A DNA stretch of 64,000 nt from Lepisosteus oculatus. Taxonomy: Eukaryota > Chordata > Actinopteri > Semionotiformes > Lepisosteidae. The position numbers and the translations under genes are program-made. The notes under the pieces were generated by a model, which was given only the letters and a program-made list of their open reading frames with translations, made no database searches and was not told where the DNA came from. Where the stretch lies: the NCBI RefSeq assembly GCF_040954835.1, contig NC_090709.1, positions 39,842,475 through 39,906,474 of the forward strand, given 5' to 3'. This document shows positions 1 to 64,000 of the stretch, in pieces (positions within the stretch are counted from its first letter, which is position 1; each line of letters begins with the position of its first letter).

Positions 1-3440
<3,440 letters not shown>

Positions 3441-3529
3441 GCATTTACAATGCAAACACAGTATTGGGCATTTACAGACACTACAGACAGACAGAGACAA
3501 AATACCATACTGTATTATTGAGACAAAAG

Positions 3530-4167
3530 CTCACTGTCTGTTCCTCAGGCTGGGACAGGAGATCACACACTGTATTATTATTAGTGAGAGACAGGCTCAC
3601 TGTTCCTCAGGCTGGGACAGGAGATCACACACTGTATTATTATTATTGAGAGACAGGCTCAATGTCTGTTCCTCAGGCTGGGACAGGAGATCACACACTG
3701 TATTATTATTATTGAGAGACAGGCTCAATGTCTGTTCCTCAGGCTGGGACAGGAGATCACACACTGTATTATTATTATTGAGAGACAGGCTCAATGTCTG
3801 TTCCTCAGGCTGGGACAGGAGATCACACACTGTATTATTATTATTGAGAGACAGGCTCACTGTCTGTTCCTCAGGCTGGGACAGGAGATCACACACTGTA
3901 TTATTATTATTATTGAGAGACAGGCTCACTGTCTGTTCCTCGGGCTGGGACAGGAGATCACACACTGTATTATTATTATTGAGAGACGGGCTCACTGTCT
4001 GTTCCTCAGGCTGGGACAGGAGATCACACACTGTATTATTATTATTATTGAGAGACAGGCTCACTGTCTGTTCCTCGGGCTGGGACAGGAGATCACACAC
4101 TGTATTATTATTATTGAGAGACGGGCTCACTGTCTGTTCCTCAGGCTGGGACAGGAGATCACACACT

Positions 4168-4199
<32 letters not shown>

Positions 4200-4745
4200 G
4201 AGAGACAGGCTCACTGTCTGTTCCTCGGGCTGGGACAGGAGATCACACACTGTATTATTATTATTGAGAGACAGGCTCCCTGTCTGTTCCTCAGGCTGGG
4301 ACAGGAGATCACACACTGTATTATTATTATTGACAGGCAGGCTCACTGCTCCTCAGGCTGGGACAGGAGATCACACACTGTATTATTATTATTGAGAGAC
4401 AGGCTCACTGTCTGTTCCTCAGGCTGGGACAGGAGATCACACACTGTATTATTATTATTGAGAGACAGGCTCACTGTCTGTTCCTCAGGCTGGGACAGGA
4501 GATCACACACTGTATTATTATTATTGAGAGACTCACTGTCTGTTCCTCAGGCTGGGACAGGAGATCACACACTGTATTATTATTATTGAGAGACAGGCTC
4601 ACTGTCTGTTCCTCAGGCTGGGACAGGAGATCACACACTGTATTATTATTATTGAGAGACAGGCTCACTGTCTGCTCCTCAGGCTGGGACAGGAGATCAC
4701 ACACTGTATTATTATTATTGACAGGCAGGCTCACTGCTCCTCAGG
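3530..4745 (+). repeat. Minisatellite of about 60 bp with internal ATT run
   Basis: About 19 tandem units, each with GAGAGACAGGCTCACTGTC, GGCTGGGACAGGAGATC and a TATTATTATT run of variable length. Changes in the ATT run (up to about ten triplets near 4170-4198) and a few small deletions account for most length variation. It lies in the presumed first intron of PRRC2A. The open frames on both strands arise from the repeat. Confidence 0.95.
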
Positions 4746-4779
4746 CTGGGACAGAAGACAGGTCGCACTGTGTTCAGTA

Positions 4780-7330
4780 AATGTCCAAGAGCTCCTTCGA
4801 GCGCCATGTCCGGCCCGCTGCGCCACTTTCTCCCACGCTACCCAACCCCAGGCCTGGAGAGACACCGGTCACACACACACGGGCCGAGGAGAGACGAAAA
4901 ACACCACCCCCACCGAGAGAGGGGACGCGGGTCGAGAGCAGGCCCGCTGACCCCCTGCCCCCCCCCGCAGCCGGGGAGAGGACGCAGGAAAGGCCGGTGC
5001 TTCGCATGAGGCCTACTCCGGCTGCAGCCGCCTTCCCCACCATCAACAACTCTACCAACCCCTGAGCCTGTCGCAACAACCGAACCCAACACAAACCCAC
5101 ACAGCAACACACAAATCACAGCCGCCACGCCGCGATCACGGTCACGGGTGGGTCGAGCCGCGGGCCGGGCCGGGCCGGACCGAGCCGGACCCAGCCAAGG
5201 AGGGGGAGCGGGTGGGTGGGTTCGCCATTACAAATAAAAAAACAAACAAACAAATAAAACAAACGCACGATCGCACACATCCCACACCGACCCGTCTATC
5301 CTCCGCCGGCACCGGTACCGGTTCGGTTATATAACGACACCGCACGGCAGAGAGAGAGAGCTACACGCACCTGTTTCTCGCCGCGCAAATAGGATCACAC
5401 TCTCACTAACACACACACTGCACCCCCGCAGCCCCACACGGGGGGGGGAGGGGTCACCCCCTGGAAATACCACACCGAACCGGGACTGGACCGGACCGAA
5501 CCGGCCGGCCTATCCTTCCTCCCTGCCTGCCTCTCCCCACGGCCCCCACCCCCTCCTCCTCCCGATCACTGTGAATGATGCCCACCGGCCACTGGCGAGC
5601 AGGATCCGGCCCGGTTCCGACCCCATCCCGGCCCGGGAGGAGAGAGAGGAGGAGGAGGAGGAGGAGGAGGGGGGTCAGTAGGGCTGCTGTTTCATAACCA
5701 GGGGGCCCCCTCCAGTCCGGACAGGGCGATCGACACCCCGGAAAAGGAGAAGGAGGACAGGGCAAAGAGGGGGTGACTCGTCACCCGATACCCCATCTCC
5801 ATCCGCGCGTCTGTCGGCGACATGACACCCCCCCAAAAAAACACACACACACACACACCGGCTTGGGTCGCGACAACATGGCGGCTCAGCCGCAGCAGCA
5901 AACCGGCCGGAGAGGGGAGAGAGAGGGAGAGAGAGAGAAAGAGAGGGGGTGACCATCCTCCCCCCCACCCCCTCTCACGAGTAACCCCCCTCCCAGTACC
6001 CCCAACACCACCAGCCCCACCACCACCACCACCGGCTTCGCATGTCGGCGACACGAAACCCCCACCGGGTCGCGACAAGATGGCGGCGCTACAGCAGCAG
6101 CAGCAACAACAACCAACCAACCAACCGGCCGCAGCGGAGAGAGGAGAGAGGAGAGAGAAAGAGGAGACGATCCCTCGCTTCCCCTCATCCTCAACCCCTC
6201 CATCCCCCTCTCTCTCACCCCGCACCCCCAAAAGAGTGAGAGAGAGACCCCCCCGCACCCTCCCTGCCTGCCTCCATCTCTCCATCCCTCCCCGGGCCTG
6301 TCATCGGAACACAGCCGGGCAGCAGGCGCGGAGACCCCCTCACCGGCCCCCACACCCACTCACCCACCCCCACGCACACACACACACACCCCGCAGCACC
6401 CACCTGGCCTCGTCCCGGGCTCTGCGTGGGTCCGGCCTCCGGCGGGGCGAGAGGGAGAGTCGGGCTGAGGGGGGAAGAGAGAGAGACCGCGGGTCCCGCT
6501 GCTGTCCCCGGGGCTGGACGCCTCTCTTCCTTCAGACGATGATGATATTAATAATAATAATAATAATAATAATGACCAGAATGAGGAGAATATCGCTAAT
6601 ACTGCTAATACTGCCGCCGAGAGCCCGGCCGCCCGTCCGGAAAACCACCTCGCGGCACGAAAGAAATCATACAAAAAAAAAACCCAAGCCGGACTTTTTT
6701 TCCTCCCTCTCTCTCTCTCGCTCTTTTAATTTTTTTTGTTTCCACCTCCGGCAGGGGGGGAGAGAGAGGCCGTTTCTTCGTCTCCTCCTCCTCCTCACTC
6801 GCCTTTTCAAACCCTCCTCCTCCTCCTGAGGAGAAAAACCCACTTCTTTCTTTTTAAATAAAAACGACTCGCGTTCGCGGAATGAGGGAAAAGGGGGGTG
6901 GGGGGGACAGAGGTGAAAAGACAACCCCCTCTTCCCGAACTGCGGGGGAACGGGGAGAAAAATAACGGGGTGAAAATAAAAAAACGGCGCTCGGAGCAGA
7001 GAGAGACGGGGTCCGTCAGCACAGGAGAGCCGCCAACGGCTACTGGGAGACGGCGCCGCGCGGGGGGCGCCGGAAGAGGCGGGGCGCCGCCGCGGCGCGG
7101 GCCAATCAGAGGGGCCGGGGGGAGGGGGCGGGCAGGCGCGTCGCCGGGGGCGTCGGGGACGCCGTCGCCAGGCCGCCAGGCCGCCAGCCAATCGGGGGGC
7201 ACGTCGGGGCGGCGAAGGGGGCGGGGCCTTGCGCTGCGTCCAAAATGACGCCTCCCTCCCGCTCCTGCGTTCTCATTTGAGGCGAGGGGAGGAGTCGTCG
7301 GAGTGGGTGGTCTTCCGTGTGCGAGAGGAA
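4780..7330 (-). promoter_or_regulatory. PRRC2A: CpG island, likely PRRC2A promoter and first exon
   Basis: This block is rich in G, C and CpG, unlike its surroundings. It lies upstream of the first coding exon of PRRC2A and downstream of AIF1, so it is the expected PRRC2A promoter. CCAAT-box cores occur at about 7101 and 7188 in the most GC-rich part, followed by AAAATGACGCC near 7242. Two YY1-type sites (AANATGGCGGC) lie at 5875-5885 and 6077-6087, within an approximate tandem duplication (about 5812-5950 and 6037-6165). I could not place the transcription start or a unique first-exon donor. A divergent transcript is possible but not shown. The long proline/arginine-rich open frames are typical of GC-rich DNA. 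Confidence 0.75.
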
Positions 7331-7407
7331 AATAAATGCGATTAATTAAGTTCAGCCCTCCACGGGGGGGGGGGGGGGTGCGTTTGACAAAAGGCAGGGG
7401 GAAGAGG

Positions 7408-8895
7408 TGGCTCTGCTGTACACAGAGGGGGGTGGGGGTGGGGAACAGGCTGCCCAGTCCTGCGGTTGAAGCCGATACCCTGGCTTCTCTCCAGACACAG
7501 CTGGGTGAGCTCCTCCAGTCAGGACAGGAGGCTCTTCTGTACACAGAGGGGGGTGGGGGTGGGGAACAAGCTGCCCAGCCCTGTGGTTGAAGCCGATACC
7601 CTGGCTCCTCTCCAGACACAGCTGGGTGAGCTCCTCCAGTCAGGACAGGAGGCTCTACTGTACACAGAGGGGGGTGGGGGTGGGGAACAGGCTGCCCAGC
7701 CCTGTGGTTGAAGCCGATACCCTGGCTTCTCTCCAGACACAGCTGGGTGAGCTCCTCCAGTCAGGACAGGAGGCTCTACTGTACACAGAGAGGGGCGGGG
7801 GTGGGGAACAGGCTGCCCAGCCCTGTGGTTGAAGCCGATACCCTGGCTTCTCTCCAGACACAGCTGGGTGAGCTCCTCCAGTCAGGACAGGAGGCTCTGC
7901 TGTACACAGAGGGGGGTGGGGGTGGGGAACAAGCTGCCCAGCCCTGTGGTTGAAGCCGATACCCTGGCTTCTCTCCAGACACAGCTGGGTGAGCTCCTCC
8001 AGTCAGGACAGGAGGCTCTGCTGTACACAGAGGGGGGTGGGGGTGGGGAACAAGCTGCCCAGCCCTGTGGTTGAAGCCGATACCCTGGCTTCTCTCCAGA
8101 CACAGCTGGGTGAGCTCCTCCAGTCAGGACAGGAGGCTCTGCTGTACACAGAGGGGGGTGGGGGTGGGGAACAAGCTGCTCGGCCCTGTGGTTGAAGCCG
8201 ATACCCTGGCTTCTCTCCAGACACAGCTGGGTGAGCTCCTCCAGTCAGGACAGGAGGCTCTGCTCTACACAGAGGGGGGTGGGGGTGGGGAACAAGCTGC
8301 CCGGCCCTGTGGTTGAAGCCGATACCCTGGCTTCTCTCCAGACACAGCTGGGTGAGCTCCTCCAGTCAGGACAGGGGGCTCTTCTGTACACAGAGGGGGG
8401 TGGGGGTGGGGAACAAGCCGATACCCTGGCTTCTCTCCAGACACAGCTGGGTGAGCTCCTCCAGTCAGGACAGGAGGCTCTTCTGTACACAGAGGGGGGT
8501 GGGAGTGGGGAACAAGCCGCCCAGCCCTGTGGTTGAAGCCGATACCCTGGCTTCTCTCCAGACACAGCTGGGTGAGCTCCTCCAGTCAGGACAGGAGGCT
8601 CTGCTCTACACAGAGGGGGGTGGGGGTGGGGAACAAGCTGCCCGGCCCTGTGGTTGAAGCCGATACCCTGGCTTCTCTCCAGACACAGCTGGGTGAGCTC
8701 CTCCAGTCAGGACAGGGGGCTCTTCTGTACACAGAGGGGGGTGGGGGTGGGGAACAAGCCGATACCCTGGGGCTTCTCTCCAGACACAGCTGGGTGAGCT
8801 CCTCCAGTCAGGACAGGAGGCTCTACTGTACACAGAGGAGGGTGGGGGTGGGGAACAAGCTGCCCATCCCTGTGGTTGAAGCCGATACCCCGGCC
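7408..8895 (+). repeat. 121-bp minisatellite between AIF1 and PRRC2A
   Basis: About 12 tandem units of 121 bp, two of them internally shortened (near 8417 and 8757). Each contains CTGGGTGAGCTCCTCCAGTC, a G-rich run GGGGGGTGGGGGTGGGG and CTGTGGTTGAAGCCGATACC. One frame reads NRLPSPVVEADTLASLQTQL, which resembles the segment found near the C-terminus of CR1/L2-type LINE polymerases. The unit may therefore have started as a LINE 3' fragment (inference). Confidence 0.93.
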
Positions 8896-9385
8896 TCTGT
8901 CCTGCATGGTCGATTAATCAGCTAGTGAGCTACAGAGGCAGTAAGGGCCCCCCCTGTCTGTGCCGTTTCCGATCTCCCCCCGGCGGCGCCGATGCCTGTG
9001 AGTGTGTCAGTGTGAGCCGCCGCGCGTCGAGCAGAGCCTGCTGGGAGTCAGGGACAGGAGCCTCGTTCAGCCAAACCGTCTTTATTCTCCACAGAACCTC
9101 GGCGCTGCAGCACAGGCCTCTCAGTTCGGCAGGATCGCCGCGGTGCTGGGGGGGGGGGTCTGCCTCTTCCCCCAGGATCTCCGGCGGGGCGCCCTGGCGG
9201 GTCGGGGGGGCCAGCAGCGCCCCCCACTGGTCGGGAAGCAGGAGGGGGCTCAGCGGCGATTGGGAGCTGGCGTCCAGGCGAGCGCGGGTCCGAGTCCGGG
9301 GGTGCGCGGGTTATCTGGAAGCGGGGGGGGGGGGGGGGGGGTGGGGATGGCTGGAGGGTGCCGGGTTGGGGTCAGGGGTCAGGGG
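8896..9385 (-). other. AIF1: AIF1 3' flank and presumed 3' UTR
   Basis: Mostly unique sequence with a poly-G run near 9326-9343. It should contain the AIF1 3' UTR, since a polyadenylation signal lies at 9081-9086 on the minus strand. I see no separate gene here. Confidence 0.5.
9081..9086 (-). terminator. AIF1: AIF1 polyadenylation signal
   Basis: TTTATT on the plus strand is AATAAA on the minus strand, 300 bases after the AIF1 stop codon. It is the only canonical signal I found between the stop codon and the 121-bp array. Confidence 0.6.
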
Positions 9386-11049
9386 TCAGGGGAGGTCAGA
9401 GAAGGTCTTCCGGGGTGGGGGGCCGCTGGGCTTCACTTCCTGTTCTTTGGACTTGTCCTCAAACATCAGGATCCTGCAGAGCGAGACACAGGCGTCACGC
9501 TCTCTGACACTCTGACACTCTGACACTCTGACTGACTCTCTGACACTCTCTCTGACACTCTGACACTCTGACACTCTGACACTCTGACACTCTCTCTGAC
9601 ACTCTGACACTCTGACACTCTGACACTCTCAATGACTCTCTGACACTCTGACACTCTGACACTCTGACACTCTGACACTCTGACTGACTCTCTGACACTC
9701 TCTCTGACACTCTGACTGAATGACACTCTCTCTGACACTCTGACACTCTCACTGACACTCTGACACTCTGACAGACTCTCTGACACTCTGACACTCTCAC
9801 TGACTCTCTGACTCTCTGACACTCTGACACTCTCACACTCTCACTGACTCTCTGACACACTGACTGACTCTCTGACTCTCTGACACTCTGACACTCTCAC
9901 ACTCTCACTGACTCTCTGACACTCTCACTGACTCTGACACTCTGACACTCTCACTGACTCTGACACTCTGACACTCTGACTGACTCTCTGACACACTGAC
10001 TCTCTGACACACTATGTGTCGATGTGTCTGTCTGTGTGTCAGACAGACACACTGACACACTGACTGACACACAGATAGACACACAGACAGACACACTGAC
10101 ACACTGCACTCACAGTCTCAGGATAGCCGATTTCTTGCCCAGCATCATCACCAGGAAGTCCTTGTAGTCGATGGTCTCACTGACCCCTCCTGTCACCTCT
10201 GTCAAAATCTTCTTCAGCTCCAGGTGAGTCTTGGCCACACCCAGCTTCTCCAGCATCCTCTTGAGACCCATCAGATCTGAGAGAGAGAGGGGTTAATCCA
10301 GACACCCTGACTGGACACTCCAGTACATGAACACTGCACTGAGAGAGAGAGGGGTTCATACAGACACACTGACTGGACACTCCAGTACATGAACACTGCA
10401 CTGAGAGAGAGAGGGGTTCATACACACACACTGACTGGACACTCCAGTACATGAACACTGCACTGAGAGAGAGAGGGGTTCATACAGACACACTGACTGG
10501 ACACTCCAGTACATGAACACTGCACTGAGAGAGAGAGGGGTTCACACAGACACACTGACTGGACACTCCAGTACATGAACACTGCACTGAGAGAGAGAGG
10601 GGTTCACACAGACACACTGACTGGACACTCCAGGACATGAACACTGCACTGAGAGAGAGAGGGGTTCATACAGACACACTGACTGGACACTCCAGTACAT
10701 GAACACTGCACTGAGAGAGAGGGGTTCATACACACACACTGACTGGACACTCCAGTACATGAACACTGCACTGAGAGAGAGAGGGGTTCATACACACACA
10801 CTGACTGGACACTCCAGGACATGAACACTGCACTGAGAGAGAGAGGGGTTCATACAGACACACTGACTGGACACTCCAGTACATGAACACTGCACTGAGA
10901 GAGAGAGGGGTTCATACACACACACTGACTGGACACTCCAGTACATGAACACTGCACTGAGAGAGAGAGGGGTTCACACAGACACACTGACTGGACACTC
11001 CAGTACATGAACACTGCACTGAGAGAGAGGGGTTCACACAGACACTTAG

Positions 11050-11104
<55 letters not shown>

Positions 11105-13007
11105 GATGATACAGAACACTTTAACCTTACTCGAGCTTAATGAACTTTCTCTCAAGAATTAGTTTTCTTTTTTACAAAAAAAAACCTATTGTTTTTATTC
11201 TGGTTTCCTATTTTACTATGCTTTTTATCAATCTCGCCTATATTTTAATGGGCTTTTATTTTTCTGTGACTTCGGTCTTGGCAGGAAAGCCACTCTGTCA
11301 GTAACATCTCTGGTAACTATTAACGGGGTTTCCTGCGAGATAAATCCCGGAGGAACCGAGGCATCCGCAAGAGGAGTATTTTAAATATTTTAAAAAGAGT
11401 TCGTTTTAGAAAAAGGCGGGGAAACGTGGAGTCTCAGCTGCCCCTGTTCTCGCCCGCAGTCTGACGGGGCCGCTGTTCCGCACTTTGTCCGCCAGAGGGC
11501 AGCACGACCACAGCAAAAAAAAAACGTCCTGCAGTAGCGGGACTGGAACAGCAGGCGGCAGCAGAGTCTCTCTCAATCCAATTCAATTTCAATTCAAGGA
11601 GCTTTATTAGCGTGACCGATGGGTACAATCCGTGTTGCCAAAGCAAATAAAAATAATAAAATTAACATGGAACAAAACAAAAAATAGAAGTAAAATAAAA
11701 TCTACAGACATGTTACAGACATTTACAACAAAGACATATTATAAAATATTGACATAGGGGACTCTCTCTCTCTCTCTCTTTGCGTTTGCGGTTGAAACGC
11801 GCAGCAGAATTCGGACACGTTTGCAGTCTTTCTCGTTTCTGATGTGTGTGTTAGTGGATTGGTGCAGGAGAAGGCTGCAGGGGCTGACAGGGTCAGGGGC
11901 TGGATGAGGGGGCTCAGTTACCGATTTCTCCCTGGTCATTGAGGTCGAACTCCATGTATTTCTCTGTAAGACAAAACACACAGGGTCTGGTGAGAGCAGG
12001 GTGGGGGTGCAAATGACACTCTGACACACTGACACACTGACACACTGACGCTCTGACGCTCTGACACTCTGACGCACTGACGCTCTGACACTCTGAGACA
12101 CTGACGCTCTGACACACTGACGCTCTGACACTCTGACACTCTGACGCTCTGACACACTGACGCTCTGACACTCTGAGACACTGACGCTCTGACACTCTGA
12201 GACACTGACGCTCTGACACACTGACGCTCTGACACTCTGACACTCTGACGCTCTGACACACTGACGCTCTGACACTCTGAGACACTGACGCTCTGACACT
12301 CTGAGACACTGACGCTCTGACACACTGACGCTCTGACACTCTGACACTCTGACACACTGACACTCTGACACACTGACACTCTGACGCTCTGACACTCTGA
12401 CACTCTGACGCTCTGACACACTGACGCTCTGACACTCTGACACACTGACACACTGACACTCTGACACACTGACACTCTGACACTCTGACACTCTGACGCT
12501 CTGACACACTGATGCTCTGACACTCTGACACACTGACGCTCTGACACTCTGACACACTGCCTGACTGTCACACTGACGCTCTGACACACTGACGCTCTGA
12601 CACACTGACTGACCCGCTGAATCGCACCACTACTCACGCTTGAAGGTCTCCAGCTTGTCTTCAAGGTCCTCTTCGTCAGCATATTTAGGACTGTCGAGAA
12701 ATTCCTTTAGAACAAGAGACAGACGCCACTGTCACAGCTGAGACACTGAGACCGAGAGACACAGAGTCACAGAGACACAGAGACAGACGCCACTGTCACA
12801 GCTGAGACACTGAGACCGAGAGACACAGTCACAGAGTCACAGAGACAGACACCACAGCTGAGACACTGAGACCAAGAGACACAGAGTCACAGAGACACAG
12901 AGACAGACACCACTGTCACAGCTGAAACACCGAGACACAGAGTCACAGAGACACAGAGACAGACACCACTGTCACACACACACACAGACAGAGAAAGACA
13001 CTCCTGT

Positions 13008-13042
<35 letters not shown>

Positions 13043-16000
13043 CTTGTTGATGGCCTCCAGCTTCTCCTCCTGCTGGGATTTCAGGATCCCGAAGGCTTTC
13101 CCACCTGGAGGAGAGACAATCCCAGTCTGGTAAAAACACAGCTCCTGGCGGGACAGCCCTGTCCCAGGAGGAGTCTCGGCGCCGACTTCAGGACACGGGT
13201 CCCAGAGAAAGTCTCTCGTGTCCCGGGCTCTGCTTCAAGCATCTTTACTGGCCAGAGCGAGGAGCTACTGAGCTGCAGGAACACAGAACACAGAACACAG
13301 AGCAGGAACACAGAGCAGGAACACAGAACACAGAGCAGGAACACAGAGCAGGAGCAGGAACACAGAGCAGGAACACAGAACACAGAGCAGGAACACAGAG
13401 CAGGAACACAGAACACAGAGCAGGAACACAGAGCAGGAACACAGAACACAGAGCAGGAACACAGAGCAGGAACACAGAACACAGAGCAGGAACACAGAGC
13501 AGGAACAGGAACACAGAGCAGGAACACAGAACACAGAGCAGGAACACAGGGCAGGAACACAAAACACAGAGCAGGAACACAGAGCAGGAACACAGAACAC
13601 AGAGCAGGAGCAGGGAACACAGAGCAGGAACACGGGGCAGGAACACAGAACACAGAGCAGGAACACAGAGCAGGAACACAGAACACAGAGCAGGAACACA
13701 GAGCAGGAGCAGGAACACAGAGCAGGAACACAGAGCAGGAACACGGGGCAGGAACACAGAACACAGAGCAGGAACACGGAGCAGGAGCAGGAACACAGAG
13801 CAGGAGCAGGAACACGGAACACAGAGCAGGAACACAGAGCAGGAACACGGAGCAGGAACACGGAGCAGGAACATGGAGCAGGAGCAGGAACACAGAGCAG
13901 GAACATGGGGCAGGAACGGAGCAGGAGCAGGGAACACGGAGCAGGAACACGGGGCAGGAAAATTCATAGCAATTGCATGCGTGTTCTCCCCTGTGTTTGC
14001 ATGGGTCTCTTCCTGTGGTCACCGAACTGGGCCTCTGTGGACAGCCAAGTCTCTCTCACGGTCTCTACCTGTCACACACCAGACTACCCTGTCAAACACA
14101 CGCCCCCTGACACATACAGAAACACACGCACCCTGACACATACAGAAACACACGCACCCTGACACACACAGAAACACACGCACCCTGACACACACAGAAA
14201 CACACGCACCCTGACACATACAGAAACACACGCACCCTGACACATACAGAAACACTATGAACAGAAGTGGTCACGCAGGGACTTCCTGTGAGGTGCAGCT
14301 CCTCAGCGGCTCAGTCCCTATATAGACTCAGCGGCTTCGTGTTCACAGCGCGCTCAACACTGCTACTGTGCAGAGCCCCCTCCCCCCAGCGCGTGCAAAC
14401 ACACAGTGTGTCCAGTAAGAGTCTGTACAGGTGTGTGTGTGTCTATACAGTGTGTCCAGTAAGAGTCTGTACAGGAGTGTGTGTGTCTATACAGTGTGTC
14501 CAGTAAGAGTCTGTACAGGAGTGTGTGTGTGTGTCTATACAGTGTGTCCAGTAAGAGTCTGTACAGGAGTGTGTGTGTGTGTCTATACAGTGTGTCCAGT
14601 AAGAGTCTGTACAGGAGTGTGTGTGTGTCTATACAGTGTGTCCAATAAGAGTCTGTACAGGAGTGTGTGTGTGTGTCTATACAGTGTGTCCAATAAGAGT
14701 CTGTACAGGAGTGTGTGTGTGTCTATACAGTGTGTCCAGTAAGAGTCTGTACAGGAGTGTGTGTGTGTGTGTCTATACAGTGTGTCCAATAAGAGTCTGT
14801 ACAGGTGTGTGTGTGTCTATACAGTGTGTCCAGTAAGAGTCTGTACAGGAGTGTGTGTGTGTCTATACAGTGTGTCCAGTAAGAGTCTGTACAGGAGTGT
14901 GTGTGTCTATACAGTGTGTCCAATAAGAGTCTGTACAGGAGTGTGTGTGTCTATACAGTGTGTCCAATAAGAGTCTGTACAGGTGTGTGTGTGTGTGTCT
15001 ATACAGTGTGTCCAATAAGAGTCTGTACAGGAGTGTGTGTGTGTCTATACAGTGTTTCCAATAAGAGTCTGTACAGGAGTGTGTGTGTGTCTATACAGTG
15101 TGTCCAATAAGAGTCTGTACAGGAGTGTGTGTGTCTATACAGTGTGTCCAATAAGAGTCTGTACAGGTGTGTGTGTGTGTCTATACAGTGTGTCCAATAA
15201 GAGTCTGTACAGGTATGTGTGTGTCTATACAGTGTGTCCAATAAGAGTCTGTACAGGAGTGTGTGTGTGTCTATACAGTGTGTCCAATAAGAGTCTGTAC
15301 AGGTGTGTGTGTGTCTATACAGTGTGTCCAATAAGAGTCTCTACAGGAGTGTGTGTGTGTCTATACAGTGTGTCCAATAAGAGTCTGTACAGGAGTGTGT
15401 GTGTCTATACAGTGTGTCCAATAAGAGTCTGTACAGGAGTGTGTGTGTCTATACAGTGTGTCCAATAAGAGTCTGTACAGGAGTGTGTGTGTGTGTCTAT
15501 ACAGTGTGTCCAATAAGAGTCTGCACAGGTGTGTGTCTATACAAGGTAGTGGATTATTGTAATCGTGCTGTCCTGGACTGGTCTGTAGAAGACAGTACTA
15601 CACTGGATTGGTTTTAGTGAGCAGTCTTGGACTGTCCTGGCCTGCAGTGTTCAGGACTGTCCTGGCCTGCAGTGGTCAGTGCCGGCCTGCAGTGATCAGT
15701 ACTAGCCTGCAGTGTTCAGGACTGTCCTGGCCTGCAGTGGTCAGTGCCGGCCTGCAGTGATCAGTACTAGCCTGCAGTGTTCAGGACTGTCCTGGCCTGC
15801 AGTGGTCAGTGCCGGCCTGCAGTGATCAGTACTAGCCTGCAGTGCTCAGTACTAGCCTGCAGTGTTCAGGACTGTCCTGGCCTGCAGTGGTCAGTGCCGG
15901 CCTGCAGTGATCAGTACTAGCCTGCAGTGGTCAGTACTGGCCTGCAGTGTTCAGGACTGTCCTGGCCTGCAGTGTTCAGGACTGTCCTGGCCTGCAGTGG

Positions 16001-18302
16001 TCAGTGCCGGCCTGCAGTACTCAGTACTAGCCTGCAGTGTTCAGGACTGTCCTGGCATGCAGTGGACAGTGCCGGCCTGCAGTGATCAGTACTAGCCTGC
16101 AGTGCTCAGGACTGGCCTGCAGTGTTCAGGACTGTCCTGGCCTGCAGTGGTCAGTGCCGGCCTGCAGTGATCAGTACTAGCCTGCAGTGGTCAGTACTGG
16201 CCTGCAGTGTTCAGGACTGTCCTGGCCTGCAGTGGTCAGGACTGTCCTAGCTTGCAGTGCTCAGGACTGGCCTGGCCTGCAGTGTTCAGTACTGGACACA
16301 GCGGAGGAGGGAGGTGTGCAGACCTTCCCCACAGCTGACCCCCACACAGCAAAGAGGAAGAGAAAGAGGAAGAGGAACAGCCACATTCCTGTAATCACGA
16401 CGCGCGCTCGCCCGCGGAGCAGACACACGGCTCTGGCCCCGCCCCTGTCCTGCCTGTCCTGCAGCGTTCAGTACTGACCTGGCCTGCAGCGCTCAGTACT
16501 GACCTGCAGCGTTCAGTACTGACCTGGTCTGTAGCATTCAGTACTGGCCTGGCCTGCTGTATTCAGTACTGGCCTGCAGCGTTCAGTACTGACCTGGCCT
16601 GCAGCGCTCAGTACTGGCCTGCAGTGTTCAGTACTGACCTGGTCTGTAGCATTCAGTACTGGCCTGGCCTGCTGTATTCAGTACTGACCTGCAGCGTTCA
16701 GTACTGACCTGGTCTGTAGCGTTCAGTACTGGCCTGCAGCATTCAGTACTGACCTGCAGTGTTCAGTACTGACCTGGTCTGTAGCGTTCAGTTCTGACCT
16801 GGCCTGCTGTATTCATTACTGACCTGGCCTGCTGTGTTCAGTACTGACCTGGCTTGCTGTATTCAGTACTGACCTGCAGCGTTCAGTACTGACCTGGTCT
16901 GTAGCGTTCAGTACTGGCCTGCAGCATTCAGTACTGGCCTGCCGTGTTCAGTACTGGCCTGCAGAATTCAGTACTGGTCAGCCGTGTTCAGTACTGGCCT
17001 GCAGCATTCAGTACTGGTCAGCTGTGTTCAGTAATGGTCTGCCGCGCTCAGGGCTGGCAGCTGTAGGTGTGAGAGAGAGTCAGCGTGTGTGTGTGTGTGT
17101 ACCATCAGCCCAACACCTCGACTGTCACGCAGTCCGGCAAGCAGGCATGTCAAGACAGCACTGGGCAAGAGCACAGTGTGAAGAGCTCGCTGGGTCTACA
17201 GAGCAGAGAGGAGGAACTACCCGCACAGAGACCCTGCGCTACACACACACACACACACGGACACACAGAGACACTGCGCTACACACACACAGACACACAG
17301 AGACACTGCGCTACACACACACAGACACACAGAGACACTGCGCTACACACACACAGAGACACAGAGCTACACTCACACACGGACACACAGAGACACTGCG
17401 CTACACACACACACAGACACACAGAGACACAGAGCTACACACACACATGGACACACAGAGACACAGAGCTACACGTGCACACGGACACACAGAGACAGAG
17501 CTACACACACACACACACGGGGACACAGAGACACAGAGCTACACGCACACACGGACACACAGAGACACTGCGCAACACACACACACGGACACACAGAGAC
17601 ACTGCGCTACACACACACACGGGGACACAGAGACACAGAGCTACACACACACACGGGGACACAGAGACACAGAGCTACACGCACACATGGACACACAGAG
17701 ACACAGAGACACAGACACACTGAGCTACACACACACAGAAACACAGACACACAAACACACAGAGCCACAGACACAGGGCTCCAGACACACAGACACAGAG
17801 AGATACAGAGCTACACGCACACACGGACACACAGAGACACAGAGCTACAGACACAGGGCTCCAGACACACAGACACAGGGCTCCAGACACACAGACACAG
17901 AGAGATACAGAGGTACAGACACAGGGCTCCAGACACACAGACACAGAGAGATACAGAGCTACAGACACAGGGCTCCAGACACACAGACACAGAGAGATAC
18001 AGACACAGGGACACAGAGATCTCCAGACACATGGACACACAGACACAGAGAGATACAGACACAGGGACACAGAGATCTCCAGACACATGGACACACAGAC
18101 ACAGAGAGATACAGAGGTACAGACACAGGGCTCCAGACACACAGACACAGAGAGATACAGACACAGGGACACAGAGATCTCCAGACACACGGACACACAG
18201 ACGCAGATCCGCCGAGCAGCAGCAGCAGGCGGGACAGGGACAGGGACAGGGCGATCAGAGGAGGGTTAGAGAGCCACACTCACCCTGTGCGTCTCTGCTC
18301 AT
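9386..18302 (-). CDS. AIF1: Allograft inflammatory factor 1 (Iba1), six coding exons
   Basis: AIF1 is a small cytosolic EF-hand protein that bundles actin and acts in macrophage and microglial membrane ruffling and phagocytosis. Coding exons on the minus strand are 18302-18284 (MSRDAQ), 13104-13043 ([20 protein letters not shown]), 12704-12638 ([19 protein letters not shown]), 11963-11922 ([14 protein letters not shown]), 10276-10114 ([20 protein letters not shown] to [11 protein letters not shown]) and 9473-9386 ([13 protein letters not shown] to SDLP and stop). The exons sum to 441 bases, giving 146 aa, and phases agree at every junction. The family norm is about 147 aa. The first EF-hand loop runs across the exon 4/5 junction ([11 protein letters not shown]); the second (ETIDYKDFL) is weaker. 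All introns are filled largely with tandem repeats. PRRC2A follows on the same strand, as in mammalian MHC class III. Confidence 0.97.
9500..10105 (-). repeat. CTGACACT-type tandem repeat in AIF1 intron 5
   Basis: Degenerate 8 to 10-bp repeats of CTCTGACACT with interspersed CTGACTGACTCT and a CA/GACA-rich end. They fill almost the whole intron between the last two AIF1 exons. Confidence 0.9.
10283..11045 (-). repeat. 62-bp minisatellite array in AIF1 intron 4
   Basis: About 12 units of the 62-bp family. On the AIF1 sense (minus) strand the last unit supplies the pyrimidine tract and acceptor CTCTCTCTCAG used by the exon that starts at 10276. The other end runs into an AAT repeat. Confidence 0.95.
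11050..11105. repeat. AAT microsatellite
   Basis: About 18 tandem AAT triplets directly adjoining the 62-bp array in AIF1 intron 4. The unique sequence from 11106 to 11900 shows no recognisable gene. Confidence 0.95.
12010..12612 (-). repeat. CTGACGCT/CTGACACT repeat in AIF1 intron 3
   Basis: Tandem 8 to 10-bp units (GACACTCTGACGCT, GACACACTGACGCT) fill most of the intron between exons 3 and 4. Longer super-repeats are visible, for example the pattern around 12080-12340. Long open frames on the minus strand are repeat artefacts. Confidence 0.92.
12716..13041 (-). repeat. About 65-bp tandem repeat plus CA tract in AIF1 intron 2
   Basis: Four degenerate units containing ACTGTCACAGCTGAGACACTG and GAGACACAGAGTCACAGAG, followed by a CA run that ends at the exon 2 donor. 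The repeats span the whole intron. Confidence 0.85.
13268..13965 (-). repeat. GGAACACAGAGCA-type array in AIF1 intron 1
   Basis: Tandem units of about 13-14 bp (GAACACAGAGCAG) with interspersed shorter GAACACA and GGAGCA variants. On the minus strand it reads as leucine/cysteine/serine-rich open frames, which I regard as repeat artefacts. Confidence 0.93.
14095..14256 (-). repeat. 26-bp minisatellite
   Basis: About six units of ACACATACAGAAACACACGC plus ACCCTG in AIF1 intron 1. Confidence 0.9.
14400..15545 (-). repeat. About 44-bp minisatellite in AIF1 intron 1
   Basis: About 25 units, each with a GT run of variable length, CTATACAGTGTGTCCA and ATAAGAGTCTGTACAGG. Early units carry CCAGTAAG and later ones CCAATAAG, a gradient that suggests local expansion of a variant. 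Confidence 0.94.
15625..17050 (-). repeat. CCTGCAGTGTTCAGTACTGG-type repeats in AIF1 intron 1
   Basis: Two related blocks (about 15625-16300 and 16455-17050) of 16 to 26-bp units built from CCTGGCCTGCAGTGTTCAG and TCAGTACTGGCCTGCAG. They are separated by about 150 bases of unique sequence. Higher-order units of about 94-95 bp are visible between 15650 and 15840. Confidence 0.9.
17228..18195 (-). repeat. ACACAGAGACAC-rich repeats in AIF1 intron 1
   Basis: CA-rich tandem repeats of changing unit (GACACACAGAGACACTGCGC, then GAGATACAGAGCTACAGACA and relatives) fill the end of AIF1 intron 1 to within about 90 bases of the exon 1 donor. The 470-aa plus-strand open frame across them (threonine/histidine/arginine-rich) is a repeat artefact. 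Confidence 0.9.
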
Positions 18303-18365
18303 GGCTGTCGGTGAGTGAGGAAGTAGTCCTCTCACGAGGAGCAGTGAGATTGAGGAAGTGTGCGA
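18303..18365 (-). promoter_or_regulatory. AIF1: Putative AIF1 proximal promoter with ETS/PU.1-like sites
   Basis: Two GAGGAAGT motifs (18317-18324 and 18352-18359) lie just upstream of the AIF1 start codon. This octamer fits the PU.1/ETS core, which would suit a macrophage-lineage gene. The transcription start is not identified, so this is an inference. Confidence 0.35.
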
Positions 18366-18467
18366 GCAGGGCGTGCGTGCACGAATGGGTCTGTTTGAGA
18401 TCATCTGTGTGTCTCAGTGTGTGTGTGTTGGAATGAATTTCAGTGTGCACCTTAATTGGTTAGAAAT

Positions 18468-19338
18468 AACAGACACACTGACTGGACACTCCAGTACATG
18501 AACACTGCACTGAGAGAGAGAGGGGTTCATACACACACACTGACTGGACACTCCAGTACATGAACACTGCACTGAGAGAGAGAGGGGTTCATACAGACAC
18601 ACTGACTGGACACTCCAGTACATGAACACTGCACTGAGAGAGAGAGGGGTTCATACAGACACACTGACTGGACACTCCAGGACATGAACACTGCACTGAG
18701 AGAGAGAGGGGTTCATACAGACACACTGACTGGACACTCCAGTACATGAACACTGCACTGAGAGAGAGAGGGGTTCATACAGACACACTGACTGGACACT
18801 CCAGTACATGAACACTGCACTGAGAGAGAGAGGGGTTCATACAGACACACTGACTGGACACTCCAGTACATGAACACTGCACTGAGAGAGAGAGGGGTTC
18901 ATACAGACACACTGACTGGACACTCCAGTACATGAACACTGCACTGAGAGAGAGAGGGGTTCATACAGACACACTGACTGGACACTCCAGTACATGAACA
19001 CTGCACTGAGAGAGAGAGGGGTTCATACACACACACTGACTGGACACTCCAGTACATGAACACTGCACTGAGAGAGAGAGGGGTTCACACACACACACTG
19101 ACTGGACACTCCAGTACATGAACACTGCACTGAGAGAGAGAGGGGTTCATACAGACACACTGACTGGACACTCCAGTACATGAACACTGCACTGAGAGAG
19201 AGAGGGGTACATACACACACTGACTGGACACTCCAGTACATGAACACTGCACTGAGAGAGAGAGGGGTTCATACAGACACACTGACTGGACACTCCAGTA
19301 CATGAACACTGCACTGAGAGAGAGAGGGGTTCATAGAC
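18468..19338 (-). repeat. 62-bp minisatellite array upstream of AIF1
   Basis: About 14 units of the 62-bp family, again with the CTCTCTCTCAG segment on the minus (AIF1 sense) strand. It starts about 165 bases upstream of the AIF1 start codon. I see no exon flush with either end. Confidence 0.95.
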
Positions 19339-19571
19339 ACACCGAGAAGAGAGAATGTCATGATCTCTATTATCACTGTGACGTCACCATCTGTGCAGTC
19401 CCGACTCCAGAATCTCTGCCTGGCATGTAAGAACAAGTCAACAAGAGCAACAACCACACAACTATCACAGCGACCGACACCGCTGCAGGACGAGCAGCCG
19501 GCTCAGATGTCGCCCCCTGGCGGCCACAAGCGCCACTGCAGGCCGAGTCAAGTGCAGCTCACGGTCAGATC

Positions 19572-19835
19572 AGATCAGATCACTTTATCAGCCCTGTACA
19601 ACGTCTTGCATGAGGAATGTGTCCTCTCACAGACCCCAGCCTGCTCTCCATGAGACACACAGACAGGGAGAGAGAAGCTGGGGGTCAGAGCGCAGGGTCG
19701 GCCATTTATACAGCGCCCCTGGAGCAGCTGGGGGTGAAGGGCCTGGCTCAGGGGCCCAACGGAGTAGGATTCCTCTGCCGGCCGCGGGATTCGAACCGGC
19801 AACCCCCCAGCCACAGGCGGCGCACACACGGGGAA
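19572..19835 (-). mobile_element. tRNA-derived SINE
   Basis: The minus strand reads a tRNA-like head with the B-box core GGTTCGAATCCC, a body with CTCCAGGGGCGCTGTATAAA, and a tail ending GTACAGGGCTGATAAAGTG followed by a GATCT-type repeat. The same element occurs on the plus strand at 27005-27272 and 33311-33580. Confidence 0.85.
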
Positions 19836-20184
19836 CAGGCCCGTCCGCGGGGGGGGCTCCCGGAGTCAACTCAGGGGAGGTCCGCCCCCCCCCTCCTGCG
19901 CGGGCGCCCCTGTCTCCGGTGTCCACGTCTGCCCCCCAGCGGGGTGGACAGACGGACACGCGGACAGACGGACTGCCCGGGGGGGGGGGAGGTTGGGATC
20001 CAGGCGGGGCGGAGGTTGGACCTGAGCGTAGAGGGACAGACGGGAGACAGAGGACGAAGGAAGGGAGGAAGGAAAGAATAAAACGACTTCATGTGGTGTC
20101 GCTGCCCCCTGGTGGACACACCGGGGAACTGCACGCCTCGTCATCGAGGTCCTGACTGATTTTGGATCTCTTGTCTGTGGAGGG
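19836..20184. other. GC-rich unique sequence, no gene recognised
   Basis: Contains a poly-G run near 19978-19989 and short open frames on both strands that resemble no family I know. Confidence 0.4.
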
Positions 20185-20525
20185 GCCAGACAGTGTGTCC
20201 AGTCCCGGTCCTAGAGGGGTCAGTGTGTCCAGTCCTGGTCCTGGAGGGGTCAGTGTGTGTGTGTCTGCAGAGTCTCCAGGGGTCTTTAAAGCAGGGCTGT
20301 CCAGTCCTGGTCCTGGAGGGGTCAGTCAGTGTGTCTGCAGCAGGACTGTCCAGTCCTGGTCCTGGAGGGGCCAGTCAGTGTGTCCAGTCCTGGTCCTGGA
20401 GGGGTCAGTCAGTGTGTCTGCAGCAGGACTGTCCAGTCCTGGTCCTGGAGGGGCCAGTCAGTGTGTCCAGTCCTGGTCCTGGAGGGGCCAGTCAGTGTGT
20501 CCAGTCCTGGTCCTGGAGTGTGTTT
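20185..20525 (+). repeat. About 34-bp minisatellite
   Basis: Tandem units of CCAGTCCTGGTCCTGGAGG followed by GGCCAGTCAGTGTGT, some extended by CTGCAGCAGGACTGT. Confidence 0.92.
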
Positions 20526-20539
20526 CTGCAGCAGTCTGT

Positions 20540-20850
20540 GTGGGTCCTGATGCCCCAGTATAGTGACGGGGGACACTGGACTGTAAACAGGCGCCGTCCT
20601 TCGGATGAGACGTCAAACCGAGGTCCTGACTCTCTGTGGTCATTGACAATCCCGGGGTGTCTCTGGAGAAGAGTAGGGGTGTCACCCCAGTGTCCTGGTC
20701 AAATACCCCCCTGGTCTTTACCCATCATGGCCCCCTAATAACCCCCCCTCTCTGAACTGGCTCCATCCCTCTGAGAGCTGCTGTGTGTGGCGCATCATGC
20801 AGGTGGGGGTACACACTGGTGGGGTGGGGGAGGGGATCCCCATTACTGTA
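20540..20850 (+). mobile_element. Fish SINE-type retroposon fragment
   Basis: Contains segments I recognise as a widespread fish interspersed repeat: GCCGTCCTTCGGATGAGACG, CGAGGTCCTGACTCTCTGTG, AGTAGGGGTGTCACCCCAGT and a GGTGGGGTACACACTGGTGG-like end. The exact family name needs a repeat-library comparison. Confidence 0.6.
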
Positions 20851-21821
20851 CAGAGCTCGGAGGGGAGGGTCCAGAGAAGAGCTGCAGACGGGTGAGGAAC
20901 GACGAGTGTGGAGCTGTCCAGAGTGCTGAACTGAGTTCCTGTGAGTCTTCCTCCTCAGTGTGGTCTGAGACCGAGGGCCAATCTGGATCAGAGACCCGGT
21001 GCAGCTCTCTCTTAAAAACGTCTGTGAGAACTCTGCCCGTTCTCAGGACATGCTTCCTGAGGTCAGGCTATCAGTGTGCCTGGGCGCTGAATTCTCACCT
21101 CAGTCTCTATTCACGGACGCACTAACGATCGTTCCCAGACCACACCGGATGCGTCTGCTTATAGACACGTGCGCACGCCGGGTGTGCTTTCAGAGCAGGG
21201 CAGCGAGACTCCTGCTACAGTATGATTTCGGGCAGGCAGAGCGAGAGAGAGAGAAACAGAGAGAGAGAGAGAGAGAGAGGGATCAAAACTGAAGTTCTGT
21301 TCTCATTCCTCCCTGACTCATAAAGAAGATCAGGACTGCAGGACCAGGACTGGACACACACACACACACACACACACTGACCCCTCCAGGACCAGCAGGG
21401 TGAGAGCGCCCCCCGCTGGCCCCACTGACACCTCTCCCAGCAGCAGTCTTAGTTTTTCCCCCAGGAGTCTCCCTTCCAGGTACTGGCCAGGCTCACACCT
21501 GCTGGGCTCCAGGGGAAGGGCGATGGAGCTGCTGGGTGACTCCATCTCTGTAACGCTGGTGTGCGTTCAGTAACCTTGTGCAGCACACGTGTTCGGTGTG
21601 ACACAACACCCACAGCGCTGCTGTTCGCCCTGCACTGTTACCCTCTGCAGTCAACCTCTCCTTTGTAACCCCTGCCTGTAGAGGCAGCTTTTAAACACAG
21701 ACCTGCGTCTACTCAACTATAATAATAACACTTTTAGAAGAAACGTACAAAAAGTGATCTTAAAAGAGAAGGGAGCAGAGTTGAGCCCCTTCACACCGAG
21801 TTTAAAAACCACTCCACAGCC
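20851..21821. other. Unique intergenic sequence, no gene recognised
   Basis: I see only a GA tract (21241-21280) and a CA tract (21355-21377). Open frames are short and without recognisable domains. Confidence 0.5.
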
Positions 21822-21945
21822 CAGCAGTGTAAGGGAAATCGCGTCACAGCTCTCAGAATAAGACACTGACTCTCACACGCCCTGAGGCGCTGTGCTTGTC
21901 CTGGAGAGATACAGAGCAGAGAGTGATCACAGGGACAGGGTGAGA
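21822..21945 (+). promoter_or_regulatory. Receptor gene 1 promoter, upstream copy (1a)
   Basis: This block recurs before every signal exon in the cluster. It has GGGAAATCGCGTCACAGCTC, an AATAAGACAC segment where most other copies have a TATA-like GTATAAGACAC, and GAGATACAGAGCAGAGAGTG just before the ATG. Conservation across eight copies suggests a core promoter and 5' UTR. Confidence 0.6.
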
Positions 21946-24900
21946 ATGAGTGTGGACACTGAGAGAGGACTGCTGCTGGTGCTGCTACTCAACACTGCTC
22001 ACCTCAGCACAGGTAAGAGCCTCCCTCCTCAACACACTGCACCTCGCAGGACAGGTACAAGACACACACTGCAGTCTGATCGTCAGTGTGATTCAGTAGA
22101 TCAGACAGAGAGGAGAGACACACTGCAGTCTGATCGTCAGTGTGATTCAGTAGATCAGAGAGAGGAGACACACTGCAGTCTGATCGTCAGTGTGGATTCA
22201 GTAGATCAGACAGAGAGGAGACACACACTGCAGTCTGATCGTCAGTGTGATTCAGTAGATCAGACAGAGAGGAGACACACACTGCAGTCTGATCGTCAGT
22301 GTGATTCAGTAGATCAGACAGAGAGGAGACACATCAGATCAGACATGCTTACAGCCCAGCAGTGTAAGGGAAATTGTGTCACAGCTCTCAGTATAAGACA
22401 CCGACTCACACACCCTGAGGCGCTGTGCTTGTCCTGGAGAGATACAGAGCAGAGAGTGATCACAGGGACAGGGTGAGAATGAGTGTGGACACTGAGAGAG
22501 GACTGCTGCTGGTGCTGCTACTCCACACTGCTCACCTCAGCACAGGTAAGAGCCTCCCTCCTGCGTGAGAACCGGCACTGAGAGAATGAGGAACCGGTGT
22601 TCAGGAGCTCGGCGCAGGAAGTGCTATTTGAAGTCCTGTCCCCAGCGTGCGCAGCGATCGATGTGAGCAGTTCAGTACCAGACTCGAGAGGTGCTGAACA
22701 TTATTATTTTACTGGCTAATTCGTCATTGCAACTGTGGAGGAAAACATGAGCTGACAATCTCTGTGGTACAGACAGTCAGAAGCTGTAGTCTGCTGGTAA
22801 AGATTGTGATGCTGTATCTCAGCTCATCAAACAGCAGGTCTTGTCATAGAACAGTGTGTTTCATGAAGCTCCCTGTTTTGGAAAGAGTTGAGGATAAAGA
22901 GAAAATCGGGCTAGTGCTTGTAAAATCCCCTCAGAGAACAGTACTTGAATGAGTATTATTTTTATAGAGCTTGGTATTCAACAGAGACCTCTACCGACCA
23001 GAATGACTCACTGTACCATTTCTCTTTTAATGGGTCTTTTCACGGACCTTTTCCCCCAGGTGACACTGTGTTTTTCTCCACTGTGGGAGGGAGTGTCACT
23101 CTGCCCTGTAGAGGAGTGAACAGGACAGACTGTTCCACAACTACATGGGTCTTCAGCTCCAGACCTCAGAGAGCAGCTGTTGAACTGGTTACTCTGGGGA
23201 GGATCAGAGACCAGAAGCCAGGGAGAGTGAGTCTGGGGTCTGACTGCTCTCTGCACGTCCACACTCTCAGCACACAGGACGCTGGACAGTATGTCTGTCA
23301 GCAGTTTGTCAATGGCCAGCAGCAAGGACAGGATTCTACTGTCTATCTGTCCCTCCTCACCAGTAAGTCTCTTTCAGTTTCATACCGCCGAATCTCAAAT
23401 ACATTTCTGATCATTCAAATAGGTTTTGTGTTTCTGAAGCAGAATTTTAATGGTTACACAGCCAACACATGAGTTAAAAACACAGTTGGATTATAATGTA
23501 ATAAAATTATTCTCTTGCACCGAAACCCCTTCTAACTTAAAATCCCCGAATTCGTGAGAGCTCTCAATGGAAACCAAAACAAACCTATAAAAGGTCACCT
23601 CTGTCTAAGATAACACAGGTATAAAAAATGAGCTTCACTTTTAGATCACATTAGCAAGATAATCTGTGAATTACTGCAGTACTCTGCACTGCTTCAGACA
23701 AGACATGGAAATCACACTGATAAAGGATCTGTAACCTGGAGTATCTGTGCAACACTGTCTTTAAACTGGTGCTCACTGACTGCACTGTTCCCTGATACTA
23801 CACTACCAGCAAACTGACTATTCTCACTCACTCTGAACATGGAAGCCTGTGCTCAGTTTGTTGGGCCCTCCAGATAGGGGGTGGTCTGTAAACTCTGCAC
23901 TAAGTGCTACTGTGTGCTGAGGTGGAGAACACTGTGCCGCAGGACAGATGTCTGCAGAAGAGGCTCTCAGTCCTTCCTGTGCTCCTCAGGGGCCAACAGC
24001 TCTGTCCTCTCTGCTCAGCCCTGAGTCAGTCCTGCTCTGTGACCTGTGATCTCGTCTCTCTGTTTCCCAGTTCAAGTCTCTCCAGGGGCAGAGCTGAGGA
24101 CCGGCAGCACTGTGACTCTGCACTGTCTCCTAAACACTTACTGGGGTCCTGCACGCTGTCTCTCATACCTACAAGCATCAATTAAAGTGATCTGGGTGAC
24201 TGAGACAGGAGCTGAGCTGCAGGGAGACAGATACCAGATCAGCTCCTCTCTCTGCAGCTCCAATCTGACTGTGAGACTGCAGCCCTCAGACCACAGCAGG
24301 CAGTGGAGATGTGATGTAACACAGGAGCGAGCAGTGAAGTTCACACACAGATACTCCACTCTGCCCACAGGTACAGATTGTATGACTCCTGGACAGAGTG
24401 CAGAAATAACAATTTAATTCTTATTAGCATACGACAAAATGTGCCAAAATTAGTTGCCAAAATTGTTGATTTCTAAATTGCAGAATACAAGAAGTATTAA
24501 AGATAACAACACCGTCAATCATTTAACAATTAACATTGTGTTCCTGTGGTATAGTAAGGGATTCACAAAGAATTCACTTACTGTACCTCTAAAACACAAT
24601 ACAGGTCTGCTGTCATTTTGCACACTGCAGACCAATCGTAGCCCTTAATCCTCTGCTGGAGAAACAGATTTCCTTCAGTCCCTGAGAGTGAGCCTGTCTC
24701 GTACCAGAGCACACTGACACGAGGACAATGATGTGGGCGTTGCCTTGAGAGGGGTGCAGGAACGGGGGCTTCATTCTCAAGTGCTGGAGGACACACAGCA
24801 GGGTTTAGACTCTAGGACAGTTTGACAAGCACACAACCATCAAGAGAAAAGAGTCTGTTCTGTGTGGTTCTCACTACACCTGTGTTTCTTAACAGGCAAA

Positions 24901-25984
24901 GCAACTAAAACGACAGAATCACATTCTACAACAACTCCAACAACAACTTGTAGAACTCCAGGAAAACCTCCATCTACAGTAGGTAATGACTCCTCATTCT
25001 TAATCCCAGACAGAGGACAGCTCTGAATGCTCTGATTCATTAGTCTTATCTGTGCTCTATTATATCATCTGTAGTCGAGCTGGCACTGAGACTGACCACT
25101 TTCCTCATTGTCCTGATCATCCCTCTGGTCATTGGAGTCACTATCTATACCAAGAGGAGGAACAGCAAACTCACAGGCAAGTAACAGAGCAGTGGAGTCA
25201 GTCTAGAGCAGGTCTGTCCACAGGCTGTAAACTCCAGTAAAGGAGCAGTGGAGTCAGTCTAGAGCAGGTCCGTCCACAGGCTGTAAACTCCAGTAACGGA
25301 GCAGTGGAGTCAGTCTAGAGCAGGTCCGTCCACAGGCTGTAAACTCCAGTAAGAGAGCAGTGGAGTCAGTCTAGAGCAGGTCTGTTCACAGGCTGTAAAC
25401 TCCAGTAACAGAGCAGTGGAGTCATTCTAGAGCAGGTCAGTCCACAGGCTGTAAACTCCAGTAACAGAGCAGTGGATTCATTCTAGAGCAGGTCCGTCCA
25501 CAGGCTGTAAACTCCAGTAACAGAGCAGTGGAGTCAGTCTAGAGCAGGTCCGTTCACAGGCTGTAAACTCCAGTAACAGAGCAGTGGAGTCATTCTAGAG
25601 CAGGTCCGTCCACAGGCTGTAAACTCCAGTAACAGAGCAGTGGAGTCAGTCTAGAGCAGGTCTGTCCACAGGCTGTAAACTCCAGTAACAGAGCAGTGGA
25701 GTCAGTCTAGAGCAGGTCTGTCCACAGGCTGTAAACTCCAGTAACGGAGCAGTGGAGTCAGTCTAGAGCAGGTCCGTCCACAGGCTGTAAACTCCAGTAA
25801 CAGAGCAAATTGTGCTTGAAATTCTCACCAGGGACTCTCAGTCTCAGTCCATCAGCTTCAGTTTGTCAGGTGATGGTGATCCTCCTGCTGACTACAGTCT
25901 GATCTGATTCTCCCTACAGAAGACTCGTCTCGTGGAACTGCAGGTCCGGTCCCGACTGTGATAAACGAAGAGAAAGGATGTTAG
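21946..25984 (+). CDS. Ig-superfamily receptor gene 1: V + C2, arginine TM, short tail
   Basis: Likely type I leukocyte surface receptor of 307 aa; I know no established name. The signal exon is at 22479-22545 (alternative copy 21946-22012, MSVDTERGLLLV). Further exons: V domain 23060-23362, C2 domain 24071-24370, stalk 24896-24982, membrane 25075-25176, tail 25920-25984. All junctions are phase 1. The V domain has SVTLPC, TTWVF and DAGQYVC, plus a second cysteine pair (DCST, SDCS) and an NRT glycosylation sequon. The C2 domain has VTLHC, IWVTETG and QWRC. The short stalk holds one cysteine (TTCRTP), a possible dimer contact. The membrane segment begins ELALRLTTFLIV with arginine near its outer edge, and the tail ends INEEKGC without tyrosine. 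This resembles receptors that signal through FcR-gamma or CD3-zeta adaptors (inference). Confidence 0.85.
22045..22335 (+). repeat. 54-bp minisatellite between duplicated signal exons of gene 1
   Basis: About five units with GATCGTCAGTGTGATTCAGT and AGATCAGACAGAGAGGAGAC. It begins soon after the donor of signal exon 1a and ends at promoter copy 1b. The same arrangement occurs at genes 3 and 5. Confidence 0.95.
22350..22478 (+). promoter_or_regulatory. Receptor gene 1 promoter, downstream copy (1b)
   Basis: Second copy of the promoter block, with the TATA-like GTATAAGACAC and GGGAAATTGTGTCACAGCTC, directly before signal exon 22479-22545. Confidence 0.6.
25181..25800 (+). repeat. 56-bp minisatellite at the donor of the gene 1 TM exon
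   Basis: About 11 units of GTAACAGAGCAGTGGAGTCA plus GTCTAGAGCAGGTCCGTCCA and CAGGCTGTAAACTCCA. The first unit begins four bases after the end of the transmembrane exon at 25176. The same array is at gene 2 (31485-32105) and, inverted, at gene 4 (44290-44685). Confidence 0.96.
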
Positions 25985-26556
25985 AGGCCCGTGTTCCCTC
26001 TGAGCTGAGCTGAATTCCTGTCAAGTGCATTTTAAATAGCAATATGTAAACTAAAATATGAAGTCAGCTCAGGCAGTGTTGTGACACCTTATTCTTCTCT
26101 TGGACACTAGGGGGCACTAGGTGACTCATCAGTCAGATACCAGTGAACAGCAGACAGTATCAGTGACCCCTCAGTGTCTTTAACTAGACTGTGTTCAGAC
26201 TCGGAGTCTCATGAAGGGATGTTGGGGTGGGAGGTCTGAGCCCTGCGTTTTCACTTGAATTCTGGGCTGGGTCTCTGTTCTTTTCACACTCTGATTAAAC
26301 CACGACCTTGACCAGGACCGTGTGTCAGCTGGTGTCACTTGGTCAGGCTGTAGCTGTGGATGTATACTGTCTGCCCCAGCCCTCATACAGCAGCAGGGCC
26401 CAAGGACACACACAGCTAGTTAACCCCGAGTCACAGTGTCTGCACACACACACACAAACAGCCTCTCTGCCCTCCTCTCCAGGGGGAGTAGATACTGCAG
26501 TGGTTTCTGCAGCTCTTAAATCAGACTTCCGGTGAGGAGTGACAGAGATCTTCAAT

Positions 26557-26562
26557 AATAAA
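26557..26562 (+). terminator. Gene 1 polyadenylation signal
   Basis: AATAAA lies about 570 bases after the gene 1 stop codon. The same context occurs after gene 2 at 32863-32868. Confidence 0.55.
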
Positions 26563-27004
26563 GACAGAGGTCAGTGTCACAGGAGACATGCTGACCCCTC
26601 ACGTGTTTAGATAGACCGGCCACAGGAAGCAGGAACTGACAGTGATCTCACAGCGGAGAGCGTTTTCAAGGGCTGGAACGTCTGAACAGACGAGGAGAGA
26701 CAGAGGTCCGATGTCTGTGTGAGGACAGGACTTGAGGGGCTCCCTGATACAGATCGGAGTCGGGGCTGTGAGCAGAGAGGAGCTCTTACACCCCCACAGC
26801 TCAGCCCTGTGAGCAGCAGCTCTGGAACTCAGGAAACAGAGTGATGTTAAAACAATAAAGGTCTGTTTGATCTCCCTCCCCTTCCTGTGGGTTCGATGTG
26901 ACCGGTGCTGTAGTGAGTGTGAACAGGTAGAGGCTGTTGTGCTGGCAGGAATACGAGCTTCCTGTCGCTGTTTCACAGTCTGTCAAGAGGAGCTCTGGGA
27001 GAGG
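26563..27004. other. Gene 1 downstream flank, no gene recognised
   Basis: Unique sequence shared with the region after gene 2 (about 32869-33310), as part of the segmental duplication. It contains a second AATAAA near 26852 but no recognisable coding frame. Confidence 0.5.
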
Positions 27005-27272
27005 GGTGTCCCTGTGGCTCAGGATCTGCGCCTGTGGCTGGGAGGTTGCCGGTTCGAATCCCGCGGCCGGCAGAGGAATCCTACTCCGTTGGGCCCCTGA
27101 GCCAGGCCCTTCACCCCAACTGCTCCAGGGGCGCTGTACAATGGCTGACCCTGCGCTCTGACCCCCAGCTTCTCTCCCTGTCTGTGTGTCTCATGGAGAG
27201 CAGGCTGGGGTCTGGGAGAAGACACATTCCTCATGCAAGAGATTGTACAGGGCTGATAAAGTGATCTGAACT
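27005..27272 (+). mobile_element. tRNA-derived SINE downstream of gene 1
   Basis: Begins GTGTCCCTGTGGCTCAGGAT, with the B-box core GGTTCGAATCCC at 27051-27062, and ends GTACAGGGCTGATAAAGTGA. The equivalent insertion follows gene 2, so it predates that duplication. Confidence 0.88.
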
Positions 27273-27510
27273 CTCTCTTCCATCCTCAGACTCTGAGACA
27301 AACTCTCTGACTGTCTTCAAATCCAAACTCAAAACCTTTCCCACCTGTTGCACCAGGGCCTGTGTCTGATCGCCCTTCACCCAACCTCTATAAACCTGGG
27401 GGCTCTTGGTTGATTTTTTCTCTTACTTTTTCTGCACAGCGTCCTGCTCTTTGGAAAGGTGCTTCAGCGATGAGAGACATCACTGTTATTAAAGGGTATT
27501 TATAGACACA
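27273..27510 (+). mobile_element. Possible LINE 3' end fragment
   Basis: Reads CTGTCTTCAAATCCAAACTC (a VFKSKLKTF-like frame), then TTTGGAAAGGTGCTTCAGCG, typical of the C-terminal codons and 3' tail of CR1/L2-type LINEs. It is short and degraded, and the duplicate copy is at about 33580-33816. Confidence 0.5.
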
Positions 27511-28128
27511 GGATGTGTGCAGACTGGTCACAGGGCCACTGAGGTCGTTTCCTGTGGGTTCAGCTCCTCACCGACTCTCACAGGACAGACAGAAACAGAA
27601 ACAGGTTGAAATGCCCCAAACTCCACAAACACTGTCTCCCCAGAGCTCCTGGGCTCCCAGTGGGGCCCGGCGGCCCGAGAGCCTGGTTCTGCTGGTCCAG
27701 CTCAGGGGGAGAAGTGTCTCTCAGCAGCTCTGGACAGCAGCCCTGCTCCCTCTCCTCACCAGCAGAGTCCTTCCCAGTGACCCGCCAGCAGGACCAGAGA
27801 CAAGAGGGGACGAGGGGCTGAAACACTCCCTGTCGCCCGTCTCCCCGGGGAAGAGGCTGGACAAGACCCTGGATCAGTCAGACAGCAGCAACAGGAGGAG
27901 CGAGACGGGCCTGGATTCCACACCCTGGAGAGAGGAGAGAGAATTCGTCTGGTTTCTTTGTGGAAATGAAGCCCAGAGACTGTCTTCAGCTCAGCTGGAG
28001 CTGTTGTACCTGGAGGTGTACAGAACCTCTTGCTGCTGTATTTCAGACACACTGGCTCTTTCCCAGGGGAATAAACTGTGTTCAGTCACTGTTTCAGTGG
28101 TTGCTGTGCTCAGTTGACTGTCTCAAGT
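27511..28128 (+). other. Duplicated block with a 200-codon open frame, status unknown
   Basis: An open frame runs from 27515 to 28117 and is kept, with few changes, in the duplicate at 33824-34426. I recognise no domain, signal peptide or splice context. Because the two copies are recent duplicates, retention of the frame is weak evidence of coding. Followed to about 28440 by degenerate 30 to 35-bp repeats of GACTCTGTGTCTCAGTGCTG. Confidence 0.3.
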
Positions 28129-28584
28129 GAGATGATGCTTATTGATGGTGTGTACAGTGACTGTATCTCAGTGGATACGTGTTTAGTGACCCTGTGTCTC
28201 AGTGCTGATGGTGTTCAATGACTCTGTGTCTCAGTAGAGATGTGTTCAGTGACTGTGTCTCAGTAGAGATGTGTTCCCTGACTCTGTGTCCCAGTGCTGA
28301 TGGCCTGTGTGCAGTGACTCTGTGTCTCAGTGCTGATAGTGTTTAGTGACTCTGTGTCTCGGTACTGATGGTGTTCAGTGATTCTGTGTCCCAGTGCTGA
28401 CAGTGATCAGTCAGTGACTCTGAGATTCAGTGGTGAACGTGATCACTAATCTCATTAAAAGACCAGCGACAATGAACCTATCAACCAAGTGTGAGATAGA
28501 GGCTGGGTGTGTAGAACACGGAAGTGTGCTGTCTTTACCATATTTGTCTGAACATGCTTCACACTGAATCTAAAAGAGACTCAG

Positions 28585-28709
28585 GCCCAGCAGTGTAAGG
28601 GAAATCACGTCACAGCTCTCAGTATAAGACACTGACTCTCACACCCTGAGGCGCTGTGCTTGTCCTGGAGAGATACAGAGCAGAGAGTGATCACAGGGAC
28701 AGGGTGAGA
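28585..28709 (+). promoter_or_regulatory. Receptor gene 2 promoter
   Basis: Single copy of the conserved promoter block, with GGGAAATCACGTCACAGCTC and the TATA-like GTATAAGACAC, before the signal exon. Confidence 0.6.
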
Positions 28710-31700
28710 ATGAGTGTGGACACTGAGAGAGGACTGCTGCTGGTGCTGCTACTCAACACTGCTCACCTCGGCACAGGTAAGAGCCTCCCTCCTGCGTGAG
28801 AACCGGCGCTGACAGAATAAGGAACCGGTGTGCAGGAGCTCAGCGCAGGAAGTGCTATTTGAAGTCCTGTCCCCAGCGTGCGCCGCGATCGATGTGAGCA
28901 GTTCAGTACCAGACTCGAGAGGTGCTGAACATTATTATTTTACTGGCTAATTCGTCATTGCAACTGTGGAGGAACATGAGCTGACAATCTCTGTGGTACA
29001 GACAGTCAGAACCTGTAGTCTGCTGGTAAAGATTGTGATGCTGTATCTCAGCTCATCAAACAGCAGGTCTTGTCATAGAACAGTGTGTTTCATGAAGCTC
29101 CCTGTTTTGGAAAGAGTTGAGGATAAAGAGAAAATCGGGCTAGTGCTTGTAAAATCCCCTCAGAGAACAGTACTTGAATGAGTATTATTTTTATAGAGCT
29201 TGGTATTCAACAGAGACCTCTACTGACCAGAATGACTCACTGTACCATTTCTCTTTTAATGGGTCTTTTCACGGACCTTTTCCCCCAGGTGACACTGTGT
29301 TTTTCTCCACTGTGGGAGGGAGTGTCACTCTGCCCTGTAGAGGAGTGATCAGGACAGACTGTTCCACAACTACATGGCTCTTCAGCTCCAGACCTCAGAG
29401 AACAGCTGTTGAACTGGTTACTCTGGGGAGGATCGGAGACCAGAAGCCAGGGAGAGTGAGTCTGGGGTCTGACTGCTCTCTGCACGTCCACACTCTCAGC
29501 ACACAGGACACTGGACTATACACCTGTCAGCAGTTTGTCAATGACCAGCAGCAAGGACAGGATTCTCCTGTCTATCTGTCCCTCCTCACCAGTAAGTCTC
29601 TGTCAGTTTCATACCGCCGAATCTCAAATACATTTCTGATCATTCAAATAGGTTTTGTGTTTCTGAAGCAGAATTTTAATGGTTACACAGCCAACACATG
29701 AGTTAAAAAAACAGTTGGATCATAATGTAATAAAATTATTCTCTTGCACTGAAACCCCTTCTAACTTAAAATCCCTGAATTCGTGAGAGCTCTCAATGCA
29801 AACCAAAACAAACCTTTAAAAGGTCACCTCTGTGTCCAAGATAACACAGGTATAGAAACATGAGCTTCACTTTTAGATCACATTAGCAAGATAATCTGTG
29901 AATTACTGCAGTACTCTGCACTGCTTCAGACAAGACATGGAAATCACACTGATAAAGGATCTGTAACTTGGAGTATCTGTGCAACACTGTCTTTAAACTG
30001 GTGCTCACTGACTGCACTGTTCCCTGATACTACACTACCAGCAAACTGACTATTCTCACTCACTCTGAACATGGAAGCCTGTGCTCAGTTTGTTGGGCCC
30101 TCCAGATAGGGGGTGGTCTGTAAACTCTGCACTAAGTGCTACTGTGTGCTGAGGTGGAAAACACTGTGCAGCAGGACAGATGTCTGCAGAAGAGGCTCTC
30201 AGTCCTTCCTGTGCTCCTCAGGGGCCAACTGCTCTGTCCTCTCTGCTCAGCCCTGAGTCAGTCCTACTCTGACCTGTGATCTCGTCTCTCTGTTTCCCAG
30301 TTCAAGTCTCTCCAGGGGCAGAGCTGAGGACCGGCAGCACTGTGACTCTACACTGTCTCCTGGACACTTATCGGGGTCCTGCACTCTGTTTCTCATACCT
30401 ACAAGCATCAATTAAAGTGATCTGGGTGACTGAGACAGGAGCTGAGCTGCAGGGAGACAGATACCAGATCAGCTCCTCTCTCTGCAGCTCCAATCTGACT
30501 GTGAGACTGCAGCCCTCAGACCACAGCAGGCAGTGGAGATGTGATGTAACACAGGAGCGAGCAGTGAAGTTCACACACAGATACTCCACTCCGCTCACAG
30601 GTACAGATTGTATGACTCCTGGACAGAGTGCAGAAATAACTATTTAATTCTTGTTAACATACGTCAAATTGTGCCAAAATTGTTGATTTCTAAAGTGCAG
30701 AATACAAGAAGTATTAAAGATAACAACACCGTCAATCATTTAACAATTAACATTGTGTTCCTGTGGTATAGTGAGGGATTCACAAAGAATTCACTTACTG
30801 TACCTCTAAAACACAATGACAATCAGCTGTCATTTTGCACACTGCAGACCTATCGCAGCCCTTAATCCTCTGCTGGAGAAACAGACTTCCTTCAGTCCCT
30901 GAGAGTGAGCCTGTCTCGTACCAGAGCACACTGACACGAGGACAATGATGTGGGCGTTGCCTTGAGAGGGGTGCAGGAACAGGGGCTTCATTCTCAAGTG
31001 CTGGAGGACACACAGCAGGGTTTAGACTCTAGGACAGTTTGACAAGCACACACCATCAAGAGAAAAGAGTCTGTTCTGTGTGGTTCTCACTACACCTGTG
31101 TTTCTTCACAGACAAAGCAACTGTAGCGACTGAATCAACTTCTACAACAACTCCAACCACAACTTCTAAAACAACTCCAACCACAACTCCTACAACAATT
31201 CCAGCCACATCTCCTACAACAACTTCAACCTCAACTTCTAGAACAACTCCAACCACAACTCCAGGAAAAACTCCATCTACAGTAGGTAATGACCCCTCAT
31301 TCTTAATCCCAGACAGAGGACAGCTCTGAATGCTCTGATTCATTAGTCTTATCTGTGCTCTATTATATCACCTATAGTCGAGCTGGCACTGAGACTGACC
31401 ACTTTCCTCATTGTCCTGATCATCCCTCTGGTCATTGGAGTCACTATCTATACCAAGAGGAGGAACAGCAAACTCACAGGCAAGTAACAGAGCAGTGGAG
31501 TCAGTCTAGAGCAGGTCTGTCCACAGGCTGTAAACTCCAGTAACGGAGCAGTGGAGTCAGTCTAGAGCAGGTCCGTCCACAGGCTGTAAACTCCAGTAAC
31601 GGAGCAGTGGAGTCAGTCTAGAGCAGGTCCGTCCACAGGCTGTAAACTCCAGTAACGGAGCAGTGGAGTCAGTCTAGAGCAGGTCTGTCCACAGGCTGTA

Positions 31701-32269
31701 AACTCCAGTAACGGAGCAGTGGAGTCAGTCTAGAGCAGGTCTGTCCACAGGCTGTAAACTCCAGTAACGGAGCAGTGGAGTCAGTCTAGAGCAGGTCTGT
31801 CCACAGGCTGTAAACTCCAGTAACAGAGCAGTGGAGTCAGTCTAGAGCAGGTCCGTCCACAGGCTATAAAAACCAGTAACGGAGCAGTGGAGTCAGTCTA
31901 GAGCAGGTCCGTCCACAGGCTGTAAACTCCAGTAACGGAGCAGTGGAGTCGGTCTAGAGCAGGTCCGTTCACAGGCTGTAAACTCCAGTAACGGAGCAGT
32001 GGAGTCGGTCTAGAGCAGGTCCGTACACAGGCTGTAAACTCCAGTAACGGAGCAGTGGAGTCGGTCTAGAGCAGGTCTGTTCACAGGCTGTTAACTCCAG
32101 TAACAGAGCAAATTGTGCTTGAAATTCTCACCAGGGACTCTCAGTCTCAGTCCATCAGCTTCAGTTTGTCAGGTGATGGTGATCCTCCTGCTGACTACAG
32201 TCTGATCTGATTCTCCCTACAGAAGACTCGTCTCCTGAGGTGGAACTGGAGGTCCGGTCCCGACTGTGA
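28710..32269 (+). CDS. Ig-superfamily receptor gene 2: V + C2, arginine TM, short tail
   Basis: Tandem duplicate of gene 1, predicting 330 aa. Exons: signal 28710-28776, V domain 29289-29591, C2 domain 30301-30600, stalk 31112-31285, membrane 31378-31479, tail 32223-32269. Phases agree throughout. The V domain has SVTLPC, TTWLF and DTGLYTC with the extra DCST and SDCS cysteines. The stalk is threonine/proline-rich and 58 codons long, twice that of gene 1, and probably O-glycosylated; it lacks the gene 1 cysteine. The membrane segment is the same arginine-containing type (ELALRLTTFLIV). The tail reads EDSSPEVELEVRSRL and stop: a five-base difference from gene 1 puts the shared DNA into another frame. 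There is no tyrosine motif, so an activating, adaptor-dependent receptor is the simplest reading (inference). Confidence 0.85.
31485..32105 (+). repeat. 56-bp minisatellite at the donor of the gene 2 TM exon
   Basis: About 11 units of the 56-bp family, beginning at the splice donor region of the membrane exon as in gene 1. Confidence 0.96.
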
Positions 32270-32862
32270 CAAACGAAGAGAAAGGATGTTAGAGGCCCGT
32301 GTTCCCTCTGAGATGAGCTGAATTCCTGTCAAGTGCATTTTAAATAGCAATATGTAAACTAAAATATGAAGTCAGCTCAGGCAGTGTTGTGACACCTTAT
32401 TCTTCTCTTGGACACTAGGGGGCACTAGGTGACTCATCAGTCAGATACCAGTGAACAGCAGACAGTATCAGTGACCCCTCAGTGTCTTTAACTAGACTGT
32501 GTTCAGACTCGGAGTCTCATGAAGGGATGTTGGGGTGGGAGGTCTGAGCCCTGCGTTTTCACTTGAATTCCGGGCTGGGTCTCTGCTCTGTTCACACTCT
32601 GATTAAACCACGACCTTGACCAGGACCGTGTGTCAGCTAGTGTCACTTGGTCAGGCTGTAGCTGTGGATGTATACTGTCTGCCCCAGCCCTCATACAGCA
32701 GCAGGGCCCAAGGACACACACAGCTAGTTCACCCCGAGTCACAGTGTCTGCGCACACACACACACAGCCTCTCTGCCCTCCTCTCCAGGGGCAGTAAATA
32801 CTGCAGTGGTTTCTGCAGCTCTTAAATCAGACTTCCGGTGAGGAGTGACAGAGATCTTCAAT

Positions 32863-32868
32863 AATAAA
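32863..32868 (+). terminator. Gene 2 polyadenylation signal
   Basis: AATAAA about 590 bases after the gene 2 stop codon, in the same context as that of gene 1. Confidence 0.55.
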
Positions 32869-33310
32869 GACAGAGGTCAGTGTCACAGGAGACATGCTGA
32901 CCCCTCACATGTTTAGATAGACCGACCACAGGAAGCAGGAACTGACAGTGATCTCACAGCGGAGAGCGTTTTCAAGGGCTGGAACGTCTGAACAGACGAG
33001 GAGAGACAGAGGTCCGATGTCTGTGTGAGGACAGGACTTGAGGGGCTCCCTGATACAGATCGGAGTCGGGGCTGTGAGCAGAGAGGAGCTGTCACACCCC
33101 CACAGCTCAGCCCTGTGAGCAGCAGCACTGGAACTCAGGAAACAGAGTGATGTTAAAACAATAAAGGTCTGTTTGATCTCCCTCCCCTTCCTGTGGGTTC
33201 GATGTGACCGGTGCTGTAGTGAGTGTGAACAGGTAGAGGCTGTTGTGCTGGCAGGGATACGAGCTTTCTGTCGCTGTTTCACAGTCTGTCAAGAGGAGCT
33301 CTGGGAGAGG

Positions 33311-33580
33311 GGTGTCCCTGTGGCTCAGGATCTGCGCCTGTGGCTGGGAGGTTGCCGGTTCGAATCCCGCGGCCGGCAGAGGAATCCTACTCCGTTGGGC
33401 CCCTGAGCAAGGCCCTTCACCCCCACTGCTCCAGGGGCGCTGTATAAATGGCTGACCCTGCGCTCTGACCCCCAGCTTCTCTCTCCCTGTCTGTGTGTCT
33501 CATGGAGAGCAGGCTGGGGTATGTGAAAAGACACATTCCTCATGCAAGAGATTGTACAGGGCTGATAAAGTGATCTGAAC
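33311..33580 (+). mobile_element. tRNA-derived SINE downstream of gene 2
   Basis: Duplicate of the SINE at 27005-27272, with the same flanks and a few substitutions. Confidence 0.88.
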
Positions 33581-34890
33581 TCTCTCTTCCATCCTCAGAC
33601 TCTGAGACAAACTCTCTGACTGTCTTCAAATCCAAACTCAAAGCCTTTCCCACCTGTTGCACCAGGGCCTGTGTCTGATCGCCCTTCACCCAATCTCTAT
33701 AAACCTGGGGGCTCTTGGTTGATTTTTTCTCGTACTTTTTCTGCACAGCGTCCTGCTCTTTGGAAAGGTGCTTCAGCGATGAGAGACATCACTGTTATTA
33801 AAGGGTATTTATAGACACAGGATGTGTGCAGACTGGTCACAGGGCCACTGAGGTCGTTTCCTGTGGGTTCAGCTCCTCACCGACTCTCACAGGACGGACA
33901 GAAACAGAAACAGGTTGAAATGCCCCAAACTCCACAAACACTGTCTCCCCAGAGCTCCTGGGCTCCCAGCGGGGCCCGGCGGCCCGAGAGCCTGGTTCTG
34001 CTGGTCCAGCTCAGGGGGAGAAGTGTCTCTCAGCAGCTCTGGACAGCAGCCCTGCTCCCTCTCCTCACCAGCAGAGTCCTTCCCAGTGACCCGCCAGCAG
34101 GACCAGAGACAAGAGGGGACGAGGGGCTGAAACACTCCCTGTCACTCGTCTCCCCGGGGAAGAGGCTGGACAAGACCCTGGATCAGTCAGACAGCAGCAA
34201 CAGGAGGAGCGAGACGGGCCTGGATTCCACACCCTGGAGAGAGGAGAGAGAATTCGTCTGGTTTCTTTGTGGAAATGAAGCCCAGAGACTGTCTTCAGCT
34301 CAGCTGGAGCTGTTGTACCTGGAGATGTACAGAACCTCTTGCTGCTGTATTTCAGACACACTGGCTCTTTCTCAGGGGAATAAACTGTGTTCAGTGACTG
34401 TTTCAGTGGTTGCTGTGTTCAGTTGACTGTCTCAAGTGAGATGATGCTTATTGATGGTGTGTACACTGACTGTATCTCAGTGGATACGTGTTTAGTGACC
34501 CTGTGTCTCAGTGCTGATGGTGTTCAATGACTCTGTGTCTCAGTAGAGATGTGTTCAGTGACTGTGTCTCAGTAGAGATGTGTTCCCTGACTCTGTGTCC
34601 CAGTGCTGATGGCCTGTGTGCAGTGACTCTGTGTCTCAGTGCTGATAGTGTTTAGTGACTCTGTGTCTCAGTACTGATGGTGTTCAGTGATTCTGTGTCC
34701 CAGTGCTGACAGTGATCAGTCAGTGACTCTGAGATTCAGTGGTGAACGTGATCACTTATCTCATTAAAAGACCAGCGACAATGAACCTATTAACCAAGTG
34801 TGAGATAGAGGCTGGGTGTGTAGAACACGGAAGTGTACTTTCTTTACCATATTTGTCTGAAAATGCTTCACACTCAATTTAAAAAAACTC
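33581..34890 (+). other. Second copy of the LINE-like fragment and unknown open-frame block
   Basis: Duplicate of 27273-28565: the LINE-like tail, a 200-codon open frame (33824-34426) and the GACTCTGTGTCTCAG repeats up to about 34745. No gene is recognised. Confidence 0.35.
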
Positions 34891-34892
34891 AG

Positions 34893-35017
34893 GCCCAGCA
34901 GTGTAACGGAAATTGCGTCACAGCTCTCAGTATAAGACACTGACTCTCACGCCCTGAGGCGCTGTGCTTGTCCTGGAGAGATACTGAGCAGAGAGTGATC
35001 ACAGGGACAGGGTGAGA
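34893..35017 (+). promoter_or_regulatory. Receptor gene 3 promoter, upstream copy (3a)
   Basis: Conserved promoter block with GAAATTGCGTCACAGCTCTC and the TATA-like GTATAAGACAC, before signal exon 35018-35084. Confidence 0.6.
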
Positions 35018-38000
35018 ATGAGTGTGGACACTGAGAGAGGACTGCTGCTGGTGCTGCTACTCAACACTGCTCACCTCGGCACAGGTAAGAGCCTCCCTCC
35101 TCAACACACTGCACCTCACAGGACACGTACAAGACACACACTGCAGTCTGATCGTCAGTGTGATTCAGCAGATCAGACAGAGAGAAGACACACACTGCAG
35201 TCTGATCGTCAGTGTGATTCAGTAGATCAGACAGAGAGGAGACACACACTGCAGTCTGATCGTCAGTGTGATTCAGTAGATCAGACAGAGAGAAGACACA
35301 CACTGCAGTCTGATCGTCAGTGTGATTCAGTAGATCAGACAGAGAGAAGACACACACTGCAGTCTGATCGTCAGTGTGATTCAGTAGATCAGACAGAGAG
35401 GAGACACACACTGCAGTCTGATCGTCAGTGTGATTCAGTAGATCAGACAGAGAGGAGACACACACTGCAGTCTGATCGTCAGTGTGATTCAGTAGATCAG
35501 ACAGAGAGGAGACACATCAGATCAGAAACGCTTACAGCCCAGCAGTGTAAGGGAAATTGTGTCACAGCTCTCAGTATAAGACACCGACTCACACACCCTG
35601 AGGCGCTGTGCTTGTCCTGGAGAGATACAGAGCAGAGAGTGATCACAGGGACAGGGTGAGAATGAGTGTGGACACTGAGAGAGGACTGCTGCTGGTGCTG
35701 CTACTCCACACTGCTCACCTCAGCACAGGTAAGAGCCTCCCTCCTGCGTGAGAACCGGCACTGAGAGAATGAGGAACCGGTGTGCAGGAGCTCGGCGCAG
35801 GAAGCGTTATTTGAAGTCCTGTCCCCAGCGTGCGCAGCGATCGATGTGAGCAGTTCAGTACCAGACTCGAGAGGTGCTGAACATTATTATTTTACTGGCT
35901 AATTCGTCATTGCAACTGTGGAGGAACATGAGCTGACAATCTCTGTGGTACAGTCAGAAGCTGTAGTCTGCTGGTAAAGATTTTGATGCTGTATCTCAGC
36001 TCATCAAACAGCAGGTCTTGTCATAGAACAGTGTGTTTCATGAAGCTCCCTGTTTTGGAAAGAGTTGAGGATAAAGAGAAAATCGGGCTAGTGCTTGTAA
36101 AATCCCCTCAGAGAACAGTACTTGAATGAGTATTATTTTTATAGAGCTTGGTATTCAACAGAGACCTGTACCGACCAGAATGACTCACTGTACCATTTCT
36201 CTTTTAATGGGTCTTTTCACGGACCTTTTCCCCCAGGTGACACTGTGTTTTTCTCCACTGTGGGAGGGAGTGTCACTCTGCCCTGTAGAGGAGTGAACAG
36301 GACAGACTGTTCCACAACTACATGGGTCTTCAGCTCCAGACCTCAGAGAGCAGCTGTTGAACTGGTTACTCTGGGGAGGATCAGAGACCAGAAGCCAGGG
36401 AGAGTGAGTCTGGGGTCTGATTGCTCTCTGCACGTCCACACTCTCAGCACACAGGACGCTGGACAGTATGTCTGTCAGCAGTTTGTCAATGACCAGCAGC
36501 AAGGACAGGATTCTACTGTCTATCTGTCCCTCCTCACCAGTAAGTCTCGAGTCAGTTTCATACCGCCGAATCTCAAATACATTTCTGATCATTCAAATAG
36601 GTTTTGTGTTTCTGAAGCAGAATTTTAATGGTTACACAGCCAACACATGAGTTAAAAACACAGTTGGATCATAATGTAATAAAATTATTCTCTTGCACTG
36701 AAACCCCTTCTAACTTAAAATCCCTGAATTCGTGAGAGCTCTCAATGCAAACCAAAACAAACCTATAAAAGGTCACCTCTGTGTCCAAGATAACACAGGT
36801 ATAGAAACATGAGCTTCACTTTTAGATCACATTAGCAAGATAATCTGTGAATTACTGCAGTACTCTGCACTGCTTCAGACAAGACATGGAAATCACACTG
36901 ATAAAGGATCTGTAACCTGGAGTATCTGTGCAACACTGTCTTTAAACTGGTGCTCACTGACTGCACTGTTCCCTGATACTACACTACCAGCAAAGACTAT
37001 TCTCACTCACTCTGAACATGGAAGCCTGTGCTCAGTTTGTTGGGCCCTCCAGATAGGGGGTGGTCTGTAAACTCTGCACTAAGTGCTACTGTGTGCTGAG
37101 GTGGAGAACACTGTGCCGCAGGACAGATGTCTGCAGAAGAGGCTCTCAGTCCTTCCTGTGCTCCTCAGGGGCCAACTGCTCTGTCCTCTCTGCTCAGCCC
37201 TGAGTCAGTCCTGCTCTGTGACCTGTGATCTCGTCTCTCTGTTTCCCAGTTCAAGTCTCTCCAGGGGCAGAGCTCAGGACCGGCAGCACTGTGACTCTAC
37301 ACTGTCTCCTGGACACTTATCGGGGTCCTGCACTCTGTCTCTCATACCTACACTCTTATACAGTGAGCTGGGTGACTGAGACAGGAGCTGAGCTGCAGGG
37401 AGACAGATACCAGATCAGCTCCTCTCTCTGCAGCTCCACACTGACTGTGAGACTGCAGCCCTCAGACCACAGCAGGCAGTGGAGATGTGCTGTAACACAG
37501 GATCGAGCAGTGAAGTTCACACACAGATACTCCACTCTGCTCACAGGTACAGATTGTATGACTCCTGGCCAGGGTACAGAATTAACTTCTCAATTCTCAA
37601 TGTCACAGGTGTTTTCTTCTCTCAATGGGCAATGAGATCCTTCATTCATACAGTCAAACCAACCTTTGGTTTCTACAGCACAGAGCACAACAAGTACTAA
37701 ATGTATTATCACCTCGACTCTTAAAGTAAGATCCCAATTAAGAAGAATTAACAACCGGTAATTCACCCATAATTAATTTACAGTATGTCTACGAGACAAT
37801 GACAGTCTGCTGTCATTTTGCACACTGCAGACCTATCGCAGCCCTTAATCCTCTGCTGGAGAAACAGACTTCCTTCAGTCCCTGAGAGTGAGCCTGTCTC
37901 GTACCAGAGCACACTGACACGAGGACAACGATGTGGGCGTTGCCTTGAGAGGGGTGCAGGAACGGGGGCTTCATTCTCAAGTGCTGGAGGACACACAGCA

Positions 38001-40901
38001 GGGTTTAGACTCTAGGACAGTTTGACAAGCACACACCATCAAGAGAAAAGAGTCTGTTCTGTGTGGTTCTCACTACACCTGTGTTTCTTCACAGGCAAAG
38101 CAACTGTGACGACTGAATCAACTTCTACAACAACTCCAACCACAATTCCTACATCAACTCCAACCTCGACTCCTACATCAACTCCAACCTCGACTCCTAC
38201 ATCAACTCCAACCTCAACTCCTACATCAACTCCAACCTCGACTCCTACATCAACTCCAACCTCAACCCCTACATCAACTCCAACCTCAACTCCAACCTCT
38301 ACTATGACAACCTCCTCTCCCAGAGTCTCCAATCCAGCACCTCAAACCTCGACTCCTCCTACAGCTCCTCTCTCACCAGGTACTGATCTCTCTCTGGACC
38401 CTCGGGGGTCCCGGCAGATCCCTGTGGACCAGGGGGCTCCGTGTCCGAGCGGCGCTCTGCCCACTCAGGACCCAGCACGGTCCACAGTCCACAGTGAGGG
38501 GCTGTGACAGGGAGATCACAGCCGGAAACACCTGGCAGGCCGCGTCTCTCCCAGTCTGAGGGGGGGTAGTTCTTCCTGCTGGTTGAAACTGCAGACAGCC
38601 TCTCCACAGGTCTGTGATGCTCTGTTGTCTGGAGGGAGGAGCTGTCAGCTGACCAGGAGAAGTGTCTTTAAACACGGACAGAGTGACCTGTCACTGCTCT
38701 TACACTCCAGGGCTGAGTTTCCACGGGCTGACTGCAGCTCAGTGACCGAATCTGCAGGTTCGCTCCTGGAGTCAGACTGGGAGGTCATTACCGGCAGGAA
38801 AGAGCTCCCTCTACTGGACAGCACTGTGCACTGCACTGTAACTGTCTGTCCATCCTCCTCTCCTCCTCCAGTCTCTCTCTCACTGTCCATCCTTCTCTCC
38901 CCCTCCAGTCTCTCTCTCACTGTCTGTCCATCCTCTCCTCCTCCAGTCTCTCTCACTGTCTGCCCATCCTCCGCTCCTCGTCCAGTCTCTCACCCTGTCT
39001 GTCCATCCTCTCCTCCTCCAGTCTCTCTCTCACTGTCTGTCCATCCTGCTCTCCCCCTCCAGTCTCTCTCTCACTGTCTGTCCATCCTCCTCTCCCCCTC
39101 CAGTCTCCCGGACGATGCTCATTCTCATCCCTGTTGCCGTGGTGATGGCGGGAGCTGGGGTCTGTGTGCTGGTCCTCAGGGCCCGGAGGCGAGCAGGTGA
39201 GACACTCAGCTCAGGGTCGTGACCCCCAGCCAGTGGGCGCGTGTGTGTGTGTGTGTGTGTATAATTGCGTACAGGTGTGTGTGTGAGTGTGTATATGTGC
39301 GTACAGGTGTGTGTGTGTGTGTGAGAGTGTGTTTGAGTGTGTGAGTGTGACAGTGTGACTGTGTTTGGCCACATCAGTGTTTTCCCTGTGATACACTGGC
39401 ATCCTACCCAGCCTGTACCCCCTGTGCCCTCTGTCTGCCCCGTCCGTCTCTGATGCCCCCACACCCCTCTCTTAGAGCAGAGCCGCACCTGAGGACGAGT
39501 CTGCCCTGCCCAGTGCCCAGCCTGTACCCCCTGTGCCCTCTGTCTGCCCCGTCCGTCTCTGAACCCCCACACCCCTCTCTAAGAGCAGAGCCGCACCTGA
39601 GGACGAGTCTGCCCTGCCCAGTGCCCAGACTGTACCCCCTGTGCCCTCTTTTTGCCCCGACGGTCTCTGATGCCCCCACACCCCTCTCTAAGAGCAGAGC
39701 CGCACCTGAGGACGAGTCTGCCCTGCCCAGTGCCCAGCCTGTACCCCCTGTGCCCTCTTTTTGCCCCGACGGTCTCTGATGCCCCCACACCCCTCTCTGA
39801 GAGCAGAGCCGCACCTGAGGAGGAGTCTGCCCTGCCCAGTGCCCAGCCTGTACCCCCTGTGCCCTCTGTCTGCCCCGTCCAGCTCTGAACCCCCACACCC
39901 CTCTCTAAGAGCAGAGCCGCACCTGAGGACGAGTCTGCCCTGCCCAGTGCCCAGCCTGTACCCCCTGTGCCCTCTTTTTGCCCCGACGGTCTCTGACGCC
40001 CCCACACCCCTCTCTGAGAGCAGAGCCGCACCTGAGGAGGAGTCTGCCCTGCCGCAGTGCCCAGCCTGTCCCGAAGGGGGCAGCGTGGCACAGTTCACAC
40101 CCGGGCCGCGGAGCCCGGCGGCGCTCTCGGCTCTGACCCGACTCGTGTTTTCCAGGCAGCGGGAACGAGGCTGGGAAGGGAGAGGCCGCAGAGGTAAGTA
40201 AGACCCCCCGCGCCCTCGCGGGACCAGCCCCTCGGACAGGTCTGGCTCAGACATGCCTTGCTGCCCAGCTCCTCCTGCCCCGCTGGGAAAGACAGCAATA
40301 TTCCCAGAGCTGCTTTCACAGCACTGAAAGTACATTCCTTCCTGCTCCAGAGGACCTCCAGAGGACCAGGGGCAGGGTCATTCAGAACCGGCATTTCCGG
40401 AACGAAACGCTTAATAGACTCGATATAGACCTGAGCAAGATGGCCGCCATCTATAGCTCAGGAGTACCAGCTGACCCGCTGCTGGAAAAGGCCTATGCAA
40501 GGAGACACGGGCGAGCTACATCAGGACACAGGATATAAATGACCCTTCCCCCCGGGTCCTCTTACACACTGCTCAGCTGGAAGAAAACGCCCTTTTCCAC
40601 GAAAGACCGAACCTTTCGCGTTCATCCGCGGAGGTTCAGAAATCGATCTGATAAAAAAACAAAACAAACAGGGCACGGTAGGTTTGGAGGCAGAGTAATT
40701 CACGGCCTAGTTCAGGAGGGTGAGGCAAGTGTTTCTCTCGCGCGAAATGGGCAATATCGGTGAACTGTCCTTCCCGTCTCTCCCTCACAGAGTGACCCCA
40801 CCGACCTCTCCTACGCCACGGTCAACTTCAGCGCAGCCAGACAGAGAGACCGGGCTCCTGCTGCCCAAAGCACAGAGTACGCCACACTCAGACTGGGCTA
40901 G
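35018..40901 (+). CDS. Ig-superfamily receptor gene 3: V + C2, mucin stalk, ITIM tail
   Basis: Predicts an inhibitory-type receptor of 397 aa. Exons: signal 35662-35728 (alternative 35018-35084), V domain 36237-36539, C2 domain 37250-37546, stalk 38095-38379, membrane 39104-39196, tails 40156-40193 and 40791-40901. Phases agree. The ectodomain closely matches genes 1 and 2. The 95-codon stalk is threonine/serine/proline-rich with tandem PTST repeats. The membrane segment (LILIPVAVVMAGAGVCVLVL) lacks the arginine of genes 1 and 2 and is followed by RARRRA. The tail has LSYATV (Tyr369), a canonical ITIM, and TEYATL (Tyr391), which fits the ITSM/ITIM pattern, four residues before the stop. SHP-type phosphatase recruitment is known for such motifs; function here is inferred. 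The terminal motif is repeated as DNA downstream of the stop (see the 84-bp array). Confidence 0.87.
35125..35515 (+). repeat. 54-bp minisatellite between duplicated signal exons of gene 3
   Basis: About seven units of the same 54-bp family as at gene 1. The array is open in the reading frame of signal exon 3a, giving a TLQSDRQCDSVDQTERRH repeat if the intron were retained. Confidence 0.95.
35537..35661 (+). promoter_or_regulatory. Receptor gene 3 promoter, downstream copy (3b)
   Basis: Conserved promoter block with GGGAAATTGTGTCACAGCTC and the TATA-like GTATAAGACAC, before signal exon 35662-35728. Confidence 0.6.
38115..38310 (+). repeat. Coding 24-bp repeat in the gene 3 stalk
   Basis: Tandem CCAACCTCGACTCCTACATC plus AACT units within the stalk exon, encoding repeated PTSTPTST. 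Third-position C/G/A differences distinguish units. Confidence 0.92.
38836..39103 (+). repeat. About 44-bp pyrimidine-rich minisatellite ending at the gene 3 TM acceptor
   Basis: About six units of TCTCTCTCACTGTCTGTCCA followed by TCCTCCTCTCCCCCTCCAG. Each unit ends in an acceptor-like CTCCAG. The last one is the acceptor of the membrane exon at 39104. Confidence 0.9.
39240..40065 (+). repeat. TG tract and about 108-bp minisatellite in a gene 3 intron
   Basis: A GT-rich stretch (39240-39355), then about six units with GCCTGTACCCCCTGTGCCCT, CCCACACCCCTCTCT and AGAGCAGAGCCGCACCTGAG (from about 39411). It lies between the membrane and first tail exons. Confidence 0.93.
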
Positions 40902-43680
40902 AGGACACAGCCTCTCCACACTGACTCACTGCTAAAGCACACTGCTGCCCAGAGCACAGAGTACGCCACACTCAGACTGCGCCACAGGACACAGCCTCTC
41001 CACACTGACTCACTGCTAAAGCACACTGCTGCCCAGAGCACAGAGTACGCCACACTCAGACTGGGCCAGAGGACACAGCCTCTCCACACTGACTCACTGC
41101 TAAAGCACACTGCTGCCCAGAGCACAGAGTACGCCACACTCAGACTGCGCCAGAGGACACAGCCTCTCCACACTGACTCACTGCTAAAGCACACTGCTGC
41201 CCAGAGCACAGAGTACGCCACACTCAGACTGCGCCACAGGACACAGCCTCTCCACACTGACTCACTGCTAAAGCACACTGCTGCCCAGAGCACAGAGTAC
41301 GCCACACTCAGACTGCGCCACAGGACACAGCCTCTCCACACTGACTCACTGCTAAAGCACACTGCTGCCCAGAGCACAGAGTACGCCACAGTCAGACTGC
41401 GCCAGAGGACACAGCCTCTCCACACTGACTCACTGCTAAAGCACACTGCTGCCCAGAGCACAGAGTACGCCACAGTCAGACTGGGCCAGAGGACACAGCC
41501 TCTCCACACTGACTCACTGCTAAAGCACACTGCTGCCCAGAGCACAGAGTACGCCACAGTCAGACTGCGCCAGAGGACACAGCCTCTCCACACTGACTCA
41601 CTGCTAAAGCACACTGCTGCCCAGAGCACAGAGTACGCCACAGTCAGACTGGGCCAGAGGACACAGCCTCTCCACACTGACTCACTGCTAAAGCACACTG
41701 CTGCCCAGAGCACAGAGTACGCCACAGTCAGACTGCGCCAGAGGACACAGCCTCTCCACACTGACTCACTGCTAAAGCACACTGCTGCCCAGAGCACAGA
41801 GTACGCCACACTCAGACTGCGCCAGAGGACACAGCCTCTCCACACTGACTCACTGCTAAAGCACACTGCTGCCCAGAGCACAGAGTACGCCACAGTCAGA
41901 CTGCGCCAGAGGACACAGCCTCTCCACACTGACTCACTTCTAAAGCACACTGCTGCCCAGAGCACAGAGTACGCCACACTCAGACTGCGCCAGAGGACAC
42001 AGGCTCTCCACACTGACTCACTGCTAAAGCACACTGCTGCCCAGAGCACAGAGTACGCCACACTCAGACTGGGCTAGAGGACACAGCCTCTCCACACTGA
42101 CTCACTGCTAAAGCACACTGCTGCCCAGAGCACAGAGTACGCCACACTCAGACTGCGCCAGAGGACACAGCCTCTCCACACTGACTCACTGCTAAAGCAC
42201 ACTGCTGCCTAGAGCACAGAGTACGCCACAGTCAGATTGCGCCAGAGGACACAGCCTCTCCACACTGACTCACTGCTAAAGCACACTGCTGCCCAGAGCA
42301 CAGATTACGCCACACTCAGACTGGGCTAAAGGACACAGCCTCTCCACACTGACTCACTGCTAAAGCACACTGCTGCCCAGAGCACAGAGTACGCCACACT
42401 CAGACTGGGCCAGAGGACACAGGCACTCCACACTGACTCACTGCTAAAGCACACTGCTGCCCAGAGCACAGAGTACGCCACACTCAGACTGCGCCAGAGG
42501 ACACAGCCTCTCCACACTGACTCACTGCTAAAGCACACTGCTGCCCAGAGCACAGAGTACGCCACAGTCAGACTGCGCCAGAGGACACAGGCTCTCCACA
42601 CTGACTCACCGCTAAAGCACACTGCTGCCCAGAGCACAGAGTACGCCACACTCAGACTGCGCCAGAGGACACAGCCTCTCCACACTGACTCACTCCTAAA
42701 GCACACTGCTGCCCAGAGCACAGAGTACGCCACACTCAGACTGCGCCAGAGGACACAGCCTCTCCACACTGACTCACTGCTAAAGCACACTGCTGCCCAG
42801 AGCACAGAGTACGCCACACTCAGACTGCGCCAGAGGACACAGCCTCTCCACACTGACTCACTGCTAAAGCACACTGCTGCCCAGAGCAGAGAGTACGCCA
42901 CACTCAGACTGCGCCAGAGGACACAGCCTCTCCACACTGACTCACTGCTAAAGCACACTGCTGCCCAGAGCACAGAGTACGCCACACTCAGACTGCGCCA
43001 GAGGACACAGCCTCTCCACACTGACTCACTGCTAAAGCACACTGCTGCCCAGAGCACAGAGTACGCCACAGTCAGACTGCGCCAGAGGACACAGCCTCTC
43101 CACACTGACTCACTGCTAAAGCACACTGCTGCCCAGAGCACAGAGTACGCCACACTCAGACTGCGCCAGAGGACACAGCCTCTCCACACTGACTCACTGC
43201 TAAAGCACACTGCTGCCCAGAGCACAGAGTACGCCACACTCAGACTGCGCCAGAGGACACAGCCTCTCCACACTGACTCACTGCTAAAGCACACTGCTGC
43301 CCAGAGCACAGAGTACGCCACACTCAGACTGCGCCAGAGGACACAGCCTCTCCACACTGACTCACTGCTAAAGCACACTGCTGCCCAGAGCACAGAGTAC
43401 GCCACACTCAGACTGCGCCAGAGGACACAGGCTCTCCACACTGACTCACTGCTAAAGCACACTGCTGCCCAGAGCACAGAGTACGCCACAGTCAGACTGC
43501 GCCAGAGGACACAGCCTCTCCACACTGACTCACTGCTAAAGCACACTGCTGCCCAGAGCACAGAGTACGCCACAGTCAGACTGCACCAGAGGACACAGCC
43601 TCTCCACACTGACTCACTGCTAAAGCACACTGCTGCCCAGAGCACAAAGTACGCCACACTCAGACTGCGCCAGAGGACAA
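40872..43680 (+). repeat. 84-bp minisatellite made from the ITSM-coding end of gene 3
   Basis: Thirty-four units at an exact 84-bp spacing, from ACAGAGTAC at 40872 to ACAAAGTAC at 43644 (33 x 84 = 2772). The first unit is the end of the last coding exon. Read in the gene 3 frame, each unit is 28 codons beginning TEYATL or TEYATV. Stops occur only at 40899-40901, 42075-42077, 42327-42329 and 43722-43724. The array lies between the stop codon and the poly(A) signals, so it should be 3' UTR in the normal mRNA. Minus-strand open frames of 387 and 464 codons are shadows of the repeat. Confidence 0.97.
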
Positions 43681-43719
43681 TGATTGCCTGCAAAGACAAA
43701 TGGGCATTTCTTAACTCCA

Positions 43720-43873
43720 AATAAAAATGGGCTAAATACAGTGTTTAATCCAGCTGTGTTAACAATGTCCTACTTCTTGATCTGCATTTGTGCCGGTGCT
43801 TCTGTAAAACTTTGCTGTTAAATCTGTTCTTCCTATTTTTATACCTAAGGGTATTGTTTTAAATGAGAATAAA
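43720..43873 (+). terminator. Gene 3 polyadenylation signals
   Basis: AATAAA occurs at 43720-43725 and 43868-43873, both just after the 84-bp array. No signal is evident within the array, so the mature 3' UTR should carry all 34 units. Confidence 0.6.
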
Positions 43874-44157
43874 GATGACTGTTCTTTACCTTTCTTTCCT
43901 CTGTATGTAAAAATCAGCAGTCGACATGTTTTTTTTATGCTTTATTTCGGGATTTACTATATTTACTACAAGCTAACATTTGCGATACAGTGTGTATAAT
44001 AATGTAGCATCATGAATATATCAAGTGCGATGTTTACTACCAGGGCTAAGCCAACATTCTGAGATAAGGCTTGGCTGTATCATACAACTCTTTGACAGCA
44101 TATTAGCCAAGATCAGGAGATTCAGAAGCCAGACTCGGTAGTGAGAAGGTTAAACAA
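43874..44157. other. AT-richer sequence between convergent genes 3 and 4
   Basis: Genes 3 and 4 converge here. I see no gene, and the sequence should include the gene 4 3' UTR on the minus strand. Confidence 0.45.
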
Positions 44158-47100
44158 TCAGTTCCTGGTGTCAAGTTCAGTCCACGATTCTTCTGTAGGG
44201 AAAATCATATGGAATAACAATCAGTTCTTGCTTACTGGAGCAACAGAATTCAACTGACTGAGACTGAGAGTGTCTGTACACAATATTCCTGGAGTTTACA
44301 GTCTGTGAACAGACCTGCTCTAGACTGACTCCACTGCTCTGTTACTGGAGTTTACAGCCTGTGGACAGACCTGCTCTAGACTGACTCCGCTGATCCGTTA
44401 CTGGAGTTTACAGCCTGTGGACAGACCTGCTCTAGACTGACTCCACTGCTCTGTTACTGGAGTTTACAGCCTGTGGACAGACCTGCTCTAGACTGACTCC
44501 ACTGCTCTGTTACTGGAGTTTACAGCCTGTGAACAGACCTGCTCTAGACCGACTCCACTGCTCTGTTACTGGAGTTTACAGCCTGTGGACAGACCTGCTC
44601 TAGACTGACTCCACTGCTCTGTTACTGGAGTTTACAGCCTGTGGACAGACCTGCTCTAGACTGACTCCACTGCTCCGTTACTTGCCTGCGAGTTTGCTGT
44701 TCCTCCTCTTGGTATAGATGACGACTCCAACGACCAGAGGGATGATGAGGACAATGAAGAAGACGGTCAGTCTCACGGCCAACACTGCAGCCGACACAAA
44801 CGACACAAGAGTCGGTTTCATTATATCAAAGGTACTCATGACTTCCATCTAGACATCCGCCTGACCCAGACTACCTGGTTGTTGACCGGCAGTGGCCTGG
44901 ACTCTGCCCTTCAGCTGCCTGCCTATACCGTACAAGCTTCACTAAGGACATAAGCTGGTAAGACAGGTCACAGACATACTGTCACGGACGTCCAAAGGGA
45001 CTCACCGTGGGGAGCAGGAGAGCGGAAAAAGACCCATATGCGTAGCGGCGAGACGGGAAAAAGGCCCGGGCTCATTAGTGCAAAGAGTTCAGGAATGCCG
45101 TATAGAAACCTGTGCCCTCAGGGAGCGGACGTGGGGCGCCCTGGTGCTAGGCGGGTCTCAGGACATCCGAACAACAATGCTGAGCGAGGACAGAGTGCAA
45201 GACCCGGAAATATAGAGCCCCAGGGAAAGAGAGGAACTGGAAGGACAGCAGACCGGAAACTAGGGACAGGACAGAGAAGGAGCGCCCTCTGGCTGCAGAG
45301 GCCGTGACAGATACAGTATCGCTACCCACCTCCTCCCTGACTAAACATTTTGCAAAAACCGGCCCATGAAGTCCCTGACTGAAGGGAGACCAGAAGACCC
45401 CAGTGTGTCTCCAGAGGACCCGGAGCCGAGAGTCAGAGGTCTACATGTACAGGACGGCCGCTCAGAAGCTGAGAAACAGGGAGGCCTGGGGGGAGGGGGA
45501 CGGGGGGACAGTTCCGTCTCCTTGTCCGTCGCACCCATCTGGCCCTGGTGAGAGAGAGGGGGGGGTTTGTGTCTCTCAGCCCAGCCCCGTGTTTCCTGTG
45601 TGTCCTCTCTCAGGCAAACCCTCGAGTGTGAAGACAGGTAAGGACGCTCGCAGCCCGTTTAACACCAGAATGGACAGCCAGTGGCTCATGGACAACACCA
45701 CACAGCCTGTGTCCATCATCGGCAGGGGCTGCTATGTACCTGTCACTGATGAGCTCGTCATTTCTGGTCCTGGTCCTGGCTCTGACTGGGTCACTGGTGT
45801 CTTCCCTGCTGGGGAGGTCTCTGTTCTCCCGGGTTTCTGAGGGGTCGGTCTTGCACCAGACCCATCTGGAGAGAAAGAGAGGATTCAGGAGCGAATCAGG
45901 AAGCTCAGCGCTGTGACTGCTGACCCAGGGTCAGCTCCTGGTCCGACAGTCTGCCCCTGCTTGTCCCTGCGCACTGGAGCTGTATTTAATCCAGTATGTT
46001 TAACCAGGAAACCATGCAAGGAAACATTAACAACTATTGTATTCACACACTGGTGACAACATCTGTGAGACTCTCACTGCTCGATCCTGTGTCAGACCAC
46101 ATCTCCACTGCCTGCTGTGGTCTGAGGGCTGCAGCCTCACAGTCACACAGAGGAACAGACAGACAAGCACCAGCAGCAGACTGTACCTGTGAGCAGAGTG
46201 GAGTATCTGTGTGTGAACGTCACTGCTCGATCCTGTGTTACATCACATCTCCACTGCCTGCTGTGGTCTGAGGGCTGCAGTCTCACAGTCAGATAGGAGC
46301 TGCAGGGAGAGGAGCTGATCTGGTATCTGTCTCCCTGCAGCTCAGCTCCTGTCTCAGTCACCCAGATCACTGTATAAGAGTGTAGAGGTGAGGGACAGTG
46401 TTCAGGACTCCAGTTAGTGTCCAGGAGACAGTGTAGAGTCACAGTGCTGCCGGTCCTCAGCTCTGCCCCTGGAGAGACTTGAACTGGGAAACAGAGAGAC
46501 GAGATCACAGGTCACAGAGCAGGACTGACTCAGGGCTGAGCAGAGAGGACAGAGCTGGTTCTCTGGCAAATATGCAAACACGGGACTTTTTAAGAAACGC
46601 TTTCAAACAACAAAATAAAATAAAAAAACAACTCAGAGGAACAGAAAAGGGCTTTGGAGCTAAAAACTTGAAAAACTCTCTGTGGTTTTGAGTTTTGCCC
46701 CTTTGCTGGTGTGTGTGAACTGTCCAGTTTGCGGATTGACTGTCTTGTTGTGTCGCACACGCCTCGGTATAAAGACACACCACCAGGAATTCCTGCACTG
46801 TCTGTGTGTTTACTGAATGCATTCGCTGTAAGAGGAGTTTTAATGCGATTTCCCTGATGGGATCAATAAAGTATCTATCTATCCTTAAAATAAGAATAAA
46901 CTGCTGTTTTTTTAATGCAGCTGGTAGCAAACGTTGTGCCCTGTGGCAGAGTTTAAGAGCAAGGTATCCAACGGAGGCGACAGAATAAACAGAGGGCTCC
47001 TTGGTAATGATTTCCTGCCCCTGAACCGGAGCCAACAGACTGCGGTTTCCCTAAATAAATAAAGCCTCAGGAAACAGTGTGATTCGATCAAATAGACGTC

Positions 47101-48171
47101 ATCTGGTTGCTGCTGGGTCTCAGTCCAGCACAGGACTGTCAGCACGTCCATCAACAGTGAAACCGTGTAGTGTCCCAGTCTGCCAGTCTGTTTCGGGACG
47201 TCCCACAGAGGCGTTCTTTCAGGAGGAAATCGTTGCCCGATTGTGTTTTTAATTCCGATGCGATGGCCAGCAGAATCCTGCTTTAAGACACAACACCTGG
47301 CTGAAATATCAGGAATATATATTTGAGATTCGGTGGAATAAAACTGACACGAGACTTACTGGTGAGGAGGGACAGATAGACAGGAGAATTCTCTCCTTGC
47401 TGCTGGTCATTGACATATTGCTGACAGGTGTATAGTCCAGCGTCCTGTGTGCTGAGAGTGTGGACGTGCAGAGAGCAGTCAGACCCCAGACTCACTCTCC
47501 CTGGCTTCTGGTCTCTGATCTTTCCAACATTCACCAGTTCAACAGCTGCTCTCTGAGATCTGGAGCTGAAGACCCATGTAGTTGTGGAACAGTCTTTCCT
47601 GTTCACTCCTCTACAGGGCAGAGTGACACTCCCTCCCACAGTGGAGAACACATCGGGGACAACACCTGGGGGGAAACAGAGGGTCATTCTGGCCAGTCAC
47701 GGTCTCTGTGGAGCCACAAAACAAAAAAAGTGTCTCTCGTGAGTCTCTCTGGTGCAGTATAGAAATAGGACAGCAGACAGTAACACAATAACAATAACAG
47801 TGTAAACAGCAGTACAGGATTGCACACGCAGCAGCGTGATTCTCACGTTTTTTTTCTCAAGGGTTTTTCGACAGGACGAGCTTCACTCAACGTGAAAAGA
47901 CCGTCTTGTTGAACTGGCTTAGAAATACCATCACACCCTGCACCGTCGGGTGACAGGTTCTGTCAGGTCCCCTGATGTCCAGCTCACATCGATCGCTGCG
48001 CACGCTGGGGACAGGGCTTCAAATAGCACTTCCTGCGCCGAGCTGCTGAACACCGGTTCCTCATTCTCTCAGCGCCGGTTCTCACGCAGGAGGGAGGCTC
48101 TTACCTGTGCTGAGGTGAGCAGTGTTGAGTAGCAGCACCAGCAGCAGTCCTCTCTCAGTGTCCACACTCAT
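44158..48171 (-). CDS. Ig-superfamily receptor gene 4: V + C2, arginine TM, short tail
   Basis: Complete minus-strand gene predicting 309 aa. Exons: signal 48171-48105, V domain 47665-47360, C2 domain 46483-46187, stalk 45865-45740, membrane 44784-44686, tail 44192-44158. Phases agree. The V domain begins GVVPDVFSTVG, as in gene 5, and has SVTLPC, TTWVF and DAGLYTC. The C2 domain has LDTNWSPEHC and QWRCDV. The stalk (DGSGARPTPQKPGRTE) is the gene 5 type. The membrane segment (VLAVRLTVFFIVLII) and tail (EESWTELDTRN, stop) are of the gene 1/2 type, with the outer arginine and no tyrosine motif. Gene 4 therefore looks like a chimera of the two subfamilies. It is transcribed away from gene 5 and toward gene 3. 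Confidence 0.85.
44290..44685 (-). repeat. 56-bp minisatellite at the donor of the gene 4 TM exon
   Basis: About seven units of the 56-bp family, inverted to match the minus-strand gene, beginning at the membrane exon donor as in genes 1 and 2. Confidence 0.95.
44980..45309. mobile_element. Possible solo LTR in a gene 4 intron
   Basis: A 330-bp segment bounded by perfect inverted ends TGTCACGG and CCGTGACA, with TG...CA termini. The flanks CATAC and GATAC could be an imperfect 5-bp target duplication. The ends resemble those of Gypsy/chromovirus-type LTRs in fish. No internal coding region is present, and the classification is tentative. Confidence 0.5.
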
Positions 48172-48295
48172 TCTCACCCTGTCCCCGTGATCACTCTCTG
48201 CTCTGTATCTCTCCAGGACAAGCACAGCGCCTCAGGGCGTGAGAGTCGGTGTCTTATACTGAGAGCTGTGACGCGATTTCCCTTACACTGCTGAG
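48172..48295 (-). promoter_or_regulatory. Receptor gene 4 promoter
   Basis: Reverse complement of the conserved promoter block, with the TATA-like GTATAAGACAC and GGGAAATCGCGTCACAGCTC. Only one copy and no 54-bp array, unlike genes 1, 3 and 5. Confidence 0.6.
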
Positions 48296-48479
48296 ACTCT
48301 TCTCCACAATGTATTTTGAACTTTGTGATAAATATACGTGTTTGAACGTACAGCGCAGTGAGACCGACACTTCCTCTCTCTTCAAACACGGGCTGAGTTT
48401 CTCTCTGTGGTCGGGGCTCGAACCTGGGTTTGAAGGACTTCGTACACAGGTGAGCTGACACCACACACACACACACTAG

Positions 48480-51400
48480 TGTGGGTCAGTCTTGGTACAG
48501 TATCAGGCCCCAGTGTGTAGAGAGTGTGGAGCCCTGGGGTTGTGTTAGTGTGCGTCAGTCTTGGTACAGTATCAGGCCCCAGTGTGTAGAGAGTGTGTAG
48601 CCCTGGGGTTGTGTTAGTGAGGGTCAGTCTTGGTACAGTATCAGGCCCCAGTGTGTAGAGAGTGTGGAGCCCTGGGGTTGTGTTAGTGTGGGTCAGTCTT
48701 GGTACAGTATCAGGCCCCAGTGTGTAGAGAGTGTGGAGCCCTGGGGTTGTGTTAGTGTGGGTCAGTCTTGGTACAGTATCAGGCCCCAGTGTGTAGAGAG
48801 TGTGGAGCCCTGGGGTTGTGTTAGTGCGGGTCAGTCTTGGTACAGTATCAGGCCCCAGTGTGTAGAGAGTGTGGAGCCCTGGGGTTGTGTTAGTGCGGGT
48901 CAGTCTTGGTACAGTATCAGGCCCCAGTGTGTAGAGAGTGTGTAGCCCTGGGGTTGTGTTAGTGAGGGTCAGTCTTGGTACAGTATCAGGCCCCAGTGTG
49001 TAGAGAGTGTGTAGCCCTGGGGTTGTGTTAGTGAGGGTCAGTCTTGGTACAGTATCAGGCCCCAGTGTGTAGAGAGTGTGGAGCCCTGGGGTTGTGTTAG
49101 TGTGGGTCAGTCTTGGTACAGTATCAGGCCCCAGTGTGTAGAGAGTGTGGAGCCCTGGGGTTGTGTTAGTGTGGGTCAGTCTTGGTACAGTATCAGGCCC
49201 CAGTGTGTAGAGAGTGTGTAGCACTGGGGTTGTGTTAGTGTGGGTCAGTCTTGGTACAGTATCAGGCCCCAGTGTGTAGAGAGTGTGGAGCCCTGGGGTT
49301 GTGTTAGTGTGGGTCAGTCTTGGTACAGTATCAGGCCCCAGTGTGTAGAGAGTGTGTAGCGCTGGGGTTGTGTTAGTGTGGGTCAGTCTTGGTACAGTAT
49401 CAGGCCCCAGTGTGTAGAGAGTGTGGAGCCCTGGGGTTGGGTTAGTGTGGGTCAGTCTTGGTACAGTATCAGGCCCCAGTGTGTAGAGAGTGTGTAGCCC
49501 TGGGGTTGTGTTAGTGTGGGTCAGTCTTGGTACATTATCAGGCCCCAGTGTGTAAAGAGTGTGTAGCCCTGGGGTTGTGTTAGTGCGGGTCAGTCTTGGT
49601 ACAGTATCAGGCCCCAGTGTGTAGAGAGTGTGGAGCCCTGGGGTTGTGTTAGTGTGGGTCAGTCTTGGTACAGTATCAGGCCCCAGTGTGTAGAGAGTGT
49701 GTAGCCCTGGGGTTGTGTTAGTGTGGGTCAGTCTTGGTACAGTATCAGGCCCCAGTGTGTAGAGAGTGTGTAGCGCTGGGGTTGTGTTAGTGTGGGTCAG
49801 TCTTGGTACAGTATCAGGCCCCAGTGTGTAGAGAGTGTGGAGCCCTGAGGTTGTGTTAGTGAGGGTCAGTCTTGGTACAGTATCAGGCCCCAGTGTGTAG
49901 AGAGTGTGTAGCCCTGGGGTTGTGTTAGTGTGGGTCAGTCTTGGTACAGTATCAGGCCCCAGTGTGTAGAGAGTGTGTAGCCCTGGGGTTGTGTTAGTGC
50001 GGGTCAGTCTTGGTACAGTATCAGGCCCCAGTGTGTAGAGAGTGTGGAGCCCTGGGGTTGTGTTAGTGTAGGTCAGTCTTGGTACAGTATCAGGCCCCAG
50101 TGTGTAGAGAGTGTGTAGCCCTGGGGTTGTGTTAGTGTGGGTCAGTCTTGGTACAGTATCAGGCCCCAGTGTGTAGAGAGTGTGGGGCCCTGGGGTTGTG
50201 TTAGTGTGGGTCAGTCTTGGTACAGTATCAGGCCCCAGTGTGTAGAGAGTGTGGGGCCCTGGGGTTGTGTTAGTGTGGGTCAGTCTTGGTACAGTATCAG
50301 GCCCCAGTGTGTAGAGAGTGTGTGGCCCTGGGGTTGTGTTAGTGTGGGTCAGTCTTGGTACATTATCAGGCCCCAGTGTGTAAAGAGTGTGTAGCCCTGG
50401 GGTTGTGTTAGTGAGGGTCAGTCTTGGTACATTATCAGGCCCCAGTGTGTAGAGAGTGTGGAGCCCTGGGGTTGTGTTAGTGTGGGTCAGTCTTGGTACA
50501 GTATCAGGCCCCAGTGTGTAGAGAGTGTGGGGCCCTGGGGTTGTGTTAGTGTGGGTCAGTCTTGGTACAGTATCAGGCCCCAGTGTGTAGAGAGTGTGTA
50601 GCCCTGGGGTTGTGTTAGTGTGGGTCAGTCTTGGTACAGTATCAGGCCCCAGTGTGTAGAGAGTGTGGGGCCCTGGGGTTGTGTTAGTGTGGGTCAGTCT
50701 TGGTACAGTATCAGGCCCCAGTGTGTAGAGAGTGTGTAGCCCTGGGGTTGTGTTAGTGAGGGTCAGTCTTGGTACAGTATCAGGCCCCAGTGTGTAGAGA
50801 GTGTGTAGCCCTGGGGTTGTGTTAGTGAGGGTCAGTCTTGGTACAGTATCAGGCCCCAGTGTGTAGAGAGTGTGGAGCCCTGGGGTTGTGTTAGTGTGGG
50901 TCAGTCTTGGTACAGTATCAGGCCCCAGTGTGTAGAGAGTGTGGAGCCCTGGGGTTGTGTTAGTGTGGGTCAGTCTTGGTACAGTATCAGGCCCCAGTGT
51001 GTAGAGAGTGTGTAGCACTGGGGTTGTGTTAGTGTGGGTCAGTCTTGGTACAGTATCAGGCCCCAGTGTGTAGAGAGTGTGGAGCCCTGGGGTTGTGTTA
51101 GTGTGGGTCAGTCTTGGTACAGTATCAGGCCCCAGTGTGTAGAGAGTGTGTAGCGCTGGGGTTGTGTTAGTGTGGGTCAGTCTTGGTACAGTATCAGGCC
51201 CCAGTGTGTAGAGAGTGTGGAGCCCTGGGGTTGTGTTAGTGTGGGTCAGTCTTGGTACAGTATCAGGCCCCAGTGTGTAGAGAGTGTGTAGCCCTGGGGT
51301 TGTGTTAGTGCGGGTCAGTCTTGGTACATTATCAGGCCCCAGTGTGTAAAGAGTGTGTAGCCCTGGGGTTGTGTTAGTGCGGGTCAGTCTTGGTACAGTA

Positions 51401-52780
51401 TCAGGCCCCAGTGTGTAGAGAGTGTGGAGCCCTGGGGTTGTGTTAGTGTGGGTCAGTCTTGGTACAGTATCAGGCCCCAGTGTGTAGAGAGTGTGTAGCC
51501 CTGGGGTTGTGTTAGTGTGGGTCAGTCTTGGTACAGTATCAGGCCCCAGTGTGTAGAGAGTGTGTAGCGCTGGGGTTGTGTTAGTGTGGGTCAGTCTTGG
51601 TACAGTATCAGGCCCCAGTGTGTAGAGAGTGTGGAGCCCTGAGGTTGTGTTAGTGAGGGTCAGTCTTGGTACAGTATCAGGCCCCAGTGTGTAGAGAGTG
51701 TGTAGCCCTGGGGTTGTGTTAGTGTGGGTCAGTCTTGGTACAGTATCAGGCCCCAGTGTGTAGAGAGTGTGTAGCCCTGGGGTTGTGTTAGTGCGGGTCA
51801 GTCTTGGTACAGTATCAGGCCCCAGTGTGTAGAGAGTGTGGAGCCCTGGGGTTGTGTTAGTGTAGGTCAGTCTTGGTACAGTATCAGGCCCCAGTGTGTA
51901 GAGAGTGTGTAGCCCTGGGGTTGTGTTAGTGTGGGTCAGTCTTGGTACAGTATCAGGCCCCAGTGTGTAGAGAGTGTGGGGCCCTGGGGTTGTGTTAGTG
52001 TGGGTCAGTCTTGGTACAGTATCAGGCCCCAGTGTGTAGAGAGTGTGGGGCCCTGGGGTTGTGTTAGTGTGGGTCAGTCTTGGTACAGTATCAGGCCCCA
52101 GTGTGTAGAGAGTGTGTAGCCCTGGGGTTGTGTTAGTGTGGGTCAGTCTTGGTACATTATCAGGCCCCAGTGTGTAAAGAGTGTGTAGCCCTGGGGTTGT
52201 GTTAGTGAGGGTCAGTCTTGGTACATTATCAGGCCCCAGTGTGTAGAGAGTGTGGAGCCCTGGGGTTGTGTTAGTGTGGGTCAGTCTTGGTACAGTATCA
52301 GGCCCCAGTGTGTAGAGAGTGTGGGGCCCTGGGGTTGTGTTAGTGTGGGTCAGTCTTGGTACAGTATCAGGCCCCAGTGTGTAGAGAGTGTGTAGCCCTG
52401 GGGTTGTGTTAGTGTGGGTCAGTCTTGGTACAGTATCAGGCCCCAGTGTGTAGAGAGTGTGGGGCCCTGGGGTTGTGTTAGTGTGGGTCAGTCTTGGTAC
52501 AGTATCAGGCCCCAGTGTGTAGAGAGTGTGTAGCCCTGGGGTTGTGTTAGTGTGGGTCAGTCTTGGTACAGTATCAGGCCCCAGTGTGTAGAGAGTGTGT
52601 AGCCCTGGGGTTGTGTTAGTGTGGGTCAGTCTTGGTACATTATCAGGCCCCAGTGTGTAAAGAGTGTGTAGCCCTGGGGTTGTGTTAGTGTGGGTCAGTC
52701 TTGGTACAGTATCAGGCCCCAGTGTGTAGAGAGTGTGTAGCCCTGGGGTTGTGTTAGTGTGGGTCAGTCTTGGTACAGTA
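48480..52780. repeat. 69-bp minisatellite between divergent genes 4 and 5
   Basis: About 62 units of 69 bp with GTGTGGGTCAGTCTTGGTAC, AGTATCAGGCCCCAGTGTGT and CCCTGGGGTTGTGTTA. The minus strand is open for 878 codons because the unit is a multiple of three. Rare variants recur at a spacing of 1794 bp (26 units): GCACTGG at 49221 and 51015, CCTGAGGTTG at about 49844 and 51638, and TACATT at 50359 and 52153. A block of the array has therefore been duplicated recently. Confidence 0.97.
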
Positions 52781-52968
52781 TACCAAGTGACAGTACAGGC
52801 AAAACCGTCCAGTCCATAAAAATGAAAGTATTTCGCTGGAAAACATACATTCAGTGAGATTATAACCCACTAGATGTGAAGGAATTCATCCTGTGTTTTA
52901 AGAATGCGGAAGTACTGTATCGGCGTTACTATATATGTCTGAAAATGTGTCGCTTTTAAGTTTAGAAT

Positions 52969-53092
52969 ACCAGCAGTGTAAGGGAAATCACGTCACAGCT
53001 CTCAGTATAAGACACCGACTCTCACACCCTGAGGCGCTGTGCTTGTCCTGGAGAGATACAGAGCAGAGAGTGATCACAGGGACAGGGTGAGA
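52969..53092 (+). promoter_or_regulatory. Receptor gene 5 promoter, upstream copy (5a)
   Basis: Conserved promoter block with GGGAAATCACGTCACAGCTC and GTATAAGACAC, before signal exon 53093-53159. Confidence 0.6.
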
Positions 53093-56000
53093 ATGAGTGT
53101 GGACACTGAGAGAGGACTGCTGCTGGTGCTGCTACTCCACACTGCTCACCTCAGCGCAGGTAAGAGCCTCCCTCCTCAACACACTGCACCTCACAGGACA
53201 GGTACAAGACACACACTGCAGTCTGATCGTCAGTGTGATTCAGCAGATAAGAGAGGAGACACACACTGCGGTCTGATCGTCAGTGTGATTCAGTAGATCA
53301 GACAGAGAGAAGACACACACTGCAGTCTGATCGTCAGTGTGATTCAGTAGATCAGACAGAGAGGAGACACACACTGCGGTCTGATCGTCAGTGTGATTCA
53401 GTAGATCAAACAGAGAGAAGACACACTCTGCAGTCTGATCGTCAGTGTGATTCAGCAGATCAGACAGAGAGAAGACACACACTGCAGTCTGATCGTCAGT
53501 GTGATTCAGTAGATCAGACAGAGAGGAGACACACACTGCAGTCTGATCGTCAGTGTGATTCAGCAGATCAGACAGAGAGAAGACACACACTGCAGTCTGA
53601 TCGTCAGTGTGATTCAGTAGATCAGACAGAGAGGAGACACACACTGCAGTCTGATCGTCAGTGTGATTCAGTAGATCAGACAGAGAGGAGACACACTGCA
53701 GTCTGATCGTCAGTGTGATTCAGTAGATCAGACAGAGAGGAGACACATCAGATCAGACACACTTACAGCCCAGCAGTGTAAGGGAAATTGCGTCACAGCT
53801 CTCAGTATAAGACACCGACTCACACGCCCTGAGGCGCTGTGCTTGTCCTGGAGAGATACAGAGCAGAGAGTGATCACAGGGACAGGGTGAGAATGAGTGT
53901 GGACACTGAGAGAGGACTGCTGCTGGTGCTGCTACTCCACACTGCTCACCTCAGCGCAGGTAAGAGCCTCCCTCCTGCGTGAGAACCGGCGCTGAGAGAA
54001 TGAAGAACCACAGGGTGCAGCAGATCGGCGCAGGAAGTGCTATTTGAAGCCCTGTCCCCAGCGTGGGCAGCGATCGAAGTGAGCTGGACATCAGGGGACC
54101 TGACAGAACCTGTCACCCGACGGTGCAGGGTGTGATGGTCTTTCTAACACACACTCTGACACACTGACACTCTGACACTCTGACACACTGACACTCTGAC
54201 ACTCTGACACTCTGACACACTGACACTCTGACACTCTGACACTCTGACACTCTGACACTCTGACACACACACACACACGCTGACAAGCTGACACACACAG
54301 ACACACACTGACACACACTGACACACACTGACACGCACTGACACGCACTGGCACGCACTGGCACGCACTGACACGCACTGACACGCACTGACACGCACAG
54401 ACAGACAGTGACACTGACACTGACACTGACACTGACACTGACACTGACACTGACACTGACACACACACACAGCAAACAGAACACCACCGCTGGCTGCTGT
54501 GTCAGAGCCCTGCTGGGGGCAGGAAACGCCCGCCGCCACACCACAGTGACACACCACAGTGACACACCACAGTGACACACCACAGTGACACGGGCACAGA
54601 GGCCAGCAGACACTTCCCCTTCCCACCCGAGCTCGGAGCCGCGTTCAGCCACCCCCTGCTGGGCTGCAGGGGGCCCTGAGACTCTGAGCGCCGTACGAGA
54701 CGGGGCGCGCGGGTTCGAGAGGGGGTACTGGCCACAGACTCTCAGTGTCTCACTCTGACAGATTGCTGAGAATTTAATTATTTCATTTTCTTCCCCCAGG
54801 TGTTGTCCCCGATGTGTTCTCCACTGTGGGAGAGAGTGTCACTCTGCCCTGTAGAGGAGTGATCAGGACAGACTGTTCCACTACTACATGGGTCTTCGTG
54901 TCCAGATCTCAGAGAACAGCTGTTGAACTGGTTACTCTGGGGATGATCAGAGACCAGAAGCCAGGGAGAGTGAGTCTGGGGTCTGACTGCTCTCTGCACG
55001 TCCACACTCTCAGCACACAGGACACTGGACTGTACACCTGTCAGCAGTTTGTCAATGACCAGCAGCAAGGAGAGGATTCTCATGTCTATCTGTCCCTCCT
55101 CACCAGTAAGTCTCTGTCAGTTTCATACCGCCGAATCTCAAATTGTAAAGATTCAAACAAGTTTTGTCTCTCTAAAGCAGACTTTTACTGGTTCCTCAAC
55201 CTTCACGTTAAGAGTTAAAAACACAACTGGACCATGACGCAATAAAACAATTCTCTCAAGTCAAAAAACCCCGTTGCTAAGAAATGAACTTGCCCTCACC
55301 TGACTGCAAACTGATTCTGAGCTATAACTGCAATGATGTGCAGAAACAATGATAATACATTTGCAGTTTGAATCCTGCTCTGTGACCTGTGATCTCGTCT
55401 CTCTGTTTCCCAGTTCAAGTCTCTCCAGGGGCAGAGCTGAGGACCGGCAGCACTGTGACTCTGCACTGTCTCCTGGACACTTATCGGGGTCCTGCACTCT
55501 GTCTCTCATACCTACAAGCATCAATTAAAGTGATCTGGGTGACTGAGACAGGAGCTGAGCTGCAGGGAGACAGATACCAGATCAGCTCCTCTCTCTGCAG
55601 CTCCACACTGACTGTGAGACTGCAGCCCTCAGACCACAGCCGGCAGTGGAGATGTGATGTAACACAGGAGCGAGCAGTGAAGTTCACACACAGATACTCC
55701 ACTCTGCTCACAGGTACAGTCTGCTGCTGGTGCTTGTCTGTCTGTTCCTCTGTGTGACTGTGAGACTGCAGCCCTCAGACCACAGCAGGCAGTGGAGATG
55801 TGGTCTGACACAGGATCGAGCAGTGAGAGTCTCACAGATGTTGTCACCAGTGTGTGAATACAATAGTTGTTAATGTTTCCTTGCATGGTTTCCTGGTTAA
55901 ACATACTGGATTAAATACAGCTCCAGCGCGCAGGGACAAGCAGGGGCAGACTGTCGGACCAGGAGCTGACCCTGGGTCAGCAGTCACAGCGCTGACCTTC

Positions 56001-59000
56001 CTGATGTGCTCCTGAATCCTCTCTTTCTCTCCAGGTGGGTCTGGTGCAAGACCGACCCCTCAGAAACCCGGGAGAACTGAGACCTCCCCAGCAGGGAAGA
56101 CACCAGTGACACCAGTAGTGACCCAGTCAGAGCCAGGACCAGAAGGCACAGCAGTGCAAACACACGCTGTGGCCGCAGTGTCTGGCGTGTGTGTCCTGGT
56201 TCTGCTGGTCAGTGCCGTGGGAGTGGTCATCTACACGAGGAGGACCAAGAGACAGAGGGGTCAGTGTGAGTGTGTGTGTGTGTGTGTATCATGAGACAGA
56301 GGGGTCAGTGTGTGAGTGTCTCTGTGATGATCACAGTGTCCAGTGTGCTGGTCAGTGCAGTGGGAGTGGTCATTATCATGAGACAGAGGGGTCAGTGTGT
56401 GAGTGTCTCTGTGATGATCACAGTGTCCAGTGTGCTGGTCAGTGCAGCAGGAGTGGTCATTATCATAAGACAGAGGGGTCAGTGTGTGTGTGTGTGTCTC
56501 TGTGAGGATCACAGTGTCCAGTGTGCTGGTCAGTGCAGTGGGAGTGGTCATTATCATGAGACAGAGGGGTCAGTGTGTGTGAGTGTCTCTGTGATGATCA
56601 CAGTGTCCAGTGTGCTGGTCAGTGCAGCAGGAGTGGTCATTATCATGAGACAGAGGGGTCAGTGTGTGAGTGTCTCTGTGATGATCACAGTGTCCAGTGT
56701 GCTGGTCAGTACAACAGGAGTGGTCATTATCATGAGACAGAGGGGTCAGTGTGTGAATGTCTCTGTGATGATCACAGTGTCCAGTGTGCTGGTCAGTGCA
56801 GTGGGAGTGGTCATTATCATGAGACAGAGGGGTCAGTGTGTGAGTGTCTCTGTGATGATCACAGTGTCCAGTGTGCTGGTCAGTGCAGCAGGAGTGGTCA
56901 TTATCATGAGACAGAGGGGTCAGTGTGTGAGTGTCTCTGTGATGATCACAGTGTCCAGTGTGCTGGTCAGTGCAGCAGGAGTGGTCATTATCATGAGACA
57001 GAGGGGTCAGTGTGTGAGTGTCTCTGTGATGATCACAGTGTCCAGTGTGCTGGTCAGTGCAGCAGGAGTGGTCATTATCATGAGACAGAGGGGTCAGTGT
57101 GTGTGAGTGTCTCTGTGATGATCACAGTGTCCAGTGTGCTGGTCAGTGCAGCTGGAGTGGTCATTATCATGAGACAGAGGGGTCAGTGTGTGTGAGTGTG
57201 TCTCTGTGATGATCACAGTGTCCAGTGTGCTGGTCAGTGCAGCAGGAGTGGTCATTATCATGAGACAGAGGGGTCAGTGTGTGAGTGTCTCTGTGATGAT
57301 CACAGTGTCCAGTGTGCTGGTCAGTGCAGTGGGAGTGGTCATTATCATGAGACAGAGGGGTCAGTGTGTGAGTGTCTCTGTGATGATCACAGTGTCCAGT
57401 GTGCTGGTCAGTGCAGTGGGAGTGGTCATTATCATGAGACAGAGGGGTCAGTGTGTGAGTGTGTGAGTGTCTCTGTGATGATCACAGTATCCAGTGTGCT
57501 GGTCAGTGCAGCAGGAGTGGTCATTATCATGAGACAGAGGGGTCAGTGTGTGAGTGTCTCTGTGATGATCACAGTGTCCAGTGTGCTGGTCAGTGAAGTG
57601 GGAGTGGTCATTATCATGAGACAGAGGGGTCAGTGTGTGAGTGTCTCTGTGATGATCACAGTGTCCAGTGTGCTGGTCAGTACAACAGGAGTGGTCATTA
57701 TCATGAGACAGAGGGGTCAGTGTGTGAGTGTCTCTGTGATGATCACAGTGTCCAGTGTGCTGGTCAGTGCAGCAGGAGTGGTCATTATCATGAGACAGAG
57801 GGGTCAGTGTGTGAGTGTCTCTGTGATGATCACAGTGTCCAGTGTGCTGGTCAGTGCAGCGGGAGTGGTCATTATCATGAGACAGAGGGGTCAGTGTGTG
57901 AGTGTCTCTGTGATGATCACAGTGTCCAGTGTGCTGGTCAGTGCAGTGGGAGTGGTCATTATCATGAGACAGAGGGGTCAGTGTGTGTGAGTGTCTCTGT
58001 GATGATCACAGTGTCCAGTGTGCTGGTCAGTTCAGTGGGAGTGGTCATTATCATGAGACAGAGGGGTCAGTGTGTGAGTGTCTCTGTGATGATCACAGTG
58101 TCCAGTGTGCTGGTCAGTGCAGTGTGGGTGGTTGAGAGGATGTGTGTGAGTGTGTGAGAGGGAGTGCTAGTTTCTCTCTATCCTCTGTATTTAAGAGTGA
58201 CTGTCTCTCCTTCCTCTTCCTTTTCCAAAGACATCCCAGGTACAGAAAACGGAGCCCACAAAGACAACGAGGCTGACAGGGGAAAACTGCACAAGGTATG
58301 AACCCCTCTCTCTCTCAGTGCAGTGTTCATGTACTGGAGTGTCCAGTCAGTGTGTCTGTATGAACCCCTCTCTCTCTCAGTGCAGTGTTCATGTACTGGA
58401 GTGTCCAGTCAGTGTGTCTGTGTGAACCCCTCTCTCTCTCAGTGCAGTGTTCATGTACTGGAGTGTCCAGTCAGTGTGTGTGTATGAACCCCTCTCTCTC
58501 TCAGTGCAGTGTTCATGTACTGGAGTGTCCAGTCAGTGTGTCTGTATGAACCCCTCTCTCTCTCAGTGCAGTGTTCATGTACTGGAGTGTCCAGTCAGTG
58601 TGTCTGTATGAACCCTCTCTCTCTCAGTGCAGTGTTCATGTACTGGGGTGTCCAGTCAGTGTGTGTGTGTGTGTGAACCCCTCTCTCTCTCAGTGCAGTG
58701 TTCATGTACTGGAGTGTCCAGTCAGTGTGTGTGTGTGAACCCCTCTCTCTCTCAGTGCAGTGTTCATGTACTGGAGTGTCCAGTCAGTGTGTCTGTGTGA
58801 ACCCCTCTCTCTCTCAGTGCAGTGTTCATGTACTGGAGTGTCCAGTCAGTGTGTGTGTGTGAACCCCTCTCTCTCTCAGTGCAGTGTTCATGTACTGGAG
58901 TGTCCAGTCAGTGTGTCTGTATGAACCCCTCTCTCTCTCAGTGCGGTGTTCATGTACTGGAGTGTCCAGTCAGTGTGTGTGTGTGAACCCCTCTCTCTCA

Positions 59001-59571
59001 GTGCAGTGTTCATGTCCTGGAGTGTCCAGTCAGGGTGTGTGTATGAACCCCTCTCTCTCAGTGCAGTGTTCATGTACTGGAGTGTCCAGTCAGTGTGTCT
59101 GTGTGAACCCCTCTCTCTCTCAGTGCAGTATTCATGTACTGGAGTGTCCAGTCAGTGTGTGTGTGTGAACCCCTCTCTCTCTCAGTGCAGTGTTCATGTA
59201 CTGGAGTGTCCAGTCAGTGTGTGTGTATGAACCCCTCTCTCTCTCACTGCAGTGTTCATGTACTGGAGTGTCCAGTCAGTGTGTCTGTATGAACCCCTCT
59301 CTCTCTCAGTGCAGTGTTCATGTACTGGAGTGTCCAGTCAGTGTGTCTGTGTGAACCCCTCTCTCTCTCAGGGCAGTGTTCATGTACTGGAGTGTCCAGT
59401 CAGTGTGTCTGGATTAACCCCTCCCTCCCTCTCTCTCAGGCCAATATGGAGGAACACTACATGAGTGTGACATTCTCACCCACAACAGACAACAGCTCTG
59501 AAGGAAAACCGAAGGACAAGTCCAGCGCAGGAGAGATGAACGTCATTTACTCCACAGTCAAGCACACATGA
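53093..59571 (+). CDS. Ig-superfamily receptor gene 5: V + C2, ITIM tail
   Basis: Predicts an inhibitory-type receptor of 364 aa. Exons: signal 53893-53959 (alternative 53093-53159), V domain 54800-55105, C2 domain 55414-55713, stalk plus membrane 56035-56259, tails 58231-58295 and 59440-59571. Phases agree. The V domain has SVTLPC, TTWVF and DTGLYTC with extra DCST and SDCS cysteines. The C2 domain has VTLHC, IWVTETG and QWRCDV. The proline/threonine-rich stalk (GGSGARPTPQKPGRTE) is followed by a membrane segment (AVAAVSGVCVLVLLVSAVGV) without a charged residue, then YTRRTKRQRG. The tail carries EHYMSV (Tyr328), a tyrosine motif lacking the usual -2 residue, and VIYSTV (Tyr358), a canonical ITIM. 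The last two introns are filled by the 87-bp and 62-bp arrays. Inhibitory signalling is inferred from the ITIM. Confidence 0.87.
53200..53750 (+). repeat. 54-bp minisatellite between duplicated signal exons of gene 5
   Basis: About ten units of the 54-bp family, in the same position as at genes 1 and 3. Confidence 0.95.
53768..53892 (+). promoter_or_regulatory. Receptor gene 5 promoter, downstream copy (5b)
   Basis: Conserved promoter block with GGGAAATTGCGTCACAGCTC and GTATAAGACAC, before signal exon 53893-53959. Confidence 0.6.
54150..54475. repeat. GACACACTGACACT-type repeat in gene 5 intron 1
   Basis: Short GACACTCT, ACACGCACTG and GACACT units, similar in style to the AIF1 intron repeats. 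Confidence 0.9.
56285..58130 (+). repeat. 87-bp minisatellite made from the gene 5 TM exon and donor
   Basis: About 21 units of 87 bp. Each contains GTGCTGGTCAGTGCAGTGGG, AGTGGTCATTATCATGAGAC and AGAGGGGTCAGTGTGTGAGT. The core matches the end of the membrane exon (GCTGGTCAGTGCCGTGGGAG, then GACAGAGGGGTCAGTGTGAG), including its splice donor. Most units read in the exon frame as VSSVLVSAVGVVIIMRQRGQ. Unit variants have GCAGTG, GCAGCA or ACAACA in the middle. Confidence 0.96.
58296..59439 (+). repeat. 62-bp minisatellite filling the last intron of gene 5
   Basis: About 18 units occupy the entire intron. The donor GTATGAACCCC and the acceptor CTCTCTCAG are themselves parts of the repeat unit. 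Orientation is sense for gene 5, that is, opposite to the arrays at 1-19.3 kb on the plus strand. Confidence 0.96.
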
Positions 59572-60019
59572 GCTGTTTCCACCTTTAACCCTCCCGTTTC
59601 CACTGTCCTTCTCAAACCCTCTGTGGAAATCGCTTAATTGCTTCGTTATTTCTGGTCTCGGAGCCCAGTGTGTCCAGACCCACCAGGAAACCGATCTGAT
59701 CTGCGTTCCGCTGTACTTCTGAATCCTGTCTTGTTCATTTTGCCGATAGCTCTTTGGTCACCCACCTGTACGGGGCTGTAACTCCAGGGTTCGTCTATGA
59801 ACGGCTCGTTCTCGCCCGCGAAACAGGGACGGCGGCGTGCTCTGGGATAGGATCGGCGAGCTTGCGGCGGTTTTTTTTCTCCGCTCGTTGCTACAGTAGA
59901 TTTATTTTTTGCTGCTGTAAATACATCTGTGAATACCAAACAAAACATTGCCTGCTGCCCCTTTTCTGTTTTTCTGCGCTGTCCTCTACGATATCTGAGC
60001 TCAAGATGGTCTGTCCAGG

Positions 60020-60025
60020 AATAAA
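60020..60025 (+). terminator. Gene 5 polyadenylation signal
   Basis: AATAAA about 450 bases after the stop codon, just upstream of the GTT repeat. The region 59572-60019 is unique sequence and presumed 3' UTR. Confidence 0.6.
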
Positions 60026-60037
60026 GACCCTGGTGCG

Positions 60038-60772
60038 TTGCTGTTGTTGTTGTTGTTGTTGTTGATGTTGATGTTGATGTTGATGTTGATGTTGATGTTG
60101 CTGCTGTTGCTGTTGCTGTTGATGTTGATGTTGCTGTTGATGTTGATGTTGATGTTGTTGTTGATGTTGCTGCTGTTGTTGTTGTTGGTGTTGGTGTTGG
60201 TGTTGGTGTTGGTGTTGCTGTTGATGTTGATGTTGATGCTGTTGTTGGTGTTGGTGTTGGTGTTGGTGTTGGTGTTGGTGTTGGTGTTGGTGTTGCTGTT
60301 GCTGTTGGTGTTGGTGTTGGTGTTGGTGTTGGTGGTGTTGTTGCTGGTGTTGGTGTTGGTGTTGGTGGTGGTGGTGGTGGTGTTGCTGCTGGTGCTGGTG
60401 TTGTTGGTGTTGGTGTTGTTGGTGTTGTTGTTGTTGTTGTTGTTGGTGGTGGTGTTGCTGTTGGTGTTGCTGTTGCTGTTGCTGTTGTTGGTGGTGGTGT
60501 TGTTGGTGTTGGTGTTGGTGTTGGTGTTGTGGGTGTGGGTGTGGGTGTGGGTGTTGTTGTGGGTGTGGGTGTGGGTGTTGTTGTGGGTGTGGGTGTTGGT
60601 GTTGTTGGTGTTGGTGTTGGTGATGTTGCTGTTGGTGTTGGTGTTGGTGTTGCTGTTGCTGTTGCTGTTGTTGGTGTTGGTGTTGGTGTTGGTGTTGGTG
60701 TTGGTGTTGGTGTTGGTGTTGGTGTGGGTGTTGGTGTTGTTGCTGTTGTTGGTGGTGGAGGTGGTTTTTAAT
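60038..60772 (+). repeat. GTT-based hexanucleotide repeat
   Basis: A run of GTTGTT, GTTGAT, GTTGCT, GTTGGT and GTGGGT hexamers, with domains of each type. The plus strand lacks A except in GTTGAT stretches. Polyleucine/valine open frames are artefacts. Confidence 0.97.
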
Positions 60773-61020
60773 CTTATCGCGTGACTGCCGTGCTGATCGA
60801 AACCGAGCGCAGGAGAGGAAGGCAGACTTCAGGCTGCTGCTGCAGGGCTACCGAGAGGGTCGGCTCTGGAGGCGGCGTCACAGACACAGGACTTCGGTCT
60901 GAGCCGCCCCGACCTACCACAGCCCCGCTCGTCCGCCCGCGAGGAGCCCGAGAAGGGACCGCAACACCGAAGTGTCAGGGACAGGTCGAACCGCCACCCA
61001 TCAGACACTGCTGCAGTATA
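60773..61020. other. GC-rich unique sequence, no gene recognised
   Basis: Short GC-rich block between two repeats. The open frames show no recognisable domain. Confidence 0.4.
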
Positions 61021-61290
61021 TCCCCAACTCCACTTACTCCATCCCAGTCTAACCCCAGTCTGCCCCAGTGCCATCCCAGTCTAACCCTGATTTCACCTCA
61101 CTCTAACCCCGGTGTAACCCCAGTCTAACCCTGATTTCACCTCAGTCTAACCCCAGTGTAACCCCAGTCTAACCCCGATTTCACCTCAGTCTAACCCCAG
61201 TGTAACCCTGATTTCACCCCAGTATAACACCAATCTAACCCCAGTCTAACCCTCTTACCCCAGTCTAACCCCCGTGTAACCCCAGTCTCG
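61020..61290. repeat. CTAACCCCAGT-type minisatellite, left block
   Basis: Degenerate units of CAGTCTAACCCCAGTGTAAC and CCTGATTTCACCTCAGTCTA. It continues after an inserted segment at 62040. Confidence 0.9.
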
Positions 61291-62039
61291 TCGTATACAC
61301 ACAAAGTTTCGTGAAGAATGTGGCACAAACGCTTCTACATAGAAAATCTCCAGACGACAGAAAAATAATACGGCTCATCACGACATATTCCCACCTTCAG
61401 CATGAGAACCAACCCAAACAGTCAAGTCTACATTCACCACCAAAGCAGGCAAGACAAACACACCCAGGGAGCACAAGATCAGATATCTGCCTACAGAAAA
61501 GACACAGACCTCCAGGGCTGTCTAGTCCAAAGCAAACTAAAACCTGCAAGAAAACAGATCTCACACACACACACACAGTGTACGACACTCTGACACCCTG
61601 CAGGACTGCCTGAAAAACATCAGGAGAGTCCCGGTAACACACTCTCTCACACACACACACCAAGAAGCCAAAGAGACCTTCCAGTTGCAAGGGGCGCGCT
61701 CAGAAAACACCAACAACGCTGGCTACGGCAAACCAGTGCAAAAAAAGCGTGGGGTGACCTACGTGGGGGAAACGGGTACCCCCATCCGAACCCACCTGGC
61801 TCAACGTCGGGAGCTCGCCCGGAGGAACACTTCCTGCAGCCCAGGGGACCGGAGGGCCACCCCACCTGGACAGAGACAGGAGGAAAGGGAGTGGGTCAGG
61901 AGACTTGGTACCACCTCCCCACAGGGAAGAACAGACTGGGAGGGTGTTCAGGCGCTGGAAGGAGATGGCCCCCTCTCGGGGACGAGCTGGGGGAAAGAGC
62001 TCTGGTCCCCTAACCCAGTCTGACCGCACTTGTAGGATT
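61291..62039 (+). mobile_element. Degenerate retroelement fragment with GIY-YIG-like motif
   Basis: This segment interrupts the AACCCC minisatellite. One frame reads VTYVGETGTPIRTHLAQRR (about 61754-61812), which resembles the GIY-YIG region of Penelope-type and related retroelement proteins. An upstream frame near 61320 (KNVAQTLLHRKSPDDRK) may belong to the same element. Frames are broken, so it is at most a remnant. Confidence 0.38.
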
Positions 62040-63000
62040 ACGGGTTTCATAACCCCAGTCTAACCCCGATTTCACCTCAGTCTAACCCCAGTGTTACCTC
62101 AGTTCAACCCAATCCAACCCCAGTATAACCCCAATCTAACCTCAGTTCAACCCAATCCTACCCCAGTATAACCCCAATCTAACCTCAGTTCAACCCAATC
62201 CTACCCCAGTTTAACCCCAATCTAACCTCAGTTCAACCCAATCCTACCCCAGTATAACCCCAATCTAACCTCAGTTCAACCCAATTTTACCCTAGTCTAA
62301 CCCCAATCTAACCTCAGTTCAACCCAATCCTACCCCAGTATAACCCCAATCTAACCTCAGTTCAACCCAATCCTACCCCAGTATAACCCCAATCTAACCT
62401 CAGCTCAACCCAATCCTACCACAGTATAACACCACTCTAACCTCAGTTCAACCCAGTTTTACCCCAGTATAACCCCAATCTAACCTCAGTTCAACCCAAT
62501 CCTACCCCAGTTCAACCCAATCCTACCCCAGTATAACCCCAATCTAACCTCAGTTCAACCCAATCCTACCACAGTATAACACCACTCTAACCTCAGTTCA
62601 ACCCAGTTTTACCCCAGTATAACCCCAATCTAACCCCAGTTCAACCCAATCCTACCCCAGTCGGAACCCCAATCTACCCCAATCTAACCTCAGTTCAACC
62701 CAATCCTACCCCAGTATAACCCCAATCTAACCTCAGTTCAACCCAATTTTACCCCAGTATAACCCCAATCTAACCTCAGTTCAACCCAATCTAACCCCAA
62801 TCTAACCTCAGTTCAACCCAGTTTTACCCCAGTATAACCCCAATCTAACCTCAGCTCAACCCAATGCTACCACAGTATAACACCACTCTAACCTCAGTTC
62901 AACCCAGTTTTACCCCAGTATAACCCCAATCTAACCCCAGTTCAACCCAATCCTACCCCAGTATAACCCCAATCTAACCCCAGTTCAACCCAACCATACT
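62040..63000. repeat. About 43-bp minisatellite, right block
   Basis: About 22 units with CCCAGTATAACCCCAATCTA, ACCTCAGTTCAACCCAATCC and variants. It resumes the pattern of the block at 61020-61290. Confidence 0.93.
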
Positions 63001-63379
63001 CCATCTATAAGAATGTTTAAACCCAGTTTAAACTGGGGTTGGACTGCAGTTAGACTTCTGGTCCGACGTTGGCGCTGTACTGCAGCTCGCAGGGCTCGGA
63101 TCTCGACTGGAGTCGGGTTGCACTCTTAATGATTAAGTTTGTTTTATGTTTTATTCGTCATATAAAATATGATTTGAGATTTTGCAGAGCTGAGGTGATC
63201 ATTCGGGTTTCGGATGGGTGGCTCAAAAAGGTCAATAAATTCATAACAGACGGAGGGGGGGGAGGATTGGAACAGGGAGAAACGCACGGAGACCAGCGTC
63301 GAAACTTTTCTTTCATTCAGACTTACACGTCGCAGGCTTTGCCGTTTGCTGTGTGCGGGTAGACGACAAAACGCCACGT
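63001..63379. other. Unique sequence, no gene recognised
   Basis: Mixed-composition sequence between the minisatellite and the CpG island. I see nothing definite. Confidence 0.4.
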
Positions 63380-64000
63380 TATGAGAGGAAAAACCAGCAA
63401 CAGGCTGGCTGGCTGGCTGCGCTTTCCCGGGCCGTCTCGTCGAACCCTCTCCTGAAGGAACAAAGCGGGTCTCTGCTCTTCCGCGTTTCACTGAGCGGGG
63501 GGGACTACAATTCCCACAATCCCCCCCCCTCCCCGACCGCCCCTGCGGCAGGCGGCGCGGGCACATGACGTCAGGCGCCGGCGCTCTCCTTCTGACGCCG
63601 CGGGTCTCTCTCTCTCTCATCCCCCCCCCTAGCAGCAGAGGCAGCCTCCGTCGGCCGAGGGAACTGGGGGTTGAAGAAGACGACGATTACAAACAAACAA
63701 AAAAAAACCACCGCCAGAAGAGACGCGGATCCCCGACTCCAGCCCGGTTGCCGAGGACGGTGTGCCAAGCCCTCGTGAGTGTCCGTGGGAGGGGTGAGAC
63801 TTGGTTGTGTGTGTGTGTGAGGGAGAGAGAGGAGGCGAGGAGTGAGGCCTCCGGTCTCTCTCGGTCTGTCTGTATTCGCCTGCGCCATGTTTGTGCGGCG
63901 CTGGGCCGCGCAGAGCGTCAGCGGGCCTGTGTGTGTGTGTTTGCGTGTCTGTGTGTGTGTGTCCACGCCGGCCTGGGCTCCTCGCTCTCTGGGGCTGGGG
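63380..64000 (+). promoter_or_regulatory. CpG-island promoter and non-coding first exon of an unidentified gene
   Basis: GC- and CpG-rich block. ACTACAATTCCC at 63504-63515 matches the 5' part of the ZNF143/THAP11-type promoter motif, and TGACGTCA at 63566-63573 is a perfect CRE. A probable first exon ends at 63774 before the donor GTGAGT, indicating plus-strand transcription. No ATG lies in the likely exon (63630-63774), so it should be non-coding. The gene body lies beyond the window and its identity cannot be told. Confidence 0.6.

Follow-up and report, generated by a model that had tools for sequence, protein, structure and literature searches.

An 84-bp minisatellite straddles the predicted stop codon of a DICP-like receptor gene in Lepisosteus oculatus and probably forms its 3′ untranslated region

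The 64,000-nucleotide stretch of Lepisosteus oculatus DNA analysed here (the window) contains a cluster of related genes, of which gene 3 runs directly into a long tandem array. Gene 3 is an intact model of 397 codons in seven exons, all on the plus strand, with GT–AG introns. Its layout comprises a signal peptide, a V-set Ig domain, a predicted second Ig domain, a Ser/Thr/Pro stalk, a predicted transmembrane segment and a tail with the motifs LSYATV and TEYATL. The signal-peptide exon (positions 35662–35728; MSVDTERGLLLVLLLHTAHLSTG) is open in the joined model and has homology with the N-terminal ends of annotated L. oculatus proteins. The V-set Ig exon (36237–36539) shares 99% identity with P0001 across the V domain and lies in an open reading frame that scores 29.4 bits against the Pfam V-set model, above the cut-off of 26. 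The second Ig-domain exon (37250–37546) gives weak, sub-cutoff Pfam Ig matches (I-set, E = 0.079) and is clearly homologous to the annotated relatives P0001–P0004. The mucin-like Ser/Thr/Pro stalk exon (38095–38379) contains a 24-bp coding minisatellite of its own (38118–38293), and the exon for the predicted transmembrane segment (39104–39196) is a hydrophobic stretch of the open model with GT–AG borders. A short cytoplasmic exon, likewise open and ending in phase 0 (40156–40193), is followed by the last coding exon (40791–40901), which encodes SDPTDLSYATVNFSAARQRDRAPAAQSTEYATLRLG, then reaches a TAG at 40899–40901; it aligns with the C terminus of a bowfin relative. The usual ITIM consensus is [SIVL]xYxx[ILV], and that of the ITSM is TxYxx[VI]. 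Taken strictly, LSYATV fits the ITIM and the terminal TEYATL does not.

The nearest named family for gene 3 is that of the DICPs, the diverse immunoglobulin domain-containing proteins of fish. P0012 (E = 1.6e-33) and P0013 (E = 2.4e-33) are 34–36% identical to it, and the match to Pimephales DICP 3.3 (E = 1.6e-33) covers 92% of the query. Judged from its sequence, gene 3 is a DICP-like, putatively inhibitory-type Ig receptor with a two-motif tail. The best 60 of 3260 matches in a search of solved structures were antibody chains. Its neighbours are represented among annotated L. oculatus proteins: P0001, P0002 and P0004 match the V exons of genes 1, 2 and 4 (gene 4 on the minus strand) at 100%, and for gene 5 two exons agree with P0003 at 99 and 100%, while the remaining exons of P0001–P0004 align less closely with the window. 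Gene 3's own annotated protein was not found among the 19 related proteins recovered (18 + 1). P0001–P0004 and P0008 are products of gene 3's neighbours or match better elsewhere in the window, P0019 agrees with the V exon of gene 3 at 86%, and the other 13 carry the names of other species.

At the 3′ end of gene 3, TRF reports a single 84-bp minisatellite (40858–43679, plus strand; 33.6 copies, 97% matches, zero indels, score 5364), which bears out the exact 84-bp spacing over 2.8 kb described in the initial annotation. By the TRF call and the unit table, the first 44 bases of the array (to 40901) are coding, and the remainder would be 3′ untranslated region (UTR); as first described, unit 1 holds the last 30 bases of the gene 3 coding sequence, up to the TAG at 40899–40901. 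The array had been given as 34 units at 40872–43724. It is real, but in that register it consists of 33 complete units and 36 bases: similarity starts 14 bases upstream of 40872 and stops at 43679, and the final 45 bases of that span are unique sequence, reaching a TAA at 43722. Among the 33 full units, 16 types can be told apart, with nine units matching the consensus exactly, and the 34 units together show 14 variable columns, 16 distinct changes and 39 changed cells. The claim that all units carry TEYATL or TEYATV holds for 31 of the 34 (20 and 11, respectively) but not for the other three, which read TDYATL, REYATL and TKYATL. The commonest between-unit change is indeed CTC to GTC, present in 11 of 34 units and converting TEYATL to TEYATV. 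An ITIM or ITSM had been assigned to every unit; on the strict consensus, the 11 TEYATV units fit the ITSM, but TEYATL fits neither motif. The resemblance between neighbouring units exceeds that in shuffled arrays only slightly (P = 0.13 at lag 1 and 0.12 at lag 2), and the array therefore has no clear higher-order repeat.

Four stop codons lie within the array in the gene 3 frame: TAG at 40899 (unit 1), TAG at 42075 (unit 15), TAG at 42210 (unit 16) and TAA at 42327 (unit 18); the next, at 43722, is past the array. Those of units 1, 15 and 18 had been listed in the initial annotation, but the TAG in codon 27 of unit 16 (42210–42212, plus strand) had not. The other 30 of the 34 units are stop-free, a dominance that would also fit selection for openness and for which simple amplification suffices. 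The stops delimit two plus-strand open stretches of the lengths first given. The first, 391 codons at 40902–42074 (units 1 to 15), is a purely conceptual translation downstream of the gene 3 stop and contains the claimed 14 TEYAT[LV] motifs. The second, 464 codons at 42330–43724 (units 18 to 34), is closed by the TAA at 43722 and contains 14 strict motifs, the claimed figure of 16 being reached only when REYATL and TKYATL are counted. The minus strand of the array is likewise open, for 391 and 472 codons.

The 84-bp array itself is far beyond chance; the open frame inside it is not. We compiled all window arrays by a fixed rule (TRF period divisible by 3, period of at least 12, at least 3 copies, at least 150 bp; the 84-bp and stalk arrays included). 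In 17 of the 19 resulting regions, one or more of the six frames is open over at least 40% of the length, the two exceptions being 7405–8902 (period 363, best frame 31% open) and 14403–15536 (period 90, 39%). This count supersedes a hand-picked set in which 13 of 13 arrays were open, some of them related or adjacent and others omitted. One 69-bp array of the window contains a minus-strand frame that stays open for 1495 codons. Among 5000 random tandem 84-mers of like dinucleotide make-up, 93% have one fully open frame, and a given frame is open in 40%. The frequency of open frames in the window regions and in the random 84-mers rejects the long open frame as a rarity, and an open frame says little about coding when the period of its array is a multiple of three.

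The initial annotation had seen in these units a many-motif phosphotyrosine tail in waiting. Neither the open frames, common as they are in such arrays, nor the unit changes nor the proteins scored support this. In the gene 3 frame, the 16 distinct between-unit changes comprise five synonymous, nine missense and two involving a stop. The proposed comparison of synonymous with non-synonymous changes thus gives 5 of 16 against the 26–29% expected for random change (25.8% with no transition bias, 28.6% with a bias of 2), at low power. The same 16 changes yield four and two synonymous changes in the other forward frames, which leaves the gene 3 frame with the highest number of the three, and they fall on codon positions 1, 2 and 3 in seven, three and six cases. 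Of the two stop-involving changes, one is the probably older stop, which reads TAG in units 1 and 15 and TAA in unit 18, and the other is a new stop in unit 16. Variation is no lower in the motif columns than elsewhere in the unit: 4 of the 14 variable columns fall within the 18 motif columns, where 3.0 are expected (P of 4 or fewer, 0.86), and these columns contain 14 of the 39 changed cells. The idea that the motif is better conserved than its surroundings in the unit was therefore rejected. Nor was there evidence of selection on the repeat frame: no codon constraint was detected, in a test of low power whose 16 distinct changes could have missed a weak coding constraint. The unit changes look neutral, on a weak test with few changes.

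No protein resembling the repeat translation was found among 7999 candidates scored, and no array-bearing protein in the length range of receptor plus tail was found among 8000 candidates scored. The sole match in that length range, P0019, is a 952-residue prediction. It was rejected as an array-tail protein: its residues 39–98 match the 62-bp minisatellite of the window, and the 84-bp repeat peptide is absent. Judged from the DNA, the array does not lie inside the reading frame as that of a coding VNTR does, with a TAG in unit 1 and three later stops.

Where related proteins end bears directly on the unit-1 stop. The gene 3 stop lies three residues past TEYATL. The same spacing is found in gene 5 (P0003), in which VIYSTV is followed by KHT and the stop, and in the bowfin (Amia) relative P0006, in which TEYATV is followed by RLH and the stop; among the 19 related proteins, only these two have the exact three-residue arrangement. 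The last motif lies six residues from the protein end in P0016 and nine in P0015, and P0014 has a related VYATV close to its C terminus. In the other 14 of the 19, the pattern is absent from the final 110 residues or lies at least 32 residues from the end. Four candidate receptor tails lie within 100 kb upstream, each with two motifs and a stop 2–4 residues past the second. They come from a scan of nine rows, two of which were the array itself and three of which were dropped as low-complexity; the scan required a motif near the stop and thus could not have revealed tails running on. Five further tails, those of gene 5 and the four upstream candidates, were checked, and in none of them does an array span the stop. 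Because relatives end right after the terminal motif, unit 1 would most simply hold the family's normal, ancestral stop, with the later units as extras.

Downstream of the array, an AATAAA poly(A) signal (43720–43725, plus strand) starts 41 bp past the last repeat and overlaps the TAA at which the last open stretch ends; another AATAAA follows at 43868. Neither AATAAA nor ATTAAA occurs between 40791 and the array end, and the transcript should therefore carry the entire array as 3′ UTR. Lying between the stop at 40899 and the AATAAA at 43720 on one strand, the array is best interpreted as a minisatellite of the 3′ UTR, its transcription, UTR status and poly(A) site use being predictions. This agrees with the long repetitive 3′ UTR that had been proposed for the normal mRNA, since the stop falls where relatives end and the first AATAAA lies just past the array. 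The unit-1 stop is a TAG followed by A, which is not known as a leaky context of the kind that would favour the proposed readthrough.

The array might instead act as RNA, titrating an RNA-binding protein or a microRNA, or lowering mRNA stability by its length. Three consecutive units fold less stably than 200 of 200 shuffles (z = +2.8), which is consistent with such a role, although it rejects a structured UTR RNA. Short sites occur in about 34 copies each, such as AAGCACA (34 times), which we take to resemble a microRNA seed site. However, such multiplicity comes with any array, short seed matches are expected by chance, and no known RNA family matches at gathering score in the window. We consider an RNA role unlikely.

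Our preferred reading, which we hold to be very probable, is that of a stop-straddling 84-bp minisatellite in a DICP-like receptor gene, whose later units are non-coding 3′ UTR copies. The array would have been founded when an 84-bp segment that spans the gene 3 stop codon was duplicated in tandem. Unit 1 would retain the functional protein end, namely the second tyrosine motif and then the stop, and the later units would be 3′ UTR copies expanded and homogenised by ordinary repeat turnover. This would rationalize three features: every later unit has the motif because it was present in the founding segment, the period of 84, being divisible by 3, preserves the frame from unit to unit, and later units lack the stop because a copy with a TAG to CAG loss was amplified. 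GGC followed by a stop is found in units 1, 15 and 18, GGC followed by CAG in units 3, 8, 10 and 19, and CGC (or CAC) followed by CAG or CAC in the remaining units. The simplest order of events would be loss of the stop in one copy, a further change and then amplification. The mRNA would carry a weakly structured 3′ UTR of about 2.8 kb up to the AATAAA at 43720.

The surroundings are rich in tandem repeats, which occupy 30457 of the 64000 window bases, 43080 of the 100000 bases on the upstream side and 56399 of the 100000 on the downstream side. No dispersed copies were found: the array and the tail exon occupy one genomic place each among the few candidates scored (1 and 2 in a first look). 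A search of the plasmid collection gave no match. In the portions of the literature available to us, no work on the gar locus was found, and DICP, NITR and repeat terms do not occur in PMC8423624 or PMC12983459. We conclude that the minisatellite is real and, apart from its unusual starting point, ordinary, and that the motif copies look like passive duplicates of one real motif. It illustrates how a last-exon minisatellite can copy a protein motif dozens of times with no visible addition to the protein.

The later units could also serve as a reservoir for stop-loss alleles, if unequal crossing-over or gene conversion removed the unit-1 stop and thereby added up to 14 extra TxYxx(L/V) motifs. 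Units 2–14 stay open in the gene 3 frame and differ little from unit 1, and the 16 types among the 33 full units stand in mixed order, which suggests turnover. Gibel carp DICPs, moreover, are reported to recruit SHP1 through their ITIM (PMC8662705). On the other hand, the unit-1 stop is present in the sequenced haplotype, three more stops lie within the array, codon constraint was not detected, no array-bearing protein occurs among the candidates scored, and relatives with a terminal motif end directly after it. We therefore regard this reading as quite unlikely. If it were true, a 3′ UTR minisatellite would hold in store a switch that changes the phosphatase-docking valency of an inhibitory receptor in a single event, and stop-less alleles, should they exist, would show how the turnover of a non-coding repeat can lead directly to a large increase in the number of signalling motifs.

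Near-identical arrays are difficult to assemble, and copy number or stops could be wrong; yet the 14 variable columns, the mixed unit order, the absence of any indel across 2.8 kb and the position of the locus within a 60.0-Mb contig make an assembly artefact very unlikely. Least probable, to the point of being remote, is the splice bypass that had been suggested together with readthrough, in which the short cytoplasmic exon (40156–40193) would be joined to a CCCAG|AGC before a later unit, skipping the unit-1 stop to give a many-motif tail: the exon ends in phase 0, the best in-unit acceptor is also followed by phase 0, and CCCAG|AGC is absent before unit 1, which has CAA there instead of CAG, but that acceptor scores only 2.9 (95th percentile of 5882 window AGs), far weaker than the gene's own and below the 12.3 to 23.6 of the training acceptors (scores that are inflated because these 13 sites, 8 of them distinct, trained the matrix), and no such protein occurs among the candidates scored in the long length range.

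As a stop-straddling minisatellite with 3′ UTR copies, the gar locus can be compared with three known systems. It shares with the DICP family a V-set and a predicted second Ig domain, a stalk, a predicted transmembrane segment, tyrosine motifs in the tail and clustered copies. In contrast, the named DICPs are only 34–36% identical to gene 3, the gar relatives do not bear the DICP name in the records examined, and none of the 19 relatives found has an array of TEYAT units, the maximum being three tail motifs (P0015 and P0016). C-terminal coding VNTRs, such as that of CEL exon 11 (PMC8692231 and PMC5089759), are likewise minisatellites at the 3′ end of coding sequence; in gar, however, the stop sits in the first unit, which places the array outside the normal protein. 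3′ UTR minisatellites or VNTRs, as a general class, share with it a non-coding array at a presumed transcribed 3′ end, near-identical units and a neutral pattern of change. Unlike these, the gar unit includes the last 30 coding bases, and a protein motif is therefore repeated in frame in each copy.

The model of gene 3, a DICP-like Ig receptor, is intact across 35662-40901. No annotated protein for this gene was present among the protein-search matches, while all four neighbouring receptor genes have one. A tandem-repeat search combined with the gene model placed a 24-bp minisatellite in the stalk exon (38118-38293), where it encodes STPT repeats; the length of the receptor stalk may vary at this site.

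Similarity to gene 3 extends into the 100 kb directly upstream on the same contig (C14:39742475-39842474), where tblastn with the gene 3 V domain revealed a minus-strand cluster of related loci (L007-L016). Seven further V-domain-like stretches were detected there at E values of 2e-12 or better, along with two weaker ones, and a scan of the region found four candidate tails with two motifs each, which end in YSDL, YSDI or YSNL.

The tandem-repeat search of the window located the same 56-bp array at three places (25180-25807, 31483-32110 and 44289-44682), next to the TM exon in each of genes 1, 2 and 4, with the copy at gene 4 inverted. Gene duplication probably carried the array along with these genes. 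The search also found a 62-bp minisatellite family at four places (1-2048, 10277-11045, 18469-19342 and 58296-59431); residues 39-98 of a related 952-aa predicted protein (P0019) are translated 62-bp minisatellite. Finally, tandem-repeat search and open-frame scan identified a 62-copy 69-bp array (48382-52869) whose minus strand is open for 1495 codons, providing a handy control against over-reading repeats as genes.
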